From Mesodorylaimus sp. YZB2_4 (taxonomy: Eukaryota > Nematoda > Enoplea > Dorylaimida > Dorylaimidae), in the NCBI GenBank assembly GCA_030248295.1, contig JASANH010000072.1, forward strand, positions 186,001-250,000: a stretch of DNA of 64,000 nucleotides, given 5' to 3'. This document shows, piece by piece, positions 1 through 64,000 of the stretch. The position numbers and the translations under genes are program-made. The notes beneath the pieces are model-generated. The model saw only the letters and a list, made by a program, of their open reading frames with translations. It had not been told where the DNA came from and did no database searches. Each line of letters opens with the position of its first letter. Position 1 is the stretch's first letter.

Positions 1-40
1 ATTATCGGCTAAAAACGGTCGAGCTGTCGAATTTCTTCGG

Positions 41-3000
41 ATGGACTATTTATACAAGCTCCGATCGGCCGTGTCGACGGTCAAGTCGACAGTGGAGTCG
101 GCATTGCCTGGGAATCCGATCAGTCGAGAATACGAGACTACGATCGCTGTGGCCAGTGCTGGTCCTTCGTTGTGTTGGACGATTTATGACGGATTTAAGA
201 AAAGTAGTAAACAGGTAAGGTTTCTTAAAGAAATTATTGGCACATAAAATCGATATCGACTGTTCAGGAAGTCTCAGTGTGGTGGTTAGAAAAACGTCAT
301 ATCGAGAAATGGCCACCACGAGATCGAGACATGTTTTTGGAAATTGTGAAACGTGGGATTCAACAATTGACTCGACTACGTCATCCGCGATTATTGGTCA
401 TCGAACACGCGTTGGAGGAGTCGAAGTAAGTTTGGATGTGGAAAAAAATAATACGCTTTGTTTCTTCGATTTCAATAGTTTGTTTTGTGACATCAAACTT
501 GCTGGTTTGACTCTTTGTCAGAGTTACACTTTTTGTAATTTCTAAACTTGTTGGAATTGTGTTTCGCTGACCCCAAAGGTGCAGTCAATAATTTTTCGGC
601 CACCATATCGAGGATTTATCCAGTTCTTAATTTTCTCTGAATTCATATGTTTTTCAGAGATTCGCTGGCTTTTTGTACGGAACCAGTTTTGGCCAGTTTA
701 GCCAACATTCTCTATCCACCGTCAACTTACGGGCCCGGTATCAACGACGATACGACGGGCACACCAGCCATCACCGAAGCGGCCGCTAATGAACTGAGGA
801 ATTTTGTGTTGGAAGATGTGGAAGTGAAGATGGGGTTTAAAGAAGTAATCTTTAATTACTCTCTTTCGTATTAGATTTATCGAACTTATTTCTCACAGGT
901 TGTCGAAGCGCTTCGATTTTTGCATTTTGACGCGCGTATGATTCATCGAAATATTCGACCCGAATCAATTATTATTACTAAACGAAATGCGTGGAAATTG
1001 GCTGGCTTCGAATTTTGTCTAGCTAGCATCGCCGCTCCTGACCAACCGGTGGGTTAACTATTGGCTTACGTTCAAACTTTTTTGAGAATTTGGAAAAACT
1101 GTAGCAGGAAACAGGAAACTGCGCAGTTCCGGCCAAAGAATTTTTTAAAATCCACTTTTGTCGGGGTTCTTACTGGGCTGGGAAACCTGGAAAAGTTAAC
1201 GAGAACGGGAATTTTCAAGTCGAAATCAGGAAAAACTGATAGGCTGCATTTTGGGGCTGCCATTTTTAATCACGCGCCCTTTCGATCTTACCTACTGATC
1301 ATGCAGGAAGTCAGAAAATTCGTTGAAACCATTTGAATAGGTGTAAAAATCATTGATACCATTGATAATTAATTAATAATTTCAATTTTTCGTTCTTGAG
1401 ACCGATATTCAGCTGTTTCTTGAAATCTGTCCTCACATTTCGACATAAGCAGCAGATCAGAATCGATAATTCAAATTTTGCGGGTTTTGACTTTCTGACC
1501 TGGCCCAGCCCAGCCCACAACCCGTCTGGATCAGGCCTGGATAACAATATGAAATAGCTAGAAACCGCACATTTGACCCGCTAAAAAGTGCTAAGATGAA
1601 TTACTTTCAGGCGTCCTTTCCGAACGTTGATTACGACACGCAATGCCCATCTTTCGCACGACCCCAGTTGGACTTTTCGGCGCCCGAATTGCCGTTGGGT
1701 GGACGCGTGGACGTCGCGTCGGACATCTACTCGCTCGGATTAGTGCTGTTTTGCGTGTTCAACAAAGGCAAACGATTATTCGAGTACAAGGACGACATCG
1801 CGGTATTTCGAAAGAATAGTGAGAGTGTAAGTGCAAAGTGGTGTGAGGCTAAGAAAGGGTGGCTCTTTTCCAGGTGAGCTGCTGATTTTGCACCGGCTTT
1901 CTTCAGTGTATGTACAAAGGTAATTTGCGTGAAAAATGTGGATTTTCCCGCCATTGTATAAATTTGAATATGGATAGATATGTGCAGCAAAAAGGGCTTT
2001 GAAAGATCCTTTTCCAGGATCCTTTTCAGTCGATCAAGCCCAGACGGGTTTGCCCTAACCGTCCATTCCCTGTGCTGTGGGTGCCAACGACCATCATGCG
2101 TGGAATTTTAGAATTGACTATGTTGTATTCTTTCAGATGCGAACACTGGCGCCTGGGAAATTGATCTCGGCACCAGAACTTATGCGCGACGATTTGAAAT
2201 TGTGTTTGCAATTCACACCCGAATTGAGACCGGATGCAGCGCAGTTACTTTTGGTAAGTGTAATCTTTTTATTGTTGCAAAAAAGATGTTTATTTTGTTA
2301 TTTCAGATTAAATATTTCGAAGATCCGGATGTGAAAACATTGACGAGTCTGGAATCGTTGCGATTGATCGATGGCTTGGAGAAAGCGAATTTTTTCAAAA
2401 CGTTGCCAGCTACATTTTCGGCCTATCCAAAGGTGAGGATGGAGGGAGGAGGTGGTACCTGATTGCTGGGGAATACATAGATTTGTGGGTAGCCAACAAA
2501 ATTTTACCTGAATTATGGAATTGATTGTGGCTGACTGTGGCCATGAGACAGAGGACACGGGTAGCAGAAGTTTTTGTTTTTCAGCGAGTCCTAACTCGGC
2601 GAGTACTGCCAGCACTGGCCGACGAAATGCGAGTACATCCGCAAACTGTGCCCATGGTGTTGCCATCCGTTCTACAAGCGGCTGAATTATTGGATCAGAG
2701 GGAATTCGCCAAATTCGCTTTGCCAGCCTTGGAACCGGTTTTGCAATTGGAGCGAGCATATCAGGTAAGCACGCTTTTTTGGGCGGGATTTTTTGCACTT
2801 TTTGATTGCCCCTTTTGAAAATCCGTTTATCTGAACTGCTGTTAGGAGCGTGCGTTTTCGAAGTCTTCTTGGGTGTGGAACGTATGAGATGTCCTTTTCA
2901 GGCCTGGCATTTGGTTCTGCAGAAAGTAGATCTGATCGTGTCGAAATTGTCGTTGGAGGATTCGCGTCGTTTGTTGGTTCCGATGGCGTGCAGTGCGTTG

Positions 3001-6000
3001 GAGTCGGATTCGGCCGCGTTGCACGAAACGTGTGCCCAGTGTCTGCACAAGTTGACCCCCTTGATCGATTCGGATACGATGCGGAAAAGGATCGTGCCGA
3101 GGTTGTTGGCATTGGCTACTGATATCAATGTGCTGTCGGTGAGTGGTGTGCATATGGGGTGGGCAGGAAGGTTAGGATACCTGGGCTAAGGAAGAGGTCT
3201 GAGACGTTCCCTCAATTTGGGGTGGTCGTGTGGTGCTTAAAGTATATGAGAATATCTTCAGGTCGCTGACGGTAAGAAGGCCCTTGAAAATTTGGTTTGA
3301 GTGGGATGGGAAGTGTTGTTGTAACCAGCGCACCCACACGGCGGGAGATTCGAGAGATCGAAGTTTCTAGGACAAGAAACTCGGACTACAGTAGAGAAGC
3401 CTCTCCACTATACCTGCCGCTGAAACATTAACCAGAGTGGTTGACGCTTCTAGCCGGGGGTAATCGATCCAGGAATGCTAGTTGCACTAGGTAACGTTTG
3501 GCGTTCAGTTGGAAGTGTGAGTCAGGAAGCAAGAAACTCGTCGACGGATTGTAGACTCACCTGGGAATCAGTGAAGGGAAGACTCCTAAAATTGGTTGTG
3601 CTGTGGGTGTACTGAAATGCTGAAGCACATGATGCACAGTGAAGATGCTCCCAACCACAGACAGGGCGAACAAGGCTAGAAGCACGGTTCATCAGAGCTG
3701 CATACGCTAGGTCGCCCGCCTATTCATGTAGCAAAATGATGGGACCAAATCTGCACGGCACGAGTAGCAGGCTGTCGATCCCAGATAAGGGTTAGCGTCC
3801 GCTCGGGATCCCGATCCTGATACCGGTCAGAATCGCCCCTCCCAAACCCGATCCCCTATAAAAAATGGTCAGGACCAAGTATGGGCAAGGGGTAAACCCC
3901 CACCCCCTGTTGGGCCGGCCAGGACATTGAACCCTTCCTCTCGAACCCCCCCCCCCCCACCTCAGGTCCAGCAGGAAGAAAGAAAAGGAAGGAAGCAAAA
4001 GCGATCAAATTTTATCTTGGCTGGACCAAGACCTGACCAGACTGAGCAAGCCCTGGCCTCCAAGCACAGGCCAATTGTCCAGCCAGCCTATAATACTCTA
4101 TGTAAACAGTCATACAATTCACTCACTCGACTCGACCCAAACCTGACCTGGCCTTACCCGTCTCACACGCAATCAGATGGCGATCTGATCGGATCTCTAC
4201 CCCTCCCCCCCTTCTACCCAAAAAACCCAGCCGATCTTGCCCATATTTAGTCGGGACTGAATGTTGTGGAGACGTGTGAGGAAGGGGAAGGGGAGAGGGA
4301 GGGAACGTTTTAGAAGGGTAAGCTGGTGAAACTTTGGTGTATGATTGAACTGATAAGGAGGAAGGAAAGGAAGGGATTTGTTTGCTGATTAGTGACTAAT
4401 TCTATGCTTTCTTTGCTTGCATGATTTCGAATGCAATGATAAATACTGCGCAAAAAGTTTTTGGCTCTATATTTGGTGGCTACTTGGCATTGGTTGTAGA
4501 ATACCTACACCGAATAACACTGAAAATCCTGATCCTGGATTGAGCAAGTCCTGATCCCGAACGAACGCTAATAAGGACATGTTACATTTCAGGTGCGTGT
4601 GAATGCCCTGCTGTGCTTGGGTCGGATGTTGGACAATTTGGAAAAGTGGCAAGTGACTGAGCAAATTCTACCAGCTTTAGCCAAGATTCAGTCACGTGAT
4701 CCGGCCGTCTTGATGGCTGTTTTGGGTAAGTCATGTCATGTCATACTTAATCCATAGCCAAGCACCACACAGCGCACTCGAGGGCTAAGGAACAAATATT
4801 TGACAATCATTTTGTACCGAGACGGGAGTCGAACCCTCCTCTGTAAAAGCGCACCCAGCGTGAGAGGCAGACGCCTTAACCCGCTAGGCCACGACCCCGA
4901 TGCTATGCTATCATCGATTTTTTAGGTTTCAAAGTGTTCATAATTTTTAGGCGTGTTTCGTTTGTCGTTCAACTGCGCCAAATTGGGTGGATTGGGACGC
5001 GATGTATGCGCCAAGGTGTGCTTACCATTTCTGGTCACGTCGTGCGTGGAACAGGCGTTGAATGCTCGTCAATTCGAGGCGTTCATGTCGTTGATCAAGG
5101 ACATGTTGAACAAAGTGGAGACGGAACAGAGAAGACGGTTGGAACAGGCGCCGAGTGGCGGGACGACGGTGGAGGAAACGAATGCATTCAATAATACTAA
5201 TCATAGTGGCAATGATTTGAAAGTGAGCCAATGGGTTAGTTCTGACCAGAAATTCAAATTGCAAAATTGGCGGGAAAACATTAGAATGAGAAAACAAATT
5301 CGATATTTTTAGGGTTCCAATGATAAACTGGCATCGCTTGCGGCAGCGCCGACAAAACCAGCGAGTGAAAATCGAGTATGTTAAATTTTAGACTTTTAGT
5401 ATGGTGTAAAATGTTTTACACGTTTTTTTAGGGCGGTTCTTTAAGTTTGGAAGAAAAACGACGATTGGCTGCTGAACAAGAGAAAACCTTGCAATTACGT
5501 CAATCGACACCATTGGAACCAATGAGTAAAATGAAGTCACCACCAACGTCCGGCTTAGATAGTTCGTTGAGTGGTCTGCTCTCATCACCGCCCTCGTCCA
5601 GTTCATCGCTGAGCAGCATCCTCACGCCGCACAATTTCTCATTAACATCGCCACCATCGTCGTCGCAATCGAAATCCAGTTCCATGGACCCATTCGCTTC
5701 GTTGAATGCATTTTCGATGACGCAGCCTCGCATTCCCACTTTGACTAGTCCGACCGGTCCGGTTCGCCCTGCGAGCATGGCCACGCAGTCGCCAGCATGG
5801 CCGAGTGGAATATCCCCGATTCGACCACCACCTCCGCCGGCATCGTTGAACATGGCCAATGTGAGTAGACCGATCAATACCATCATTCCCCCACCACCCG
5901 GGCCAGCACCAAGCGCATTCGTCAAAGCCGCACCTTCGATGGGAAACTCGGTGAATTGGCATCAATCGAATATGATCGACGCAAATCTCAATTCGGCATT

Positions 6001-6070
6001 CAGTCAACAACAACTGCCTAAACCATCAAAACCGAAGGCCCAGGATGAGTTGGCTGATTTATTAGGATAG
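41..6070 (+). CDS. SCYL2: SCYL2-type (SCY1-like 2) pseudokinase, 13 exons
   Basis: Exons: 41-214, 268-425, 658-844, 899-1048, 1611-1826, 2137-2253, 2307-2432, 2585-2764, 2902-3138, 4593-4725, 4951-5222, 5313-5375, 5432-6070. Phases join to 883 aa (human SCYL2 is about 929). SCYL2 is a clathrin-coat-associated pseudokinase of endosome/Golgi traffic. The N-terminal kinase-like domain carries the family string QLTRLRHPRLL (exon 2). The catalytic loop reads HRNIRPE instead of HRDLKxxN, and the DFG position reads GFE, so activity is not expected. HEAT-like helices follow (exons 7-11; LNKVETEQRRRLEQ near 5110-5150). The last exon starts SLEEKRRLAAEQE as in SCYL2, then is Ser/Pro-rich and disordered, with a DPF tripeptide (5687-5695) of the AP-2 ear-binding type, and ends DELADLLG like vertebrate NDLKDLFG. 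The ATG lies 40 bases from the window edge and starts the known family N-terminus. The repeat-laden intron is 3139-4592. Confidence 0.93.
3413..3480 (+). repeat. Recurrent ~65-base module, diverged copy 1
   Basis: This contains GCTGAAACATTAACC, a degenerate inverted GGTTGACG arm, then AGCCGGGGGTAATCGATCC. It is the most diverged member of a family whose best copies are at 23139-23210, 25361-25440 and 48943-49040. The middle hairpin-like CAACCCGACGGGTTG is damaged here. Confidence 0.6.
3793..4570. mobile_element. hAT-like non-autonomous element 1 (778 bp)
   Basis: The terminal inverted repeat (TIR) is 5' TAGCGTCCGCTCGGGATC, matched at the right end by the complement of TAGCGTTCGTTCGGGATC (two differences). 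It is flanked by ATAAGGGT (3785-3792) and ATAAGGAC (4571-4578), an 8-base target duplication with two changes. The subterminal parts repeat GATCCCGATCCTGAT-like words and there is a C-run at 3946-3958. No transposase frame is visible. TAG-ends with an 8-base duplication fit the hAT superfamily. Confidence 0.8.
4761..4899 (-). repeat. tRNA-Glu-like SINE, family A, copy 1
   Basis: Read on the minus strand, this starts with a tRNA-like head. A D-arm-like GGCCTAGCGGGTTAAGGC is followed by the loop CTCTCAC (anticodon CTC) and a B-box GGTTCGACTCC. The acceptor stem does not close properly and the variable region is swollen, so it is not a working tRNA. A tail follows: AAAATGATTGTC, then GCCCTCGAGTGCGCTGTG. 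Head and tail recur at 26960-27077 and 30654-30899. It lies in SCYL2 intron 10. Confidence 0.75.
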
Positions 6071-6364
6071 GATTGTCGTGTTTTATTTATTGCATTCTTG
6101 TCATGTCCCGGCTCGTCTTCGCTGGTCCTCGGTTAGGGAGCTTTGCTTGGTCGCCTGAAGTCGTATTGCAACGGTTGATCGAAAATCACTATTTTTGGGA
6201 CACCCTGGTCGCATGCCAAGAAATATTCTACTTAGCCCCAATGACATGATTACAACAAAAAGCCATAAGAGTACTAGTTTCCAAATTATACGAGAAAATT
6301 TTGCCTCTTTTATCTCCAGAAAATTCTTAGGTACATAAAAAACAGTCGTTGAACAATTCACTGC
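6071..6364. other. Convergent 3' intergenic space
   Basis: This is the space between the SCYL2 and FAF2 stop codons and presumably holds both 3' UTRs. I see no other coding signal or named repeat. Confidence 0.6.
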
Positions 6365-9004
6365 TTACGCTTCATTATCCTGTACCAGCAAAGTGACAGC
6401 TCCAGTCAATCCGGCCTGTTCGAATGTGGCAATTTGTGTTTGGTCTTGGTCATCGTCCAAACGAATACAACGCAACGTTTTCCTCGGATAAACATTTTGA
6501 ATAGAAAAATTTTGTGGACATTCGTCGTGTGACAATGCCACTTTGTACAAAAGTTCCAATGAGTCGTTTACCAAGAATCGACGTTCCAATCGCGCACCAC
6601 TGGGAAATTTCAAATTGACGCGTACAATATCGCCTGATTCTGGCTCGCATGGCAAACAACGACGAATTTCTTCGCGACGTAGCTGAAATTGACGAATTTG
6701 CTCCAAACGTTCTCGTTCCAATCGTTCTTCTTCGCGAGCTTGTTCTTGTTTTTGACGTTCCTCTTCGGCTCGACGTCGTTCTTTTTCTCGATCAACACGA
6801 AGACTTTCTTGAAACGCCACTTCTTGCTGTTGACGAAGTATCTGATTTTGTTGTTGATGCTGCCTGAAAATGGAGACAAGGGATGGACACTCTCAAGAAC
6901 ACACTTTACCTTTTTCTTGCCCCGCCGTAACCAGCCAAATCAATCATACGAAATGCGTAAAATATGGTGTCAGACTAGGAATCTCTCCTCATAATGCTCA
7001 GTCAGACTCTTCTCACCTTTCTTGTCGAGCCAATCGCAAGTAAATATCATTGTCATTGACAGCCAGGTTCAAAACCTGCAGCAGCTCGTCTGTCGTGCAA
7101 AATCCTTCTTGACGTACGGCCACCACCATACGATTATCCCGTTGGCATATCAAAGCCAGAAATGGATATGTTGTCTCGCGCATGGCCAACGATACTGAAA
7201 TGTTTCCCTTACATTTTTTCTAGGAAACCCCTGCCCCTCTAATTCTTGACCCTTGTAATCGACGTCTGCAGTTTCCTCAGAGTCCTACCATTACTGGCAT
7301 GTGAACTGTTTCAGTTCATCAGAGTAAAAGCAGCTAATCTGAAACGATATTTTACCCTATCGATGCACACATGTGCTATTCTGGGTTTCGGTACAATTGG
7401 TTTTGATAGAAAAAGAATCATTCTTAATCAGTGAGTAAAATATAGTTTCAGATGAGACATTCTCTCGGCTTTACAGAGAAATACGCAACGACTGATTCAA
7501 CCTGACCTGTCGCTCTCACTCAAACAGACTATCCTGTCTCCAACTCACCTCGATATCCCTCCGATAATCGAATTGAACATCCCCAAAAAAGCATGTCTTT
7601 ACTATTTACGAATTCCATCAATCGACCATCGCAAAGTGTTTCCCTCAAAATACAATTATCATGACTAGAAATTTAAAAAATTTTAGGCGTCTTACCTGCA
7701 AAAACGATTCGTATGTTGATGCAGATCGCTGTGCAAATAAATCAATAAATACTTCAATTCTCGTTTGGCATCATTAAGAGCCTGAAACGAAAAAAATTAA
7801 ACGAAATTGCAAAATTTAAATTTTTGAAAAACACTTTTTACCATGCTGTAAGTGCCCTGATAGAAATTGGGATGTGCAGTACCGTATTTGGTATTGAAAT
7901 CAGCAACAAACTGAGCCACGTCGGCCACTGGATCTGTAACGGCTCGACGAAACGGTGAGAAGAAAAGTTGATCTAAAACAATAAATTCGGGGTTTTCGAA
8001 AAAAATTCAAAAAATCATGATTTCAAAAACCTACAAATGAAAGAAAGCAGATCCCAAACACTCGCCGTCACGAAACGTATAGGCAGCGTAACCAAAGACA
8101 CCACCCACTGAAACCACGATTCCGGTTCATTCTGCCTGAAATTTAAAAAAACTAGCGGTAGTAAAAAATGCAAAAAGGTAGCCAAGAGCGCAAACACTAA
8201 ATTTTGGGCTTGATGGCATTGATTACATTTTTAAGCTTGCAGCGTACGTTATTGGCTTTCGTTACGAAGGCAACGAAAAAGTAGGGATGGTCCTCCCTCT
8301 CATGGGCCAACCTAAACTGCGTAAATGCCGCCTGCCACCCTGATGAATGTACTTACGCAGCACGAACTGGTCTTTGTTGAACGGCCGCCGCAGCTTGCAT
8401 TTCTTCTTGCAGTCGATTATTGGCAATATTTTCCATTCGTTCGCGAGACATCACCGACGGCTGGCCCTCCTTTTCGTTCAGATATTCCTGAATGGCCATC
8501 TTAAAAAAGAAAAATCAGTGACGCGCATGATCTTGACCCGTTTCACCCGCCCTTTCGATGTTGGATCGAGTCCCCAAAATATTCGTTGGCCCTATACTTT
8601 CTAGATGAATGCCGAATCTTGACAAAAACTATACTTTCAGCAGTGGCAATTCTGTTTCGCAAAGTCACTTGGTTACATGCACAGCATATGAATTTTCCAC
8701 ACCCGAGTACAATAGGTTAGTTTCCATTCTTACCTCGAGATCCCATTCACAGCGTTCTAGAAAATCGGTAGCAATAGAGTCGTCGTCTACACCGCAGACT
8801 TCCTAAAATTGGTAATTATCAAGATACGTTCTAAGCCGCTGAACGTTTTAACTTCGAACGATATGAACTAGCAGCTGGGCGGGCCTACTCTATACCTGAT
8901 GTACACCCTAAGAATGCCTTCACGTGCGCGAATTCAAGTCAAATCCAAAAATTTATTCGCACCTTGAAACTATTAATTAATTGAGCCCTTCCATCTTCTG
9001 CCAT
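6365..9004 (-). CDS. FAF2: FAF2/UBXD8-type UBX-domain protein, 9 exons
   Basis: In transcript order the exons are 9004-8963, 8802-8734, 8499-8357, 8135-8035, 7972-7842, 7781-7696, 7643-7549, 7194-7017, 6863-6365. This gives 447 aa (human FAF2 is about 445). In the family, the protein sits in ER and lipid-droplet membranes and recruits p97/VCP for degradation of ubiquitinated clients. Visible parts are an N-terminal UBA-like segment (ATDFLERCEWDLE), a hydrophobic hairpin (WFQWVVSLVTLPIRFV), a thioredoxin-like UAS domain (FYQGTYS, ALNDAKRELKYLLIYLH, MLFWGCS, EGYR), a charged coiled coil and a C-terminal UBX domain (VNLKFPSGARLERRF) ending LLVQDNEA. It is convergent with SCYL2; the stop codons are 295 bases apart. 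The start ATG is followed at once by the UBA helix. Confidence 0.92.
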
Positions 9005-9909
9005 CTTCTTTTAATAATCGTGAAATAAACACTCAAAAATACGATATCGCAGAAACAAACGACAACAAATAAAAGAGGAGATGAAATCAAATCGGACGAC
9101 CTACAGTAAGAAATACGTCGTCAGCAAAGAATCGCACACCTGACAAAGGTGCGTTCAAAATAGGCGCGAATTTAAAAATTTAATTGCAGTGACTTGTCTG
9201 ACGCTGTTAGGTCCAATAAAAAGTGAGGGCTACATTTTCATCAGGCCAGTTGGAAAAATGCCAAGTCGGAACAACCCTGATTGGAAAACTAAAGATAAAT
9301 GCCAAGAGTACACTGCCTCGAACAGTTCTTCCTTTTCCCACAAAACCCTGCAGGACCATTACATCGGCACTTCAAAAACCGCCAGGCCAAATCAGCTAAG
9401 TCTTGGATGTGGAAGTATTAGAACATCGATTCAACCACGTCTAGTTTGGACAAGCACGTTTCGAAAAAATGATGATGATGATCTGGACGCTGTCAACTTC
9501 TGGCTACCAGATATATTTGAAATCCTCCTGTGCCCACAGCGTCGATATATGTAAATTTAAATGATAATTTGGCTGCTCCGCTATTCGAATCGGATCGATG
9601 GACTGCCATCAAAACGATACCATGGCTGACTTACAGCTGTGCTGGCTTGTGCGGTGGAGCTCCTTATGGGGATGGGCTCCCAGCTCATGGGCGTCCTAGA
9701 CCGAGTATGGGCCATCCATAAAGGTCAACCGCAGCCTTGGGGGAGGGCCTTAGCAAAAAGTGGCCAGCTGCGGTCGGGGGAGGGGGAGGGGTAGCGGCCA
9801 ATGGTCGACCGCAGCAAATTTTAAACTTTCGATGACGGCAAAAAAAAAACACTTTTTATTTTCTCCTAGGTCGTTCATTCTCGATAATGCAATTTTGGGT
9901 TCATCAGGC
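9005..9909. other. Region upstream of FAF2, no supported gene
   Basis: Open frames here are short and lack family motifs or consistent splice sites. Around 9720-9850 there are G-rich stretches with GCGGTCG and GTCGACCGCAG words, which recur near 11945-12000 and 12385-12480. That suggests further repeat debris. Confidence 0.5.
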
Positions 9910-11081
9910 TAGACACCGGATCAGGTCGGGTTCAACCCGACCCGACCCGACCCGAAAGTCCCTGACCCCAAATTTCGGGTCGGGTTGACCCGAATTCGGT
10001 ATAAGTAGTTGAAGTTCCTCGCCATACAAACCATTCACAAATGCTCAGAACGTGGTGGCGTTGGTGTAAAGGTGACTGTGAGAAAATACGAGGTATAGAC
10101 ATCACGAAGACAAATCTGCATCTTTTGTTATTCCCTAGTTATCCTTAGTAAATGCAATGACGTTCCTTCATATTTCCCACGATAGTGGCCAAATAATTTT
10201 TTGAAAACCTCAGATCTAAAAGCGACTAGGGTCTGTTCACTGGAGACAAGATTTAACCAGTCCGAAATATAGGCGTGAATAATTGAGACAACTCTGTCAT
10301 AACTTTCGGAGTCTGAGACAGCTTATCCTCGGTTAAACAAAGAAATACCTAAATATATATGAGCCCCAGGCTAGAGTTGCATCTAGTCTTCACAAAAGAT
10401 ATTGCTTACAAAGTCATATTGTGCTGGACACTAGCTCCTGTCAGAACCTCCACTACTGATGGAGGGATGTGAGGGTACCTATCACCTTTGAATACAGCAT
10501 TTTGCAGTGGTAACATGGATGGTGGTCAAGGGGGGCTATTATTGGTAAATATTTGATGTTTGCACAGACTATACTGCTCTTGCAGCCAGGTTACCCAGGA
10601 AGTTATGTCATATTCTGGAATCAAATGTGATTGTAGATACCCTACGACCTGCTAATAGTTATCAATTCCTTCTTATGTTAGAGTATGGCTAGTCCCTCAT
10701 TCATCAGAGTTGACAAGAATGTTTATGAGAACTCTCACATATGGACCTCCCTTTCCAGAAATTACTCAGAAAAATTGGTCATTCTCACAGCTTACAATTT
10801 GTGTGACATTCTCGGAAGTTACGCAGAATGAGAACTGGAATGATAGACTTTGTGCATGCATGCATGAAGCATATACTGCGAATCCTGGAGTCGAACAACT
10901 ACGAAAAGGTTTCTGTAGCTGCTTATAGTAGTAACTTGCAAAATTTCTGTATTTTTTACCCGTTTGACCCGATCTTTCAAAAAAGTGACCCGACCCGATT
11001 TTGACCCGACCCGACCCAAAATTTTGCTGACCCGACCCGACCCGACCCGACCCGAAAGTTCCTGACCCGATCCGGGGTCTA
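9910..11081. mobile_element. hAT-like non-autonomous element 2 (1172 bp)
   Basis: The left end TAGACACCGGATCAGGTC pairs with the complement of the right end, TAGACCCCGGATCGGGTC. Flanks are CATCAGGC and ATCAGGAC, near-identical 8-base sequences that fit a worn target duplication. Both subterminal regions (9930-10005 and 10960-11070) are arrays of CCCGACCCGA / GGGTCGGGTT. The interior encodes nothing I recognise. About 130 internal bases (10800-10945) are shared in inverted orientation with 60632-60790. Confidence 0.72.
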
Positions 11082-11431
11082 ATCAGGACTCTTATTTCCA
11101 GCTGGAATGGCATCTGATCCAAAAGGGAAAAGTTGAGATGGCTCGGCTGGATTCGCCTTGCTGGCCCGCAGCCCTGACTGGGGTTCTGAGAGACGGAAGA
11201 CGGCAGTTTAGTAGCTTGTCGCTGACTGTGGACACCCGGCTCTGGGCGACACCCCTGCTGCTGTCAAATGGCGGACGCCCACCCAAGGAGTAGAGAATTG
11301 GGAAACTGTCCCCGAACACCAGTCGGGAAGGTCCCTAAGCTAAGCCTGAGCCCCTTCTCACCCAATATGCCCTCGTGTTAAGGTGCTCCCAGTGAAGACA
11401 CAGGGAACCTGCCGTGAGAGCTGGTCACCTC

Positions 11432-12121
11432 TAGGGATAGGTCAGGATCACCTTTCTCCGGGATCGGGATCAGGATTTTTTGTTAGAGGTCGTACATTGT
11501 TCTCACACACGAAGGAAATGAGTCTAGTTTCCTCACTAAAGCACACTTTAGTAATCCAGGTTTTTTAAGCTTTTTATCAGGTCGAGTTTCAGTCATTATA
11601 AATAGGCTGAAATTGATGAGTACGTTTGCACTTTCGATGTGCGTCCAGCAAGGTCAGCCTAGGCTAAGTAAAATTAGTGCTGCTATCATTATCGATTTGA
11701 GCCGATGCTGCTGTTGCCTCTTCATCGCTACTGTTTCATGGCAGATATGATGGATCAGAGTGTACCTGCCATGCTTATGCATATCATAATTATATGCAGA
11801 ATCCCGATGCGTCAATGGCAATAGATCCGCTCCATGAAGCAAAAAAGATTTTTTTCGAAGGAGATGGCATCTTGTCGAGCTCAAGAAAGCATAAGATGGA
11901 ACATTTCACAAAACTGCGTGTGGAAGGGGGGGGGGGGGTATGGCTGAAGTGGTCGGCATGCGGTCAGGAGGGGGGGTCAAAAATCGAGATTTCGTCGCTT
12001 CATCGCGGATATGATGGATCAGAGTGCACCTGCCATGCTTATGCATATCATAATCATTAGCAGAATCCCGATGCCTCAATGTCAGGATCGGGATTGGGAT
12101 CGGGATCCCAACCTATCCCTA
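11432..12121. mobile_element. hAT-like non-autonomous element 3 (690 bp)
   Basis: Ends are TAGGGATAGGTCAGGATC and the complement of GATCCCAACCTATCCCTA. The flanks 11424-11431 and 12122-12129 are both GTCACCTC, a perfect 8-base target duplication, so the boundaries are exact. The subterminal words are GGGATCGGGATCAGGA. Inside, a ~75-base direct repeat (11741-11816 and 12003-12083, each with ATGGATCAGAGTG and CCATGCTTATGCATATC) flanks a G-run (11926-11938). No transposase frame is present. Confidence 0.88.
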
Positions 12122-12129
12122 GTCACCTC

Positions 12130-13266
12130 ACAGCCTCGCTTATCGTACCATGACTGCTAGCCAGCTAATATGATTGGAAGTCCAGTGCAGAACTGGCCCG
12201 GCGCGGCCCAACCCGCAAAACTTTTTAAAAAATATGGGGAAAAGTTTGTGGAGGCTTATAAAAATTAGAAATCCGCTCCATAAATCAATGAAAGATTTGT
12301 CTTCGAAGGGGAGGGCATCTTGTCGAGCTCAAGAAAGCATAAGATGGAACGCATTACAAAACAGCGTTTGGAAGGGGGTTATGGCTGTAGTGGTCGACCA
12401 TTTTTGAGGGGGGCTTGCCAGAAGTGGTCGGCATGCGGTCAGGGAGGGGTGGTTCAAAACCTCGAGATTGTGTGCGGCCGACCTTTGTGGATGGCCCCTA
12501 TGGAGACACAGTCTATGTAGGTGAGATCTAGATCTACCAGGATCGAGGGTCACAGCTACCGCTTACCAAAAGAGATGGGTTTGCCAGATTAAATGGATGA
12601 CATTTCGAACTGAATCACAATTGGCTTTTCCACTTCGCAGCCAGTACGAAGGCGTGTTTGGCGGCAAAATGGTGGCTGCCGCACAAACGGAGCACAGGGC
12701 AGTCTCACAATCCTTTTTGGACGCCGAAATGACAAGACATGCCCTCGCTGTCAGTCCCAAGTCACTTGGCAATCAGCCTAGGCTGGGACACCGAAGGGCA
12801 GCCTCTCCTACCCCAATGCAGTTCTGCGGCTGGCTCAGCTGAGTGTATGTGATTGCTCTCGTCGGCCGTACCAGGGCGAGGCAGATAGATGCTCCAGTAA
12901 AAGACTGCTATTCACTCCCTGTGGCAACTTTGCGGAAGTAGCCGCATCTCTCCTTTTGCGGCTGGTATCTCTTCGCACTTGCGCCTACTCACACACTCAC
13001 ATATTTTACAATAATAAAAAATTTCCTCTGAAAAAAATATTCAAATCTGCTAGAATGCAATTCAGGACCAGTTATCGCCAGACAACCAAGCCAGGGTCTA
13101 ACTAGTCTGCTACCGACTAGACCTGTCTTATATGATATATAGTGTAAAGCGTGCAACCCCTCTCGCTGGACTCTCTCCTAAGCGCCACCGCTACAGTAGA
13201 TTCGGGGATCAGTATTGTTGGGGCGTGGGTCTCGTGCAGTCGGTCGCCATCCGGCAGCAACAGATC
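12130..13266. other. Intergenic repeat debris, no supported gene
   Basis: 12305-12480 repeats internal sequence of the neighbouring hAT-like element 3: CATCTTGTCGAGCTCAAGAA and the following G-rich AGTGGTCGGCATGCGGTCAG. This indicates a related truncated copy. 12500-13266 shows no convincing exon or repeat. Confidence 0.6.
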
Positions 13267-13950
13267 ATGGCCACGGACGCGTGCTGGGATGCGCTGTTCA
13301 ATCGGCAACGTCGCCAGCGAGTCCTTGTGTCAATGACGACCGATTTTCTTCACTTTGCAATTTGGATCAACACATTGTCGACGCCCGTGAAAGAAGACGA
13401 GTCGTGGTTCACGTACTGGCGACGAGCCGCCTATTGTTTATGTCTTGTGGCTTGGTTCCTGGCCATAATGACAGAATACGCTATGAAATGTTGTACTGGA
13501 CGACAAAATTCCAACTTTGATTACATTCTTCTTTCGCTAACAATCGTCACTGGTGTACTAGGATTTGTGGTCTCACTGCCATTGATATTTTTTGCATTTC
13601 GTCAGACTGGTCCGGCTATCGTCATTGTGGCAACGTTCGAAAGCGGTCGACAATTTTGCGAAACATTTCTGGATTGGTCGTGGGCTGCGTGTTTGGACGT
13701 AATCCCGTGCGAATTCACTGTCATTTTACGAAATGATTTGCCGCACGGCATCAGTGAAGAAATCGATTTGTTCGTTTGGTACAAAATGGACATGTGCCTG
13801 TTGATAGTGGACGACAGCGATCGACCAACAACTGCTTTCCCAACTTATCGATTCCCGCCATTTTCGCCCGTATCCGATCGATCTTCTCATTCGCCCTGGT
13901 TAATGAACAAATTAAATGAAATTTTGATTGCGCTCGCTGAAATTAATTAA
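13267..13950 (+). CDS. Orphan membrane protein, single exon, 227 aa
   Basis: I do not recognise this protein. The chosen ATG (context ATCATGG) begins MATDACWDALF; the frame is also open upstream to 13132, so an N-terminal extension is possible. There are two clear hydrophobic segments. The first is near residues 58-75 (YCLCLVAWFLAIM) and the second near 85-112 (ILLSLTIVTGVLGFVVSLPL). A milder hydrophobic stretch follows (AIVIVATF). The C-terminal half is polar and contains several Cys. No intron is evident, unlike all its neighbours, so it could also be one large exon of a gene whose other exons I cannot see. Confidence 0.45.
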   Translation: MATDACWDALFNRQRRQRVLVSMTTDFLHFAIWINTLSTPVKEDESWFTYWRRAAYCLCLVAWFLAIMTEYAMKCCTGRQNSNFDYILLSLTIVTGVLGFVVSLPLIFFAFRQTGPAIVIVATFESGRQFCETFLDWSWAACLDVIPCEFTVILRNDLPHGISEEIDLFVWYKMDMCLLIVDDSDRPTTAFPTYRFPPFSPVSDRSSHSPWLMNKLNEILIALAEIN

Positions 13951-14765
13951 GCGCTTCGCATATCATTCATTTCGAGCATTTGCTACTTTCTCTGATTCTC
14001 CTGAGTGAAACAAATTTTTTTAGAACCCCTGTTCTTTTTTTTGAACCGCGCACGCCCCGCGCATTTGAAATGGCCACTCGATGGCCATTGGTCAGATTGG
14101 TCAGACATAATGGCCCCGCCTTAAAAATTCCCGCCTTTTTCCCACCATGATGCCCAATCAGCAGAAACAGAGCGCCGTTCGCAAAATTTTGACTAATCAT
14201 CTGATTCCGCTTACGCTTTTAAAAAGCTCAAAAACTTGTGCAAACGTTCAAGTCGAGTTTTCGATTTCTGCACATGAGACTTATCCTTAGTTCGATTTTA
14301 GCACTCACAAATGAAAAAAGGCTCTGCTAATGCAATAAAAAATCACCAGCTCAATTTCACAAAAGACTCGCTAGACAGCGTGTGAATAAGCACATTTTCA
14401 ATACAATGTATAAAAAGGTGATTCAGTCACGTGTGGCCTGTAAGCTAATATGGTGATACAGGTAGGCGTACAGTTACACATTCTCTCTAAGCCAAACTCA
14501 GCGAGCATGTTTGCATTTTGTTCACGTCACCCACATAAGCCTAGAATCACGCTCGTCTGACAACTTACAGTCGGTTTTTACAAAGATGATATAAATGGAT
14601 TGATGTTTTCGCTTTCTTCACTCGTGCCAAGCCTGTTCCGACTACAACTAGTACAAGGCCGAGTGTTATCGCGTTTCTAACATCCGACTAAAAAACAGTA
14701 CTGTTTCGTACCAGTCTAATTTGATTACACAGCGAGCTAGTTTCGGCGGGGAATTCAAATTTCAA
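13951..14765. other. Upstream region of the CAP gene
   Basis: This region is AT-rich and carries a TATAAAAAGG sequence at 14409-14418, about 350 bases before the CAP-gene ATG. A good donor-like CAG|GTAGGC lies near 14460, so a 5'-UTR intron is possible. An ATTCCCGCC word occurs at 14127-14135. No coding signal is seen. Confidence 0.4.
14409..14418 (+). promoter_or_regulatory. Candidate TATA box for the CAP gene
   Basis: TATAAAAAGG matches the TATA consensus. It is the only such site in this gap and reads towards the CAP gene. The distance to the ATG requires a long or spliced leader. Confidence 0.35.
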
Positions 14766-15931
14766 ATGGCTTTTGGAATGAGAAGTGTAACTACGAAAAT
14801 CAAAAGATCTGAGAAGACAACGCGAGAAACCTTACCGGATGGCAGCGTTAAAGTGAAGACTGTCATCGAAGAAACCACTCCTGATGGCCGTACAACGACT
14901 AGGGAGCACGTCAGCATTGAACAGCCCAGCGGCCGAAATGCGGATGCAGTGCATTTCGGGCGACCGGTCAATGCTGCACCATCTGGAGAAAGAAGAACTT
15001 CAATTGGGCGATTCAAGCTGCCCAATCTTTTTAAATCAATTGGTGAGATATGTTTTTACACAGGGGTCATATTCAGGATTACAAAATACAAATTCCCGCC
15101 AAAAAAAAGAAGTTTGAGTTTCCCTTTGCGTGGAAAAGATTTAGAGCCTACAGCTACATACTGTGAGTAGATTTTCTCGCTGCCCGCAAAGTTTAAACTT
15201 TTTGCATTCCTGACTAGTCCATGACTCAGCAACCACAAATTTAAATTTCCCGCCTTTCTTTGTAGGCAAAAGCAATGAGTCAAAAGCCTCAGCATTAGCA
15301 TCAGTCCAGCAGCCCGCTTCAGATTCGAATCTTTTCAATCTGGATGACTACAGACAACAATTGCTTCGTTTGCACAACGAAAAACGTTCTCAGCACGGGG
15401 CATCAAATCTAATTATTTCCAACCAATTAAACGCAGTTGCGCAAGAATGGGCTGATCACTTGGCAAAGAACCGTTTGCCATTGCAGCATAACCCTCGAAC
15501 ATCGTACGGGGAGAACGTATTCATGGGTTTCGATAGCGCTGGTCCAATAAAGGGTAAGTATTTTACTGTCACGTGACCATCACGTGAACGACACTTTTTC
15601 ACGTGATTATCACGTGATTTGCACGTGACTGAATTTCCATAATTCAGCGTATCAACCAGTCGAAAGTTGGTACTCGGAAATAAAAGAATACGATTATGAT
15701 CGTCCATCACGAAATTGTGGTATGCCAGAGCTTTTAAAAATATTTGTTTTACCGCCTAAATTTATGAGTTTTTTAGGTCATTTCACTCAATTGGTATGGA
15801 AAGGCAGCAAAGAAGTTGGTTTCGGGTGTGCATTATCAAAACGCGGGGACATGTACGTCGTAGCAAACTATTCTCCGGCTGGAAATATTCTGGGCCAATT
15901 CAAAGAAAATGTGGGACGTGCAAAGTCTTAA
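14766..15931 (+). CDS. Intracellular CAP-domain protein, GAPR-1/GLIPR2-like
   Basis: Exons 14766-15042, 15266-15553, 15648-15719, 15777-15931; 263 aa. CAP/SCP domain markers appear in order: HNEKRSQHG (helix 1 with the active-site-type His), a YGENVFMGF GEN loop, CGHFTQLVWKGSKEVGFGCA (CAP signature 1 with its His) and YVVANYSPAGN (signature 2). No signal peptide is present. The absence of the secreted-CAP Cys pattern and the compact single domain point to the GAPR-1 type, which binds the cytoplasmic face of Golgi membranes. A ~95-residue N-terminal extension is unusual: it is basic, Ser/Thr-rich and holds two related blocks (TTRETLPDG, ETTPDGRTTTRE). The second intron holds a cluster of CACGTG palindromes. 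Confidence 0.87.
15571..15630. promoter_or_regulatory. Cluster of five CACGTG E-box palindromes
   Basis: Five CACGTG hexamers, most within TCACGTGA-type octamers, lie in about 60 bases of the second intron of the CAP gene. CACGTG is the canonical binding core of bHLH-zip factors (Myc/Max, USF, TFEB types). The density is far above what neighbouring sequence shows. It may be an intronic enhancer or simply a short degenerate tandem repeat. Confidence 0.5.
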
Positions 15932-16307
15932 AGACATATACTAAAAACCTTAAGTTTCGCAATAACTTGTGATTGAAGTTAAAAAACATTTTCTGTTATC
16001 ATGTTGCGATATCATTTTTATATTCGAGAATCCTTTCACGAATCATAAAACCGTTTAAAATTTGAATTTACCGCCTTTTAGTGCTGTCTGCTAGCACTTT
16101 ACGACAAAACAACTTTTTTCTGCCGCAAAAATTTGTGCGCTTGGCAATTTTCCATATTTCATTTCTCCCACCTCATTTTATTTTCAAAACGTGTCATCGA
16201 CTTTAGTTCCCGTCCGTTTTAAAAACTAGTTTTCTTCCTTCGTATGCTCATATGTTCATACGGGCGCGTGAGGAGTCATACTGTATGCTCAGCCGGATCG
16301 ACCATAA

Positions 16308-19300
16308 ATGCTGTCATTGAACGATGCATTACGAGCGACTTTATTAGGCAAGAAATCCCCAAAAAAATATTCATCAGTCGATGATAAATTGACAATTACC
16401 AACAGTGCCCATTCTATTTTAAATTCTTCAATATCTGTAAGCTTTTAATTTTTATTTAGTCAGTTTCACTCCGTTATTGCACAGTAGGCCCAGGCTTTCT
16501 AGAAAGTTTTTGCTGGCTTTTTTGTTCAGGATTACATACAGTACACTGTATCTTCTGGTTTTTAATGTTTTAGTTTGTTCCCGCAAGACGTCCATACGAG
16601 GATGAATCGACGGAATTGAAATCAAAATATATTCGTTTAAATAGTTCTTTGAAAAAGTCTTTTTTGAACGGGAAGATGGACGTTTGTTCGACGCTGGCAT
16701 CGAGTAAGACAATCTTAGTTATATTTCGGCCATTGAGGAAACTAGTTTTCTAAATTTTTAGCATCAAAGTCGCCGAATCTTTTCGAATTCCACGCTGTAA
16801 CCTCCCCCAAAAAGTCAGCAAGTAATTCGGCCGATCCTGGCATTCCGGCGCCCATGTTCGAAATTTTTCCGTCCGATGGCATACGAGTAAATTGGGACGC
16901 AAAATTGAAGCGATCGACAGGTAGAACTGAATTTTTTCGCGCATTGTACATAATTAATTAATTTTTTCCAGCCGTCGGCTTGCACAATTTGGGTAACACG
17001 TGCTTTCTGAACAGCATTCTTCAAGTTCTAACAAACACATCGCCTTTGGTTAATTTTTTGCTAAATGGAGAACATGACATCAGGAAATGTGAGTGTTCCT
17101 TTTAATTTTTGCATAATTAGCTGTTTTTCTGCTTATTTTAGGCCCGTCATCAACTGGTTTCTGTGCCTTGTGCCTTATGAAAAATCATATTCAAAGGGTA
17201 TTTAATTATCAGCAAGGCGGGGCATTTTCTCCAAATGCTGTGGTCGATCGTGTTCGATGTGAGGTTTTTTCATGCATCTGTCATTTTATCATTTTTCTTC
17301 TACAAATGCCTTTGTTTTTTAGGTTTTATGAAATCGCATTCGCATGGTAGACAAGAGGATGCCCACGAATTTTTACGATATTTTATCGATTCCATGCAAA
17401 CAGCTGCTTTGCACGCATTTAAAGGAAGAAAGTAAATTCTTGGTTTATTTTCCTTTCTTTTATTAAAAAAACGCAATTTTTAAGATTGGATTTATTCACG
17501 AAAGAGACATCACTTATTGGTCGAATTTTCGGCGGGTATCATAAGAATGAAGGTAAATAGATTCTTTTTTGTGCAAAAGGTAATTTTTTTGTCTTCCAGT
17601 GATTTGCAACAAATGTCGTTACAATTCGACCACTTACGATCCATTTTTGGATGTGAGCGTGGAAGTGAAACAGTCGAGTTCATTGGAAGCAGCGTTGGCT
17701 CATTTTACTCGACCAGAAACATTGGCTCATGACAACGCGTACAAGTGTCCTAAGTGTGTTGGCTTGATTTTTTTCCGTTCAGTCTGGCATTATCCCTTTT
17801 TCAGATGCAAAACTCGCGTTTCAGCAAGAAAAATGTTTACAATTCATCAAGCTCCAAATGTTCTGGCTATCCAATTAAAACGTTTCGATCACATGGGCAA
17901 GATCGATCGATTTATTTCTTATCCAGAGAAATTGAGTTTACGACCGTACATGACTGAAAAACAGGTGACTCCTAATTCGAGGCAATTTCCGTGTTTTTTT
18001 ATCGATTTTTTGTTTCAGGGGCTCCCAATGAATTATAAATTGTACGGCGTCGTAGTTCATCATGGCCGGTCGACCAGATCAGGGCATTATTACGCGTTTG
18101 TTAGAAATCCGTGCGATCAATGGCACGTATTGGACGATAGCAGAGTAAGAAATCCATCGATATAGGTTTAAATACTGATCAGTTCATTGATGTCGATCGT
18201 TTGATCTGTATCATTAACTAATCGATCGGATTAGTCGACTAAGTGACCGTGTAATCAATCGGTCGACTGATTGGCGGATAATCGATCGATTAGTATGTTG
18301 ATCGAACACTTTATCGATTTAATAATCGATCAACAAATCGATATAGCTTTAATAATCGTCCAACCAATCGATATAGCTTTGATATTCGATCACCCAATCG
18401 ATATAGCTTTGATATTCGATCACCCAATCGATATAGCTTTGATATTCGATCAACCAATCGATATAGCTTTGATATTCGATCAACCAATCGATATAGCTTT
18501 GATATTCGATCAACCAATCGATATAGCTTTAATAATCGTCCACCCAATCGATATAGCTTTGATATTCGATCACCCAATCGATATAGCTTTGATATTCGAT
18601 CACCCAATCGATATAGCTTTGATATTCGATCACCCAATCGATATAGCTTTGATATTCGATCAACCAATCGATATAGCTTTGATATTCGATCAACCAATCG
18701 ATATAGCTTTGATATTCGATCAACCAATCGATATAGCTTTAATAATCGTCCACCCAATCGATATAGCTTTGATATTCGATCACCCAATCGATATAGCTTT
18801 GATATTCGATCACCCAATCGATATAGCTTTGATATTCGATCAACCAATCGATATAGCTTTGATATTCGATCACCCAATCGATATAGCTTTGATATTCGAT
18901 CACCCAATCGATATAGCTTTGATATTCGATCACCCAATCGATATAGCTTTGATATTCGATCACCCAATCGATATAGCTTTGATATTCGATCAACCAATCG
19001 ATATAGCTTTAATAATCGTCCACCCAATCGATATAGCTTTGATATTCGATCAACCAATCGATATAGCTTTGATATTCGATCAACCAATCGATATAGCTTC
19101 GATAATCTCTAGTCGATATAGCTTTAATTATCGATCGATTTAATCAATCGAGCTGGACAAGAAATAATAAAAGGTTTCTCTTCAGGTAGCATTGATATCA
19201 CCAAATCAGGCTTTGAGATCGTCGGGTGCCTACTTGTTATTTTACATTCGAATGATGACGCCTGTGGTTGCAGTGAAACCTCAAATTCAACAAGCTTCTC

Positions 19301-21459
19301 CAGCTGTGGCTGATCGATCAGGTAACCTGAAATTATTTGAGAATTTTGATGGATATTTGAAGGAATTCTTTTCAGATCGGATGTCAGCCACGACTCCTGA
19401 AGTGTCGAAGCCAACGTTTATCCAAACTAGATTGCCATTCACTCCGATTCCGCGTCCAATTTCGAACGGAGATTCGAAATTGCAGCTGGCGAGAAAGATC
19501 GATGGATCGCCGACTGCAGCACAAATTAAATCGAGTCTCGTCGTTGTGTCGCCTCTTAAAGTTGAGAGAACTAAGTCGCCGGAAAAAGTGCTCGAAAAGA
19601 AACAAAAAATGTTGACTATTGTTACGAAATCGATGAATGGGAAAATAAAAGAGTTGGACGAAAAACGACGTGAAAGAGAACGAATGAAAAAAGAAAGGAA
19701 ATTAAAAAGATTACTGGAGCGAGAAAGCGCGAAGAAAAAATTTGACGAAATAAATGGTCAGACGAAATTGGCTGTTGAACGAGTCGATGGACAAATGAGA
19801 TTAAAGTTGAAATTGGTCAAAGTAAAGGAAAGTGATGTGACGAATGGACATTTTGAAAATGGCTCGGACGAAGTTATGGAAAATGATGACACGGAGACGG
19901 CCAATTCGGAGCCTCACGACGACGACGACCAAGCGAATCGATCTCATGCCGTCCTTGTGAATGGAGAAGGGAAAAAGAAGAAGAAAAAGAAAAAGAAGTT
20001 GAGAAAATTATTGGCTCAAGGAATGGCCATGGTCTTATCGTCGAGGGCGAGCGAAAATGGGGAACAAGAAACTGAGTGGAATGACGAAAAGGAGAGACCG
20101 AAGAAAAGAAAGAAACACTTGGAAAAGAAAGAGAAGAAGAAGAGGCGAATCGAGGTGCAAGATGACGAGACGAATGGGACGGTGGGCAATGTAGTGGAGG
20201 AGTTGACAAAGAAGAGTGGGCATGGATATGGCTGGTCAGGTGAGTCGCGGGCAAGGGAAGTCCTGCCGGAAAGAGTATTCTGATGCTGCAGGGATGTTTG
20301 AAAATTGCGAAGTAGTGAAAAATTTTACTTAAATTTTTTACGGTTTTTCCAGTACAGACTGTTCTCTTATTGTAGCAGGGGTATGGAATAAAAGTAGGGG
20401 GTAGAAAAACATTAAGAAACAGAAGAAGGTAGAAGAAATTACGGGATTGTCTCATGATGATCCCGCCGTGCAATATTTTAGAAAATTGGCCTGCTTGACC
20501 CATCAAGTAGAAAAGAGGAATCGGTTCGAGTTTGAATAATCGTTAGCTTAGGTAGGTCAGGTCAACTGGCAGAGCAAGAAAGAAGTTTAGTTTAAGTGCA
20601 AGACAAAGTTATAGTCGATCTGTCTGGCTATCAGGTAGAATCTATTTATGAAAAATTCATTTAAAAAAGGCGGGAAATTTGTGTTATGAGCTTTCTCCTC
20701 TTTGGTCAGCTGGCTGAGATTGTATTGAATTGTTGATAACTGTGCCCTTTTTCAGTGAAATCGTGGACTGGTTCAGCGAACGAGGTTGACAAGTATCGCG
20801 ACGAGGGAGAGGAAGACATGGATAATGGGGATGACGGCCAGTGGAATGAGGAGTTCGATCGAGGAAAGGTATTGGATGGGTGAGGGGAGGGAGGTGTGGT
20901 CCCGTATTGCAGAGCTAACGAGCAGATAAGAGGGAGTTTTACTCCTGCTGGTAGAGGGTATTTGGGTTGTCTGTTCTCAGAGCGGACTGTCTTGGCGAGC
21001 TTGTAAGTCTACTGCTGATCAGCAGCAGGCGCCAAGGTCTTAGCTGGCCCTTTGTTTCCCTCCTTTTCACTATTTCACTTGACCACGGAGGGTTCATACA
21101 AGGTTGGAAAACTCAGAATAATCAGGGGCTCTAAGAACGATCTACAAAATTGAAATTTTTGAGCCCAAATCTGGAAGCTTTAAAAGTTTGAATTACCAAC
21201 CTTTACTGAGGGCCTGTCAATCACTAAATTAGTTAAATTGGTTTCAAAAAAACCTGCATTATTGTCCTGTAAAATCAACTCCGCGGAATTTCACACAATC
21301 TATCACAACCAGTCGGGCCAGAACGAAGTGGTGCAATTACTATTTTAGGTGAAAAAGCGGAAGAAACGAGGTCAGTTTATGTCCATGGGAGTCAATCCAT
21401 TTCAAAGCGTACAGAACTCGAAAAATCGGCGGGAGCAGTACAGAAGTACTTTTGTGTAG
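16308..21459 (+). CDS. USP36/USP42-type ubiquitin-specific protease, 13 exons
   Basis: Exons: 16308-16436, 16574-16703, 16762-16920, 16972-17088, 17142-17258, 17323-17431, 17485-17552, 17600-17753, 17805-17964, 18019-18144, 19186-20239, 20756-20868, 21349-21459; 848 aa. The Cys box is [16 protein letters not shown] (catalytic Cys about residue 150). [10 protein letters not shown] is the QQD-type box. CNKC and CPKC pairs form the USP zinc site. The His box is GHYYAFVRN (His about 404), with VLDDS supplying the Asp. It ends its fold with YLLFYIR. The C-terminal third is Lys-rich ([13 protein letters not shown] and similar), as in USP36, which acts in the nucleolus. The segment 19322-19375 (54 bases, GT...TTTTCAG, no stop) may be a further intron, giving 830 aa. 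Intron 10 contains a minisatellite. Confidence 0.92.
18331..19110. repeat. 30-base minisatellite, 26 units, in USP intron 10
   Basis: There are 26 head-to-tail units of exactly 30 bases, with core CCAATCGATATAGCTTT; flanks decay into GATC/ATCGAT-rich sequence (from ~18200, to 19135). Units differ at a few fixed places. The start is CAACC or CACCC, and the end is either GATATTCGAT or AATAATCGTC. The AATAATCGTC type occurs at units starting 18331, 18511, 18721 and 18991, so blocks of 6, 7 and 9 units are delimited. As 30 is a multiple of 3, long stop-free frames exist on both strands, but these are artefacts: the splice sites on both sides place it inside an intron. Confidence 0.93.
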
Positions 21460-22171
21460 GAATGGTTTATGAAGTGTGATTTAGTTTCTGTTTATTATGT
21501 TGAAAGAGTAGCCATGAAATGTACTGTAGTCTGTACAAACGAGATGAATTTTTTGTTTGACGCTACCGTTTTGTTCAAAATGATGGAATTGTGAAGAATC
21601 GAGGAAGCCAATTGTATTTATCACAAAAGATGATCTTCCGCTGTTTTCGTGGTGGATGTGAGTATGGTAGGAACATTGGGCGGGGAGATAAGCATTGGAC
21701 AGACAATCAGATAAAATCGCGTATGAATTCGGTGATCCGAGAATTCGTAATTTTGAATTTACCGCTAAATGAAATCTGCCAAACGCGGTCACGTGGTCGC
21801 ATGCTCAGTTAGCGGGAAATTCAAAATTGAAATTGTCATTGACTATTCTCGAAGCTGTGGAAAGGTTTCGGAATAAAGTTCACTTTGGCGAAGACTTTTA
21901 TCAGTTTAGTAATTTATCAATGTCAAAACCGAAACTCACGTCTAGTTTAGAATTGGGTTCGCATAGTCTTTCCTTTGCGGCACAGCCGAATCGGCGGTGT
22001 TGTCTCCGTTGGCGAAGTCCACGTGAATTGTGTGCTCGAAGCACGCACTCGATTCGGCCCCTCGGCACGCATCCTCGTTCGGGCCGCCTCGCAATCGTGC
22101 ATTGGCGCAGTGGAGGTTTGGCGGAGAGGATGTGATTCGGGGTGAGAGTGTAAAGTGAACTTGTGGAGAAT
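21460..22171. other. USP to SUCLA2-like intergenic region
   Basis: 21960-22140 is markedly GC- and CpG-richer than its surroundings and lies directly before the first ATG of the next gene, so it probably covers a promoter/5' UTR. A minus-strand frame of 139 codons (22320-21901) crosses it, but I see no family motif and do not call it. Confidence 0.4.
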
Positions 22172-25100
22172 ATGTTCAGAAGATGTGTCAAAATTGGTCG
22201 CATACTGGGGGTCAATGGAGTGGTAAGTGCGAATGGGGACATCGTTAAGGTTTTCTCAATTTCAAAGATATTTCCAAATATGAAAGAATAAAAAACAAGA
22301 AAAATAGATGAATGATGCAATTGAGGAAAACATTTTCTGGACTTTCTTATTTGGAGAAAATTCGATTGTGAGTTTTTTTGACAGTGACTATTTCTGATTC
22401 GCTGGCCGGCTTATCTTTTCTGGTTCAATATTATGCAATTTGAAGTCCCCGACAATCAATTTAATAAGGTCCTGCGGGATTTATGGCTAGAAATCTTCAA
22501 AAGTTTTTAAAGTCCCGATTAGTGGGAGGACCTTACTCAATTTTAGGGCATCACCAAAGATTTTCGAATAAAACGATTTGTGCGAAAGAAGAGCAAAAAG
22601 AAAAAATTGGTTGAAATAAATGAATTAAATTAGCCATCGCCATATGTGCTGATTTTCCTCGCTGATTCTGATTTTTCTGAAGGATTGACTCTCTTCTGAT
22701 TGACTGACTTGACTGATTTTTGCCCACTCTGACAGCACTGATTGCATGTGCCATGTGCGCAAAACCATGACAGTACAAATAATTTTTTCCAAACTTCCTT
22801 ACCAGATTTGAGCATGTTCAAGCTTTCAGAAAAACCAACTGGAGAACAGAAGGATGTTATCCTTGTACGAGCACGAGGGCATGCAATTACTCCAACGTGC
22901 TGGCATATGTGTGCCTGAATTCGATGTGGCCACGACTGAAAATGAGGCCTTCGATATTGCTCAAAGATTGGGTGAGTACCTACTTAAGTCTTACGCCATT
23001 ATGAGGGCGCTCACGCCAGTTTGCGTGCAGTGCATTGGACACTGACAGGCCACTGAGCAGCATGCACAACTCCGTGCACACCACTGCTGTAGTGTGACAA
23101 CCGCAGCTCTGAGTGAAAAAGGCAAGTCTAGCGACCGTACCTGCTGCTGAAACATCAACCCGACGGGTTGACATTTCCCAGCCAGAGGAGATCGATTACT
23201 CTCCCACTAGTCATGGCCTTCTGCAATGCAGGGTGCAGTGCAAGCCGTCCATCCTTCATGCTCTCTGTTTCCTGCCCTGACCTAGGACTTTATTTCAGGT
23301 GGCAACAACATTACAGTCAAAGCTGAAATACCCGAGTTTGTGAGTGATAGAACAAAAGGCATGTTCGACAGCGGCTTGCACGGGTGTGTCCATTTTGTCT
23401 TCAAGTAAGTCATGTATTCCCCTATCTTATCTGTGGCCAAGTATACTTTTCTGCAGTCCCGACGAAGCCAAATACATCGCAAGTAAAATGCTCGGCTCCA
23501 CTTTGCGTTCTGGTGCTGGGCCAGACGCTGAAAAGCCACCCGTTTGTCAGCATGTAATTGTTCGTCGTCGATCATATGCAACAAGAAAAGCACGCATCGG
23601 AATTTTCTTGGATCCAGAAGAAAATGTATGAAAAACTGTCGGAAATGTTTTTTGTTTCAAAAATCAATTGAAAACTTATTTTTTAAAATTTTTCTCACAT
23701 TTTTTAGGGTCCTATACTTTATGGTTGCAAAGTTGGAATTGCGGATTGTAGAGACTGTAAATTACACAAGCATCATCCGTGTCCCTTGTTGAGATTCCCA
23801 ATTGATATTAAGAAGGGCTTGACCAGAGATGATGCTTATATTTTGGCCAGAGGGCTGGAATTCAAGAAACCTAGTACCGTAAGCGAAAAATAATATTTTC
23901 TGTAAACTATCACCTGTATTACTGTATATTCAGGCAGCCGATGTTCTGATCCAGTTGTATGGCGTGTTTCTCAACAACGACTGCAAAAGTCTGGAAATAT
24001 TTTCGTTGACCGAAGATATAAAAGGAAAACGTAAGTGTAGCATACTGTAACCGCTATATAGCACGTGATCTGAATCAAAATATGCTGTATTAGGTTACGC
24101 TTGCTCGACACTAAAGAATTTTAAAGGATAGCTTGCAGAGTAAAATTGTTTGCTCATTAAAGAGATAAAATCTGATATAAGACATAAGTTTATTGCAGGG
24201 ATCGGGTAAGAGTTGATACTGGTCAGTGAGCATACAGTGGCTATATCCATGAAAATGTAAATCGTGCACTTTTACATGCAGTATAAAAACTTGCCTTGAC
24301 TTGCTTGTGCATGTTTTTATATTCATGCAGATTGCATGCATATTCATGCATACATGGGGTATATTCTGACTAAGGTTCGAATTAGAGGATATATGTGTGT
24401 ATGTCTATCGTATGTGTGAAAAATGATATACATTAGTTATCTTTTCTATATCTAAATATAAATATATATAAATATATAATTTTTTTATAGTTATAACTAT
24501 ATACGGGTATATATATATGTATATATACATACATGCAATTATATATATGTGTGTATACTGTACCTACATATACGCGCATACACATACAGTCATGTTGTTG
24601 CATACATACGCATGTACGCCTATGTATACCCTTATGCATAAATGCATTTATAAAGGAATTTCATCTTGACTTGCAGTTCGCACTGGAGCTTAATCACCTT
24701 CGCCTTTTTAGTTTACTGTTATGACTGTAGCATGGTCGTTGACGACGATGCTAAATTTCGCCTGCAAAGTATAATTCCCATAACCGATCCAAGATGGCGT
24801 ACGTTTCAAGCACCAAAATTCGACCCTCGATATTCCGATTCATTAGCAAATGTTGCTTGCATCGGTAAGACCAGGTTATAATCTATACCCTCTGAGGTCA
24901 CCTCGAGATATAACTTGAGGTTATAAGTAGCTAGATGGCCTTTTGTCCAGGTTATATCCATCATGGGGTCAAACTCGGAAGGTCAACTCAAGGTATAACT
25001 AGCCAGTTACAGTACACCAAAGGCGTCCACATATTTTAGACTTCGATCTGATGCTCTGTCTTCTAGTATATCGTTTTCAGTGGCAAGCTCAGTTCAGTAT

Positions 25101-26662
25101 TATACTGTGATAACCTGGTTATAACAGTATGAATGATATACTTCCCCCATTTAGTGAATGGATCAGGCTTGGGCATGGCTTCCATGGATTCTATTTATTT
25201 GAATGGAGGAAACGTGGCACGGTGCGAAGAAGTTGGCGGAGGGGGCAACCATGTCGAGCCCGAACAGTTGACGAAAACTTTGGCCTCTATGATGGCTGAT
25301 CCTGAGGTAAGCTGATTGATTAGGTAGGAAGTAATTAGCTCTTTTCAAAGGAGGGGACTTACCTGCGGCTGAAACATCAACCCGAGGGGTTGCCGTTTGC
25401 CAGGTAGGGGAAATCGATTACTCTCGCCCACCAGGCGCCAGGGCTACAGAGGTTATAGAATTGAGATTACGCCAGCTAACAATAAGATACAAATGTAAGA
25501 ATAGAAGCTAGAGCAGAAGAAATGAGAAGTGAGGAATTATAAAATGGAAAGTCCACTGAAAAAATTGCCGATGAGCTGTTCTGGTCAACACCAGACTGCT
25601 CCTAGATGATCCCTGCAAATACATCAATTTCAGATTAACACAATTCTAATCAATATTTTCGATGCCCGATCGACTGATGACGTTATAACCAAAGGCATAT
25701 TACACGCTCTGAAGGATTTGACGCCGAGTCAAGCAACGATTCCTATTATTCTACGACTGCACGGGGCTGAACAGTCAGGTGGCTTGAATGTGGTGAACGC
25801 ATTGTCGGATAGTGTTCTGTGCCCGATGTATGCATGCGACGATTACGACCAGGCTGTCAAATTGGTGAGTGGCCTACCGATTAGCAGGGACAGAGTAGCG
25901 GAGCCGATTATCAGTCGTCATTTGACTGGTCTTGCGTGTGGCTGATGTCCCATACACATACACACTGTAACCCGTCAGTTTCAGTTGACCGCCCCAGGCA
26001 GGGGTTACAACACGCAGCACATCGCTTTGGCATAGTACATACATATACATACTAAATTTGAGATCAAACCATTCCTTCGCAATGAGAAGATCTTCATTAA
26101 AACAGGCACTGGACAACTGAGGCATGACGGACTGATATCACAACCTGCGTCATGCTGGGTAAAGTTGCATGAAGAGACTGAGCTGTTCACTAGGCCACAA
26201 ATCTAAGGTTTCACATGGATGGAGAAGCACATCAAAATACATTTGCAGCGGCCATCTTTTTCTTTGCACAACGTTGGCCTCCTTTTTTTACTTCAATTGC
26301 TAGCACTTCTTCTAAGCTTTAGAAAGCCTAAAATGGGCAATTTTGCACAAGAGCACACGCCAAAGCCGTCAGAATTCCTACAAACCCCTCACATGCGTTT
26401 GTATTTCAAGGATTAACAGTTCCAGACACATGGTAGCCCTAGTGCCAAGTGGTCTGGGCACCACCAGACACCTAAAGCTTTACCATTTTTCGTTTTTCAG
26501 GCTGTCGATCTTGCCAACAACGTAGCACACCACAGAAAACTGCTGGCCTCTCGGCACGATATTGTTGCCGACGATGAAAAGGCAAGCATATTACTTCAAG
26601 CTGCTACTGTTGCTCGCATTCCATCATTACGCAGCGAGGACAGAATTGTCGCCTTGACGTGA
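22172..26662 (+). CDS. Diverged succinyl-CoA ligase beta subunit (SUCLA2-like)
   Basis: Exons: 22172-22222, 22830-22971, 23299-23404, 23457-23625, 23708-23878, 23934-24030, 24712-24864, 25155-25306, 25634-25864, 26501-26662; 477 aa (human SUCLA2 is 463). Exon 1 (MFRRCVKIGRIL) looks like a mitochondrial presequence. Family anchors are SLYEHEGMQLLQRAG, VHFVFNPDEAK, LYGVFLNND, VNGSGLGMASMD, LINIFDA and ACDDYDQAVKL. Normal enzymes join CoA and succinate in the TCA cycle using an ATP-grasp fold. Here the LAGGRGKG nucleotide loop is replaced by PEFVSDRTKG, the EINP metal motif reads EIFS, and the segment normally GGVNIEDVA is a Cys/His cluster (CRDCKLHKHHPC). So it is probably not a functional ligase subunit; a regulatory or new role is possible. 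The frame is intact. Confidence 0.83.
23139..23215 (+). repeat. Recurrent ~65-base module, copy 2
   Basis: Good copy: ACCTGCTGCTGAAACATC, then CAACCCGACGGGTTG (perfect inverted arms), then CCCAGCCAGAGGAGATCGAT and TACTCTCCC. It is located in intron 2 of the SUCLA2-like gene. Confidence 0.8.
24430..24640. repeat. AT-rich dinucleotide tract in SUCLA2-like intron 6
   Basis: This consists of TATATA, ATATATGT and CATACAT words with interruptions. It lies in a 681-base intron and has no coding content. Confidence 0.75.
25361..25440 (+). repeat. Recurrent ~65-base module, copy 3
   Basis: ACCTGCGGCTGAAACATC, CAACCCGAGGGGTTG, AGGGGAAATCGATTACTC and then GGCGCCAGGGC. It is in intron 8 of the SUCLA2-like gene and in the same orientation as copy 2. 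Confidence 0.8.
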
Positions 26663-26664
26663 TT

Positions 26665-26735
26665 TGAAATCCCTGGCTTGCCTTGGACAGACTAGGGCTG
26701 ACCAAAGAATGGCACCCTTGGAACAGCTCCTGATC
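26665..26735 (-). mobile_element. BEL-type LTR terminal fragment
   Basis: TGAAATCCCTGGCTTGCC and ACAGACTAGGGCTGACCA match the terminal part of the complete LTR at 61971-62350. Only ~70 bases of LTR are recognisable. It begins 3 bases after the stop codon of the SUCLA2-like gene, so it must lie in that gene's 3' UTR. Confidence 0.75.
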
Positions 26736-28396
26736 GACTAAATCTGATGATACTGAAATCACACTCCACTCCACTTGATGTACAGTACAGTATACACTTT
26801 TTACACTATTTCCGTCCTGTTAATTGTACTGTAAGCCTTCTGATGACAGTTCGTTTCTTTTGTGAAACAACAAAATCGTTTTCGTTATGTGTACTTGGCA
26901 CTTTTCTGCAGACACAGTTCTCTGGACCTCTTTTTTATTTGAGAGCAGCCTTTTATCAGCACTATTCAGCGCACTCGAGGCATGAAAACAGTATTTACCC
27001 AGGCCAGGCGGGAGTCGAGCCCTCCACTGTAAGCACCCATCATGAATCGCCTAAATTCGCTTCCAGGCCACGACCAGCTTCTTATTTTACGGTAAAACAA
27101 AATGAATGTGTTAGAAGCAGCCCTGTTCATTAGCTGCCTTGAAGAGATAAGGTTAAGCGCCAATACAAACTCCAAGACCCAAAGCACAGAAAATCTTGCT
27201 TTGGTTGTTCGATGTTGTAACATGTCGTTGCGTTGCAGATGGTGATCAGGGCAGTCAACGCGAAAATACGTGTCTTCAGTTTCCATTCTCTTCTCAAGCG
27301 CATGTTTTTGGCAATTTCTCTCGATTTTGGGCGTCTAGATTGCATAGCACGGCTTCTCATAAACCTATAGATTGCATGAATTATTTTATGTATTTCAGTT
27401 GCTTGAACATACAATTAGAGTATCGCCCCAATTGTTGTGTGTACATGAGGAGAAAGTAGACCACAAGATTGACACAAATACGAGTAGAACTCATAAGTCA
27501 GGCAACAGATTACGCCCGCTGCGTCTTATTGATTACGGGCGCAGGTGTGCAGAGGAGACTTGGGTTTAACCGTGAAAACAAGGCAGGTACACTACCTTAT
27601 CAACATTTGGCGGGCCCTAAACCTGTTCAGCGAGGCCTACCCAGCTGCTTTAATTTAAACACTAATTTTGAGTCTATTTGTGCTAAAAAATCGAGTAAAA
27701 CTTGTGGATGGAAGACTCTTAGTGCAATCATGCGCCATAACCAGTAGGATAACAAAATCGACTCGAATGAGTCCTCTCTGGAACGGATTATTAGACCCGT
27801 CTATCGAGGAGCCAATCACTTCGCAGTGATAGCTTGTGGGCCATTGATCCCATCTTTCAATCAATATTTGCTTTAGCGTTCCAAACCGTCGTAAAAAGTA
27901 GCATAGCCTTGTCTTCAAGCCTCCTAAATTTATTCAGGCTGACGTCAAAACTCCCTGTGGACTTAATTATTAGCCAGAAGACCTTTCGAGTGCAAAGATC
28001 TGTTCCAAGAGGAGATTTCTTTTAAAAACGTTCTTGGCATACTCTGTCTGTCCTCTCATTGTATCAGAATTTAAGTCGTCAGCAGCTAATGAAATAATCA
28101 CTGCATCCTGCCCACGTTTATTGACTCTTTTGTTGTCGTAACTAAGCAGATAGCCGCTTTGGTCTCACGAGCACAAATGACCCCGCTACTATTAATTATT
28201 ACTCCTTATGAATTTGTGAAACCTTTTGTCTCAGAGAAGGTTCAGGGTCTCAGAGAAGGTTACAAAGTCTAGGTAGCGGGAAAAACTCACATTTGCTCAC
28301 ATCTTCTAAACTCTTATCGCGCTTGTAAAATGGCAAATTCCAAGTAAAATTGAATTGATTCTATTCAGTGACTTCATTTTTATCAAAACGTTCGGA
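26736..28396. other. Intergenic region before receptor gene A
   Basis: This contains a family A SINE copy (26960-27077). The rest has only short frames without motifs. No obvious TATA box precedes gene A. Confidence 0.5.
26960..27077 (-). repeat. tRNA-like SINE, family A, copy 2
   Basis: The minus-strand order is a tRNA-like head with GGCCTGGAAGCG, then a B-box-like AGGGCTCGACTCCCGCC, then a tail ending CCTCGAGTGCGCTGAA. It is more diverged than copies 1 and 3. Confidence 0.65.
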
Positions 28397-31300
28397 ATGA
28401 GGAATTTTCATTTGCTGGTGCCATCTGCTATTTTGCTACTTTTTGCATCTGCACAATCTGTCGTGGGAGTATGCTTACTGCAAACACTACTTCTTTGCCC
28501 GCCATCTCCCACTGTGCCAGGAAAGAGAAGTTCCTGTCTAGGGACGGGCTCAGGCTCCACTAAGCCTCGATGTAAGTATTATATTTCCATCATTTCTGAT
28601 GATCAGACAGCCAGTAAGCTGAAACAAATTTTTAGGTGACCCACGCAATTGCGCTAAGCATGATGTGAGCGGGTTAGCCACTTACTTATTCGACGATAAA
28701 TGCTACGGAGTGTTCAATCTGAAGACAACGTGGGAAAATAGCTACCAGAAGTGCAATGACCTTGCTAGCGAATCCAGCCTGGCGATGAGCTACGGCCGAG
28801 CGGCAACATTCACCAACTTCAGCGACTACATCGAAGTCTTGAGCAAAATAATGATACTAGCCAAGGAGGAGGAGGTTCCAGATGGAAAAACAGCCAAGAT
28901 CAATTTAGATAAGCCCATTTGGTTGGGCGCAGGGTCAGTGTCGGGCGGCGACAAAATATCCGACTATTGCTGGATGAGCACGTCGTGCCAAATGGCTTCT
29001 CAAGTTTCGAGTCAGCAGACAAGCATTAAAGTGGCAGCGACGGCGACGCCCTCTTCGCCATCCTGTCTTGCAGTGGATGATATAAAAAAGCCCACAGTAT
29101 TCAAGGGTTTTGATTGCGCTGAGAAACACTTCATGCTATGCGAATTCGGTGAGCATATTGATTTCGATTGAGAAAGTCAGCATGCGCAGCATTCAACTTT
29201 TTAGGTTGCGAAGCTTCTTCTCCTCCTGCGATATGCTCGGCTCCTGAGCAGACCACCACACTTCTGCCACCAGTTGGTACGCAATCTCAGAAGAAATGCC
29301 CTGCTCATGGCGTCTGTGCATTCGACCCATGTAAGGAGCGCGTAACGATTTTTAAAAAGCCTTTGTCCGACTCCTTCTTGGCCTGTGTCATGCCAGCAGA
29401 TTCCACCGCTGGTCGCTGCCCTATAGGCCAAACATCGGCCGGCCCACCGACCCGGCCGAGCCGACTTGCCGATTCGGGCCGGATCGGTTTGGCGGAACCT
29501 ACCCAAGCTGTGGGTCGATCAGATCAAAATTTTGAGTTCCCGCCAAAATCATTTTTTATGGCTTTCGAGTATATCTCCATGCGGGCGGCTAGAATTCCCA
29601 GTTCACCCCACTGTAGTGGCCGCCCATGAATGACATACCAAAGCATTCTGTGTATCCATGGCCGTTCATAGTGCCACAAAATTCGCCACTCGAGCGTAGA
29701 GAGTGGAGAGTAGCACAGTAATCCGCGTAACTCAATATTACCCTGTGCGCTACAGCTACCCCCTGGAGTGCGTTGGAGTAGGTAAAGAATTTACGCGGCA
29801 CTAACGAGCAGGATGTGTTTCCTACCCCCGCACGCTACAGAACCCGTATTTCCCATCTCACTTATTTCTCACCCAGTCTGACCAAAATCTCAGCATCAGG
29901 GTGCAATCTCACAAAGGTCTCGCAAGGTTCTTAGAAAGATCTGCGTCTTAGAAGTAAAGATCTTAGAAAGAGGGCCACCAATGCTGTGCAGGGCACCCTT
30001 GTTCTGACTGACGATGAGATCTAGGTCAATTCTAACCAGGGTCTCTGAGAAAAATGGCAAAGATCTTTGTGAGAAAATGTCATTATGGGGACACGGCTAA
30101 CGGAAACACGCATTTTTTAATTAGCCGAATCTGTGAACAAGGAAGCGCCAGACTATCAATAAGCCTAAGCCTTAGCCTAGGATTAGATAGAAAATGATGT
30201 CATGCAAAAAGAAACGGATAGAACACATCCTGCTCGCTAATGCTGACAAGTTTTTCCGACCACAAATCTGCCCCATCATCTTCGCAATCGCTCACATCAA
30301 TCGATATAAAAGGCTACCACCATAAAAAGTTTATCAACATCACAAAGCATCGTTCGAACGGCGTTGCAATTATTCAGTCGTCATTACCCACTGCCCAAGA
30401 GGAACGTTTTTCCACATTTTAATTTTTTTATCGAAGTTCTTACCGTGGGCTTTTTGCGAATGGTTATCAATTAGTCTGCGGGTCTATGTGCAAATAGTCT
30501 TCGGATTTCAAGCCACAAATAGCTTAGCTTGTTTGCAGTTAAACTAAATTTTTCCATATTGGTGCTGCGCCAACAGAGGTCAGCTAATAACAAACTTGTA
30601 AGCCCTGCCTCTCACGCTTAGTACGCACCCCACTGGCCCGCCCGCCTAACCCACCGGCCTCGTGGCCTGGTGGGTTAGGCGTCTGCCTCTCACGCAGTTA
30701 CGGGCGAGTGTTCGACTCGCGGGCCGGTAGATCATTTCGTGTAAAATGTGTCCCTTCACCCTCGAGTGCGCATAAGCGTTTGGTGATGAGGTAAAACATG
30801 AACATTAGCACTAACAGGGGAGGGATCGATTCCTGCCTGCCTGGGTAAAGTGAAAAATGATTGTCGTATGTGTGCTCCTTCGCCCTCGAGTGCGCTGTGA
30901 CTTGACGAAAACCCAGTTATGTTCGCGTTTTCCTTTTCTTGTTCACGTGAATTATTGTTAGAGTCCAAGATTTTGTTATGCTCATAGGTAACGCCACCGC
31001 GGCATGCGTTGGGGACCAGAACACAATCACCTACATGCACAACGATATCTGCTATGCGATCCGTTTGGACGTGGTGAAACAATGGAAGGAAACGGCTAAA
31101 GATTGTCCGCCTATCAAATACGGATATTCGAGGCCAGCCGTTTTCACTAATACAAGCGACTATCTCACCGTCATTTCAAACCTGAGACAGAAGATGAATG
31201 CGACCAGAACAACCAACAATTTAGTCTGGTTAGGAGCACTTGCTTCTGGCTTGTCTGCACGCCAGCTGTCTGATTTTTGTTGGCGGATTGATGCGACTAC

Positions 31301-34300
31301 AGGCGGATCGCAGGTCACAACAGAGTCAATTCCAGTTAATACGACTCTATTGAAAAGCGGAGACCCGGCTGGTCTCGCTGCTGATCCATTCAACCCATTC
31401 AGTTTTTACGCTGTCAAAGTCGATGACGGAGATGCCGCAAGAAAGTTTCCTATGATTTGTGAATTGGGTAAGGAAATTTTCATCGAAACAGAGTTTCAAA
31501 GGCGACTGTCACTGTTTTGCTGCAGGCTGTGGTTTCACGGAAATCGATTGCCCACTTCCAGCAGTTGATAAAGCATGCGATAACACAGCATGTCCGTTCG
31601 GAGTACCTGAAACCACAACGACATCGACTAGCTCAACGACTCAGACGACCACTGCGAGTGGCACAGCAACACAGAGTCCGCCGCCAACAAGCACATCCAC
31701 CACGACTGTCGCTGATTCCGCAACCTCGACCACTATTGTCACGGCGTCGAGCCCTGCAAAGACTACTACCATTGATCTTACGACCTCTTCGAGTCCTACA
31801 ATGACAGATAGCCCGCCATCAAGAAGCTCCACTTCGAATCTTGCTGATTCCACAGCTTCGACCACTTCAGTCACTTTCTCGAGGCCTTCAAAGACCACAA
31901 CAATCGCGGAAACTATTTCAACAAGTCACTGCACAAGAACGACACCAATCACCTCCACCACCACAACCTCGACCACTTCAGTCACTGCGTCGAGCCCTTC
32001 AAAGACTATTTCAACAAGTCATTGCACAAGAACGACACCAATCACGTCCACCACCACAACCTCGACCATTTCTGTCGCTGCATCAAGCCCTTCGAAGACT
32101 ACTACCATCGCGGACGTACTTTCAACAAGTCATTGGACACGACCGACAACGACATCTTCTACTCCTTCATGTAAGTGACCTGGCCCAGTTTCACCGAGGC
32201 ACTTACAAGTGTTACAAACGCCACAAGTGACAATTTTACGAGAATCCGCCTTTGAAACAAACTTACAAGTTAGAAATGCAAGCGTGAGAGATGCATGCTG
32301 ACAAGGAGCCTGGGAGCCGTCCAGGATGAACACGCTGCAAGTATAGAGAATGCGGGCAACAAGTCACGAGGCTGACCAATGAGCGTCGCACCGCGATTTT
32401 TCTAGCCCTTGTAAAAAAGGAGACTTGTAGAGAGCGAATTGTGAAAGATCGAACCTGGCCAAGCAAATTAGCCAAAATTTAGAAGGCAGCAGCGCATTGA
32501 ATTTTCGGAAGGTGAAGGCGCAAGGTGCTTTGTTAGTTAGGCCCCTTTGCAGGGCGGACAAATTCTGGTTTCCTGCCATCATAATTAGCCTGTCAGAAGA
32601 CGAAAAGAAAGCAATCCATAGTGAAAACACAGGGCGAATATATGAAAACCAGCGATTCTACAGATCTCACAAGCCTCGTTCTGACTCGTAGAAAAAGTCT
32701 CGTAACTCTAGGAGCTGTCACTGTATCATTTTGGTGAAAATCGAGTCGCTTGTGTACTCGTAACTTGTGAGCTTGTAGCTTGTGAAGCGTGTGACTTGTA
32801 TTGCTTGTGACTCGATGAAACCTGGCCCTGGACGAAAAGAGAGTGTCCATCCAACATCACAATCTTTCTAGGTGATGCGGCAGCGGCATGCTCAGCCAGC
32901 TCGTTGCCTAGAGTCCTCTATGGCAACGTCTGCTATGTCTTAATGGGGAACGTGAACTTGTCGTGGGATGCGAGCTACAGCACATGTACTAGCAGAAGCG
33001 CAATTTTCTCCCCTCCAATGGATTATGGTCGAATGGCCGTCTTCTACAACCACACCATGTACACTGACATCATGCAGCAGCTGTACATTGGTTCGAACAA
33101 CAGTGGTCCAGTGTGGCTTGCTGCGCGTACTTCCAACCTAAGCAGCGGAAATGACCTCTCGGAATTCTGCTGGATGAGCAGTCAATCGCAATATGGCTCG
33201 CAGGTCGACCATCGATCTTTGTCTTTAAGCCCTCCGCTGGCGGGACCACCACCCTACTGCCTTTCTGCACGACTTGGAAACCCGCAGCAGTTCATCACAT
33301 CGTCTTGCTCTGAAAATATATCCACACCTATGGTCATATGTGAATTTGGTGAGTGCATCTTATTTGACTAGAATATTCACATGTTTCGAAGGCCTTCTTA
33401 TAGGATGTAATCGACCACAGAATGCCACATGTCCAGGATCGCCAGCTCCAAACTCTGTGTGCAGTGAAGGCTCTTGCAGCATACAACCACCGCTGCCGAC
33501 TACCGCAAGCGTGAGCGACCTTCTATCGTCATCAGCAGCTCCCCCTAGCACTAGAGAAACACCGAGCCCCACATCCTCTGCTGCAAGGTCCAGCTCTCTA
33601 GCTCAAACCTCATCTACATTCAGCACATCCTCCTCAATGACAGTTCCAACTACTTCGACATCAAGTGCGAGCACTGTCCCGACTGCTACGACCTCAAGTT
33701 ATTTAGTTTCGACTTCAAAACCGCGCATTACTTCTTCGACATGTACCCTTTCTCCTGGAACAACAAGAGTACTCCCACTAACCACGTCAAGCTTAGCACT
33801 GGAAGAGTCCAGCATTTCGATCGTTCACTCGACAGCTGCGTCGAGCAAAGCACCCACTCCAACATCGGCACCAACATCAACGACTCCATGGCCGTCTACG
33901 ACTTCACTGAATAGTCTTGCCAGTTCTTCAACTACTACGAGCCTAAATTTGACATCCATTTTGCCCGCCAGCCCCCCAACCATACCTGCGACAACACTGA
34001 ACATTATATCTTCTACAATGACTAATCCACAGACGATCGCGAGTGACAACACTATCAGCACCAGCTTATCCAATTCACCCTCTGTTGCCACAACAACGCG
34101 CCCGCTGGGCACTTCTAGCACGACTTCATCCGCCACAACCTCTCTTGCCCTAACGACTATCGCTGCAGGCACTTCTTCGAGTAGCACGATTTCACCCACT
34201 ACATCTACCAGCGCCACGATGACATCGACTCAAAACCCATCTACTGCGAAATCCACCACCCTACGGCCAGTAACCTCGCCAGCTGCTTCATCAGCGAAAG

Positions 34301-37300
34301 CCACTACATCTATCCCCACGACGTCTTCGCCAGTGGCCACAACTGTCAAATCAACATCGGCACTTACAGGCAGCAGCTCCACGATGACGTGGCCTCCTTC
34401 AACTACACTGATAACTGATCTACCTACTCTAGCTTCGACTGCAACTTCAATCATCGCAACCAGTGAGGCAACAACCCAAACGCCTGCTACAACTGAAACA
34501 GCCTCCACCAGCGAGAAGGGAAGCACTGCAGCAGTTACTAGCATTGCAAGGGTGGCAACGACTTCGCAGCCTGCAACCTCAAAGTCATCACCAGAAACGT
34601 CGACGGAGCGCTCCACTCCACCAAGTACAACAACGCTTGAGACAAGCACAGTGACCCTCAGTGCCACAAGCGTCGACACATCGAGATTGCCTGTCACGAC
34701 AACTACTCCCGATCTCCTCGCTACAGATGCCGCTACATCGAAACGAGGGGTTAAAAGAGTTCGTACCCCTTCGCCGCAGCCTCTGGGCACCACCGGCAGT
34801 AAATTCACTCATGTTTTTCCGACTGAACAGGCGGCGACTACCCTCTTTATCGAAAAAACGTCAGGTGTCACTGCTAGCTTGTCCACTTCCACTGAATCAA
34901 CGAGCCAACTTTCGACTTCAGGCGAATCTTCAACGCTGTCATCAGTTTTCGAGGTCGAAACCTTTGCATCCACTGGTGGTGTCACTGAATCCTTGCTGAA
35001 ATTAGAGTCTGCAGAGACTGATTCCTACATTACATCCGCATTTCCACTCTTAACTTCAACTCCAGCCCGCTCGACCTTTGAAGAGTTGGAAATCTCAACC
35101 AGTGTGGTCAGCACAGCGAAGTCCACACCTGCTGAGACCACCGCAAAAGAGACGATCGAAACAACACATACTGTCTCTTCAGAAAGGAGCAGCACCCTAC
35201 TTCCCTCCACATCAAGAAAATCTTTGACCCCCTTGGCATCGACTCCTGCTTCGACCTTTTCAACGTCTCTTCCTACGACAGAAGAAATCCAAGCTCTTCA
35301 GACATCAAGCAGCGCAGAGGGATCGTCCAAGGAATTTCCCTCACTGAACACTATAGTCAGCACGGTCATCCCCACTTCATCTACTATTTTCCTGAAAACA
35401 AGCAGCAGCATGGCGTCAAGCGCATTTCAAACCACCCCTGCCCAAGCCTCCTCTTCAAAACAAGCTACAATAGTAACAACGCCAACTTCAACACTGTTAC
35501 CCTCTGGCAGCATCTCCGCATCTACGCTCGCCCCTAGCACAAGCTCTGTAGGAACAACAATGCCCCAAACCACAAATGCGACTTCTGCCTCGACATCAGC
35601 AAGCACTGGCCAGATTACAGACCCATCATCTACTAATCTGATCGCAGAGGCAACAATATCATCTTTCACCGCAGAGCCCACAACGCCTACCAACAATCCT
35701 AACACAGCAACCCAAACAGAGTCTACAGTTTTAGAGCAGGAATCCTCAATCATGTATCGAAAAGTTTTAAAAAAACGAAAGACTACTAAATCTGCGGGCG
35801 TCAGCTCGACTGCTTCCCAACCTGTCACAACATTCGATGACAACGCTCCCTATTCAGTTGAGCGTCAGGAAACTACCCAAAAACACACCATGAGTTCACA
35901 GGCGAACATTGACAGCGCGGGTAAAACGTCAAGAAGGCTCCAGAAACTGCCTACGTTTGTTGATGAAATATTCGTCACTGAATTCAGCCCAGACACCACA
36001 ACTCGGCTCCAAGAAACATCCAAAAACACAAGTTCTAGTTTGGTTACTGGCGAAACTATCGCTGAAAGCCAGGATGAGGGCGAAGGCGAAGTCTTACTAG
36101 CGAATGACCTCACAAGAATTAGCCTGAATCAAACAACGACGAGCGTGCAAGAAAAAACTGTGGCTTCAAATCAAGATGAGACATTCAGCTTGCAATTAGC
36201 GACCACCTCGATACCACCCTTAAAAGCAACGAGCCTTGCTCGAGCTGCACTGACTACAGAGAATGCTGCAGCAACTATGGAAATAACGAGCCCGGGCATA
36301 TCTGTGACTACAGCACTTGGGGAACTCACATCATCTGATCTTCCAAGCCCTGAGTTGAGCACACAAAACAGCGACCTAAACAGGGATGATAGAAGGCGAT
36401 CGCAAACAAAGAGTCCCGACAGTACTTACGCTCCAAAAGTCACCATTCTCGCTCCAAGTACTGCAAGGGAAACCTCGTTTTCAATCGTCGAACCGGAGTT
36501 CCTAACTCCCCCCAAGTCCCATAAGTCAACCGGCAAACAATCTGAAGCAACCAAGTTAAAAAGCATAAGCTTATCGCCATTAACGTTGGCTGATACATTA
36601 GAGCGGTCGACCATATCCAGTCTCATGCCATCTACCTTGCAATCGTCAATCAGAACATCAGCATCAAACATCTCATTCGCTGTCAGCTCTCTCACATCAG
36701 TCAAACCTCCCGTCACATCACAGAGCTGGCCAGACGGTTCGTCCAGCAGCATTTCGACAGGCGAGACAAACGCGTCAACAATGAAGAGCTTACGTCCAGA
36801 CAGTCCATCAGTAACGCCGATAAAGACCGAAACAACGAGACCAGGTTTGTTTTCAGCAGCTTACTAGCTTCTCTGCATATTAGATCAGCCAGCTATCATC
36901 AGTCCGCTCAGGCAGCACTGATGTTCCGAGTAGAAAGAAAAAAGATGAAGAAGTTTTTAATGGCAGCATTTAGCATAGTCCATCAAATGCCAAATCTACA
37001 GCAAGTTTTTGGTGAGGACTAAAAAAAATTTTTATCGAAAAACGTTTCTCAGTAACTGGCCGCTAGACAAACATTATTGCAAATGAGTAATCTCGTCGCA
37101 AAACTCCAAAAATTAAATGCGCTTAGAATTTCTGCTGCCCTTAGATGTCTGCCTATCATTGGAATGGGGTCCATGGACGCAGTGCAGCGTAACCTGTGGA
37201 TCAGCCTTCAGAAGCAGAACTCGAAACCGGCTTCCCACTGAAAATGCAACGGTCGAAGACTGCCCCGCTGACTCGCAAGAGGAGCTTTGCAAAGTTCCGC

Positions 37301-38748
37301 CATGTGTAAGTAGCCTTCATCTGCTTGACGTGTCAAAGGGACAAAAATTTAGATACTTGTACTTTGCAGACTCCTTTGACTGAAATCGAGCAAGTGGCCA
37401 CTGACGTGATGATGAATGTGGGCTGCACCTGGATCCTCGTCGGCCTGGGCTGCTCCATTCTCGCATTTCTTGTATTCAGGCGAGTTTTTATCACATAATT
37501 GAAGTGATATTATTGTTATGGCAGTAGCGTTAATTGAACTTTCCAGTGAGATATGAAGGGTGAACAGGTTATTTAGATTTGAACAGGTGCTGAAACCTTA
37601 ACGTTTCCTTTTTCCTTGATAATTACAGTTTGAATGAGTAAAAATTCTTGAGCTAACTCCACTAAATTTTTCAACTGCTGACCTTCTTCAGATCCACCTA
37701 CTACCTGCAAGTTGTGCACGCAAACGAAGACGTCAGTTTGATGGCTGCCCACTTGCTCGTCCTTTTTTTCGCAATGAGAGACGACTCTAAGTTCAGCCAA
37801 GTATGTCCATATTGACCTCTGATGCTAATCTGTTTTCTAGATTTGCGCCGCTTTTCTATTTAGACTGTATGCAAACTTGCTTCGCTGGGTCTGCAATATT
37901 TTTTCACCGTGTGTTACACGTTCAAGGCCCTGGAGGCGCTGCACATTTTCACCGTATTGACAAATGTGGTCATCGGAAACGGCGTCCTCATCAACTTAAA
38001 GATGGCTATGGCATTGGGATGGGGTAAGGCGGGTCGGCTCTTAAGGCCGTCATCGAGACTAATTGCCACTCGTTGCAGGTCTGCCAGCCATCCTGACGGC
38101 CATCACGGGGGCTACTTTGTTCGACAACCTGATGTCTGATTATTCGTAAGCAGTCAGCGTATTCTAATTTGAGCTAGAGCGAGCTGGTCATTCTTAGGTG
38201 TTGGATCAATATTGGAAACACGCCGGCCCTGATGTTGTCAGCATTCCCCATCTGCACCGTTGCTTGGATCACTGTGATCGTTCTGGAAGGGACTGGAAAT
38301 TGGAACGAGTGGAATAAGTCAGACGTAATCAACTCCTGCAAGTAAGGCTTTGTGGCCGCGAGTTTTCCACCCACTTGCAATCAAGCCAACAATCTTTGAA
38401 GGGTGGCCCGGGCTGGATTGGCTCTAGTTTTCTCGGCGCAGTTCATCTCGTGGTTTTTGACCATCCTGGCCATTTATTACCAGCACATTGCGTATTTCAC
38501 AATCGTCTTCGGCATCAACGCAGCTTTAGGAGCATTCATTTTTATGTATCACTTGCTTTCCAATCAAAAGGTAAGCATGAGAATTTTCCTTTCTCTGGTA
38601 CTGAGGGCTCGTTGTAACAAGTTTTTATGAAGTACGAGTATTCTCAAGCTTGACCAATCAAAGAGCCTCAGTGAGAAATGATTCCATGTTTCAGGTCAGA
38701 GCCTTGGTTATAAAAACATTCCGCCACTTTTTTCCAAAAAAGGGATGA
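28397..38748 (+). CDS. Receptor gene A: 3 CTLDs, mucin, TSP1, seven-helix domain
   Basis: Exons: 28397-28571, 28636-29148, 29205-29330, 30988-31467, 31526-32170, 32872-33348, 33404-36844, 37145-37305, 37370-37479, 37692-37800, 37864-38023, 38079-38145, 38198-38341, 38402-38570, 38695-38748; 2276 aa. Order: signal peptide; CTLD1 (about 59-229; CYGVF, WLGAGS, DYCWM, FMLCEF); Cys-rich linker; CTLD2 (272-431); Ser/Thr linker; CTLD3 (647-805); 1147-residue Ser/Thr mucin; TSP1 (1953-2006; EWGPWTQCSVTCGS, SRTRNR); then seven helices with class B/adhesion features: TVCK before helix 3, GWGLPAIL in helix 4, SCWI in loop 2. The tail is FRHFFPKKG. CTLDs lack EPN/QPD and WND, so calcium-type sugar binding is not expected. 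No GAIN/GPS fits in the ~15 residues between TSP1 and helix 1. Intron 9 uses a GC donor (37480). I know no named protein with this order; a surface receptor is inferred. Confidence 0.88.
29331..30987. other. Gene A intron 3 (1657 bases)
   Basis: This separates the Cys-rich linker from the CTLD2 exon. It contains the family A SINE at 30654-30899 close to its 3' end. Around 29430-29545 is a GC-rich stretch with CCGACCCGGCCGAG and TTCCCGCCAAAA words. The rest shows nothing I can name. Confidence 0.6.
30654..30899 (+). repeat. tRNA-Glu(CTC)-like SINE, family A, copy 3
   Basis: The best head of the family is 30654-30727. The acceptor CCGGCCT pairs with GGGCCGG (one G-T). The anticodon stem CTGC/GCAG encloses loop CTCTCAC (anticodon CTC), and the T arm GCGAG/CTCGC encloses TGTTCGA. 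The D region has two extra bases between acceptor and D arm and no clear CCA signal, so it is either a tRNA pseudogene or a young SINE head. Two tail-like CCCTCGAGTGCGC units follow (near 30760 and 30885). Confidence 0.7.
32171..32871. other. Gene A intron 5, no recognisable content
   Basis: 701 bases between the Ser/Thr linker exon and the CTLD3 exon. Short words such as CTTGTGA/ACTTGTAA recur near 32750-32800. No exon, SINE or transposon end is seen. Confidence 0.5.
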
Positions 38749-39164
38749 GCTTGAAACGACATGCATCTGCAACAACGAAGTTGACGAAACGTTTTATGAT
38801 CGCTGTGATATTTCCCTTTACGGCAAAGTCGAATTTTTTCACGCCTGATAATACACTTATCAATGTGAGTGCACAGTAGCCTTGCGTTGCGCGCTGCGTG
38901 ACCATGTGTTAGAGGATGAGGAGGCCGAGGAAATGATGCATCAGTATACACATACTGTAAAATATCATGACTAATTATTTTATGTTATAGCTTCGCACCA
39001 CAAAATATATACAGTATGTGTGGGATGCCATGTTTTGATTTGGTGAGCCTGTACCAGACATTGAGCTGTACATAGAGAGGGCCGACTAGGAGCAGCGCCA
39101 TCGTTGCGAGTAGGAGCGATATTAGCGTTGTTGCGATGGAAGAGTTATGAGACAGATATTGAAA

Positions 39165-39310
39165 AGCTAACGAATGGCCAGTCAAGGCAAGTAGATACAC
39201 TACCTTCTCCACAGGCCAAACACGCCTTCTACAACATTGTAACCAGCATCCCTGGCGGTCGGCAGTAATCGATACGCTCCCCTGGCCGAGACGTCAATCT
39301 TTGCCCAGAT
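39165..39310 (-). repeat. Recurrent ~65-base module, copy 4, with shared flank
   Basis: Read on the minus strand, GACGTCTCGGCCAGGGGAG and ATCGATTACTGCC belong to the module. The adjoining TAGTGTATCTACTTGCCTTG matches, in the other orientation, the sequence after copy 7 (50010-50105). The pair therefore seems to travel as a larger unit. Confidence 0.6.
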
Positions 39311-41494
39311 ACTGCGGTCTCGACTATCTCCTGCCGCCTGGGTGCACTGGTCACAACATGCAACATTGAGCAGGCAAATTGCGGCGACAACTGTTTGAAA
39401 CTGACTCAAACTTCATTTCGGACTTTTATCATGACTGCTCGCGGGAGTTGGCTCCATCGTTATGATCAAGACGTGAAGAAATTATGTGTTGTACTTTTGT
39501 AGCTGCTTTGCCGGTCGGTCCAATGAGGGCGGATGCTATGATGCAGCTGATCAAAAGATATGTGCTTTTAACGAGGCATCGCTTGTAATTCTAACGCTAA
39601 CGCTACTAGCATGTAATTTGCATTTTTTTATATCGAATGAAGTTCGAAGTTTACATCGACCAGAAAAAGCTGACAGCCAAAAGTGCCTACTGCATCTAAT
39701 TCATTCAAAATTCGCGCCTAGGTCGTCTTTCACGCACATTAGGCGAATAGGCTGGACTCCCAGGTCACGGCTGCATTCGCTTATGCCCTGGGCGAACAGA
39801 CTGGACGGGCCTGGACAAATTTTTGTCCTGATTTACAGTACGCACTTATATTACATCGAGCAATCGAATGACCAGGCTATTAATATCTTCTTTTAGTGAA
39901 CCTTCAGTCATGATAGATGATTCAGAACGCTTCAGACTAAGCTCACCTTTACATAGTGCCAGGCTTTGTTTATGATACGTTTTGCTTTTTACCTACGCTT
40001 TGCCTAGATTTAAGCCGCTATAATTGTTAGAAATATTTCTGGGCAAGGGCGCGTGTCAGAGCCACTCCGCGATCTTATCCAGCCTGGAGGGGTAGGGTGA
40101 GTCGACAACTGCTGCGCGACGCGCGACGCTGGGAACTCTGCGTCCCCGACGGGCGGACTGAACCCTGCCAGCTTCCAGCTGTCAATAACACCGTGTGCTA
40201 CCACCATTCCATCGGACAACCAGTCCGACATTTATTTTAAAGAAGCATTGTCCTGGTTTTCGACTGATCGATTTAAAAGGCCACCAGACGGGTAGGCATT
40301 TGGGCCTTTGTCCAAGTAATTTCCAGTGAAGAGAAGTGGAAAGAAAGAAGCCTTAGAGGCTTTATAATATCATGATTCAAAATAATTTTCTATTCTGGCG
40401 TTGTACCTTGTTTCAACTAGCACTTTTCAAAATACTACATCATCAAATAGAAAAGGAGAGGTTATCACTAGCCTAAATGAAATATATTTCTTAGACACCC
40501 GCGCAAACAAGCGCCCAATCTTCAATGAGATTCAGTTGGAGACCGGGGAAAAGGAGGCGATCTTGTTTAGGACTCAAGCGACAAAAACACGGGCACTGAA
40601 TTTCTTGTCATTCCGCACTCGTACCAGCAATATTTGTAGTATGCTGTTGGCAAGAGTTCGTGTGCTCGAACGCGGCCAGTCCTCTGCTCGGCCAAGCTCT
40701 AAAGATGCCCTTGTGATGTGGTCTGCGCTTGCCGACGTGCGATACGTCACATGTCAATGCCGAGGATCTGTATTACAAGTGGACACGCTGGACCAATATC
40801 CCTGAGGGTCGGGTTCGAATCCCAGTGAAGTGAATATTTTTATGTTTCTCAAATCGATCGAAAAGAATGAAGGATAAGCACGCAAATTAGAAAGTACCTC
40901 CGCGAAACTGTACATCTTGCTTGTAAATTGAAGATAAATCCGTAGTATATGAAATTGACGCCCCAGATCTACTTCCTCCCACCCCCAGCCGACCTTGCCC
41001 ATATTTGCAAGCAATCTCATGCTTCTATTAAGCGTCTGTCTGAACATGGAAAGGCAGAGACGTGGCGCAGCGCAAGACCAGGTGAAGGAAAAAAACGGTA
41101 TTCCATCTGTGAATAATAATGAGACTAAGTGATCGCACATAAGTTCACTGCTTCCTTTTCTTTTTCCGTCCGAATTCAAGTCTGACCCGGATCATTTTTC
41201 TGCATTTTATGCTCAGTTATGGTTTTTCTAGCTGATGCAGGCTCGGTAGACAAAAGAATTCGATGCAGCAAGTATGCTAGATTTTCTATTCATTCTATGA
41301 ACACGATTAAATCTGGAACTCAGGGTACTTATTGCTTGAAGTCCGCGTCGATTTGGGTATTGTGTCAGGGTAATTGCAGGGAAAACAAGCATGTAATGCA
41401 GGCAAAGAAAACAACAGATACATCAAGTAATTGTGGCTGCAAAAAAACATTGATTGTATCAAATTAACCCACCGATCGTTAGTTGCCCATCCGT

Positions 41495-41580
41495 ACAGCT
41501 AAAACATCAACCCGAGGGGGCCGTCTCCCAGCCAGGAAGGAGTATCCATTACTCTCTCTTGCTCGCCGTGGCTTACTAGG
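41495..41580 (+). repeat. Recurrent ~65-base module, copy 5
   Basis: GCTAAAACATCAACCCGAGG, GTCTCCCAGCCAGGAAGGAG and ATTACTCTCTC. The second hairpin arm is lost. Confidence 0.7.
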
Positions 41581-41819
41581 CGGTTGGTTACACGCCACAT
41601 CCTAAAAACCTGCAAATGAGAAGGCGCGCCGATAAATCCAAGGAGAAGTGCGCGCTGTCAACGCGCTGGACTGGTTCGGTTATCAGGAATTTTTTCCATC
41701 CTCATGAAACGTATAATCAACATTTTTTCTTGACTCTTCCGTTTATTGTCTAGATTGTATTTGTTAAAACCAATCAGCGTTTCAGCTTAGAATTCATGGT
41801 GTTCTGATCACAAGTATGG

Positions 41820-41826
41820 TATAAAA
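41820..41826 (+). promoter_or_regulatory. Candidate TATA box for receptor gene B
   Basis: TATAAAA upstream of gene B on its strand. No equivalent is obvious before gene A, and the distance to the ATG (483 bases) implies a long leader, so support is weak. Confidence 0.25.
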
Positions 41827-42308
41827 CCTTTTTCCCTAGTGTGCGAACCCCTACTAGAAGCTTCAAGAAGATGATGAGATGTTTTCAAGCGAAGATTTCT
41901 ATTCAAATGTTCCTCAAAGTTAGGTGGACGCTGTCTTCACTCCCATTGTGTAGTATTGACGTAGTCAGATCACGCTATCAAAAATTTAAAACATTCAGCC
42001 CACGATTATCGACTCGTCGCCTTCAACGGATATGGTGGCTACTGTGGCCCTCCAGCTGCTTTTGTCTGGCGCGTAGGACAAATAATCGCTCGCCCCTTAC
42101 TGAAAACGAAAGCATTTCCAAGTCATGTCGCGACAAAGGTTGCCAAGGGGCACCTCCCTGGCGCTACAGTACACTCAATGGCTTATATTCATACTTTATT
42201 CGCCCTAACACCATGAGGATCATTGTAATCGAGAAGCAGCCAGACTAACGGTTGATCGAGACTAACCAGAGACTTATAATCCATACGAATCTAAAAGCTG
42301 AACAGACG

Positions 42309-45300
42309 ATGCGTTTTCATCTCGCAATACCATCCACTGTTCCGGTCATTCTCATGACAATTCAATCTATCCAAGGCGCATGCTTATTACCACTGCTTTG
42401 TCCACCGCCCTCCTCTAATCTTACTGCGAAGAGTGCCTGCGCAGGAAGTGGTGCGGGCAAGGACGAAGACAGGCTGTGTATGTATCTTTTCTATTTTACT
42501 ATGCAAAACCAAGCTAACAAAGTCTTGTAGGTAACACGGGATCATGTGCGAAGTACAACAACAATAACATGGTCACGTACCTTTATAACAACAAATGCTA
42601 CGGATTGTTCAATCAAAAGGATACCTGGGCCAACAGCTACACGAAATGTGACAACCTTACCAAGGCATTCATGCCATACATGAATTACGGCCGAGCAGCT
42701 GTTTTCGTCAACTTCAACGACTACATGAAAGTTATTAGCAAAATAAAGATACTAGCTGATGACCAGCCAGTGTCTAACGGCCACAAAGCAGATATCAAAA
42801 TCGATGAGCCCGTCTGGTTGGGCGCCGGGTCTGTCTCAGGCGGGGACACAATATCCGACTACTGCTGGATGAACACGGCATGCAGCATGGGCTCCCAGGT
42901 GTCAGATCAGCAGACAAGTATGCAAGTGCAGACACTGGCGACAAACTCCACACCATCCTGCCTCGCAGTTTCCGACATAGAAAAGCCCGAGGTGTTTGAG
43001 GGCAAGGATTGCAGCGAAAAATATTTCATGCTCTGCGAATTCGGTAACAGAAAGTATTTAATTCTGGAAGTTTTTACGGCAGTGTTATCATTTTAGGTTG
43101 CGATCTGTATTCTCCGCCTCCAACATGCTCAGCTCCTTCGCAGGTCACCACGCCTACGCCATCAAGTGGACAAAATGGTTCTACGGCTCAGACGAAGTGT
43201 CCAGGAACCGAAGTCTGTGCATTCGATCCATGTAAGAGCAGTTGGGTAAGGTTTGCTGTGAGCCCTTTCCTCTGGTCTCGCGCACTGCGATCACTTATCA
43301 GGCACAAATTTCCAACGTACCGCTTGCTCTTCGCTGTAACCAAGTCTAGCAGGCGCGGGAGGGAGGCTGCTGACCGAAGTCGCTGGGACAAAAACTTCGA
43401 CTGGAGCAGGCAAGTCTTGAAAAAAACCTATGGCTGACTGTGCGGGTACCAGCACACACAGCGGGGTCCATCTGCGTTTCTCCACTAGGAGCACCTCCAC
43501 GCGAGGGCATCCTAAACTGGGCACTGATTACTTCGGCCGATGGCGGGTGGGCCCGGGCACCGCCGAGACTGTCTCCTCGTTTTGGCTTCCGTCTCTCCAC
43601 TCGGAGCACCTAAACGGTACCGGGTGAGTCACCCACGGCCTAGCATGCAAGGTCAGCGAGGGTATGTGGTTCGCAAACCAACCTCCATCACCGGGGATCG
43701 AACCCGGGACGAGTCCAGCCACTCGCTCGCAAGCAAAACGGAGAGATAAATGCTGAAACGCTGCACCAAGTCGGTTCTTCTATTCCCTGTTAACCCTCTA
43801 TCTGCATTTGCAACTTCCCCTCCTATTTCACTGATACAGTATTTTGCTGGCAGTCTGCGATTTCCATCTTAAAGAGTACAGTTCGAGTATGTGCTTAGGT
43901 AACGCCGCCGCGGCATGTGCTGGAGATCAAAATACAATCACCTACATGTACAACGACATCTGCTATGCGATCCGTTTGGATGAGATAGATAAGTGGGCGG
44001 AGACAGCCAAAAGTTGCCCGATCCTCGCGAATGGATATTCCAGGCCTGCCGTTTTTAAAAATTCCACAGACTATCTCGATGTCATTACAAATCTAAGACA
44101 AAAGATGAATGGAACCGCACTTGCCAGCAGTCCAGTCTGGTTGGGAGCGCAAACAACGAGTAGTTCTGGCGATCAGCTATCTGATTACTGCTGGATGACT
44201 GATACGGTAACAACTGGATCTCAAGTTACTTCGGGGTCGATTTCCGTCAGCACAACGCTTTTAAAAAATGACGCCAAGACCCCTTTTTTTCTCGCCGCTG
44301 ATCTCTCGCAGCCATTCAACTTTTACTCTGTCGCAGATGACGATGTAAATAAATTTCCTATGATCTGCGAATCAGGTATGTGCAGCTCTCATTGAGACAG
44401 AATCTTTATCCTAAAGGAGTGTCATTTCTTGACTTTCAGGCTGCGGTGCAAAATCGATAAATTGTCCAATCAATCTACTTGCGGGTGCATGTGATGGGAC
44501 AACATGTCCGTTTGGAATTTCTGATACCACGACAAGCCGTAGCACATCTACAAGCAGCACAACAACAACGAGCACACTGCCGACCAGCACGACGACCCGA
44601 AGCATATCCACAGGGAAAACAGCAACAACGAGCCCACTGCCTCAAAGCACATCTAAAAGCAGCGCAACCGCGTCGCACGCGCTGCCGACCAGTACCTTCA
44701 GTGCGAGCCTGACCGATGCCACAAGTCTTAAGGGTTCAACCGCAACATTGAGCACTGCAACGACCACAAGAGCTACAGATAGAATTTCAACGAGTCACTT
44801 CACTAAAGTGACAACTACGGCATCATCAACGCCCACCTCCACGACCACCCCTCCGTCATGTAAGTGAACCGCCTATAGGAAGTTTCCCATCTGATATCAC
44901 TTCATTCACAGGTGACGCCGCAGCGGCTTGTAAGGCTGGCTCGTTCGCCGCAATTCACTACAATAATGTCTGTTATGTCTTGGCGAATCTTGGTTTCTCT
45001 TGGAATGCGAGCTACAGCGCCTGCGTCAGCAGAGAGGCCAGAACATTTTTCTACCCGCCCATGGATTATGGTCGGATGGCCGTCTTCTACAACTACACTA
45101 TGTACAATGACATCATGCAGCAGCTGTACGTCAGGGCAAATAGATCTGGCCCAGTATGGCTAGCTGCAAGTACCTCTAATTGGAGCAATGGAACTGACCT
45201 CTCCGAATTCTGCTGGATGACTAGCCGATCGAAATATGGTTCGCAGGTCAACGATGGATCTTCCTCTCTAAGGCTTTCGCTATCAGAGCCTGCGCCCTAT

Positions 45301-48300
45301 TGCCTCGCAACACAACTTGAAAGTCCACAACACTTTATCTCATTATCTTGCTCTTCAACAGTGTTCACACCCTCTGTCATATGTGAATTTGGTAAGTGCG
45401 AAGGTCCAGGTTTTTGCAGATTGCTTTAAAGAAGCGGAAACGACTTTTTTGTAGGGTGCAATCTCCCGCAAGATGCCGTATGTCCTGGTTCCTCAAGCTT
45501 GAACCCAACGTGTCCAGGAGGCCATTGCAAAATACTACCACCATCGCCAGCGACTGCAAGTATGAGCGAGAGAACAGCCTTTTCCTCAACATTAACACCT
45601 ACAAGTAGTGCAAGGTCGACTACCACCAAAACGCCCACTGTTTCGACTTCCAGCTTTCCTGCTTCAGTTTCGGCTCCAACAAGCACGTCTTCACCAACAA
45701 CAGTTCCAACTAGTACGATGTCAACTACCAGCACGGCGTCTACTGATCGGAGTTCCACCTCTTCAATTACGCCTTTAGCTTCATCTATGAAGTCTTCGTC
45801 CTCGAGTTCAACATCGCCAATCACTTCCTCCTCTGGAACATCAACAACTATTGCACCAACGACGTCTAGTCCCGATTTAGCAGCTCCTACCAGAAGCACA
45901 TCGAGCAAAGCACCCTCGACAACCTCAAAACAGACAGCAACATCGACTGCACGGCAACAGACCTCCAAAGCGGCTTCGACTGAGTCTAGCTCAGCCACGT
46001 CGAGTTTTACATCCCCATACATTTCGACTACAACCACGTCCACCTCAACCACTACACAACCCCTGTCTATTAATAACACCAAAGCCTCAAAAACTACGAC
46101 TGGAAGCACCAGCAGCACAATTCCACCCACTACGACCACCATCACCCTGACAACCGCCTTTCAAAGCCCCACTAGCACGACTTCCTCCACCCGGAAGCCA
46201 ACAACATCGCGAGCTGCTTTATTTGTCAAAGCGGCTCGATCAAGATTCTCCACATCTGCGAGCAATCCGTCCACAACGTCTGGCACCGCATCCACCCTTG
46301 CCAGCAGTTTCTCATCGACCACGCGGCTTCCACTAACCACAGCAGTGATCGGGTCCTCCACATCAACAACTTCATCCACATCGTCAGTCACTATTAGCGG
46401 CACGGAGAAAACGACTCCAACACTGACCACTTCAACGAAAAAAACAACCACTATGCCAACAAAAACATCCCACACTTCGACAGCGACAACAACACCGAGT
46501 ACAATGCTCGCTAGTACTACTGGTACAACGACGATAGCTTCAACTTCAACCGAAGTGACGTCCTCTTTTTCCACAACCACTGAGTCAAAACGTGGAGGGA
46601 TGAGAATTCGAACGCCTTCACCACCGCCACAACACACGACCAGCAGTACTTCGACTCTGCTAACAACTCCAAGTTTGACTACTAGCTCAGCCCCTGCATT
46701 GACTTTCATCACTTATAGTACAATGGCAACTACAACTGCAAGTACAAGCACAACACTGAAGCGGACCACGATGACTGAGTCTTCTAGGCCAGATGAGACA
46801 GCCACCCAGTCATCAACTTCCGAGATCGTACCCTCAACATCCGCATCGACCGAATCAGCTACTGAGGCAGTAGTGGAGGTGACATCCGCAAAGACGGACC
46901 CATCTGTTACAAATATACCCACGACACCAATTATCGTTAGAGTGACTTCTGCTGACATGGAAACCTCGACGAATGCTGTAACTACAGCGGGACTAAGCAC
47001 CACGAAATCGACATCAGCACTGGCAGAAACAACTGCAAGCCCCGCACTGGAAACCATAGTGTCCACATCAACAGGAAGCAGCACCCCAATCTTGTCTAGC
47101 ACAACAACCAGCGATAACAGTGCAATAACGAAATATCGGACGACTACCTCTGCCGATCCGTCCATTATTTTGCCAACCACATCGGCTACAACAAAAACAA
47201 GCAATGACCCTAAGACAACTAGCACGTCTCTAGTTTCGTCCAAGCCAGCCAGCTCAATGGGAACCACAACCAACGAGCCCACTCCCACTCCTACAACACT
47301 ATTATTAGAAGCTAGCAGCAGCACTTGTTCACCGACGAGTGCACTCGATATCTTCGCTGCTGAAACTTCAGAGTTGAATGAAACAACGACAACACTGCTG
47401 CCTGCCACAACTCGTTTGACTTCTGCTATGCTCTCCTCTGGCAGAACTTCTGCAAGTTTAACAATGACTCAAAGCGCATTCGCAACTTTGCCCTCCTCCA
47501 CAGCCTCTACAACTCAAACTACTGAAAATTCCTCTACTGGGCAGCAAATTACAGTGCCAACAACCGAGGTAACCATGAGGCATAACACCATGTTGTCTTC
47601 AACTGTCATACCCACAACTATGACACCTAAAACAACAGTACCCACTACTACTGCGAGACTTACAGCTGCACAGAGCAGCACACCTGACACAACTGAGCAA
47701 CTAACATCTTCTACCATTCATCGAAAAGTCTTTAAAAAACGTGCAACAACTAAACTGTCCACTGTCAGCCCGTCTGTCGCTAAAGCTGATGGAATATCTG
47801 ATAAGGGCGCCACTACTGCAGCTCAGCTGCGGACAACCAGTCCTGAATACACTCCAAGCCTAACGGCCACCATTGATGCTGCAGGCGAAACAGTAGGCAA
47901 GCGAACAAAACATACTTCTGACATGACTGAAAAACTCAATACTAGCACCCCTCGCACCACCCTGCTGGACCAGGCAACATTTGGAGGTACAAATCTCAGT
48001 TTGAAAATCTTTGACATTGCCTCAACGACTGCTGACCGAAATCAAGACGAGGCTGAAGGCAATTTGATAGAAGCACATAAACCCCAAAGCACTTGGTCAC
48101 CTGTTCGACCACAGACAGCGGCCATAATTGTCGATGAAATAGCGGGATTAGCTCCAAAGCGAGAGCAGCCAATCGACCTGCAGCTTACCATAACCCAGCT
48201 TCCTAAACAAACCAACAGCGTTCATTATCTGTCTACGACGGAAGGAGCTGTAGAGACCGGAGTAGATCGAAGGCAGTCATCACCAGTGAGAGCTAAGACA

Positions 48301-51300
48301 ACTCCAAGCCGACAGGGCACTACGAAGGTCGAAAAAACTACTAAAATAAACTCCTCGTCAAACAATGAAACCAGGCCTGATAGCACTCCCAAACGAGAAA
48401 GAACCACAAGCAAAGAGTCCGCAACCACCAGATCACAAATCAGCACCTTACCCTCGACAGCTTTCGCTGAAACATCAAAAAGACTGACGATTTCTAGTCT
48501 CTCGCCATCGTCAACTGAAACAGCATCGAAGTCACGTGTTTCTAGTTCCTCCTCATCCATGAACAGGCCGAGTTCACTAGGGAGCTACCCCAGCACTTGG
48601 TATTCGACTGGTCAGTACCAAGTAGAAAACACGACAGCGACGGCTATGATGAGTGTTAGCAGCTCAATAAAGAACCCTCTGACACCCCGGATCGAGGGGA
48701 CAACAGCCCCAGGTAAGACTATTTGCTGTAAGCTACTGCAGCTTCACCGTACTGTGAAGCAGCAGAGTGAAAGAGTAGTTTTTGACCGCATTCGGAACTG
48801 GGTATGGGCAAAGGGAGAACTATGTACAGTATGTGAGGTCTCTGCCTTAAGGTCTATTCTTTTGTAATAAACGTGGCAGGTGCAGGAAAGACGGTGGCGA
48901 GAAAAACTCTGACTGGAGCAAAGCAAATCTTGCGGCTATAGCTGCGGCTGAAGCATCAGTCCGAGGGGTTGACGTCTCCCAGCCAGGGGAGATCGATAAT
49001 TCTCCCGTTCCCGACATGACGCACCAGGCGCCAGGGTAACATCTTTATAGCCATCTCTGAATTTTATAGACCTTTTAAATCGGCATGCACAGATGTCGAA
49101 GTGCTGCAGCAATGGCAGCATTTTCTTCAATGTGCATTGCACTGTTCATCATCCAAATTTTGAACAAGAAGTTCGTGTTTCTTGACTGTTTCTTAATTGA
49201 AATCGAATTCCAGCCATTTGTAACCTGCCTACTATCTTTCAGGGCACATATCTTTGCCAGATCGTGATCACCTGCTGTAGCTACAGCTGAAGACACCATA
49301 GCACTTACCTATCCCCCTATTGAGGCCGACAAGGCCCCTACCGAAGTGGTTTCTACAGTACTTCTACTTGCTTTTCCAAGCTTCAAACAGTGAGGTTACT
49401 AGTGTGATAAGCATGAAGTACTCTCCGGCCTATCAGCGCACTGGGTGAGGGAATCGGTCTGCCTCTCCTAACAATAAATCAGGACTGGCACAAGACCGAG
49501 GTCGAGGTCTAGTGATTGCTTTGGTTTGTAGGCATTTGTAGAGGACTGGCCTTGCGCTCCTTTTCTGAACTGCTCCATGAACACTCCAGGCTTAGATCTG
49601 TCAGAGCCCCTTTGACGGCTGACGCTTGTGAGTGCTCTCGAAATTGTGAGTCTACACGGCCCTCGTGGTGGTGGCAATAAAGTTAGCGCGAGGTGGCCGT
49701 GGACTGCGTGGGGTCGTTCCTGTGGCTTTAGCCATCCTCTGGTCAGTCCTAGTCTGTCTGTCCTAGGGTGAGCCAAGGATTTCAAGTGTACGGCGACTCA
49801 ATTTCTCAGCTAGAACCTGGGAAATCTTGCTTGGCAGGCTGTAATGGGTGGGATAGCTCTACTGTAGATCAGAGAACGTACCGCGTAGAGCGGATGGTCT
49901 TAAAAAACCTTTAGACAGACCGCGTAGTCACAGGTGCCTGAGACATCAACCCGACGGGTTTCAGCTTGCCCGGAGGAGCGGCCAACGAAGGCAACTGATG
50001 CGTTTTATGTGGCGGCCAGTCAAGGCAACCACATACTGTTCCGTGTATACGGCGGCAAGTTAAGGCAACCAGATACACTAGCTCTCCACCGGCCAAGCAC
50101 GCCTACTACAAGGGACTATAGGACTAAATGTTCAGAAAATGTATTTTGCCTCCAAACTCTCCGGCTGAAGGAAGGCTTATTCGGCGATACAAGGGGACTA
50201 TGTGGCGAGACGGCATAGGGTGCGGGGACCAGTAATGGTAGCTTCAAAGTAGGTAGCTTCATACATGAAACTGATGACAAATGCTATTAATAAATTGCGT
50301 CGCGCAGCTAGAAAAGGCCTTGACTCATCTGCTTCTAGATTTCTGCCTGGCACTGGAATGGGGTACATGGACCTTATGCAGCGTGACCTGCGGATCAGCC
50401 CTGAGAAGCAGAACCCGAAATCGACTGCCCACAGAGAACTCAACGACTGACGACTGTCCAGATGAGTCACAAACGGCAGTTTGCAATGTTCCGCCATGTG
50501 TAAGAATCCATCGTTGACCTTCATATTCCCCGTCGTACTGTCGCCGAATGAAAAGCGGGCATGTTTTATAGACCCCAATGACTAAAGTCGAGCAGGTGGT
50601 GACCAATGTGATGATGAATATTGGTTGCATGTGGATCCTCGTCGGTCTCGGCTGCTCCATTCTCGCCTTTCTTATTTTCAGGTAAGTGCTCACAGTCACC
50701 GAGGTCAAGGTCAGAAGTCTGTCAAGACGCTGATTGATCAGCCCCTTGCCAAAGTTGTCAAGATCAGGGTCAGGCCAAAGGTGAAAAACGCTTGATCTTG
50801 CGAATATTACAGGGGCATTCGAGCTACTGTGTTTCGGGGTGTGATGAGGTGGGATAGAGGACTCATTGTATCAGCTTCCTGCAGTGTTATCAATCTTCGA
50901 AGTAGCTAGAATTTTTCTGCATCAATTTTGTAAGCTCCTTATATTTGCGATTCATGCATATTACATTTGTAATACAGATCGACCTACTACCTGCAAGTTG
51001 TTCATGTCAACGAAGACATCAGCCTGCTGATCGCCCATGTGCTCGTTCTATTTTTCGCCATGAGAGATGACTCCAAGTTCAGCCAAGTATGCATGTGCTA
51101 ATCGTGAATGACCAAATCTATTCTTGAATTCGGCTTCTTTCTAGACCATGTGCAAAGTAGCCTCGTTGGGTCTGCAGTATTTCTTCACAGTCTGTTACAC
51201 GTTCAAAGCACTGGAAGCGGTGCACATTTTTACTGTTTTGACCAATGTGGTGATGGGAAAGGGCGTATGGATCAATTTGAAAGTGGCGATGGCCTTGGGT

Positions 51301-52396
51301 TGGGGTATGGCGATTAGCTGTTCAATGTGCCAGTAACTTCACATCACCCCATATAGGACTGCCGGCCATCCTGACGGCCATCACGGGCGCCGCATTGTTC
51401 GATAGCCTGATGTCTGATTATTCGTGAGTTTTTGTGTCGTGACTGCGTTCACAGGGAGTAGGTCAGTCTCGTTTAGGTGTTGGATCAACATCGCCAACAC
51501 ACCGGCCCTCATGCTGTCAGCAGCTCCCGTTTGCACTATCGCTTGGGTCACTGTAATTGTTCTGGAAGGGACTGGGAGTTGGAGCGAGTGGAATAAGTCA
51601 GATGTAATCAATTCCTGCAAGTAAGTCTTTGTGATCGCCATTTTTCTTCCTTCCCAATCAAGCCAGCGATCGTTACAGGGTGGCCCGTGCTGGACTGGCT
51701 TTCGTCTTTTCGGCGCAGTTTGTCTCGTGGTTTTTGACTTTCCTGGCCATTTATTACCAGCATGTTGCTTTTTTCACGATTGTATTCGGGATCAACGCAG
51801 CCCTCGGCGCATTTATATTCATGTATCACTTGCTATCTAATCAGAAGGTTAGCTAATTTATGAATTTCTGTAAGCTTAGGCCTGGCATTGAAAAGTCAAA
51901 TGAAACCTCATATGTTTTCTCAAAAAATTTTTCTATGAAGCAGGTTTTTGCCAAATAAAACAAGCAATCAATCCGCAAGCTGAGAAAACTTGATCGAAAG
52001 TCTCGATTTTGAAATTCCGCAAAAACCAAGAGCCCGCAGACAAGCTTTACTGCGGCCGCTTAGATCACAACTCTGAAATCCTGTAGACCGTACGTAGCAT
52101 AATTAGAAGTCGAATTTTAACCAGGAGAAAATCCAATCGAATCAAAAGATATCTTTCGGGGACCTGGGAAGGGCCTGAAAATAAAACGCAATGCTGGATT
52201 TTGAAGGAAGTTAATGACATTAGATTCGATTGGAAATCTAATTTTTCTCTCGACGTGATGGTCTAGTACGGCCCTCGATGTTACACATTAGTGGCCGTTT
52301 TTACACGGAGGCTCACATGCTTATGACGGCTTTACTTTTCAGGTCCGAGCCCTGGTTGTAAAGACATACCGCCGTTGTTTTCCGAAAAAGGGATGA
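42309..52396 (+). CDS. Receptor gene B: tandem paralogue of gene A
   Basis: Exons: 42309-42477, 42531-43043, 43097-43231, 43899-44375, 44440-44859, 44912-45391, 45455-48712, 50339-50499, 50572-50681, 50978-51086, 51145-51304, 51357-51423, 51477-51620, 51679-51847, 52343-52396; 2141 aa. The exon count and every phase match gene A, and exons 8-15 have identical lengths. Domains: signal peptide, CTLD1 (WLGAGS, DYCWM, FMLCEF), linker ending CAFDP, CTLD2, Ser/Thr linker (shorter than in A), CTLD3 (MDYGRMAVFYN shared with A), 1086-residue mucin, TSP1 (EWGTWTLCSVTCGS), seven helices and tail YRRCFPKKG. The mucin is poorly alignable with A except for basic islands at 46585-46620 (SKRGGMRIRTPSPPP) and 47722-47742 (RKVFKKR). 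Intron 9 has a normal GT donor. It is probably a cell-surface receptor with a heavily O-glycosylated stalk; the ligand and signalling route are unknown. Confidence 0.88.
43452..43770 (-). repeat. tRNA-derived SINE, family B, copy 1
   Basis: Read on the minus strand, a head TGGTGCAGCGTTTCAGC with B-box GGGTTCGATCCCCGG is followed by a body with AGGTGCTCCGAGTGGAGAGA and AACGAGGAGACAGTCT. The same order is at 53511-53800 in the other orientation. It lies in gene B intron 3, just before the CTLD2 exon. Confidence 0.8.
48943..49040 (+). repeat. Recurrent ~65-base module, copy 6
   Basis: GCGGCTGAAGCATCAGTCCG, GGGTTGACGTCTCCCAGCC, AGGGGAGATCGATAATTCTC and later CACCAGGCGCCAGGG, as in copy 3. Confidence 0.8.
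49403..49784 (+). mobile_element. Diverged BEL-type solo LTR
   Basis: This aligns end to end with the LTR at 61971-62350 (opposite strand). It starts TGTGATAAGCATGAAGTACT, ends GAGCCAAGGATTTCA, and shares TTGTGAGTCTACACGGCC and CGTGGACTGCGTGGG. An AATAAA is at 49676-49681. AGTG occurs at both 49401-49404 and 49785-49788, but using it as the target duplication would trim two bases from the LTR end, so the boundary is uncertain. No internal retroelement sequence adjoins it. Confidence 0.8.
49933..50105 (+). repeat. Recurrent module copy 7 with shared flank
   Basis: GAGACATCAACCCGACGGGT begins the module, which is truncated after ~50 bases. It is followed by two tandem units with GGCAAC...AGATACACTA and the segment shared with 39165-39235 (GCCAGTCAAGGCAA; CCAAGCACGCC). 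Confidence 0.65.
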
Positions 52397-53510
52397 GTTC
52401 CGAATGTACAGGACTGTACATTGGACAGCATGCGTCTTCGACAAGTCACGACGTTTGTGTGAGACTGGCATTAAGTTGTGATTTGCTGTGACGTTTTGCT
52501 GATAATTCTGTTTCAACATGCACAACACGTGCTTCAACATTTTACTTTCCTCTCATGTATCAACACCTCGTGAGCAGTTTTTTTATGGAACCTATCCAAC
52601 TTACGGCTTCATATTTTTCCACATATCCGCGTTTGGTATGGTAACATGACAACATGAAGTAAACAGAAAAGTGTGCCAACTATGGGTTAGTGAGTCTGTC
52701 ATCATCAACACACACTACGTGGTCAGTATGTACAACAGGTACAGTATACTCAAATCAATACCGCAACACGAACGACCTAGTAGTTGTATAGTCATGCGCG
52801 AGACCTCCCAAGTACTGTAGGCCGTGAAATCGAGACTGCTGTAATCTTGAACTATTCTTTAATCATGCTCATATATAAACATGACGACTTCAGGATTCTG
52901 TAGCATTTTCTCGCTCTATGAGGTATACTAGGATCTATATCTTTGTCTGTGTGGTCTAGGTTGGTCCCAAGTAATCAGAAAAAAATTTCCTCAAAATTAT
53001 TGCAAAAAATGCAGAATTTTGCAATTTGCGATTGATGCGCGCATACAGTTGAAATTTCAGTTGGCCAATTTTGCCTATAGCCGGCCAGCAGGTTTTATTT
53101 TAGCTATTTATACAAGCACTAAATATGCAGAAACCTTTGAGTCGACTGCTGGAATATCTAGAAACGCTGAGACATGGGCAACATTCAAAAAACTTTCGAT
53201 CGATAGCTGATCTTCTTGCGGTCACTAAAATATACAGTATTTTAGATTCTTTCATTCTATCATAAGCAAGATTCGACAGATATCGAGTGTTAAAAATATT
53301 TTGCACCTTTGCGACCACACTCACTCGGTACCTATACTGCTAACAAGTAAGCTTAAAATAATCATAGGGTAAATATTTTAATAAAGATACGCATTTCCAA
53401 ACCACCCTCAGCCTTACTACCAAGGTACCATTAAACAACTCTGGTAGGCGGATCTCTGAAATTTGTTTCCCTAGCTTTGTCCCATTGTCAGCTTGCAACT
53501 CCTCATTGAG
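52397..53510. other. Intergenic region between gene B and gene C remnant
   Basis: AT-rich, with no supported exon or named repeat. If gene C once had exons 1-3 they should lie here, but I could not find a CTLD1 or signal-peptide exon. Confidence 0.5.
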
Positions 53511-53800
53511 AGCGGCCGCGGTGGTGCAGCGGCTTAGCATTTGTCTTTCAAGGGGCGACAAATGCTAAGTAGCTGGACTCGTCCTGGGTTTGATCCCCGG
53601 TGACGGAGGTCCTGGTACCGCCGAGGTGCTCCGGGTGGAGAGACCGAAGCCAAACGAGGAGACAGTCTTAGCTGTCCAACACCGACAGGACTCATAGCCC
53701 AACCGCCATTGTCCAAGGAACTCGGTGTCCAGTCCAGGATGTCTCTCGAGGAGGTGCTCCTAATAGAGACACGCAGAGGGACGCTGCTGTACTCCGATTT
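53511..53800 (+). repeat. tRNA-derived SINE, family B, copy 2
   Basis: The head CGGTGGTGCAGCGGCTTAGC has B-box GGGTTTGATCCCCGG. The body carries CCGAGGTGCTCCGGGTGGAG and AACGAGGAGACAGTCTTAGC, then GAGGAGGTGCTCCTAATAGA. It abuts the CTLD2-like exon of gene C with only the last ~20 intron bases between. Confidence 0.8.
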
Positions 53801-53823
53801 TATCTCACACAGCATGTGCTTAG

Positions 53824-55864
53824 GTAAGGGCACCGCGGCATGCGTTGGAGACCAATATACAATCACGTACATGTACAGCAACATCTGCTATGTTATCTGC
53901 TTGAACAAGCAAGATAAGTGGGAGAAGGCAATAAAGCATTGCCAGGACTTGACGAAGACCTACGAATATGCATATTCCCAGCCTGCTGTTTTCAAGAACA
54001 CCGATGACTATCTCAACGTCATGGCGAATCTGAAAGAAAAAATAAGCAAAGACAAGCTTGCTGCCAGTCTGGTTTTGCTGGGAGCGAAGGCAACTTCTGG
54101 TTTCGGCACGAAGCTGACTGATTACTGCTGGATTATTAATAAGAACACTTTTGGATCCCAGGTTACAACGATGCCTATCTCAGTCAACACAACGTTCTTA
54201 AAAACAAACGCCAATGCCCCTGTTTATCTCGCCGCTGACCTTTCGCAACAATTCAATTTTAGCTCTCTAGGGAAAGATGACGAAATTCCAGTGATCTGTG
54301 AATTAAGTAAGTGTTAGTTCTCATCGGGGCAATCCTTATCATTGCGTCAATTACTTTCCGACTGCAGGCTGCGGGTACAAATCAATTGATTGTCCACCCT
54401 CCCCACTCGCGAGTGGATGTGACGGCACTGCTTGTCAATTCGGAATTTCTGATACCACCACCACATCGACTAGCACAACGTCCCGTAGCACATCTGCGAG
54501 CAGCTCCACAGCAACGAGCACACTGCTAACCAGCACGACAACTTAAAGCACATCAGCAACAAGTGCACCAACTGCAACAACAGCATTAACGAAGGATACA
54601 AACCACACCAGCGCGACTTTGTCGACAACCCCCATGAACGCCCCAACGAGCTTCCCTGAATGCACTACCAGCACCATTTCAACCACTCCCAAGGTCACTA
54701 CTATTTCAGAAACCAAAGCGCTTCCACCTAGCATTACACCAACTGCCTCATATTCGCCCCCAGCTGAAGCAAGCACATCAACTCTTCCGAGCAACAGCTC
54801 CTCATTATCCTCAATCTGGATTCTGCCAACCACAACTTTGTCGCAGCGATCATCCTCCACGATGCCATCCACAACTCCAGTCACTACGGGTGAAGAGACA
54901 ACAGCCACAAGCGCAACAATGCGAGCTACCACCGAGTCATATTCCGCAAGCAACGCCACGACAACCACATTTCTAACGATAAGCCAAAACAGCACGACTT
55001 CATCAACTTGCAGCACAAGCGCTGCAACGACTGTCGTGTTAAGCGCCACAACAATTTTGCCTCAGAAAATCACAGCACTCTCCAGTACCACCAGTGCAAC
55101 TTTCTCTTCTATTCCCGTGGCAACTACGTCAGAAGGAGTGACTCAAAGGCCTCCATCACAACCGACACAGACAACCAGTGGTACTTCCACTCCTCTGCCA
55201 ACTTCATTCTTGACGACCCTCTAAACTAGCGCAGCGATAGAGGCGTCTTCGTTCACAACGATGTCGATAGGTACAAGCACAGGCAAACTCACGAAACAGA
55301 TTACGATCAGTCAATCCCCAACTACGTATGAGGCCACAACCCAATCATCTGCCCATACACCAACACTCCTGACCACAATGTCAATCTTCTCCATAAGCTC
55401 AGCATCTGCGATGTCTTGGCCCGAAACGATAATGACGAGCACAAGTACTGAAGCGCCCACAAAGCAGACCACGATAAGCTGGTCTTCGACTTCAAGTAAT
55501 CTCACATCCCCTTCGTCTTCTATAGGAGTCCCACCTTCCTCCGGCAGTTCGACCACAGTTCCGACGGAACAGTCGATGGAGGAGGTAGAAACGTCGACTC
55601 CGTCTTTCCAATATTCACCCGCAACTTCAACCACCACCATGCTGACTTCTGAGCAGATAAGAACCTCCACGAGTCTTGTGACTAGAGCCACTCCAAACAT
55701 CATGCCATCGAAATCGACAGAAGCAGAAACAGCTGCTGGTCGTACACCTATGTCCACATCAAAAGAAAGCAGTGTCCCAGTCGGTCTGGGCACAACATTT
55801 AAATATTTGTCCACTCCAGCTGTCGATACATCGGCTTCCAGCCTGTTCACTTCCTCGTTCCTGC
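53824..55864 (+). pseudogene. Receptor gene C remnant: CTLD2 plus mucin, broken
   Basis: Third, partial copy of the receptor. The exon 53824-54306 matches exon 4 of genes A and B (CTLD2: NTITYM-like start, VFKNTDDYLNVM, DYCW, FNFSS, ICEL). Exon 5-like sequence starts at 54368 (Cys-rich start, then Ser/Thr mucin) and stays in one frame to 55864. It is broken by in-frame TAA codons at 54544 and 55222, and then by the BEL/Pao-type LTR beginning at 55865. No CTLD1, CTLD3, TSP1 or membrane exons are seen up- or downstream. The donor after CTLD2 and its acceptor remain intact, so loss of function may be fairly recent. Confidence 0.8.
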
Positions 55865-57062
55865 TGTAATAGGCATGGACTAGGCATGTGCTATGCCCTC
55901 TGGCCTATGTGTGCACTGGTTCAGGGAACCGGCTGTGAAATTGCCTCGTCTTGAGCTGGTCAGGCTCGATGGTAACATTTTTCGATGGCGCGAATTTTGG
56001 GACTCGCTTGAGTCGTCTGTTCACAATAATCCGAGTCTGCAGGCGATCGATAAGTTCAACTGTTTGCAAGCGCAGATTGTTGGGGACGCGAGGAAGGCAA
56101 TTATGGGTCTTGCGGTCTCTAATGAGAATTATGCTGTGGCTGTGAATATGTTGCGAACTCGATTCGGTCGTAATCAGCTGGTTATTAGCGCACATCACCG
56201 TGCTTTAGCAGATTTGGCTCCTGCCAGTAATCATTCCTCTTTGCTTCGTGGCACGTTCGACTTGATTGAACAGCATTCGAACTCGTTGCAGGCGCTTGGG
56301 AAGAACATCGAGAGTAACCATCTCGTCTCGCTTACTCAGTCCAAGTTTCCACCAGACTTCTTGCTACGGCTGGAGGAAACTCGTGTGGGTAATGCCTGGA
56401 CTGTGCAGACACTTCGGGACAGGATCACTACTCATCTCGTGGCTCGGGAGACAGTCGAGAGTCTCACGTCTACTTGTAAGGCAAGAATGGACTCTTCTTC
56501 GTCGAAGGAACCCCTGTCTGAGGTGGTTTCGCAGAAGGGTCCTGGTTCAGCGTCTACGAGTGCCACGGCTGGTGCACTTCTCTCTGCTTCCTCTTGGAAG
56601 GGATCTGGTCGGAAGTCTTCGTGCGTTTTTTGCGGTGGTGGTCATTGGTCAGACAAGTGCAAGAAATACGTTACGCTTTCTGCCAGGAAGGAGAAAGTGA
56701 AGGGCACTTGTTACTGTTGTCTGCAGCCTGGTCATCGTGTCAACGAGTGTAAAAGCGACAAGGCGTGTTTCTATTGCAAGAAGCGCAGGCACCATCATTC
56801 TAGCTTGTGCCCGTCTCAGTTTGGAAGTGTCTCGTCGGAGGTATCGAATGTTGCCGCTGAGGCGGGAACGGGTTCACTGTCGTCGTCGACGGAGAGCTTG
56901 CTGCTTTCTTCTGGTGAGTCGGTGTTGCTTCAGACTGCGACTACAGTGGTTCAATCGCCAACTGCCAAGACTTCGTCTAAGGTTAGGCTTCTTCTGGATG
57001 GTGGAAGTCACCGGTCGTATATTTCGGCAGCTTTAGCGAAGCAGTTGGGCTTGAAGGCTAAG
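55865..57062 (+). mobile_element. Truncated BEL/Pao retroelement: LTR start fused to gag
   Basis: 55865-55932 matches the first ~60 bases of the BEL-type LTR (TGTAATAGGCATG, CTATGCCCTCTGGCCTATG, TTCAGGGAACCGG). The sequence then jumps directly into a BEL/Pao gag frame, so the rest of the LTR, primer site and gag start are deleted. The reading frame (about 55893-57065) has the DUF1759-type core (FRWREFWDSLESSVHNNPSL, DKFNCLQAQ), Cys/His knuckles (CVFCGGGHWSDKC, CYCCLQPGHRVNEC, CFYCKKRRHHHSSLC) and the start of the retropepsin (LLLDGGSHRSYIS). It is cut in the protease by hAT-like element 4. No polymerase follows. Confidence 0.85.
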
Positions 57063-58310
57063 TAGCGTTGATACAGTTTTGGAAAAAAGATTCAGTTTCA
57101 GTTTCAGTTAAGTTAACTGAATCTCCGAATAGATTCAGTTTCAGTTACACTTAACTGGATCTCAAAAGATTCAGTTAAGTGAATTTAACTGAATGATTCA
57201 GTTTTTCCTTAAAAAGCATTTCGCATCAAGATGTGAACACTGGAAGAGAACAATCTCCACTTTTCTGTATTCAAATAACCACTCTTCCGCATTTCAGACT
57301 TTAAACAGCTCACAAGGGGCAGTAAAGACCGAAGTCAACACCAGAAAGTCCTTTACGAGCACAGCGATGCACGACCATGTCTGAACAGTCCACCCACCAA
57401 CAAATCCGCAGGCAGACCGAGTACCTGAACCTTGTAACCGTTCTATCTCTAATGCCATAGCTCATGATTGTAATTCCTTTTGGTCCAAAAGAAAGCTCTG
57501 CGCAAAATATTGAGCTCGTCAGGCCAACTACTTCGCAGAGATCAGCGGCCGAAGTCCTGCAAATTTTTGGAAACATCTCGCTTCGTCGGGTCTTCTGTGC
57601 AAAAAAATTCAGGACCAGAAGCCTGGAAGACGGAACCAAAGCCCATAACCGCGGGTTCGGAAGAGCCCTGCGAGTCTTTCCCAACTTTCTGTCGCCTCGC
57701 AACACACGAAAACACACGAAGAAACCCGCAAGATTTTAGCTGACAGCTGCTGACGACAACATGAAGTGAGCATGTCAATTTCAACTTACTGGCTGGTAAA
57801 GCTTTCTAAGATCAAGAAGATGTAACTTTAAAATGTTTGTAATAAAATGATTAAAACTGAAGAAACCCTTTTTCATAAACTGTAGCTACTTTTATTTTAT
57901 GATACTGCACCAACTGCTTTTCAACATGGACCTCGCCTAGCTTATAACTCTTTCACTCGGCGCTAGCCAGCAGGAAATGATGAAGCACTACAATATTCGA
58001 GAAGATTTTGCAACTTCTCTCTACATTTGGACCAAAATTCGAATGGATCGATTTTTTTAAGATAACTAGCGTTTCAAGAATAACAAAATACACCTCAAAC
58101 TCGCGATTAAGATGATGGACTAGCAATACGTCTAGCTGCGTTTCGTTTCTCTTTGAGATCTGCACGAAAATCCGCAAACAGATTACTAATTTTCGAAAGA
58201 GTTGTAACTCGAAAACTGAATTTTATTGATTCCAAAAAGATTCAGTTACAGTTAAATTCAGTTTTGGCGAGGAGATTCAGTTTCAGTTTGAGTTAACTGT
58301 AACAACGCTA
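57063..58310. mobile_element. hAT-like non-autonomous element 4 (1248 bp)
   Basis: The left end TAGCGTTGATACAGTT matches the complement of the right end, TAGCGTTGTTACAGTT (one difference). Both subterminal regions (57090-57205, 58200-58300) are built of GATTCAGTTTCAGTTAACTGAATC-like words (about 20-25 bases, partly palindromic). I could not find a clean 8-base target duplication (AGGCTAAG left, CTTGAGCC right), so one flank may have been altered. The interior has no transposase frame. 57318-57432 resembles 60031-60152. Confidence 0.75.
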
Positions 58311-58744
58311 CTTGAGCCAAGTTAAAAATTAAAAGAAATTTCTTACCACAAGCCAAATTAGCAGGTGGAAGAATTCTTGGTGGAGTAATTTATACATCTT
58401 TTCCTTACTGGTCGCAACAAAGCCAGTGTTTGACTAACGTTTTAGTTCGGCAGCTGTTGCCTCTAAATTCGGCAAAAAATTTAAAAAATATTGGCCAAAG
58501 AATCTTCCTTGGAAGTCAATATTTGTCTGACTTTGTCAAAGTGTCATCTTCTCACAATTTTTAAAACTTTGTACGTATCCTGATTTTGGTATAGTAAACC
58601 TGGCGCCATCAAAATTTATAACGAAATGCAAAATAGAGAGTACAGCCATCAGGAGTTAGATACTTGCTGCGACAGAATCCTCAAATAAGTGAATCCGTCA
58701 ATTTTCAACTTAGAGTATGCCCACGGTTTCCCAATATTTTTGAT

Positions 58745-58957
58745 CCATAATGGTCAAAAATTAACAAAAGACTTACACGTGGTGAGATAACCCACGAAGC
58801 TTTAGGGATCGCTTTGAGGCTGGAACCCTGAACCAGCCACCCCGGAAGGCTCAGCTTTAGTGACGCTGCTCAGTGCAAATGTGCCACGCCCACCAGGATT
58901 CGATCCCGCAAACTTTCGCTTGCGATCCCGATGTCGTACCACTGAGCTATCAGGGCC
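58745..58957 (-). repeat. tRNA-like SINE, family C
   Basis: On the minus strand the head carries a textbook A-box TAGCTCAGTGGT and B-box GGGATCGAATCCTGG, with an expanded anticodon/variable region. It is followed by a non-tRNA body (CACTGAGCAGCGTCAC, GGTTCAGGGTTCCAGCC). Only one copy is visible in the window, so SINE status rests on the composite structure. Confidence 0.6.
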
Positions 58958-60631
58958 ACGAAAAGAGAAAAACTAGCAGCTCACTCAAACTTGGTCGAGT
59001 GTAGAGTGCAGCCCCCCTTGCCTGAAGGAAGATCATCCCCCCTTGCTCTCACTGCACACTGCTTCACACGCTGACCAAGGCTGCGTGTTATCGCACGTGT
59101 GGCCTGACCAACCGAAATAACCAACTAGGCCGAAAGTTGGATTTCCACTGTTGAAAGAGTATTGGCGGAGGAACGCTGGATTGCTGTCACGAGCTTCACG
59201 GGTTCACTTTGACCAATCGGTATTGTAAATTAAGTCAAGACCCGCTTATTATCGTCCGACCCTAATCTCCAGTTACCTGCTATGAGTTTGGAAAACGAGT
59301 CTATTTCGCTGATATTTCGAGGAAATCAGCCGAGTTGTGTTCTACCACTCGCTAGAATCGCATTGTTCTGCATGGATGCTGAGATCAGCTAGTAGCTCTA
59401 TGCACGACTAGTCGTTCGTTTCGAATTTCGTTTTCTGATTGTAAGTTTTTTGGGTTGATTTCACTTGGCGAGGTGTCTTCATGCGAAACACGATTTTGGA
59501 ATTGCTCGACATGGAAATTCACGATCCAAGGCCAGCAATATTTTCAGTCCAGGACTGTCTTTCATGCTGTTCGGAACGGTTATCTGTATTTGCAGACAAG
59601 GTCACGTAATTGGTTACAGTATGGGACTGGATATTTTAGATGCACTGACTACAGGCAAAATACGCAATACGCAAACTTTCACGCATACTTTTTGGAGTAT
59701 GCAATTCGTTTATGACGTGTAATATATTGATGTGATGTTGTTGTTCGAGCAAACGTGACAGATCTTCTTCGCGCTCGTACCGGCGGGTTCAGGCTGATGT
59801 TACAAGCGAGCGGTCCAAGGTCTTTAATAGCCCAAGCCTGATAGAAAGGCTTATTCCTGCAGAGTATCGATCACTAAGACCCCGATTTCTTAACAACCCC
59901 TAGGCGTGTATGCCGCGCCTCCCAAGGGTGCCTGCAACTGCTCTGTGCAATGATACACTAGCCTGGCTGCTGGTCGAATGCACCCGGCCCTAAGATGCCT
60001 ACGCTGGCGAACAGTTCCACTGTCGATGGCGCAGTAAAGACTTCTGTCAACACCAGAGGATCCTTTACGAAGCACAACAAAGCACGACGATGTCTCAACC
60101 GTCCTAGCTCTTACCCACAGACAAATCCGCAGACAAACCAAGTACCTGCCCTGGAGTCAACTCCTGGACTCTTCCAGTATGAACCAAAGGAAACGACGAC
60201 CGCAGAGGCCCCTTGAGAGTATGATAATCGAAGTCCCTGGCGGGCGCCTGGCCTGCCCCACGATTCTGCCAATGGGGTGAACCACACGAAAGGGGTGGCT
60301 CCCCGCAAATTCAGAACAAAACAGATGGAAACCGAATCGAGCGGAAACAAGCAAGGGAGAGCCCCAATCTCTCCCGGCGGCCTGCTGTTATACCGCCCTG
60401 GCTCCTCCTCACCGAGCCAACTGCCCAAGCCACACCCCCAGGAATCTCAGGCGCCCCCAAGCGGCAATGGTCACAACAGACGCAATACGCATACGCATTC
60501 GAGAGACTTTGCGTATGCGCATTTAAATCAAGTAATTTTACTAACCGTAATGCAAAGTAACTTCGATATATGGGCCCTTTTTAAGGCCGTGGTCAACACA
60601 AAATTTGGACACACCAACGGGTCAAAAGTAC

Positions 60632-60790
60632 TGTAGTTTTGCAAGTTCCCACTACTAGTATTTCAGGAACCTTTTCAGACCCGTTCGACTCCAGGATTTT
60701 CTGAATTTGCCTCATGCATGCATAAAGACCTGCATTCCCACGTTTACATTCTGCGTAACTTCCAAGAATGTCAGATGAATTCCAAGATGT
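60632..60790 (-). repeat. Segment shared with hAT-like element 2
   Basis: GTTCGACTCCAGGATT, TCATGCATGCAT and ATTCTGCGTAACTTCC occur in this order here and, inverted, at 10800-10945. It may be a fragment of a related element or of a third repeat that inserted in both places. Confidence 0.65.
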
Positions 60791-61534
60791 GACTGACCCA
60801 ATTTTCTTTTTTTTTAATTTTTTTGGGTTTGGCCCTGTGCCGCCCCAGTTCCCCACGGGACTTTCCTGCCATTTTGTCAATAGCCGGCCAGCAGTCTTGA
60901 TACGATAAGCAAGGCCGTGAGGTGAACAGCTCTCACAGCAGTTACCTGTGATATAAGTGATTTGAATATCGCGCGCGCGTGTTATACGCACCGATTCTCG
61001 TATGATGTTTGAATATGATTCACGCGCAGAGTAGAGGAGGCATAGGAGCGGAGTGAAGGCAGGCGGCTGAGCGTTGGTTGAGACTTTGAGGTAAGCGGTC
61101 TGGTTGGCTCGGAGTACTTCAATGCGCAGTCTGAATACCAATACGCGTAAGATCGATAACGCGACATTAACTGGCGACGTCGACTCAAACTACGGCGAGG
61201 GCGAGGAGAGGATTCAAAATTCGGAAATTTCATATTTCGGCAGAATTGGATGATCTGTGCCCCTGCTGTGTGGTATTGATTAGCTTGTTTTCGCAAGTGG
61301 CTAAGGTTCAGTGATTAGGAAGCGACAATGGCGTTGCCTAATGACGAACAGACGGCCTTGCGGAATGCGATGCAGCGATTTGCATTTGAAAAGTTCGACA
61401 AGTCCAGAGAGTCATGGGATGATTATGTGTTCGCATTTGAGCAGCAGTGCCGAGCGAAAGGACTGTTTCATGGCAATCATCAGGACTATGCAAATGCGCG
61501 TCGGACTCTACTCTTAGCAACAGTTGGATCCGAG

Positions 61535-62602
61535 TAGTGTTGTTAAGCGTTAACGCTATTAACGATATTTAACGCGTTAACGACATCGTTTTTGGTTAAC
61601 GTTATTAACGGTAACGATAACGATATCTATTTTCAGAGAACGCGTTATAACGGTAACGGTATCTTTTTTGTGTCGAATAACGCGTTTTTTGTGCATACAC
61701 TACTACAGCGTTAAATTTAAAATTGGGGGGGGGGGGGGGGGGGGGGGATTGTTCTGCATCCGCGGACAGACAGTGTGAGTGATTATATGTATTTTTGTGT
61801 TTCGTCATTCGACGTCAGCGTGTCATTGGATGTCGCCTGATTGGTTATCAGAAATTTCTTCATTAAGAAATTTTCGATATTAATATCCAAAATAATGTCG
61901 AATTCGGGAGAAGGCAATAATACTGATGACAAAGACTGTATTAATATAACAGATCCAGTCACTTTATGTGTGAAATCCTGGGCTCGCCCTAGGACAGACT
62001 AGGGCTGACCAGAGGATGGCTCAAGCCACAGGAACCAACCCACGCAGTCCACGGACACTTATTGAGATCGTTTACTGTCCCACACCAATAAGGCCGTGTA
62101 GACTCACAATTCGGGGAGCAGCCGCACGTGTCGGCCGTCAAAGGGGTTCTGACGGACCTGAGCCCGCAGTGCTCACAGAGCAAGTTCGGACCAGGAACTC
62201 AAAACTAGTTCTCTAATGATGCCTGCAATCAGACCAGTCACTCGACCTACCTCGCTCTCGGTCTCGTGCTGGCCCTGAATTAGGAGAGGCTGTCCGGTTC
62301 CCTGAACAAGTGCACTCATAGGCCAGAGGGCATAGTACATGCCTATTACATGTGGCAGCACTTCTAATGAATATGCTCGTGTGACGTTGTTGTGATAACA
62401 CACGCATATATGCTTTTTCGACCCAAGTAAAATGCAGTAAGCTTGATGTCACGCTGGGTTGATAATAAAAATAACGATATTTAACGCGTTAACGATATTT
62501 TTTGGAACGCGTTAACGATTAACGGTAACGATATCTTTTTGGCAGGATATCGTTAACTGTAACGATAAACGATATCTTTTTTCGCTAACGATATCAACAC
62601 TA
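61535..62602. mobile_element. hAT-like non-autonomous element 5 (1068 bp) inside Gypsy gag
   Basis: Ends are TAGTGTTGTTAAGCG and the complement of CGATATCAACACTA. GATCCGAG flanks it on both sides (61527-61534 and 62603-62610), a perfect 8-base duplication, so the boundaries are exact. Subterminal arrays consist of TTAACGATATTTAACGCG words. The interior carries a 23-base G-run (61725-61747) and a BEL-type solo LTR (61971-62350). Without the LTR it is 684 bases plus one 4-base duplication. Confidence 0.92.
61971..62350 (-). mobile_element. BEL-type solo LTR nested in hAT-like element 5
   Basis: 380 bases. On the minus strand it reads TGTAATAGGCATG...AGGATTTCA (TG...CA ends). TGTG occurs directly on both sides (61967-61970, 62351-62354), a 4-base target duplication as expected for BEL/Pao-type elements. 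Family membership follows from the fusion of the same LTR start to BEL gag at 55865. No internal region is left, so it arose by recombination between two LTRs. Confidence 0.88.
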
Positions 62603-64000
62603 GATCCGAGCCATTGAAAGTGGTCAGAAACCATTTTCGTCCTGCGGATGTGAACACACAGACCTACAGTATGATAATGTGAAAACGGCATTGAGAAATT
62701 ACTACAAGCCGAAGGTAACTGTGTTTTCGGCCAGGCTCGATTTTATGAAACGCAATCGAGTAAATGGCGAGTCATTCGGTCAGTATGCTAATGCGCTTCG
62801 GGAATTAGCAGATGCTGCCAAGTATGGTGCGAATGTCATTGACTTTCAGCTACGGGATCGCTTCGCGGCGGGTATTCGTCACGAGAAAGTAGAAATTGAG
62901 ATCCGTCAAAAGTGGCCCACTGGACGTGAAGGGAACAACGACGTGACATTCGAGCAAGTAGTTAGCTTAGCGGAAGCTATCGAAAGAGCCAAAAATGAGT
63001 GCGCCAAAGGCCGAGTAGAAGATGTTTCGATTAAAAAGACGTCTTCTCGTCCAAAGCAGATGGAGTCTGGGCGGAAGTTGAGAAAGGATCAGTCATCGGC
63101 TGGTACTTGCGGACGATGTGGAGGTGCTAGACATAACGATGAGTCAAAGTGTCGAGCTGCCAATGCAACCTGCAACGAGTGTGGACAGCTGGGTCATTAT
63201 GCTCGTATGTGCCGTAGCGCCAAACATCCCCGGAATCGTGCTAGCAAGAAAAGCAAGTCAAAGCTGAAAAGAGTGTATGGCGATGAATCCGGCGATTCTG
63301 AATCAGAAGGCACGAGAGAGACCGATGATTCAACGGATGGTATGTCGGCTTACAAAGCGAGAAGGAAAATTGATGTTTCGTCTACGAAGGCAGTGGTCCG
63401 CACAAAGCTGAACGGTCGGCCAGTGACTATGGATTTCGATACGGGGGCGCTACAGTCCACGATTGGAAGTGAAACGTGGAAGGCTATTGGCAGCCCTCCT
63501 TTAAAGCCGACCAAGCCACTACATGTGTACGGAGGACCGCCATTGGAATTGCTGGTGGAGACGACTGTTGACGTGGAAGCTTTTGGACAGCTTCATGTGT
63601 TCAAAGTCGTCGTTGCGAACGTAGACGATGTGCCTTCATTCGGTTATGACTGGGCTTTAGCGTTCGGGCTTTTTGAGAAACTGAAAGGCCTGGGCATCAA
63701 ACAAGTACGAACCGAGGTGACTCAAAGCGAGGCGGTTGGTGCCATGAAGGCTATTTCAACATCGGCAGCAACCGTGAAGGCGAAGGCACTCATGGAAAAA
63801 TACAAACAGCTGTTTTCAGAAAAAGGAGGACTGATCAAAGAACACAAGGCCGTAATACGATTGCGAGAGGGAGCGATTCCAAAGCGATTTCGAGCCCGAC
63901 CAGTTCCATTTGCGCTGCGTAAGCGTGTGGAAAAGGAATTAGAACGTTTAGTAGAAGCGGATGTTTTGGAAAAGATAGATCCATCGATTACACCAGTCGA

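Follow-up and report, generated by a model that had tools for sequence, protein, structure and literature searches.

Can three C-type lectin-like domains (CTLDs), a giant mucin stalk, a thrombospondin type 1 (TSP1) repeat and seven transmembrane helices belong to a single receptor, as the first-pass annotation of this locus proposed, and if so what kind of receptor would it be? Recomputing the splicing from the sequence reproduced the proposed gene model at 28397-38748 (gene 1, plus strand) of the window, the whole 64,000-nucleotide stretch of DNA that was analysed. The 15 exons are all in phase and encode 2276 residues. Of the introns, 13 are of the GT-AG type, and the one that follows exon 9 is GC-AG. 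The predicted protein leads from a signal peptide through three CTLD-like modules, a Ser/Thr-rich stalk and one TSP1 repeat to an adhesion-class seven-transmembrane (7TM) domain (Table 1). Its extracellular region, with the CTLD-like modules and TSP1, runs to about 2000 residues; beyond the helices, some 20 residues form the cytoplasmic tail. The giant stalk, originally put at about 1150 residues, is present and Ser/Thr-rich but measures 1121 residues, 479 of them Ser or Thr (42.7%), with 7.6% Pro; exon 5 contains a duplicated 93-nt unit (31912-32097). Both domains proposed for the part after the mucin were borne out by Pfam profiles, TSP_1 at E 8.2e-10 (39.2 bits against a cut-off of 21.6) and 7tm_2 at E 2.9e-14.

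Table 1. Positions of the receptor genes and their parts within the window
Feature	Position	Strand	Basis
Gene 1 exon 1: start codon, signal peptide, short Cys-containing linker	28397-28571	+	hydrophobic peak, residues 10-28
Gene 1 exon 2: CTLD-like module 1	28636-29148	+	gene model, CTLD profile, hhalign
Gene 1 exon 3: short Cys linker	29205-29330	+	gene model
Gene 1 exon 4: CTLD-like module 2	30988-31467	+	gene model, CTLD profile, hhalign
Gene 1 exon 5: first S/T-rich mucin-like segment	31526-32170	+	gene model
Gene 1 exon 6: CTLD-like module 3	32872-33348	+	gene model, CTLD profile, hhalign
Gene 1 exon 7: giant mucin-like stalk, preceded by a short Cys linker	33404-36844	+	gene model, composition
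Gene 1 exon 8: TSP1 repeat	37145-37305	+	TSP_1, E 8.2e-10
Gene 1 exons 9-15: adhesion-class 7TM domain and cytoplasmic tail	37370-38748	+	7tm_2, E 2.9e-14
Gene 1 exons 9-12	37370-37479, 37692-37800, 37864-38023, 38079-38145	+	
Gene 1 exons 13-15	38198-38341, 38402-38570, 38695-38748	+	
Gene 2: tandem paralogue, 15 exons, 2141 aa, domain order as gene 1	42309-52396	+	
Gene 2 exons 1-5	42309-42477, 42531-43043, 43097-43231, 43899-44375, 44440-44859	+	
Gene 2 exons 6-10	44912-45391, 45455-48712, 50339-50499, 50572-50681, 50978-51086	+	
Gene 2 exons 11-15	51145-51304, 51357-51423, 51477-51620, 51679-51847, 52343-52396	+	
Third-copy fragment: CTLD2-like exon	53808-54323 (C83:239808-240323)	+	

Genes 1 and 2 have equal exon phases, and every difference in exon length is a multiple of 3. 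Exon edges are identical at 459 of 600 positions (77%), against 89/280 and 110/280 in the intron flanks (32-39%), and from TSP1 through the C-terminal end the two copies share 84% identity, 7TM loops included. The dN/dS values of 0.08 for the 7TM, 0.16 for TSP1, 0.19-0.21 for the CTLDs and 0.42 for the main stalk identify the selection on the pair as purifying. Because a tandem copy has the matching 15 exons, with homology dropping at the splice sites and purifying selection acting on both, the layout of gene 1 is more than chance. From the third-copy fragment to the end of the window, no TSP1 or 7TM appeared among the matches listed. A BEL/Pao-type ORF lies downstream of this broken copy.

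Far from being one unique gene, gene 1 is a member of a tandem family, with a second full copy in the window and, by profile matches across the genome, at least 28 gene-like units grouped on eight contigs. Three of these units, each 17-41 kb long, may combine neighbouring genes. Among the matches listed, a same-strand CTLD lies upstream of the helices in 25 of the 28 units and TSP1 in 15, and the order CTLD, TSP1, TM on one strand is seen on C83 (the contig holding the window) and on C39. With three units lacking a CTLD match and 13 lacking a TSP1 match, either some members depart from the full order or short exons escaped detection. CTLD1, CTLD2 and CTLD3 each form one supported group across genes. 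The same genome also carries intron-poor CTLD/EGF-7TM genes (L009/L043 and L074) with a related 7TM (24-26% identity, among the matches listed). Like the lectin-mucin family they have CTLD modules and no GPS match, but they differ in having few introns and EGF-like repeats rather than TSP1 before TM1. Some lie near contig ends, yet a subtelomeric siting was rejected, as no telomere repeat was evident at three contig starts and repeat collapse is an equally likely explanation.

The helices of gene 1 matched 16 PDB sequences at E≤1, every one of them an adhesion GPCR (best ADGRD1, 8.1e-13), and by sequence they are an adhesion-class (class B2) 7TM domain. The available portion of PMC12716839 takes the GAIN domain with its tethered peptide to be the hallmark of an adhesion receptor, and gives TxFAVLM as the consensus of the tethered agonist. 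The first-pass annotation did not mention that GAIN and GPS are missing here. Sequence searches of gene 1 gave no Pfam match to GPS/GAIN or to HRM, and exon 7 of either copy gave no Pfam match at E 0.05. By inspection, the tethered agonist consensus is absent from the linker of gene 1 / gene 2 (TPLTEIEQVATDVMMN); elsewhere in this genome, L001 and L002 do contain TTFAVLM. Eight GPS matches were found in the genome, none of them on C83 or C39, and two canonical adhesion-type genes are located on C58 and C72. In gene 1 it is TSP1 that occupies the place of GAIN, directly before TM1, the linker between them being about 16 residues long.

The claim of three CTLDs stood up less evenly, being backed by family profiles and not by single-sequence searches. 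Searched singly against Pfam, the pieces of gene 1 matched no CTLD family even at E≤10, and only one of 33 CTLD-like members matched Lectin_C (E 0.0063). A profile built from the 33 domains matched 21 PDB chains at E≤10, all 21 C-type lectin-like, with a best whole-sequence E of 5.9e-4; the best single stretch of that match reached E 0.08, and the matches mostly cover the first 25-35 positions. Aligned with hhalign to seven Lectin_C domains of the same genome, the head profile gave E 1.4e-5 and a probability of 79.8%. By sequence profile, these results place the heads in the C-type lectin-like domain superfamily, with support that is weak in places. In C-type lectins proper, EPN/QPD and WND are the calcium-dependent sugar-binding motifs. 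The motifs EPN, QPD and W[ND]D occur in 0 of the 33 heads, a comparison that is only partly discriminating given that the seven Lectin_C control domains held EPN once, QPD never and W[ND]D four times. Because the usual calcium/sugar motifs are absent from all 33 heads, 'lectin-like' should not be taken as 'sugar-binding'.

The join between mucin and TSP1 is where the gene could be divided, into a secreted CTLD-mucin protein ending just past exon 7 and a neighbouring TSP1-7TM receptor starting at an ATG shortly ahead of the TSP1 exon (at 37117 in gene 1). Exon 7 of gene 1 does read on to a stop a few codons beyond its donor, four of the seven distinct genes examined have an in-frame ATG after the last stop and ahead of TSP1 (accompanied in gene 1 by a short hydrophobic run), and two C83 units have TSP1 and TM matches without CTLD matches among the matches listed. 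However, the ATG is lacking in three of the seven genes and the four leaders do not seem to be related to one another, the AG acceptor before TSP1 sits at the same place and in the same phase in all seven, and a single open frame of the C83:380k member takes in both the end of the mucin and TSP1. The sequence beyond the exon 7 donor also differs between copies, as expected of an intron, and homology between genes 1 and 2 drops at the splice sites. With three genes lacking an ATG and one member open from mucin to TSP1, two genes are improbable; the comparisons of sequence give good support to one gene, and paralogues with the same exons and order back CTLD-mucin-TSP1-7TM as one protein. That the locus is a pseudogene, or a misassembly joining unrelated genes, is scarcely credible. 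The broken copy nearby (53808-54323) and the BEL/Pao-type ORF downstream would fit such an origin, but two intact copies in the window are under purifying selection, and the same order occurs elsewhere on C83 and on C39 among the matches listed.

It also appears very improbable that this is an ordinary adhesion GPCR whose GAIN/GPS was overlooked because it has diverged or is hidden within the mucin exon. In favour of that reading, GAIN is a large domain that diverges, and Pfam overlooks the CTLDs here too. A GPS usually carries cysteines, more than the two found in the 1121-residue stalk, which are too few. Neither copy's exon 7 has a Pfam match at E 0.05, none of the eight GPS matches falls on C83 or C39 while the canonical adhesion-type genes on C58 and C72 were detected, and TM1 is directly preceded by TSP1. 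A membrane-tethered coat, in which the main task of the protein would be to hold a lectin-mucin glycocalyx in place, with the 7TM as a non-signalling anchor, would suit the very long mucin-like stalk, the short cytoplasmic tail and the lack of a visible tethered agonist. We regard it as unlikely, since helices that served only as an anchor should tend to drift, and the 7TM is instead the most constrained part, loops included (omega 0.08, compared with 0.42 for the main stalk).

The explanation that we favour, and consider probable as a whole, is a one-gene, GAIN-less adhesion-class receptor of a tandem nematode family, in which contact would be sensed through the stalk and TSP1. The CTLD heads would bind surface ligands, proteins or glycans, by a route other than the usual EPN/QPD/WND calcium site, and the stalk, probably O-glycosylated, would keep them far from the membrane. 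The rigid antenna of the original proposal, with signalling through the helices, may hold for gene 1, binding or pull perhaps being transmitted to the helices through the TSP1 repeat. Because TSP1 sits in the place of GAIN, activation may proceed without autoproteolysis. If the lectin-mucin receptors do sense surfaces, the lack of any sign of a self-cutting domain suggests an unusual way of doing so. As the stalks evolve fast and the helices are conserved, the copies look like a repertoire, possibly of contact-sensing or recognition receptors with one common signalling output.

The first-pass annotation knew of no described family with this order. A GAIN-less CTLD-mucin-TSP1-7TM order as a tandem family was indeed not found in the portions of the literature searched, but the pairing of CTLD with an adhesion-type 7TM is already published. 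Amphioxus Adhesion GPCRs with Lectin C-type domains resemble gene 1 in having the C-type lectin domain N-terminal to an adhesion-class 7TM; many Adhesion receptors there have a GPS, and the available part of the report describes no CTLD-mucin-TSP1 order or tandem family (PMC2246102). Bu_11124 of Bursaphelenchus xylophilus, also from a nematode, joins two CTLDs to a latrophilin-like 7TM, but it has a GPS, is described as one protein, and appears without mention of a mucin stalk or TSP1 in the available text (PMC9085898). ADGRB/BAI receptors likewise combine TSP1 with an adhesion 7TM. In their layout, TSP1 repeats lie upstream, followed by HRM and GAIN. Gene 1, by comparison, has CTLD-like heads and one TSP1 directly before TM1, with no HRM or GAIN match. 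Thrombospondin domains are mentioned for ADGRB/BAI in the accessible part of PMC13197933. In sponges, 12 of 40 adhesion receptors lack a GPS and so share with gene 1 a 7tm_2 domain without it, but some have short N-termini and, according to the portion available, their models may be incomplete (PMC4302439).

A large natural family in which TSP1 or EGF sits directly on TM1 of an adhesion 7TM would be a natural experiment on how the helices switch without GAIN or a tethered peptide. TSP1, or EGF in the sister group, could act as a mechanical coupler in place of GAIN, needing neither autoproteolysis nor a tethered peptide. We put forward only tentatively the wider reading that this nematode lineage has a clustered repertoire, tens of genes strong, of GAIN-less contact chemoreceptors or recognition receptors for microbes, hosts or mates, with variable CTLD heads and the TSP1/EGF coupler. 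In C. elegans, adhesion GPCRs number only about three, and chemoreceptors come from rhodopsin-like families. The lectin-mucin family would show an expansion of the adhesion-type receptor class in a nematode. That the genome is a nematode's is most likely, given its 133 Col_cuticle_N matches and a COX1 read by code 5; a tardigrade was considered at first and rejected in view of the cuticle collagen matches. That it replaces other chemoreceptors is unsupported, since the genome holds Srsx-type chemoreceptor-like genes (at least 150 Srsx matches, which may include other rhodopsin-like receptors). The genome search for Srh, taken as a mark of a rhabditid-like set of chemoreceptors, gave one weak match, below its cut-off.

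Re-splicing the interval of gene 1, the receptor under study, joined 15 exons in phase into a product of 2276 residues, reproducing the exon count and protein length of the first-pass annotation. Thirteen of its introns are GT-AG and one is GC-AG. The thrombospondin repeat and class B/adhesion-like membrane domain that had been read by eye were both borne out by Pfam (TSP_1, E 8.2e-10; 7tm_2, E 2.9e-14). A hydropathy plot displayed the signal peptide and distinct peaks for TM1, TM5, TM6 and TM7, with TM3 and TM4 fused into one run; because the TM2 peak fell below the 1.4 threshold, the count of seven helices rests on the homology match and not on the plot.

Features of the receptor genes, their surroundings and the related loci of the same genome (window coordinates unless a contig is given; C83 is the contig carrying the window)
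Feature	Location	Description
UCH domain	17584-18162	upstream of the receptor genes; ubiquitin carboxyl-terminal hydrolase, E 8.1e-23
Gene 1	28397-38748 (+)	receptor
Exon 1		signal peptide
Exon 2		first CTLD-like module (CTLD1)
Exon 3		Cys linker
Exon 4		second CTLD-like module (CTLD2)
Exon 5		mucin-like segment
Exon 6		third CTLD-like module (CTLD3)
Exon 7		main stalk: 1121 residues, Ser+Thr 42.7%, Pro 7.6%, Cys 2
Exon 8		TSP1 repeat
Exons 9-15		seven helices
GC donor	37480	gene 1 intron 9; GTAAGT in gene 2
Gene 2	42309-52396 (+)	tandem paralogue downstream of gene 1
Third copy	53808-57062	lone CTLD2-like exon, then the ORF below
ORF	55884-57062	DUF1759 (E 2.7e-26), zinc knuckles by eye; BEL/Pao retrotransposon type
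L028	C83:378975-382160	family member
Lectin_C cluster	C21:899552-951506 (+)	separate, large and dense; at least 38 matches, all on one strand
L009/L043	C1:2478663-2483800	putative single gene
L074	C253:1-6500	EGF-7TM frame
L069	C73:251816-256168	near-complete mitochondrial COX1, ND4-like frame downstream (by eye), inside a long contig

Gene 2 encodes 2141 residues in 15 exons with phases identical to those of gene 1; where the 15 pairs of exons differ in length they do so by a multiple of 3, and from TSP1 through to the stop the eight exons match exactly in length. With 6 bases excluded at every junction, exon edges (the first and last 20 bases) were identical at 459 of 600 positions vs 89/280 and 110/280 in the adjoining intron, and gapless repeats found without a gene model in the TSP1-7TM part ended no more than 26 bases away from the exons predicted. 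Nei-Gojobori omega between the two genes, rough because synonymous distance is high (0.6-2.7), ran from 0.08 (helices) to 0.58 (short linker exon 3), with TSP1 at 0.16, the CTLDs at 0.19-0.21, exon 1 at 0.20, the first mucin segment at 0.28 and the main stalk at 0.42.

Indirect tests favour a single gene spanning the lectin-mucin and TSP1-7TM parts. The AG acceptor before the TSP1 core was constant in place and phase in all seven distinct genes compared: genes 1 and 2, three others on C83 and two on contig C39. A stricter acceptor pattern recovered five of these. Four of the seven have an in-frame ATG after the last stop and ahead of TSP1, the other three have none, and the four leaders look mutually unrelated. 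Reading beyond the mucin donor gives a tail that differs from copy to copy. The mucin end and TSP1 share a single open frame in L028, which has 2062 aa open in the match at C83:379868 (genome search with the TSP1-7TM piece); its mucin-TSP1 intron is short or absent, the same intron measuring 300 bases in gene 1 and 1626 in gene 2.

The triple CTLD heads of the first-pass annotation fared less evenly: single-sequence Pfam searches gave no CTLD family match in gene 1, and only one of 33 CTLD-like members matched singly (0.0063), yet profile comparisons suggest that the heads are likely CTLDs. With a profile built from the 33 domains, each of the 21 PDB sequences found at E<=10 bears a C-type lectin-like name; the matches mostly cover just the first 25-35 positions, the best single stretch of the best match has E 0.08, and in the two alignments shown the N- and C-terminal pieces are in register. 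Aligned by hhalign with seven of the genome's own Lectin_C domains, the heads scored E 1.4e-5 (probability 79.8%) across 109 columns. EPN, QPD and W[ND]D are the motifs of usual calcium-dependent sugar binding, which is not expected of these heads because none of the three occurs in any of the 33 domains; the seven Lectin_C domains are a modest control (EPN in one, W[ND]D in four).

At E<=1 the gene 1 7TM matched 16 PDB sequences, every one of them an adhesion GPCR, with ADGRD1 the best (8.1e-13). Pfam found no GPS/GAIN match in the TSP1-7TM part of gene 1, nor in the mucin exons of both genes at E 0.05. Eight GPS matches occur genome-wide, none on C83 or C39, and two of them (L001 and L002) carry the usual HLTTFAVLM; no peptide of that type is present in the roughly 16 residues between the TSP1 end and TM1 of gene 1, TPLTEIEQVATDVMMN. 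According to one paper, a GAIN domain with tethered agonist is what sets adhesion receptors apart from other GPCRs, and the GAIN/7TM module is found in most, not all, holozoan members (PMC12716839).

Searched across the genome that carries the window (145 Mb in 1067 contigs), the TSP1-7TM piece found 165 matches and the CTLD1-CTLD2 piece 75. Among the matches listed, the TM3-TM4 exon is covered at at least 51 places, 38 of them exon-type and the other 13 lying in single long frames. By a rule devised for this analysis, 82 of the 165 and 58 of the 75 matches, on eight contigs, were grouped into at least 28 gene-like units with helices, 25/28 having a same-strand upstream CTLD match and 15/28 a TSP1 match; three long units (41, 18.6 and 17.4 kb) may fuse neighbours, and one unit has two sets of helix matches. 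Among the grouped matches, CTLD and TSP1 were found in 8 and 10 of the 10 units on C83, in 9 and 4 of the 10 on C39, and in 8 and 1 of the 8 on the six remaining contigs. Additional members have mucin-like long frames (L041, 1344 aa; L068, 1545 aa), and three C39 copies of CTLD3 are followed by mucin-like frames of 1151-1185 aa. In a tree of the 33 domains, in which 17 rows carry no label and bootstrap values had not fully stabilised, CTLD1 (7), CTLD2 (6) and CTLD3 (3) each form one supported group; the triple layout is therefore probably older than these gene duplications.

On the established anatomy, family and evolutionary constraint one may place a mechanism in which the heads would bind a surface-borne ligand, the stalk, provided that it carries the O-glycans its composition points to, would keep them distant from the membrane, and TSP1 would transmit the binding event or a pull to the helices. 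In the main rival reading the protein would anchor a coat without signalling. Tightly constrained helices vs loose stalks fit a receptor family with common signalling and varied reach.

That no described family has the CTLD-mucin-TSP1-7TM order holds within the literature searched, which covered few subscription journals or preprints; the joining of a CTLD to an adhesion-type 7TM, however, is already published. Lectin C-type domains occur in amphioxus Adhesion GPCRs (PMC2246102), Bursaphelenchus xylophilus Bu_11124 has two CTLDs, a GPS and a latrophilin-like 7TM (PMC9085898), and sponge adhesion receptors without GPS exist (PMC4302439). The accessible parts of a 2026 adhesion GPCR review (PMC13197933) yielded no C-type lectin, and those of a nematode GPCR review (PMC11943259) no such order.

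Long frames at L009/L043 run CTLD-EGF-CTLD-EGF-CTLD-like-EGF-7TM, with one Lectin_C match above the Pfam cut-off and a second slightly below, one EGF repeat above it, and a 7TM 24% identical to the gene 1 family helices; in these frames EGF stands before the membrane domain where gene 1 has TSP1, and they may represent another architecture of lectin-type receptor in which no GAIN is recognised. L074 has a similar frame with a Lectin_C match upstream, and its helices are related to those of gene 1 by genome search, with no 7tm_2 match at E 0.05. L042 (contig C78) combines two Lectin_C pieces, a Thr-rich stretch and a 7tm_2 match. Pfam found no GPS match in any of these loci, and GAIN-less lectin-type receptors may therefore be more widespread in this genome.

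The Col_cuticle_N collagen family, a nematode mark, has 133 matches in the same genome. One weak Srh match and at least 150 Srsx matches argue for a chemoreceptor set that is not Caenorhabditis-like. The COX1 copy of L069 is open only with TGA as Trp, AGA/AGG being Ser under code 5 (the one code tried), which, like the collagen matches, fits a nematode; this stretch may be mitochondrial DNA copied into the nucleus. 7TM relatives lie less than 1 kb from the starts of contigs C253 (L074, where the EGF-type frame was seen), C130 (L075) and C885 (L076); C130 shares 98% identity with C885 over their first 1600 bases and 91% with C253.
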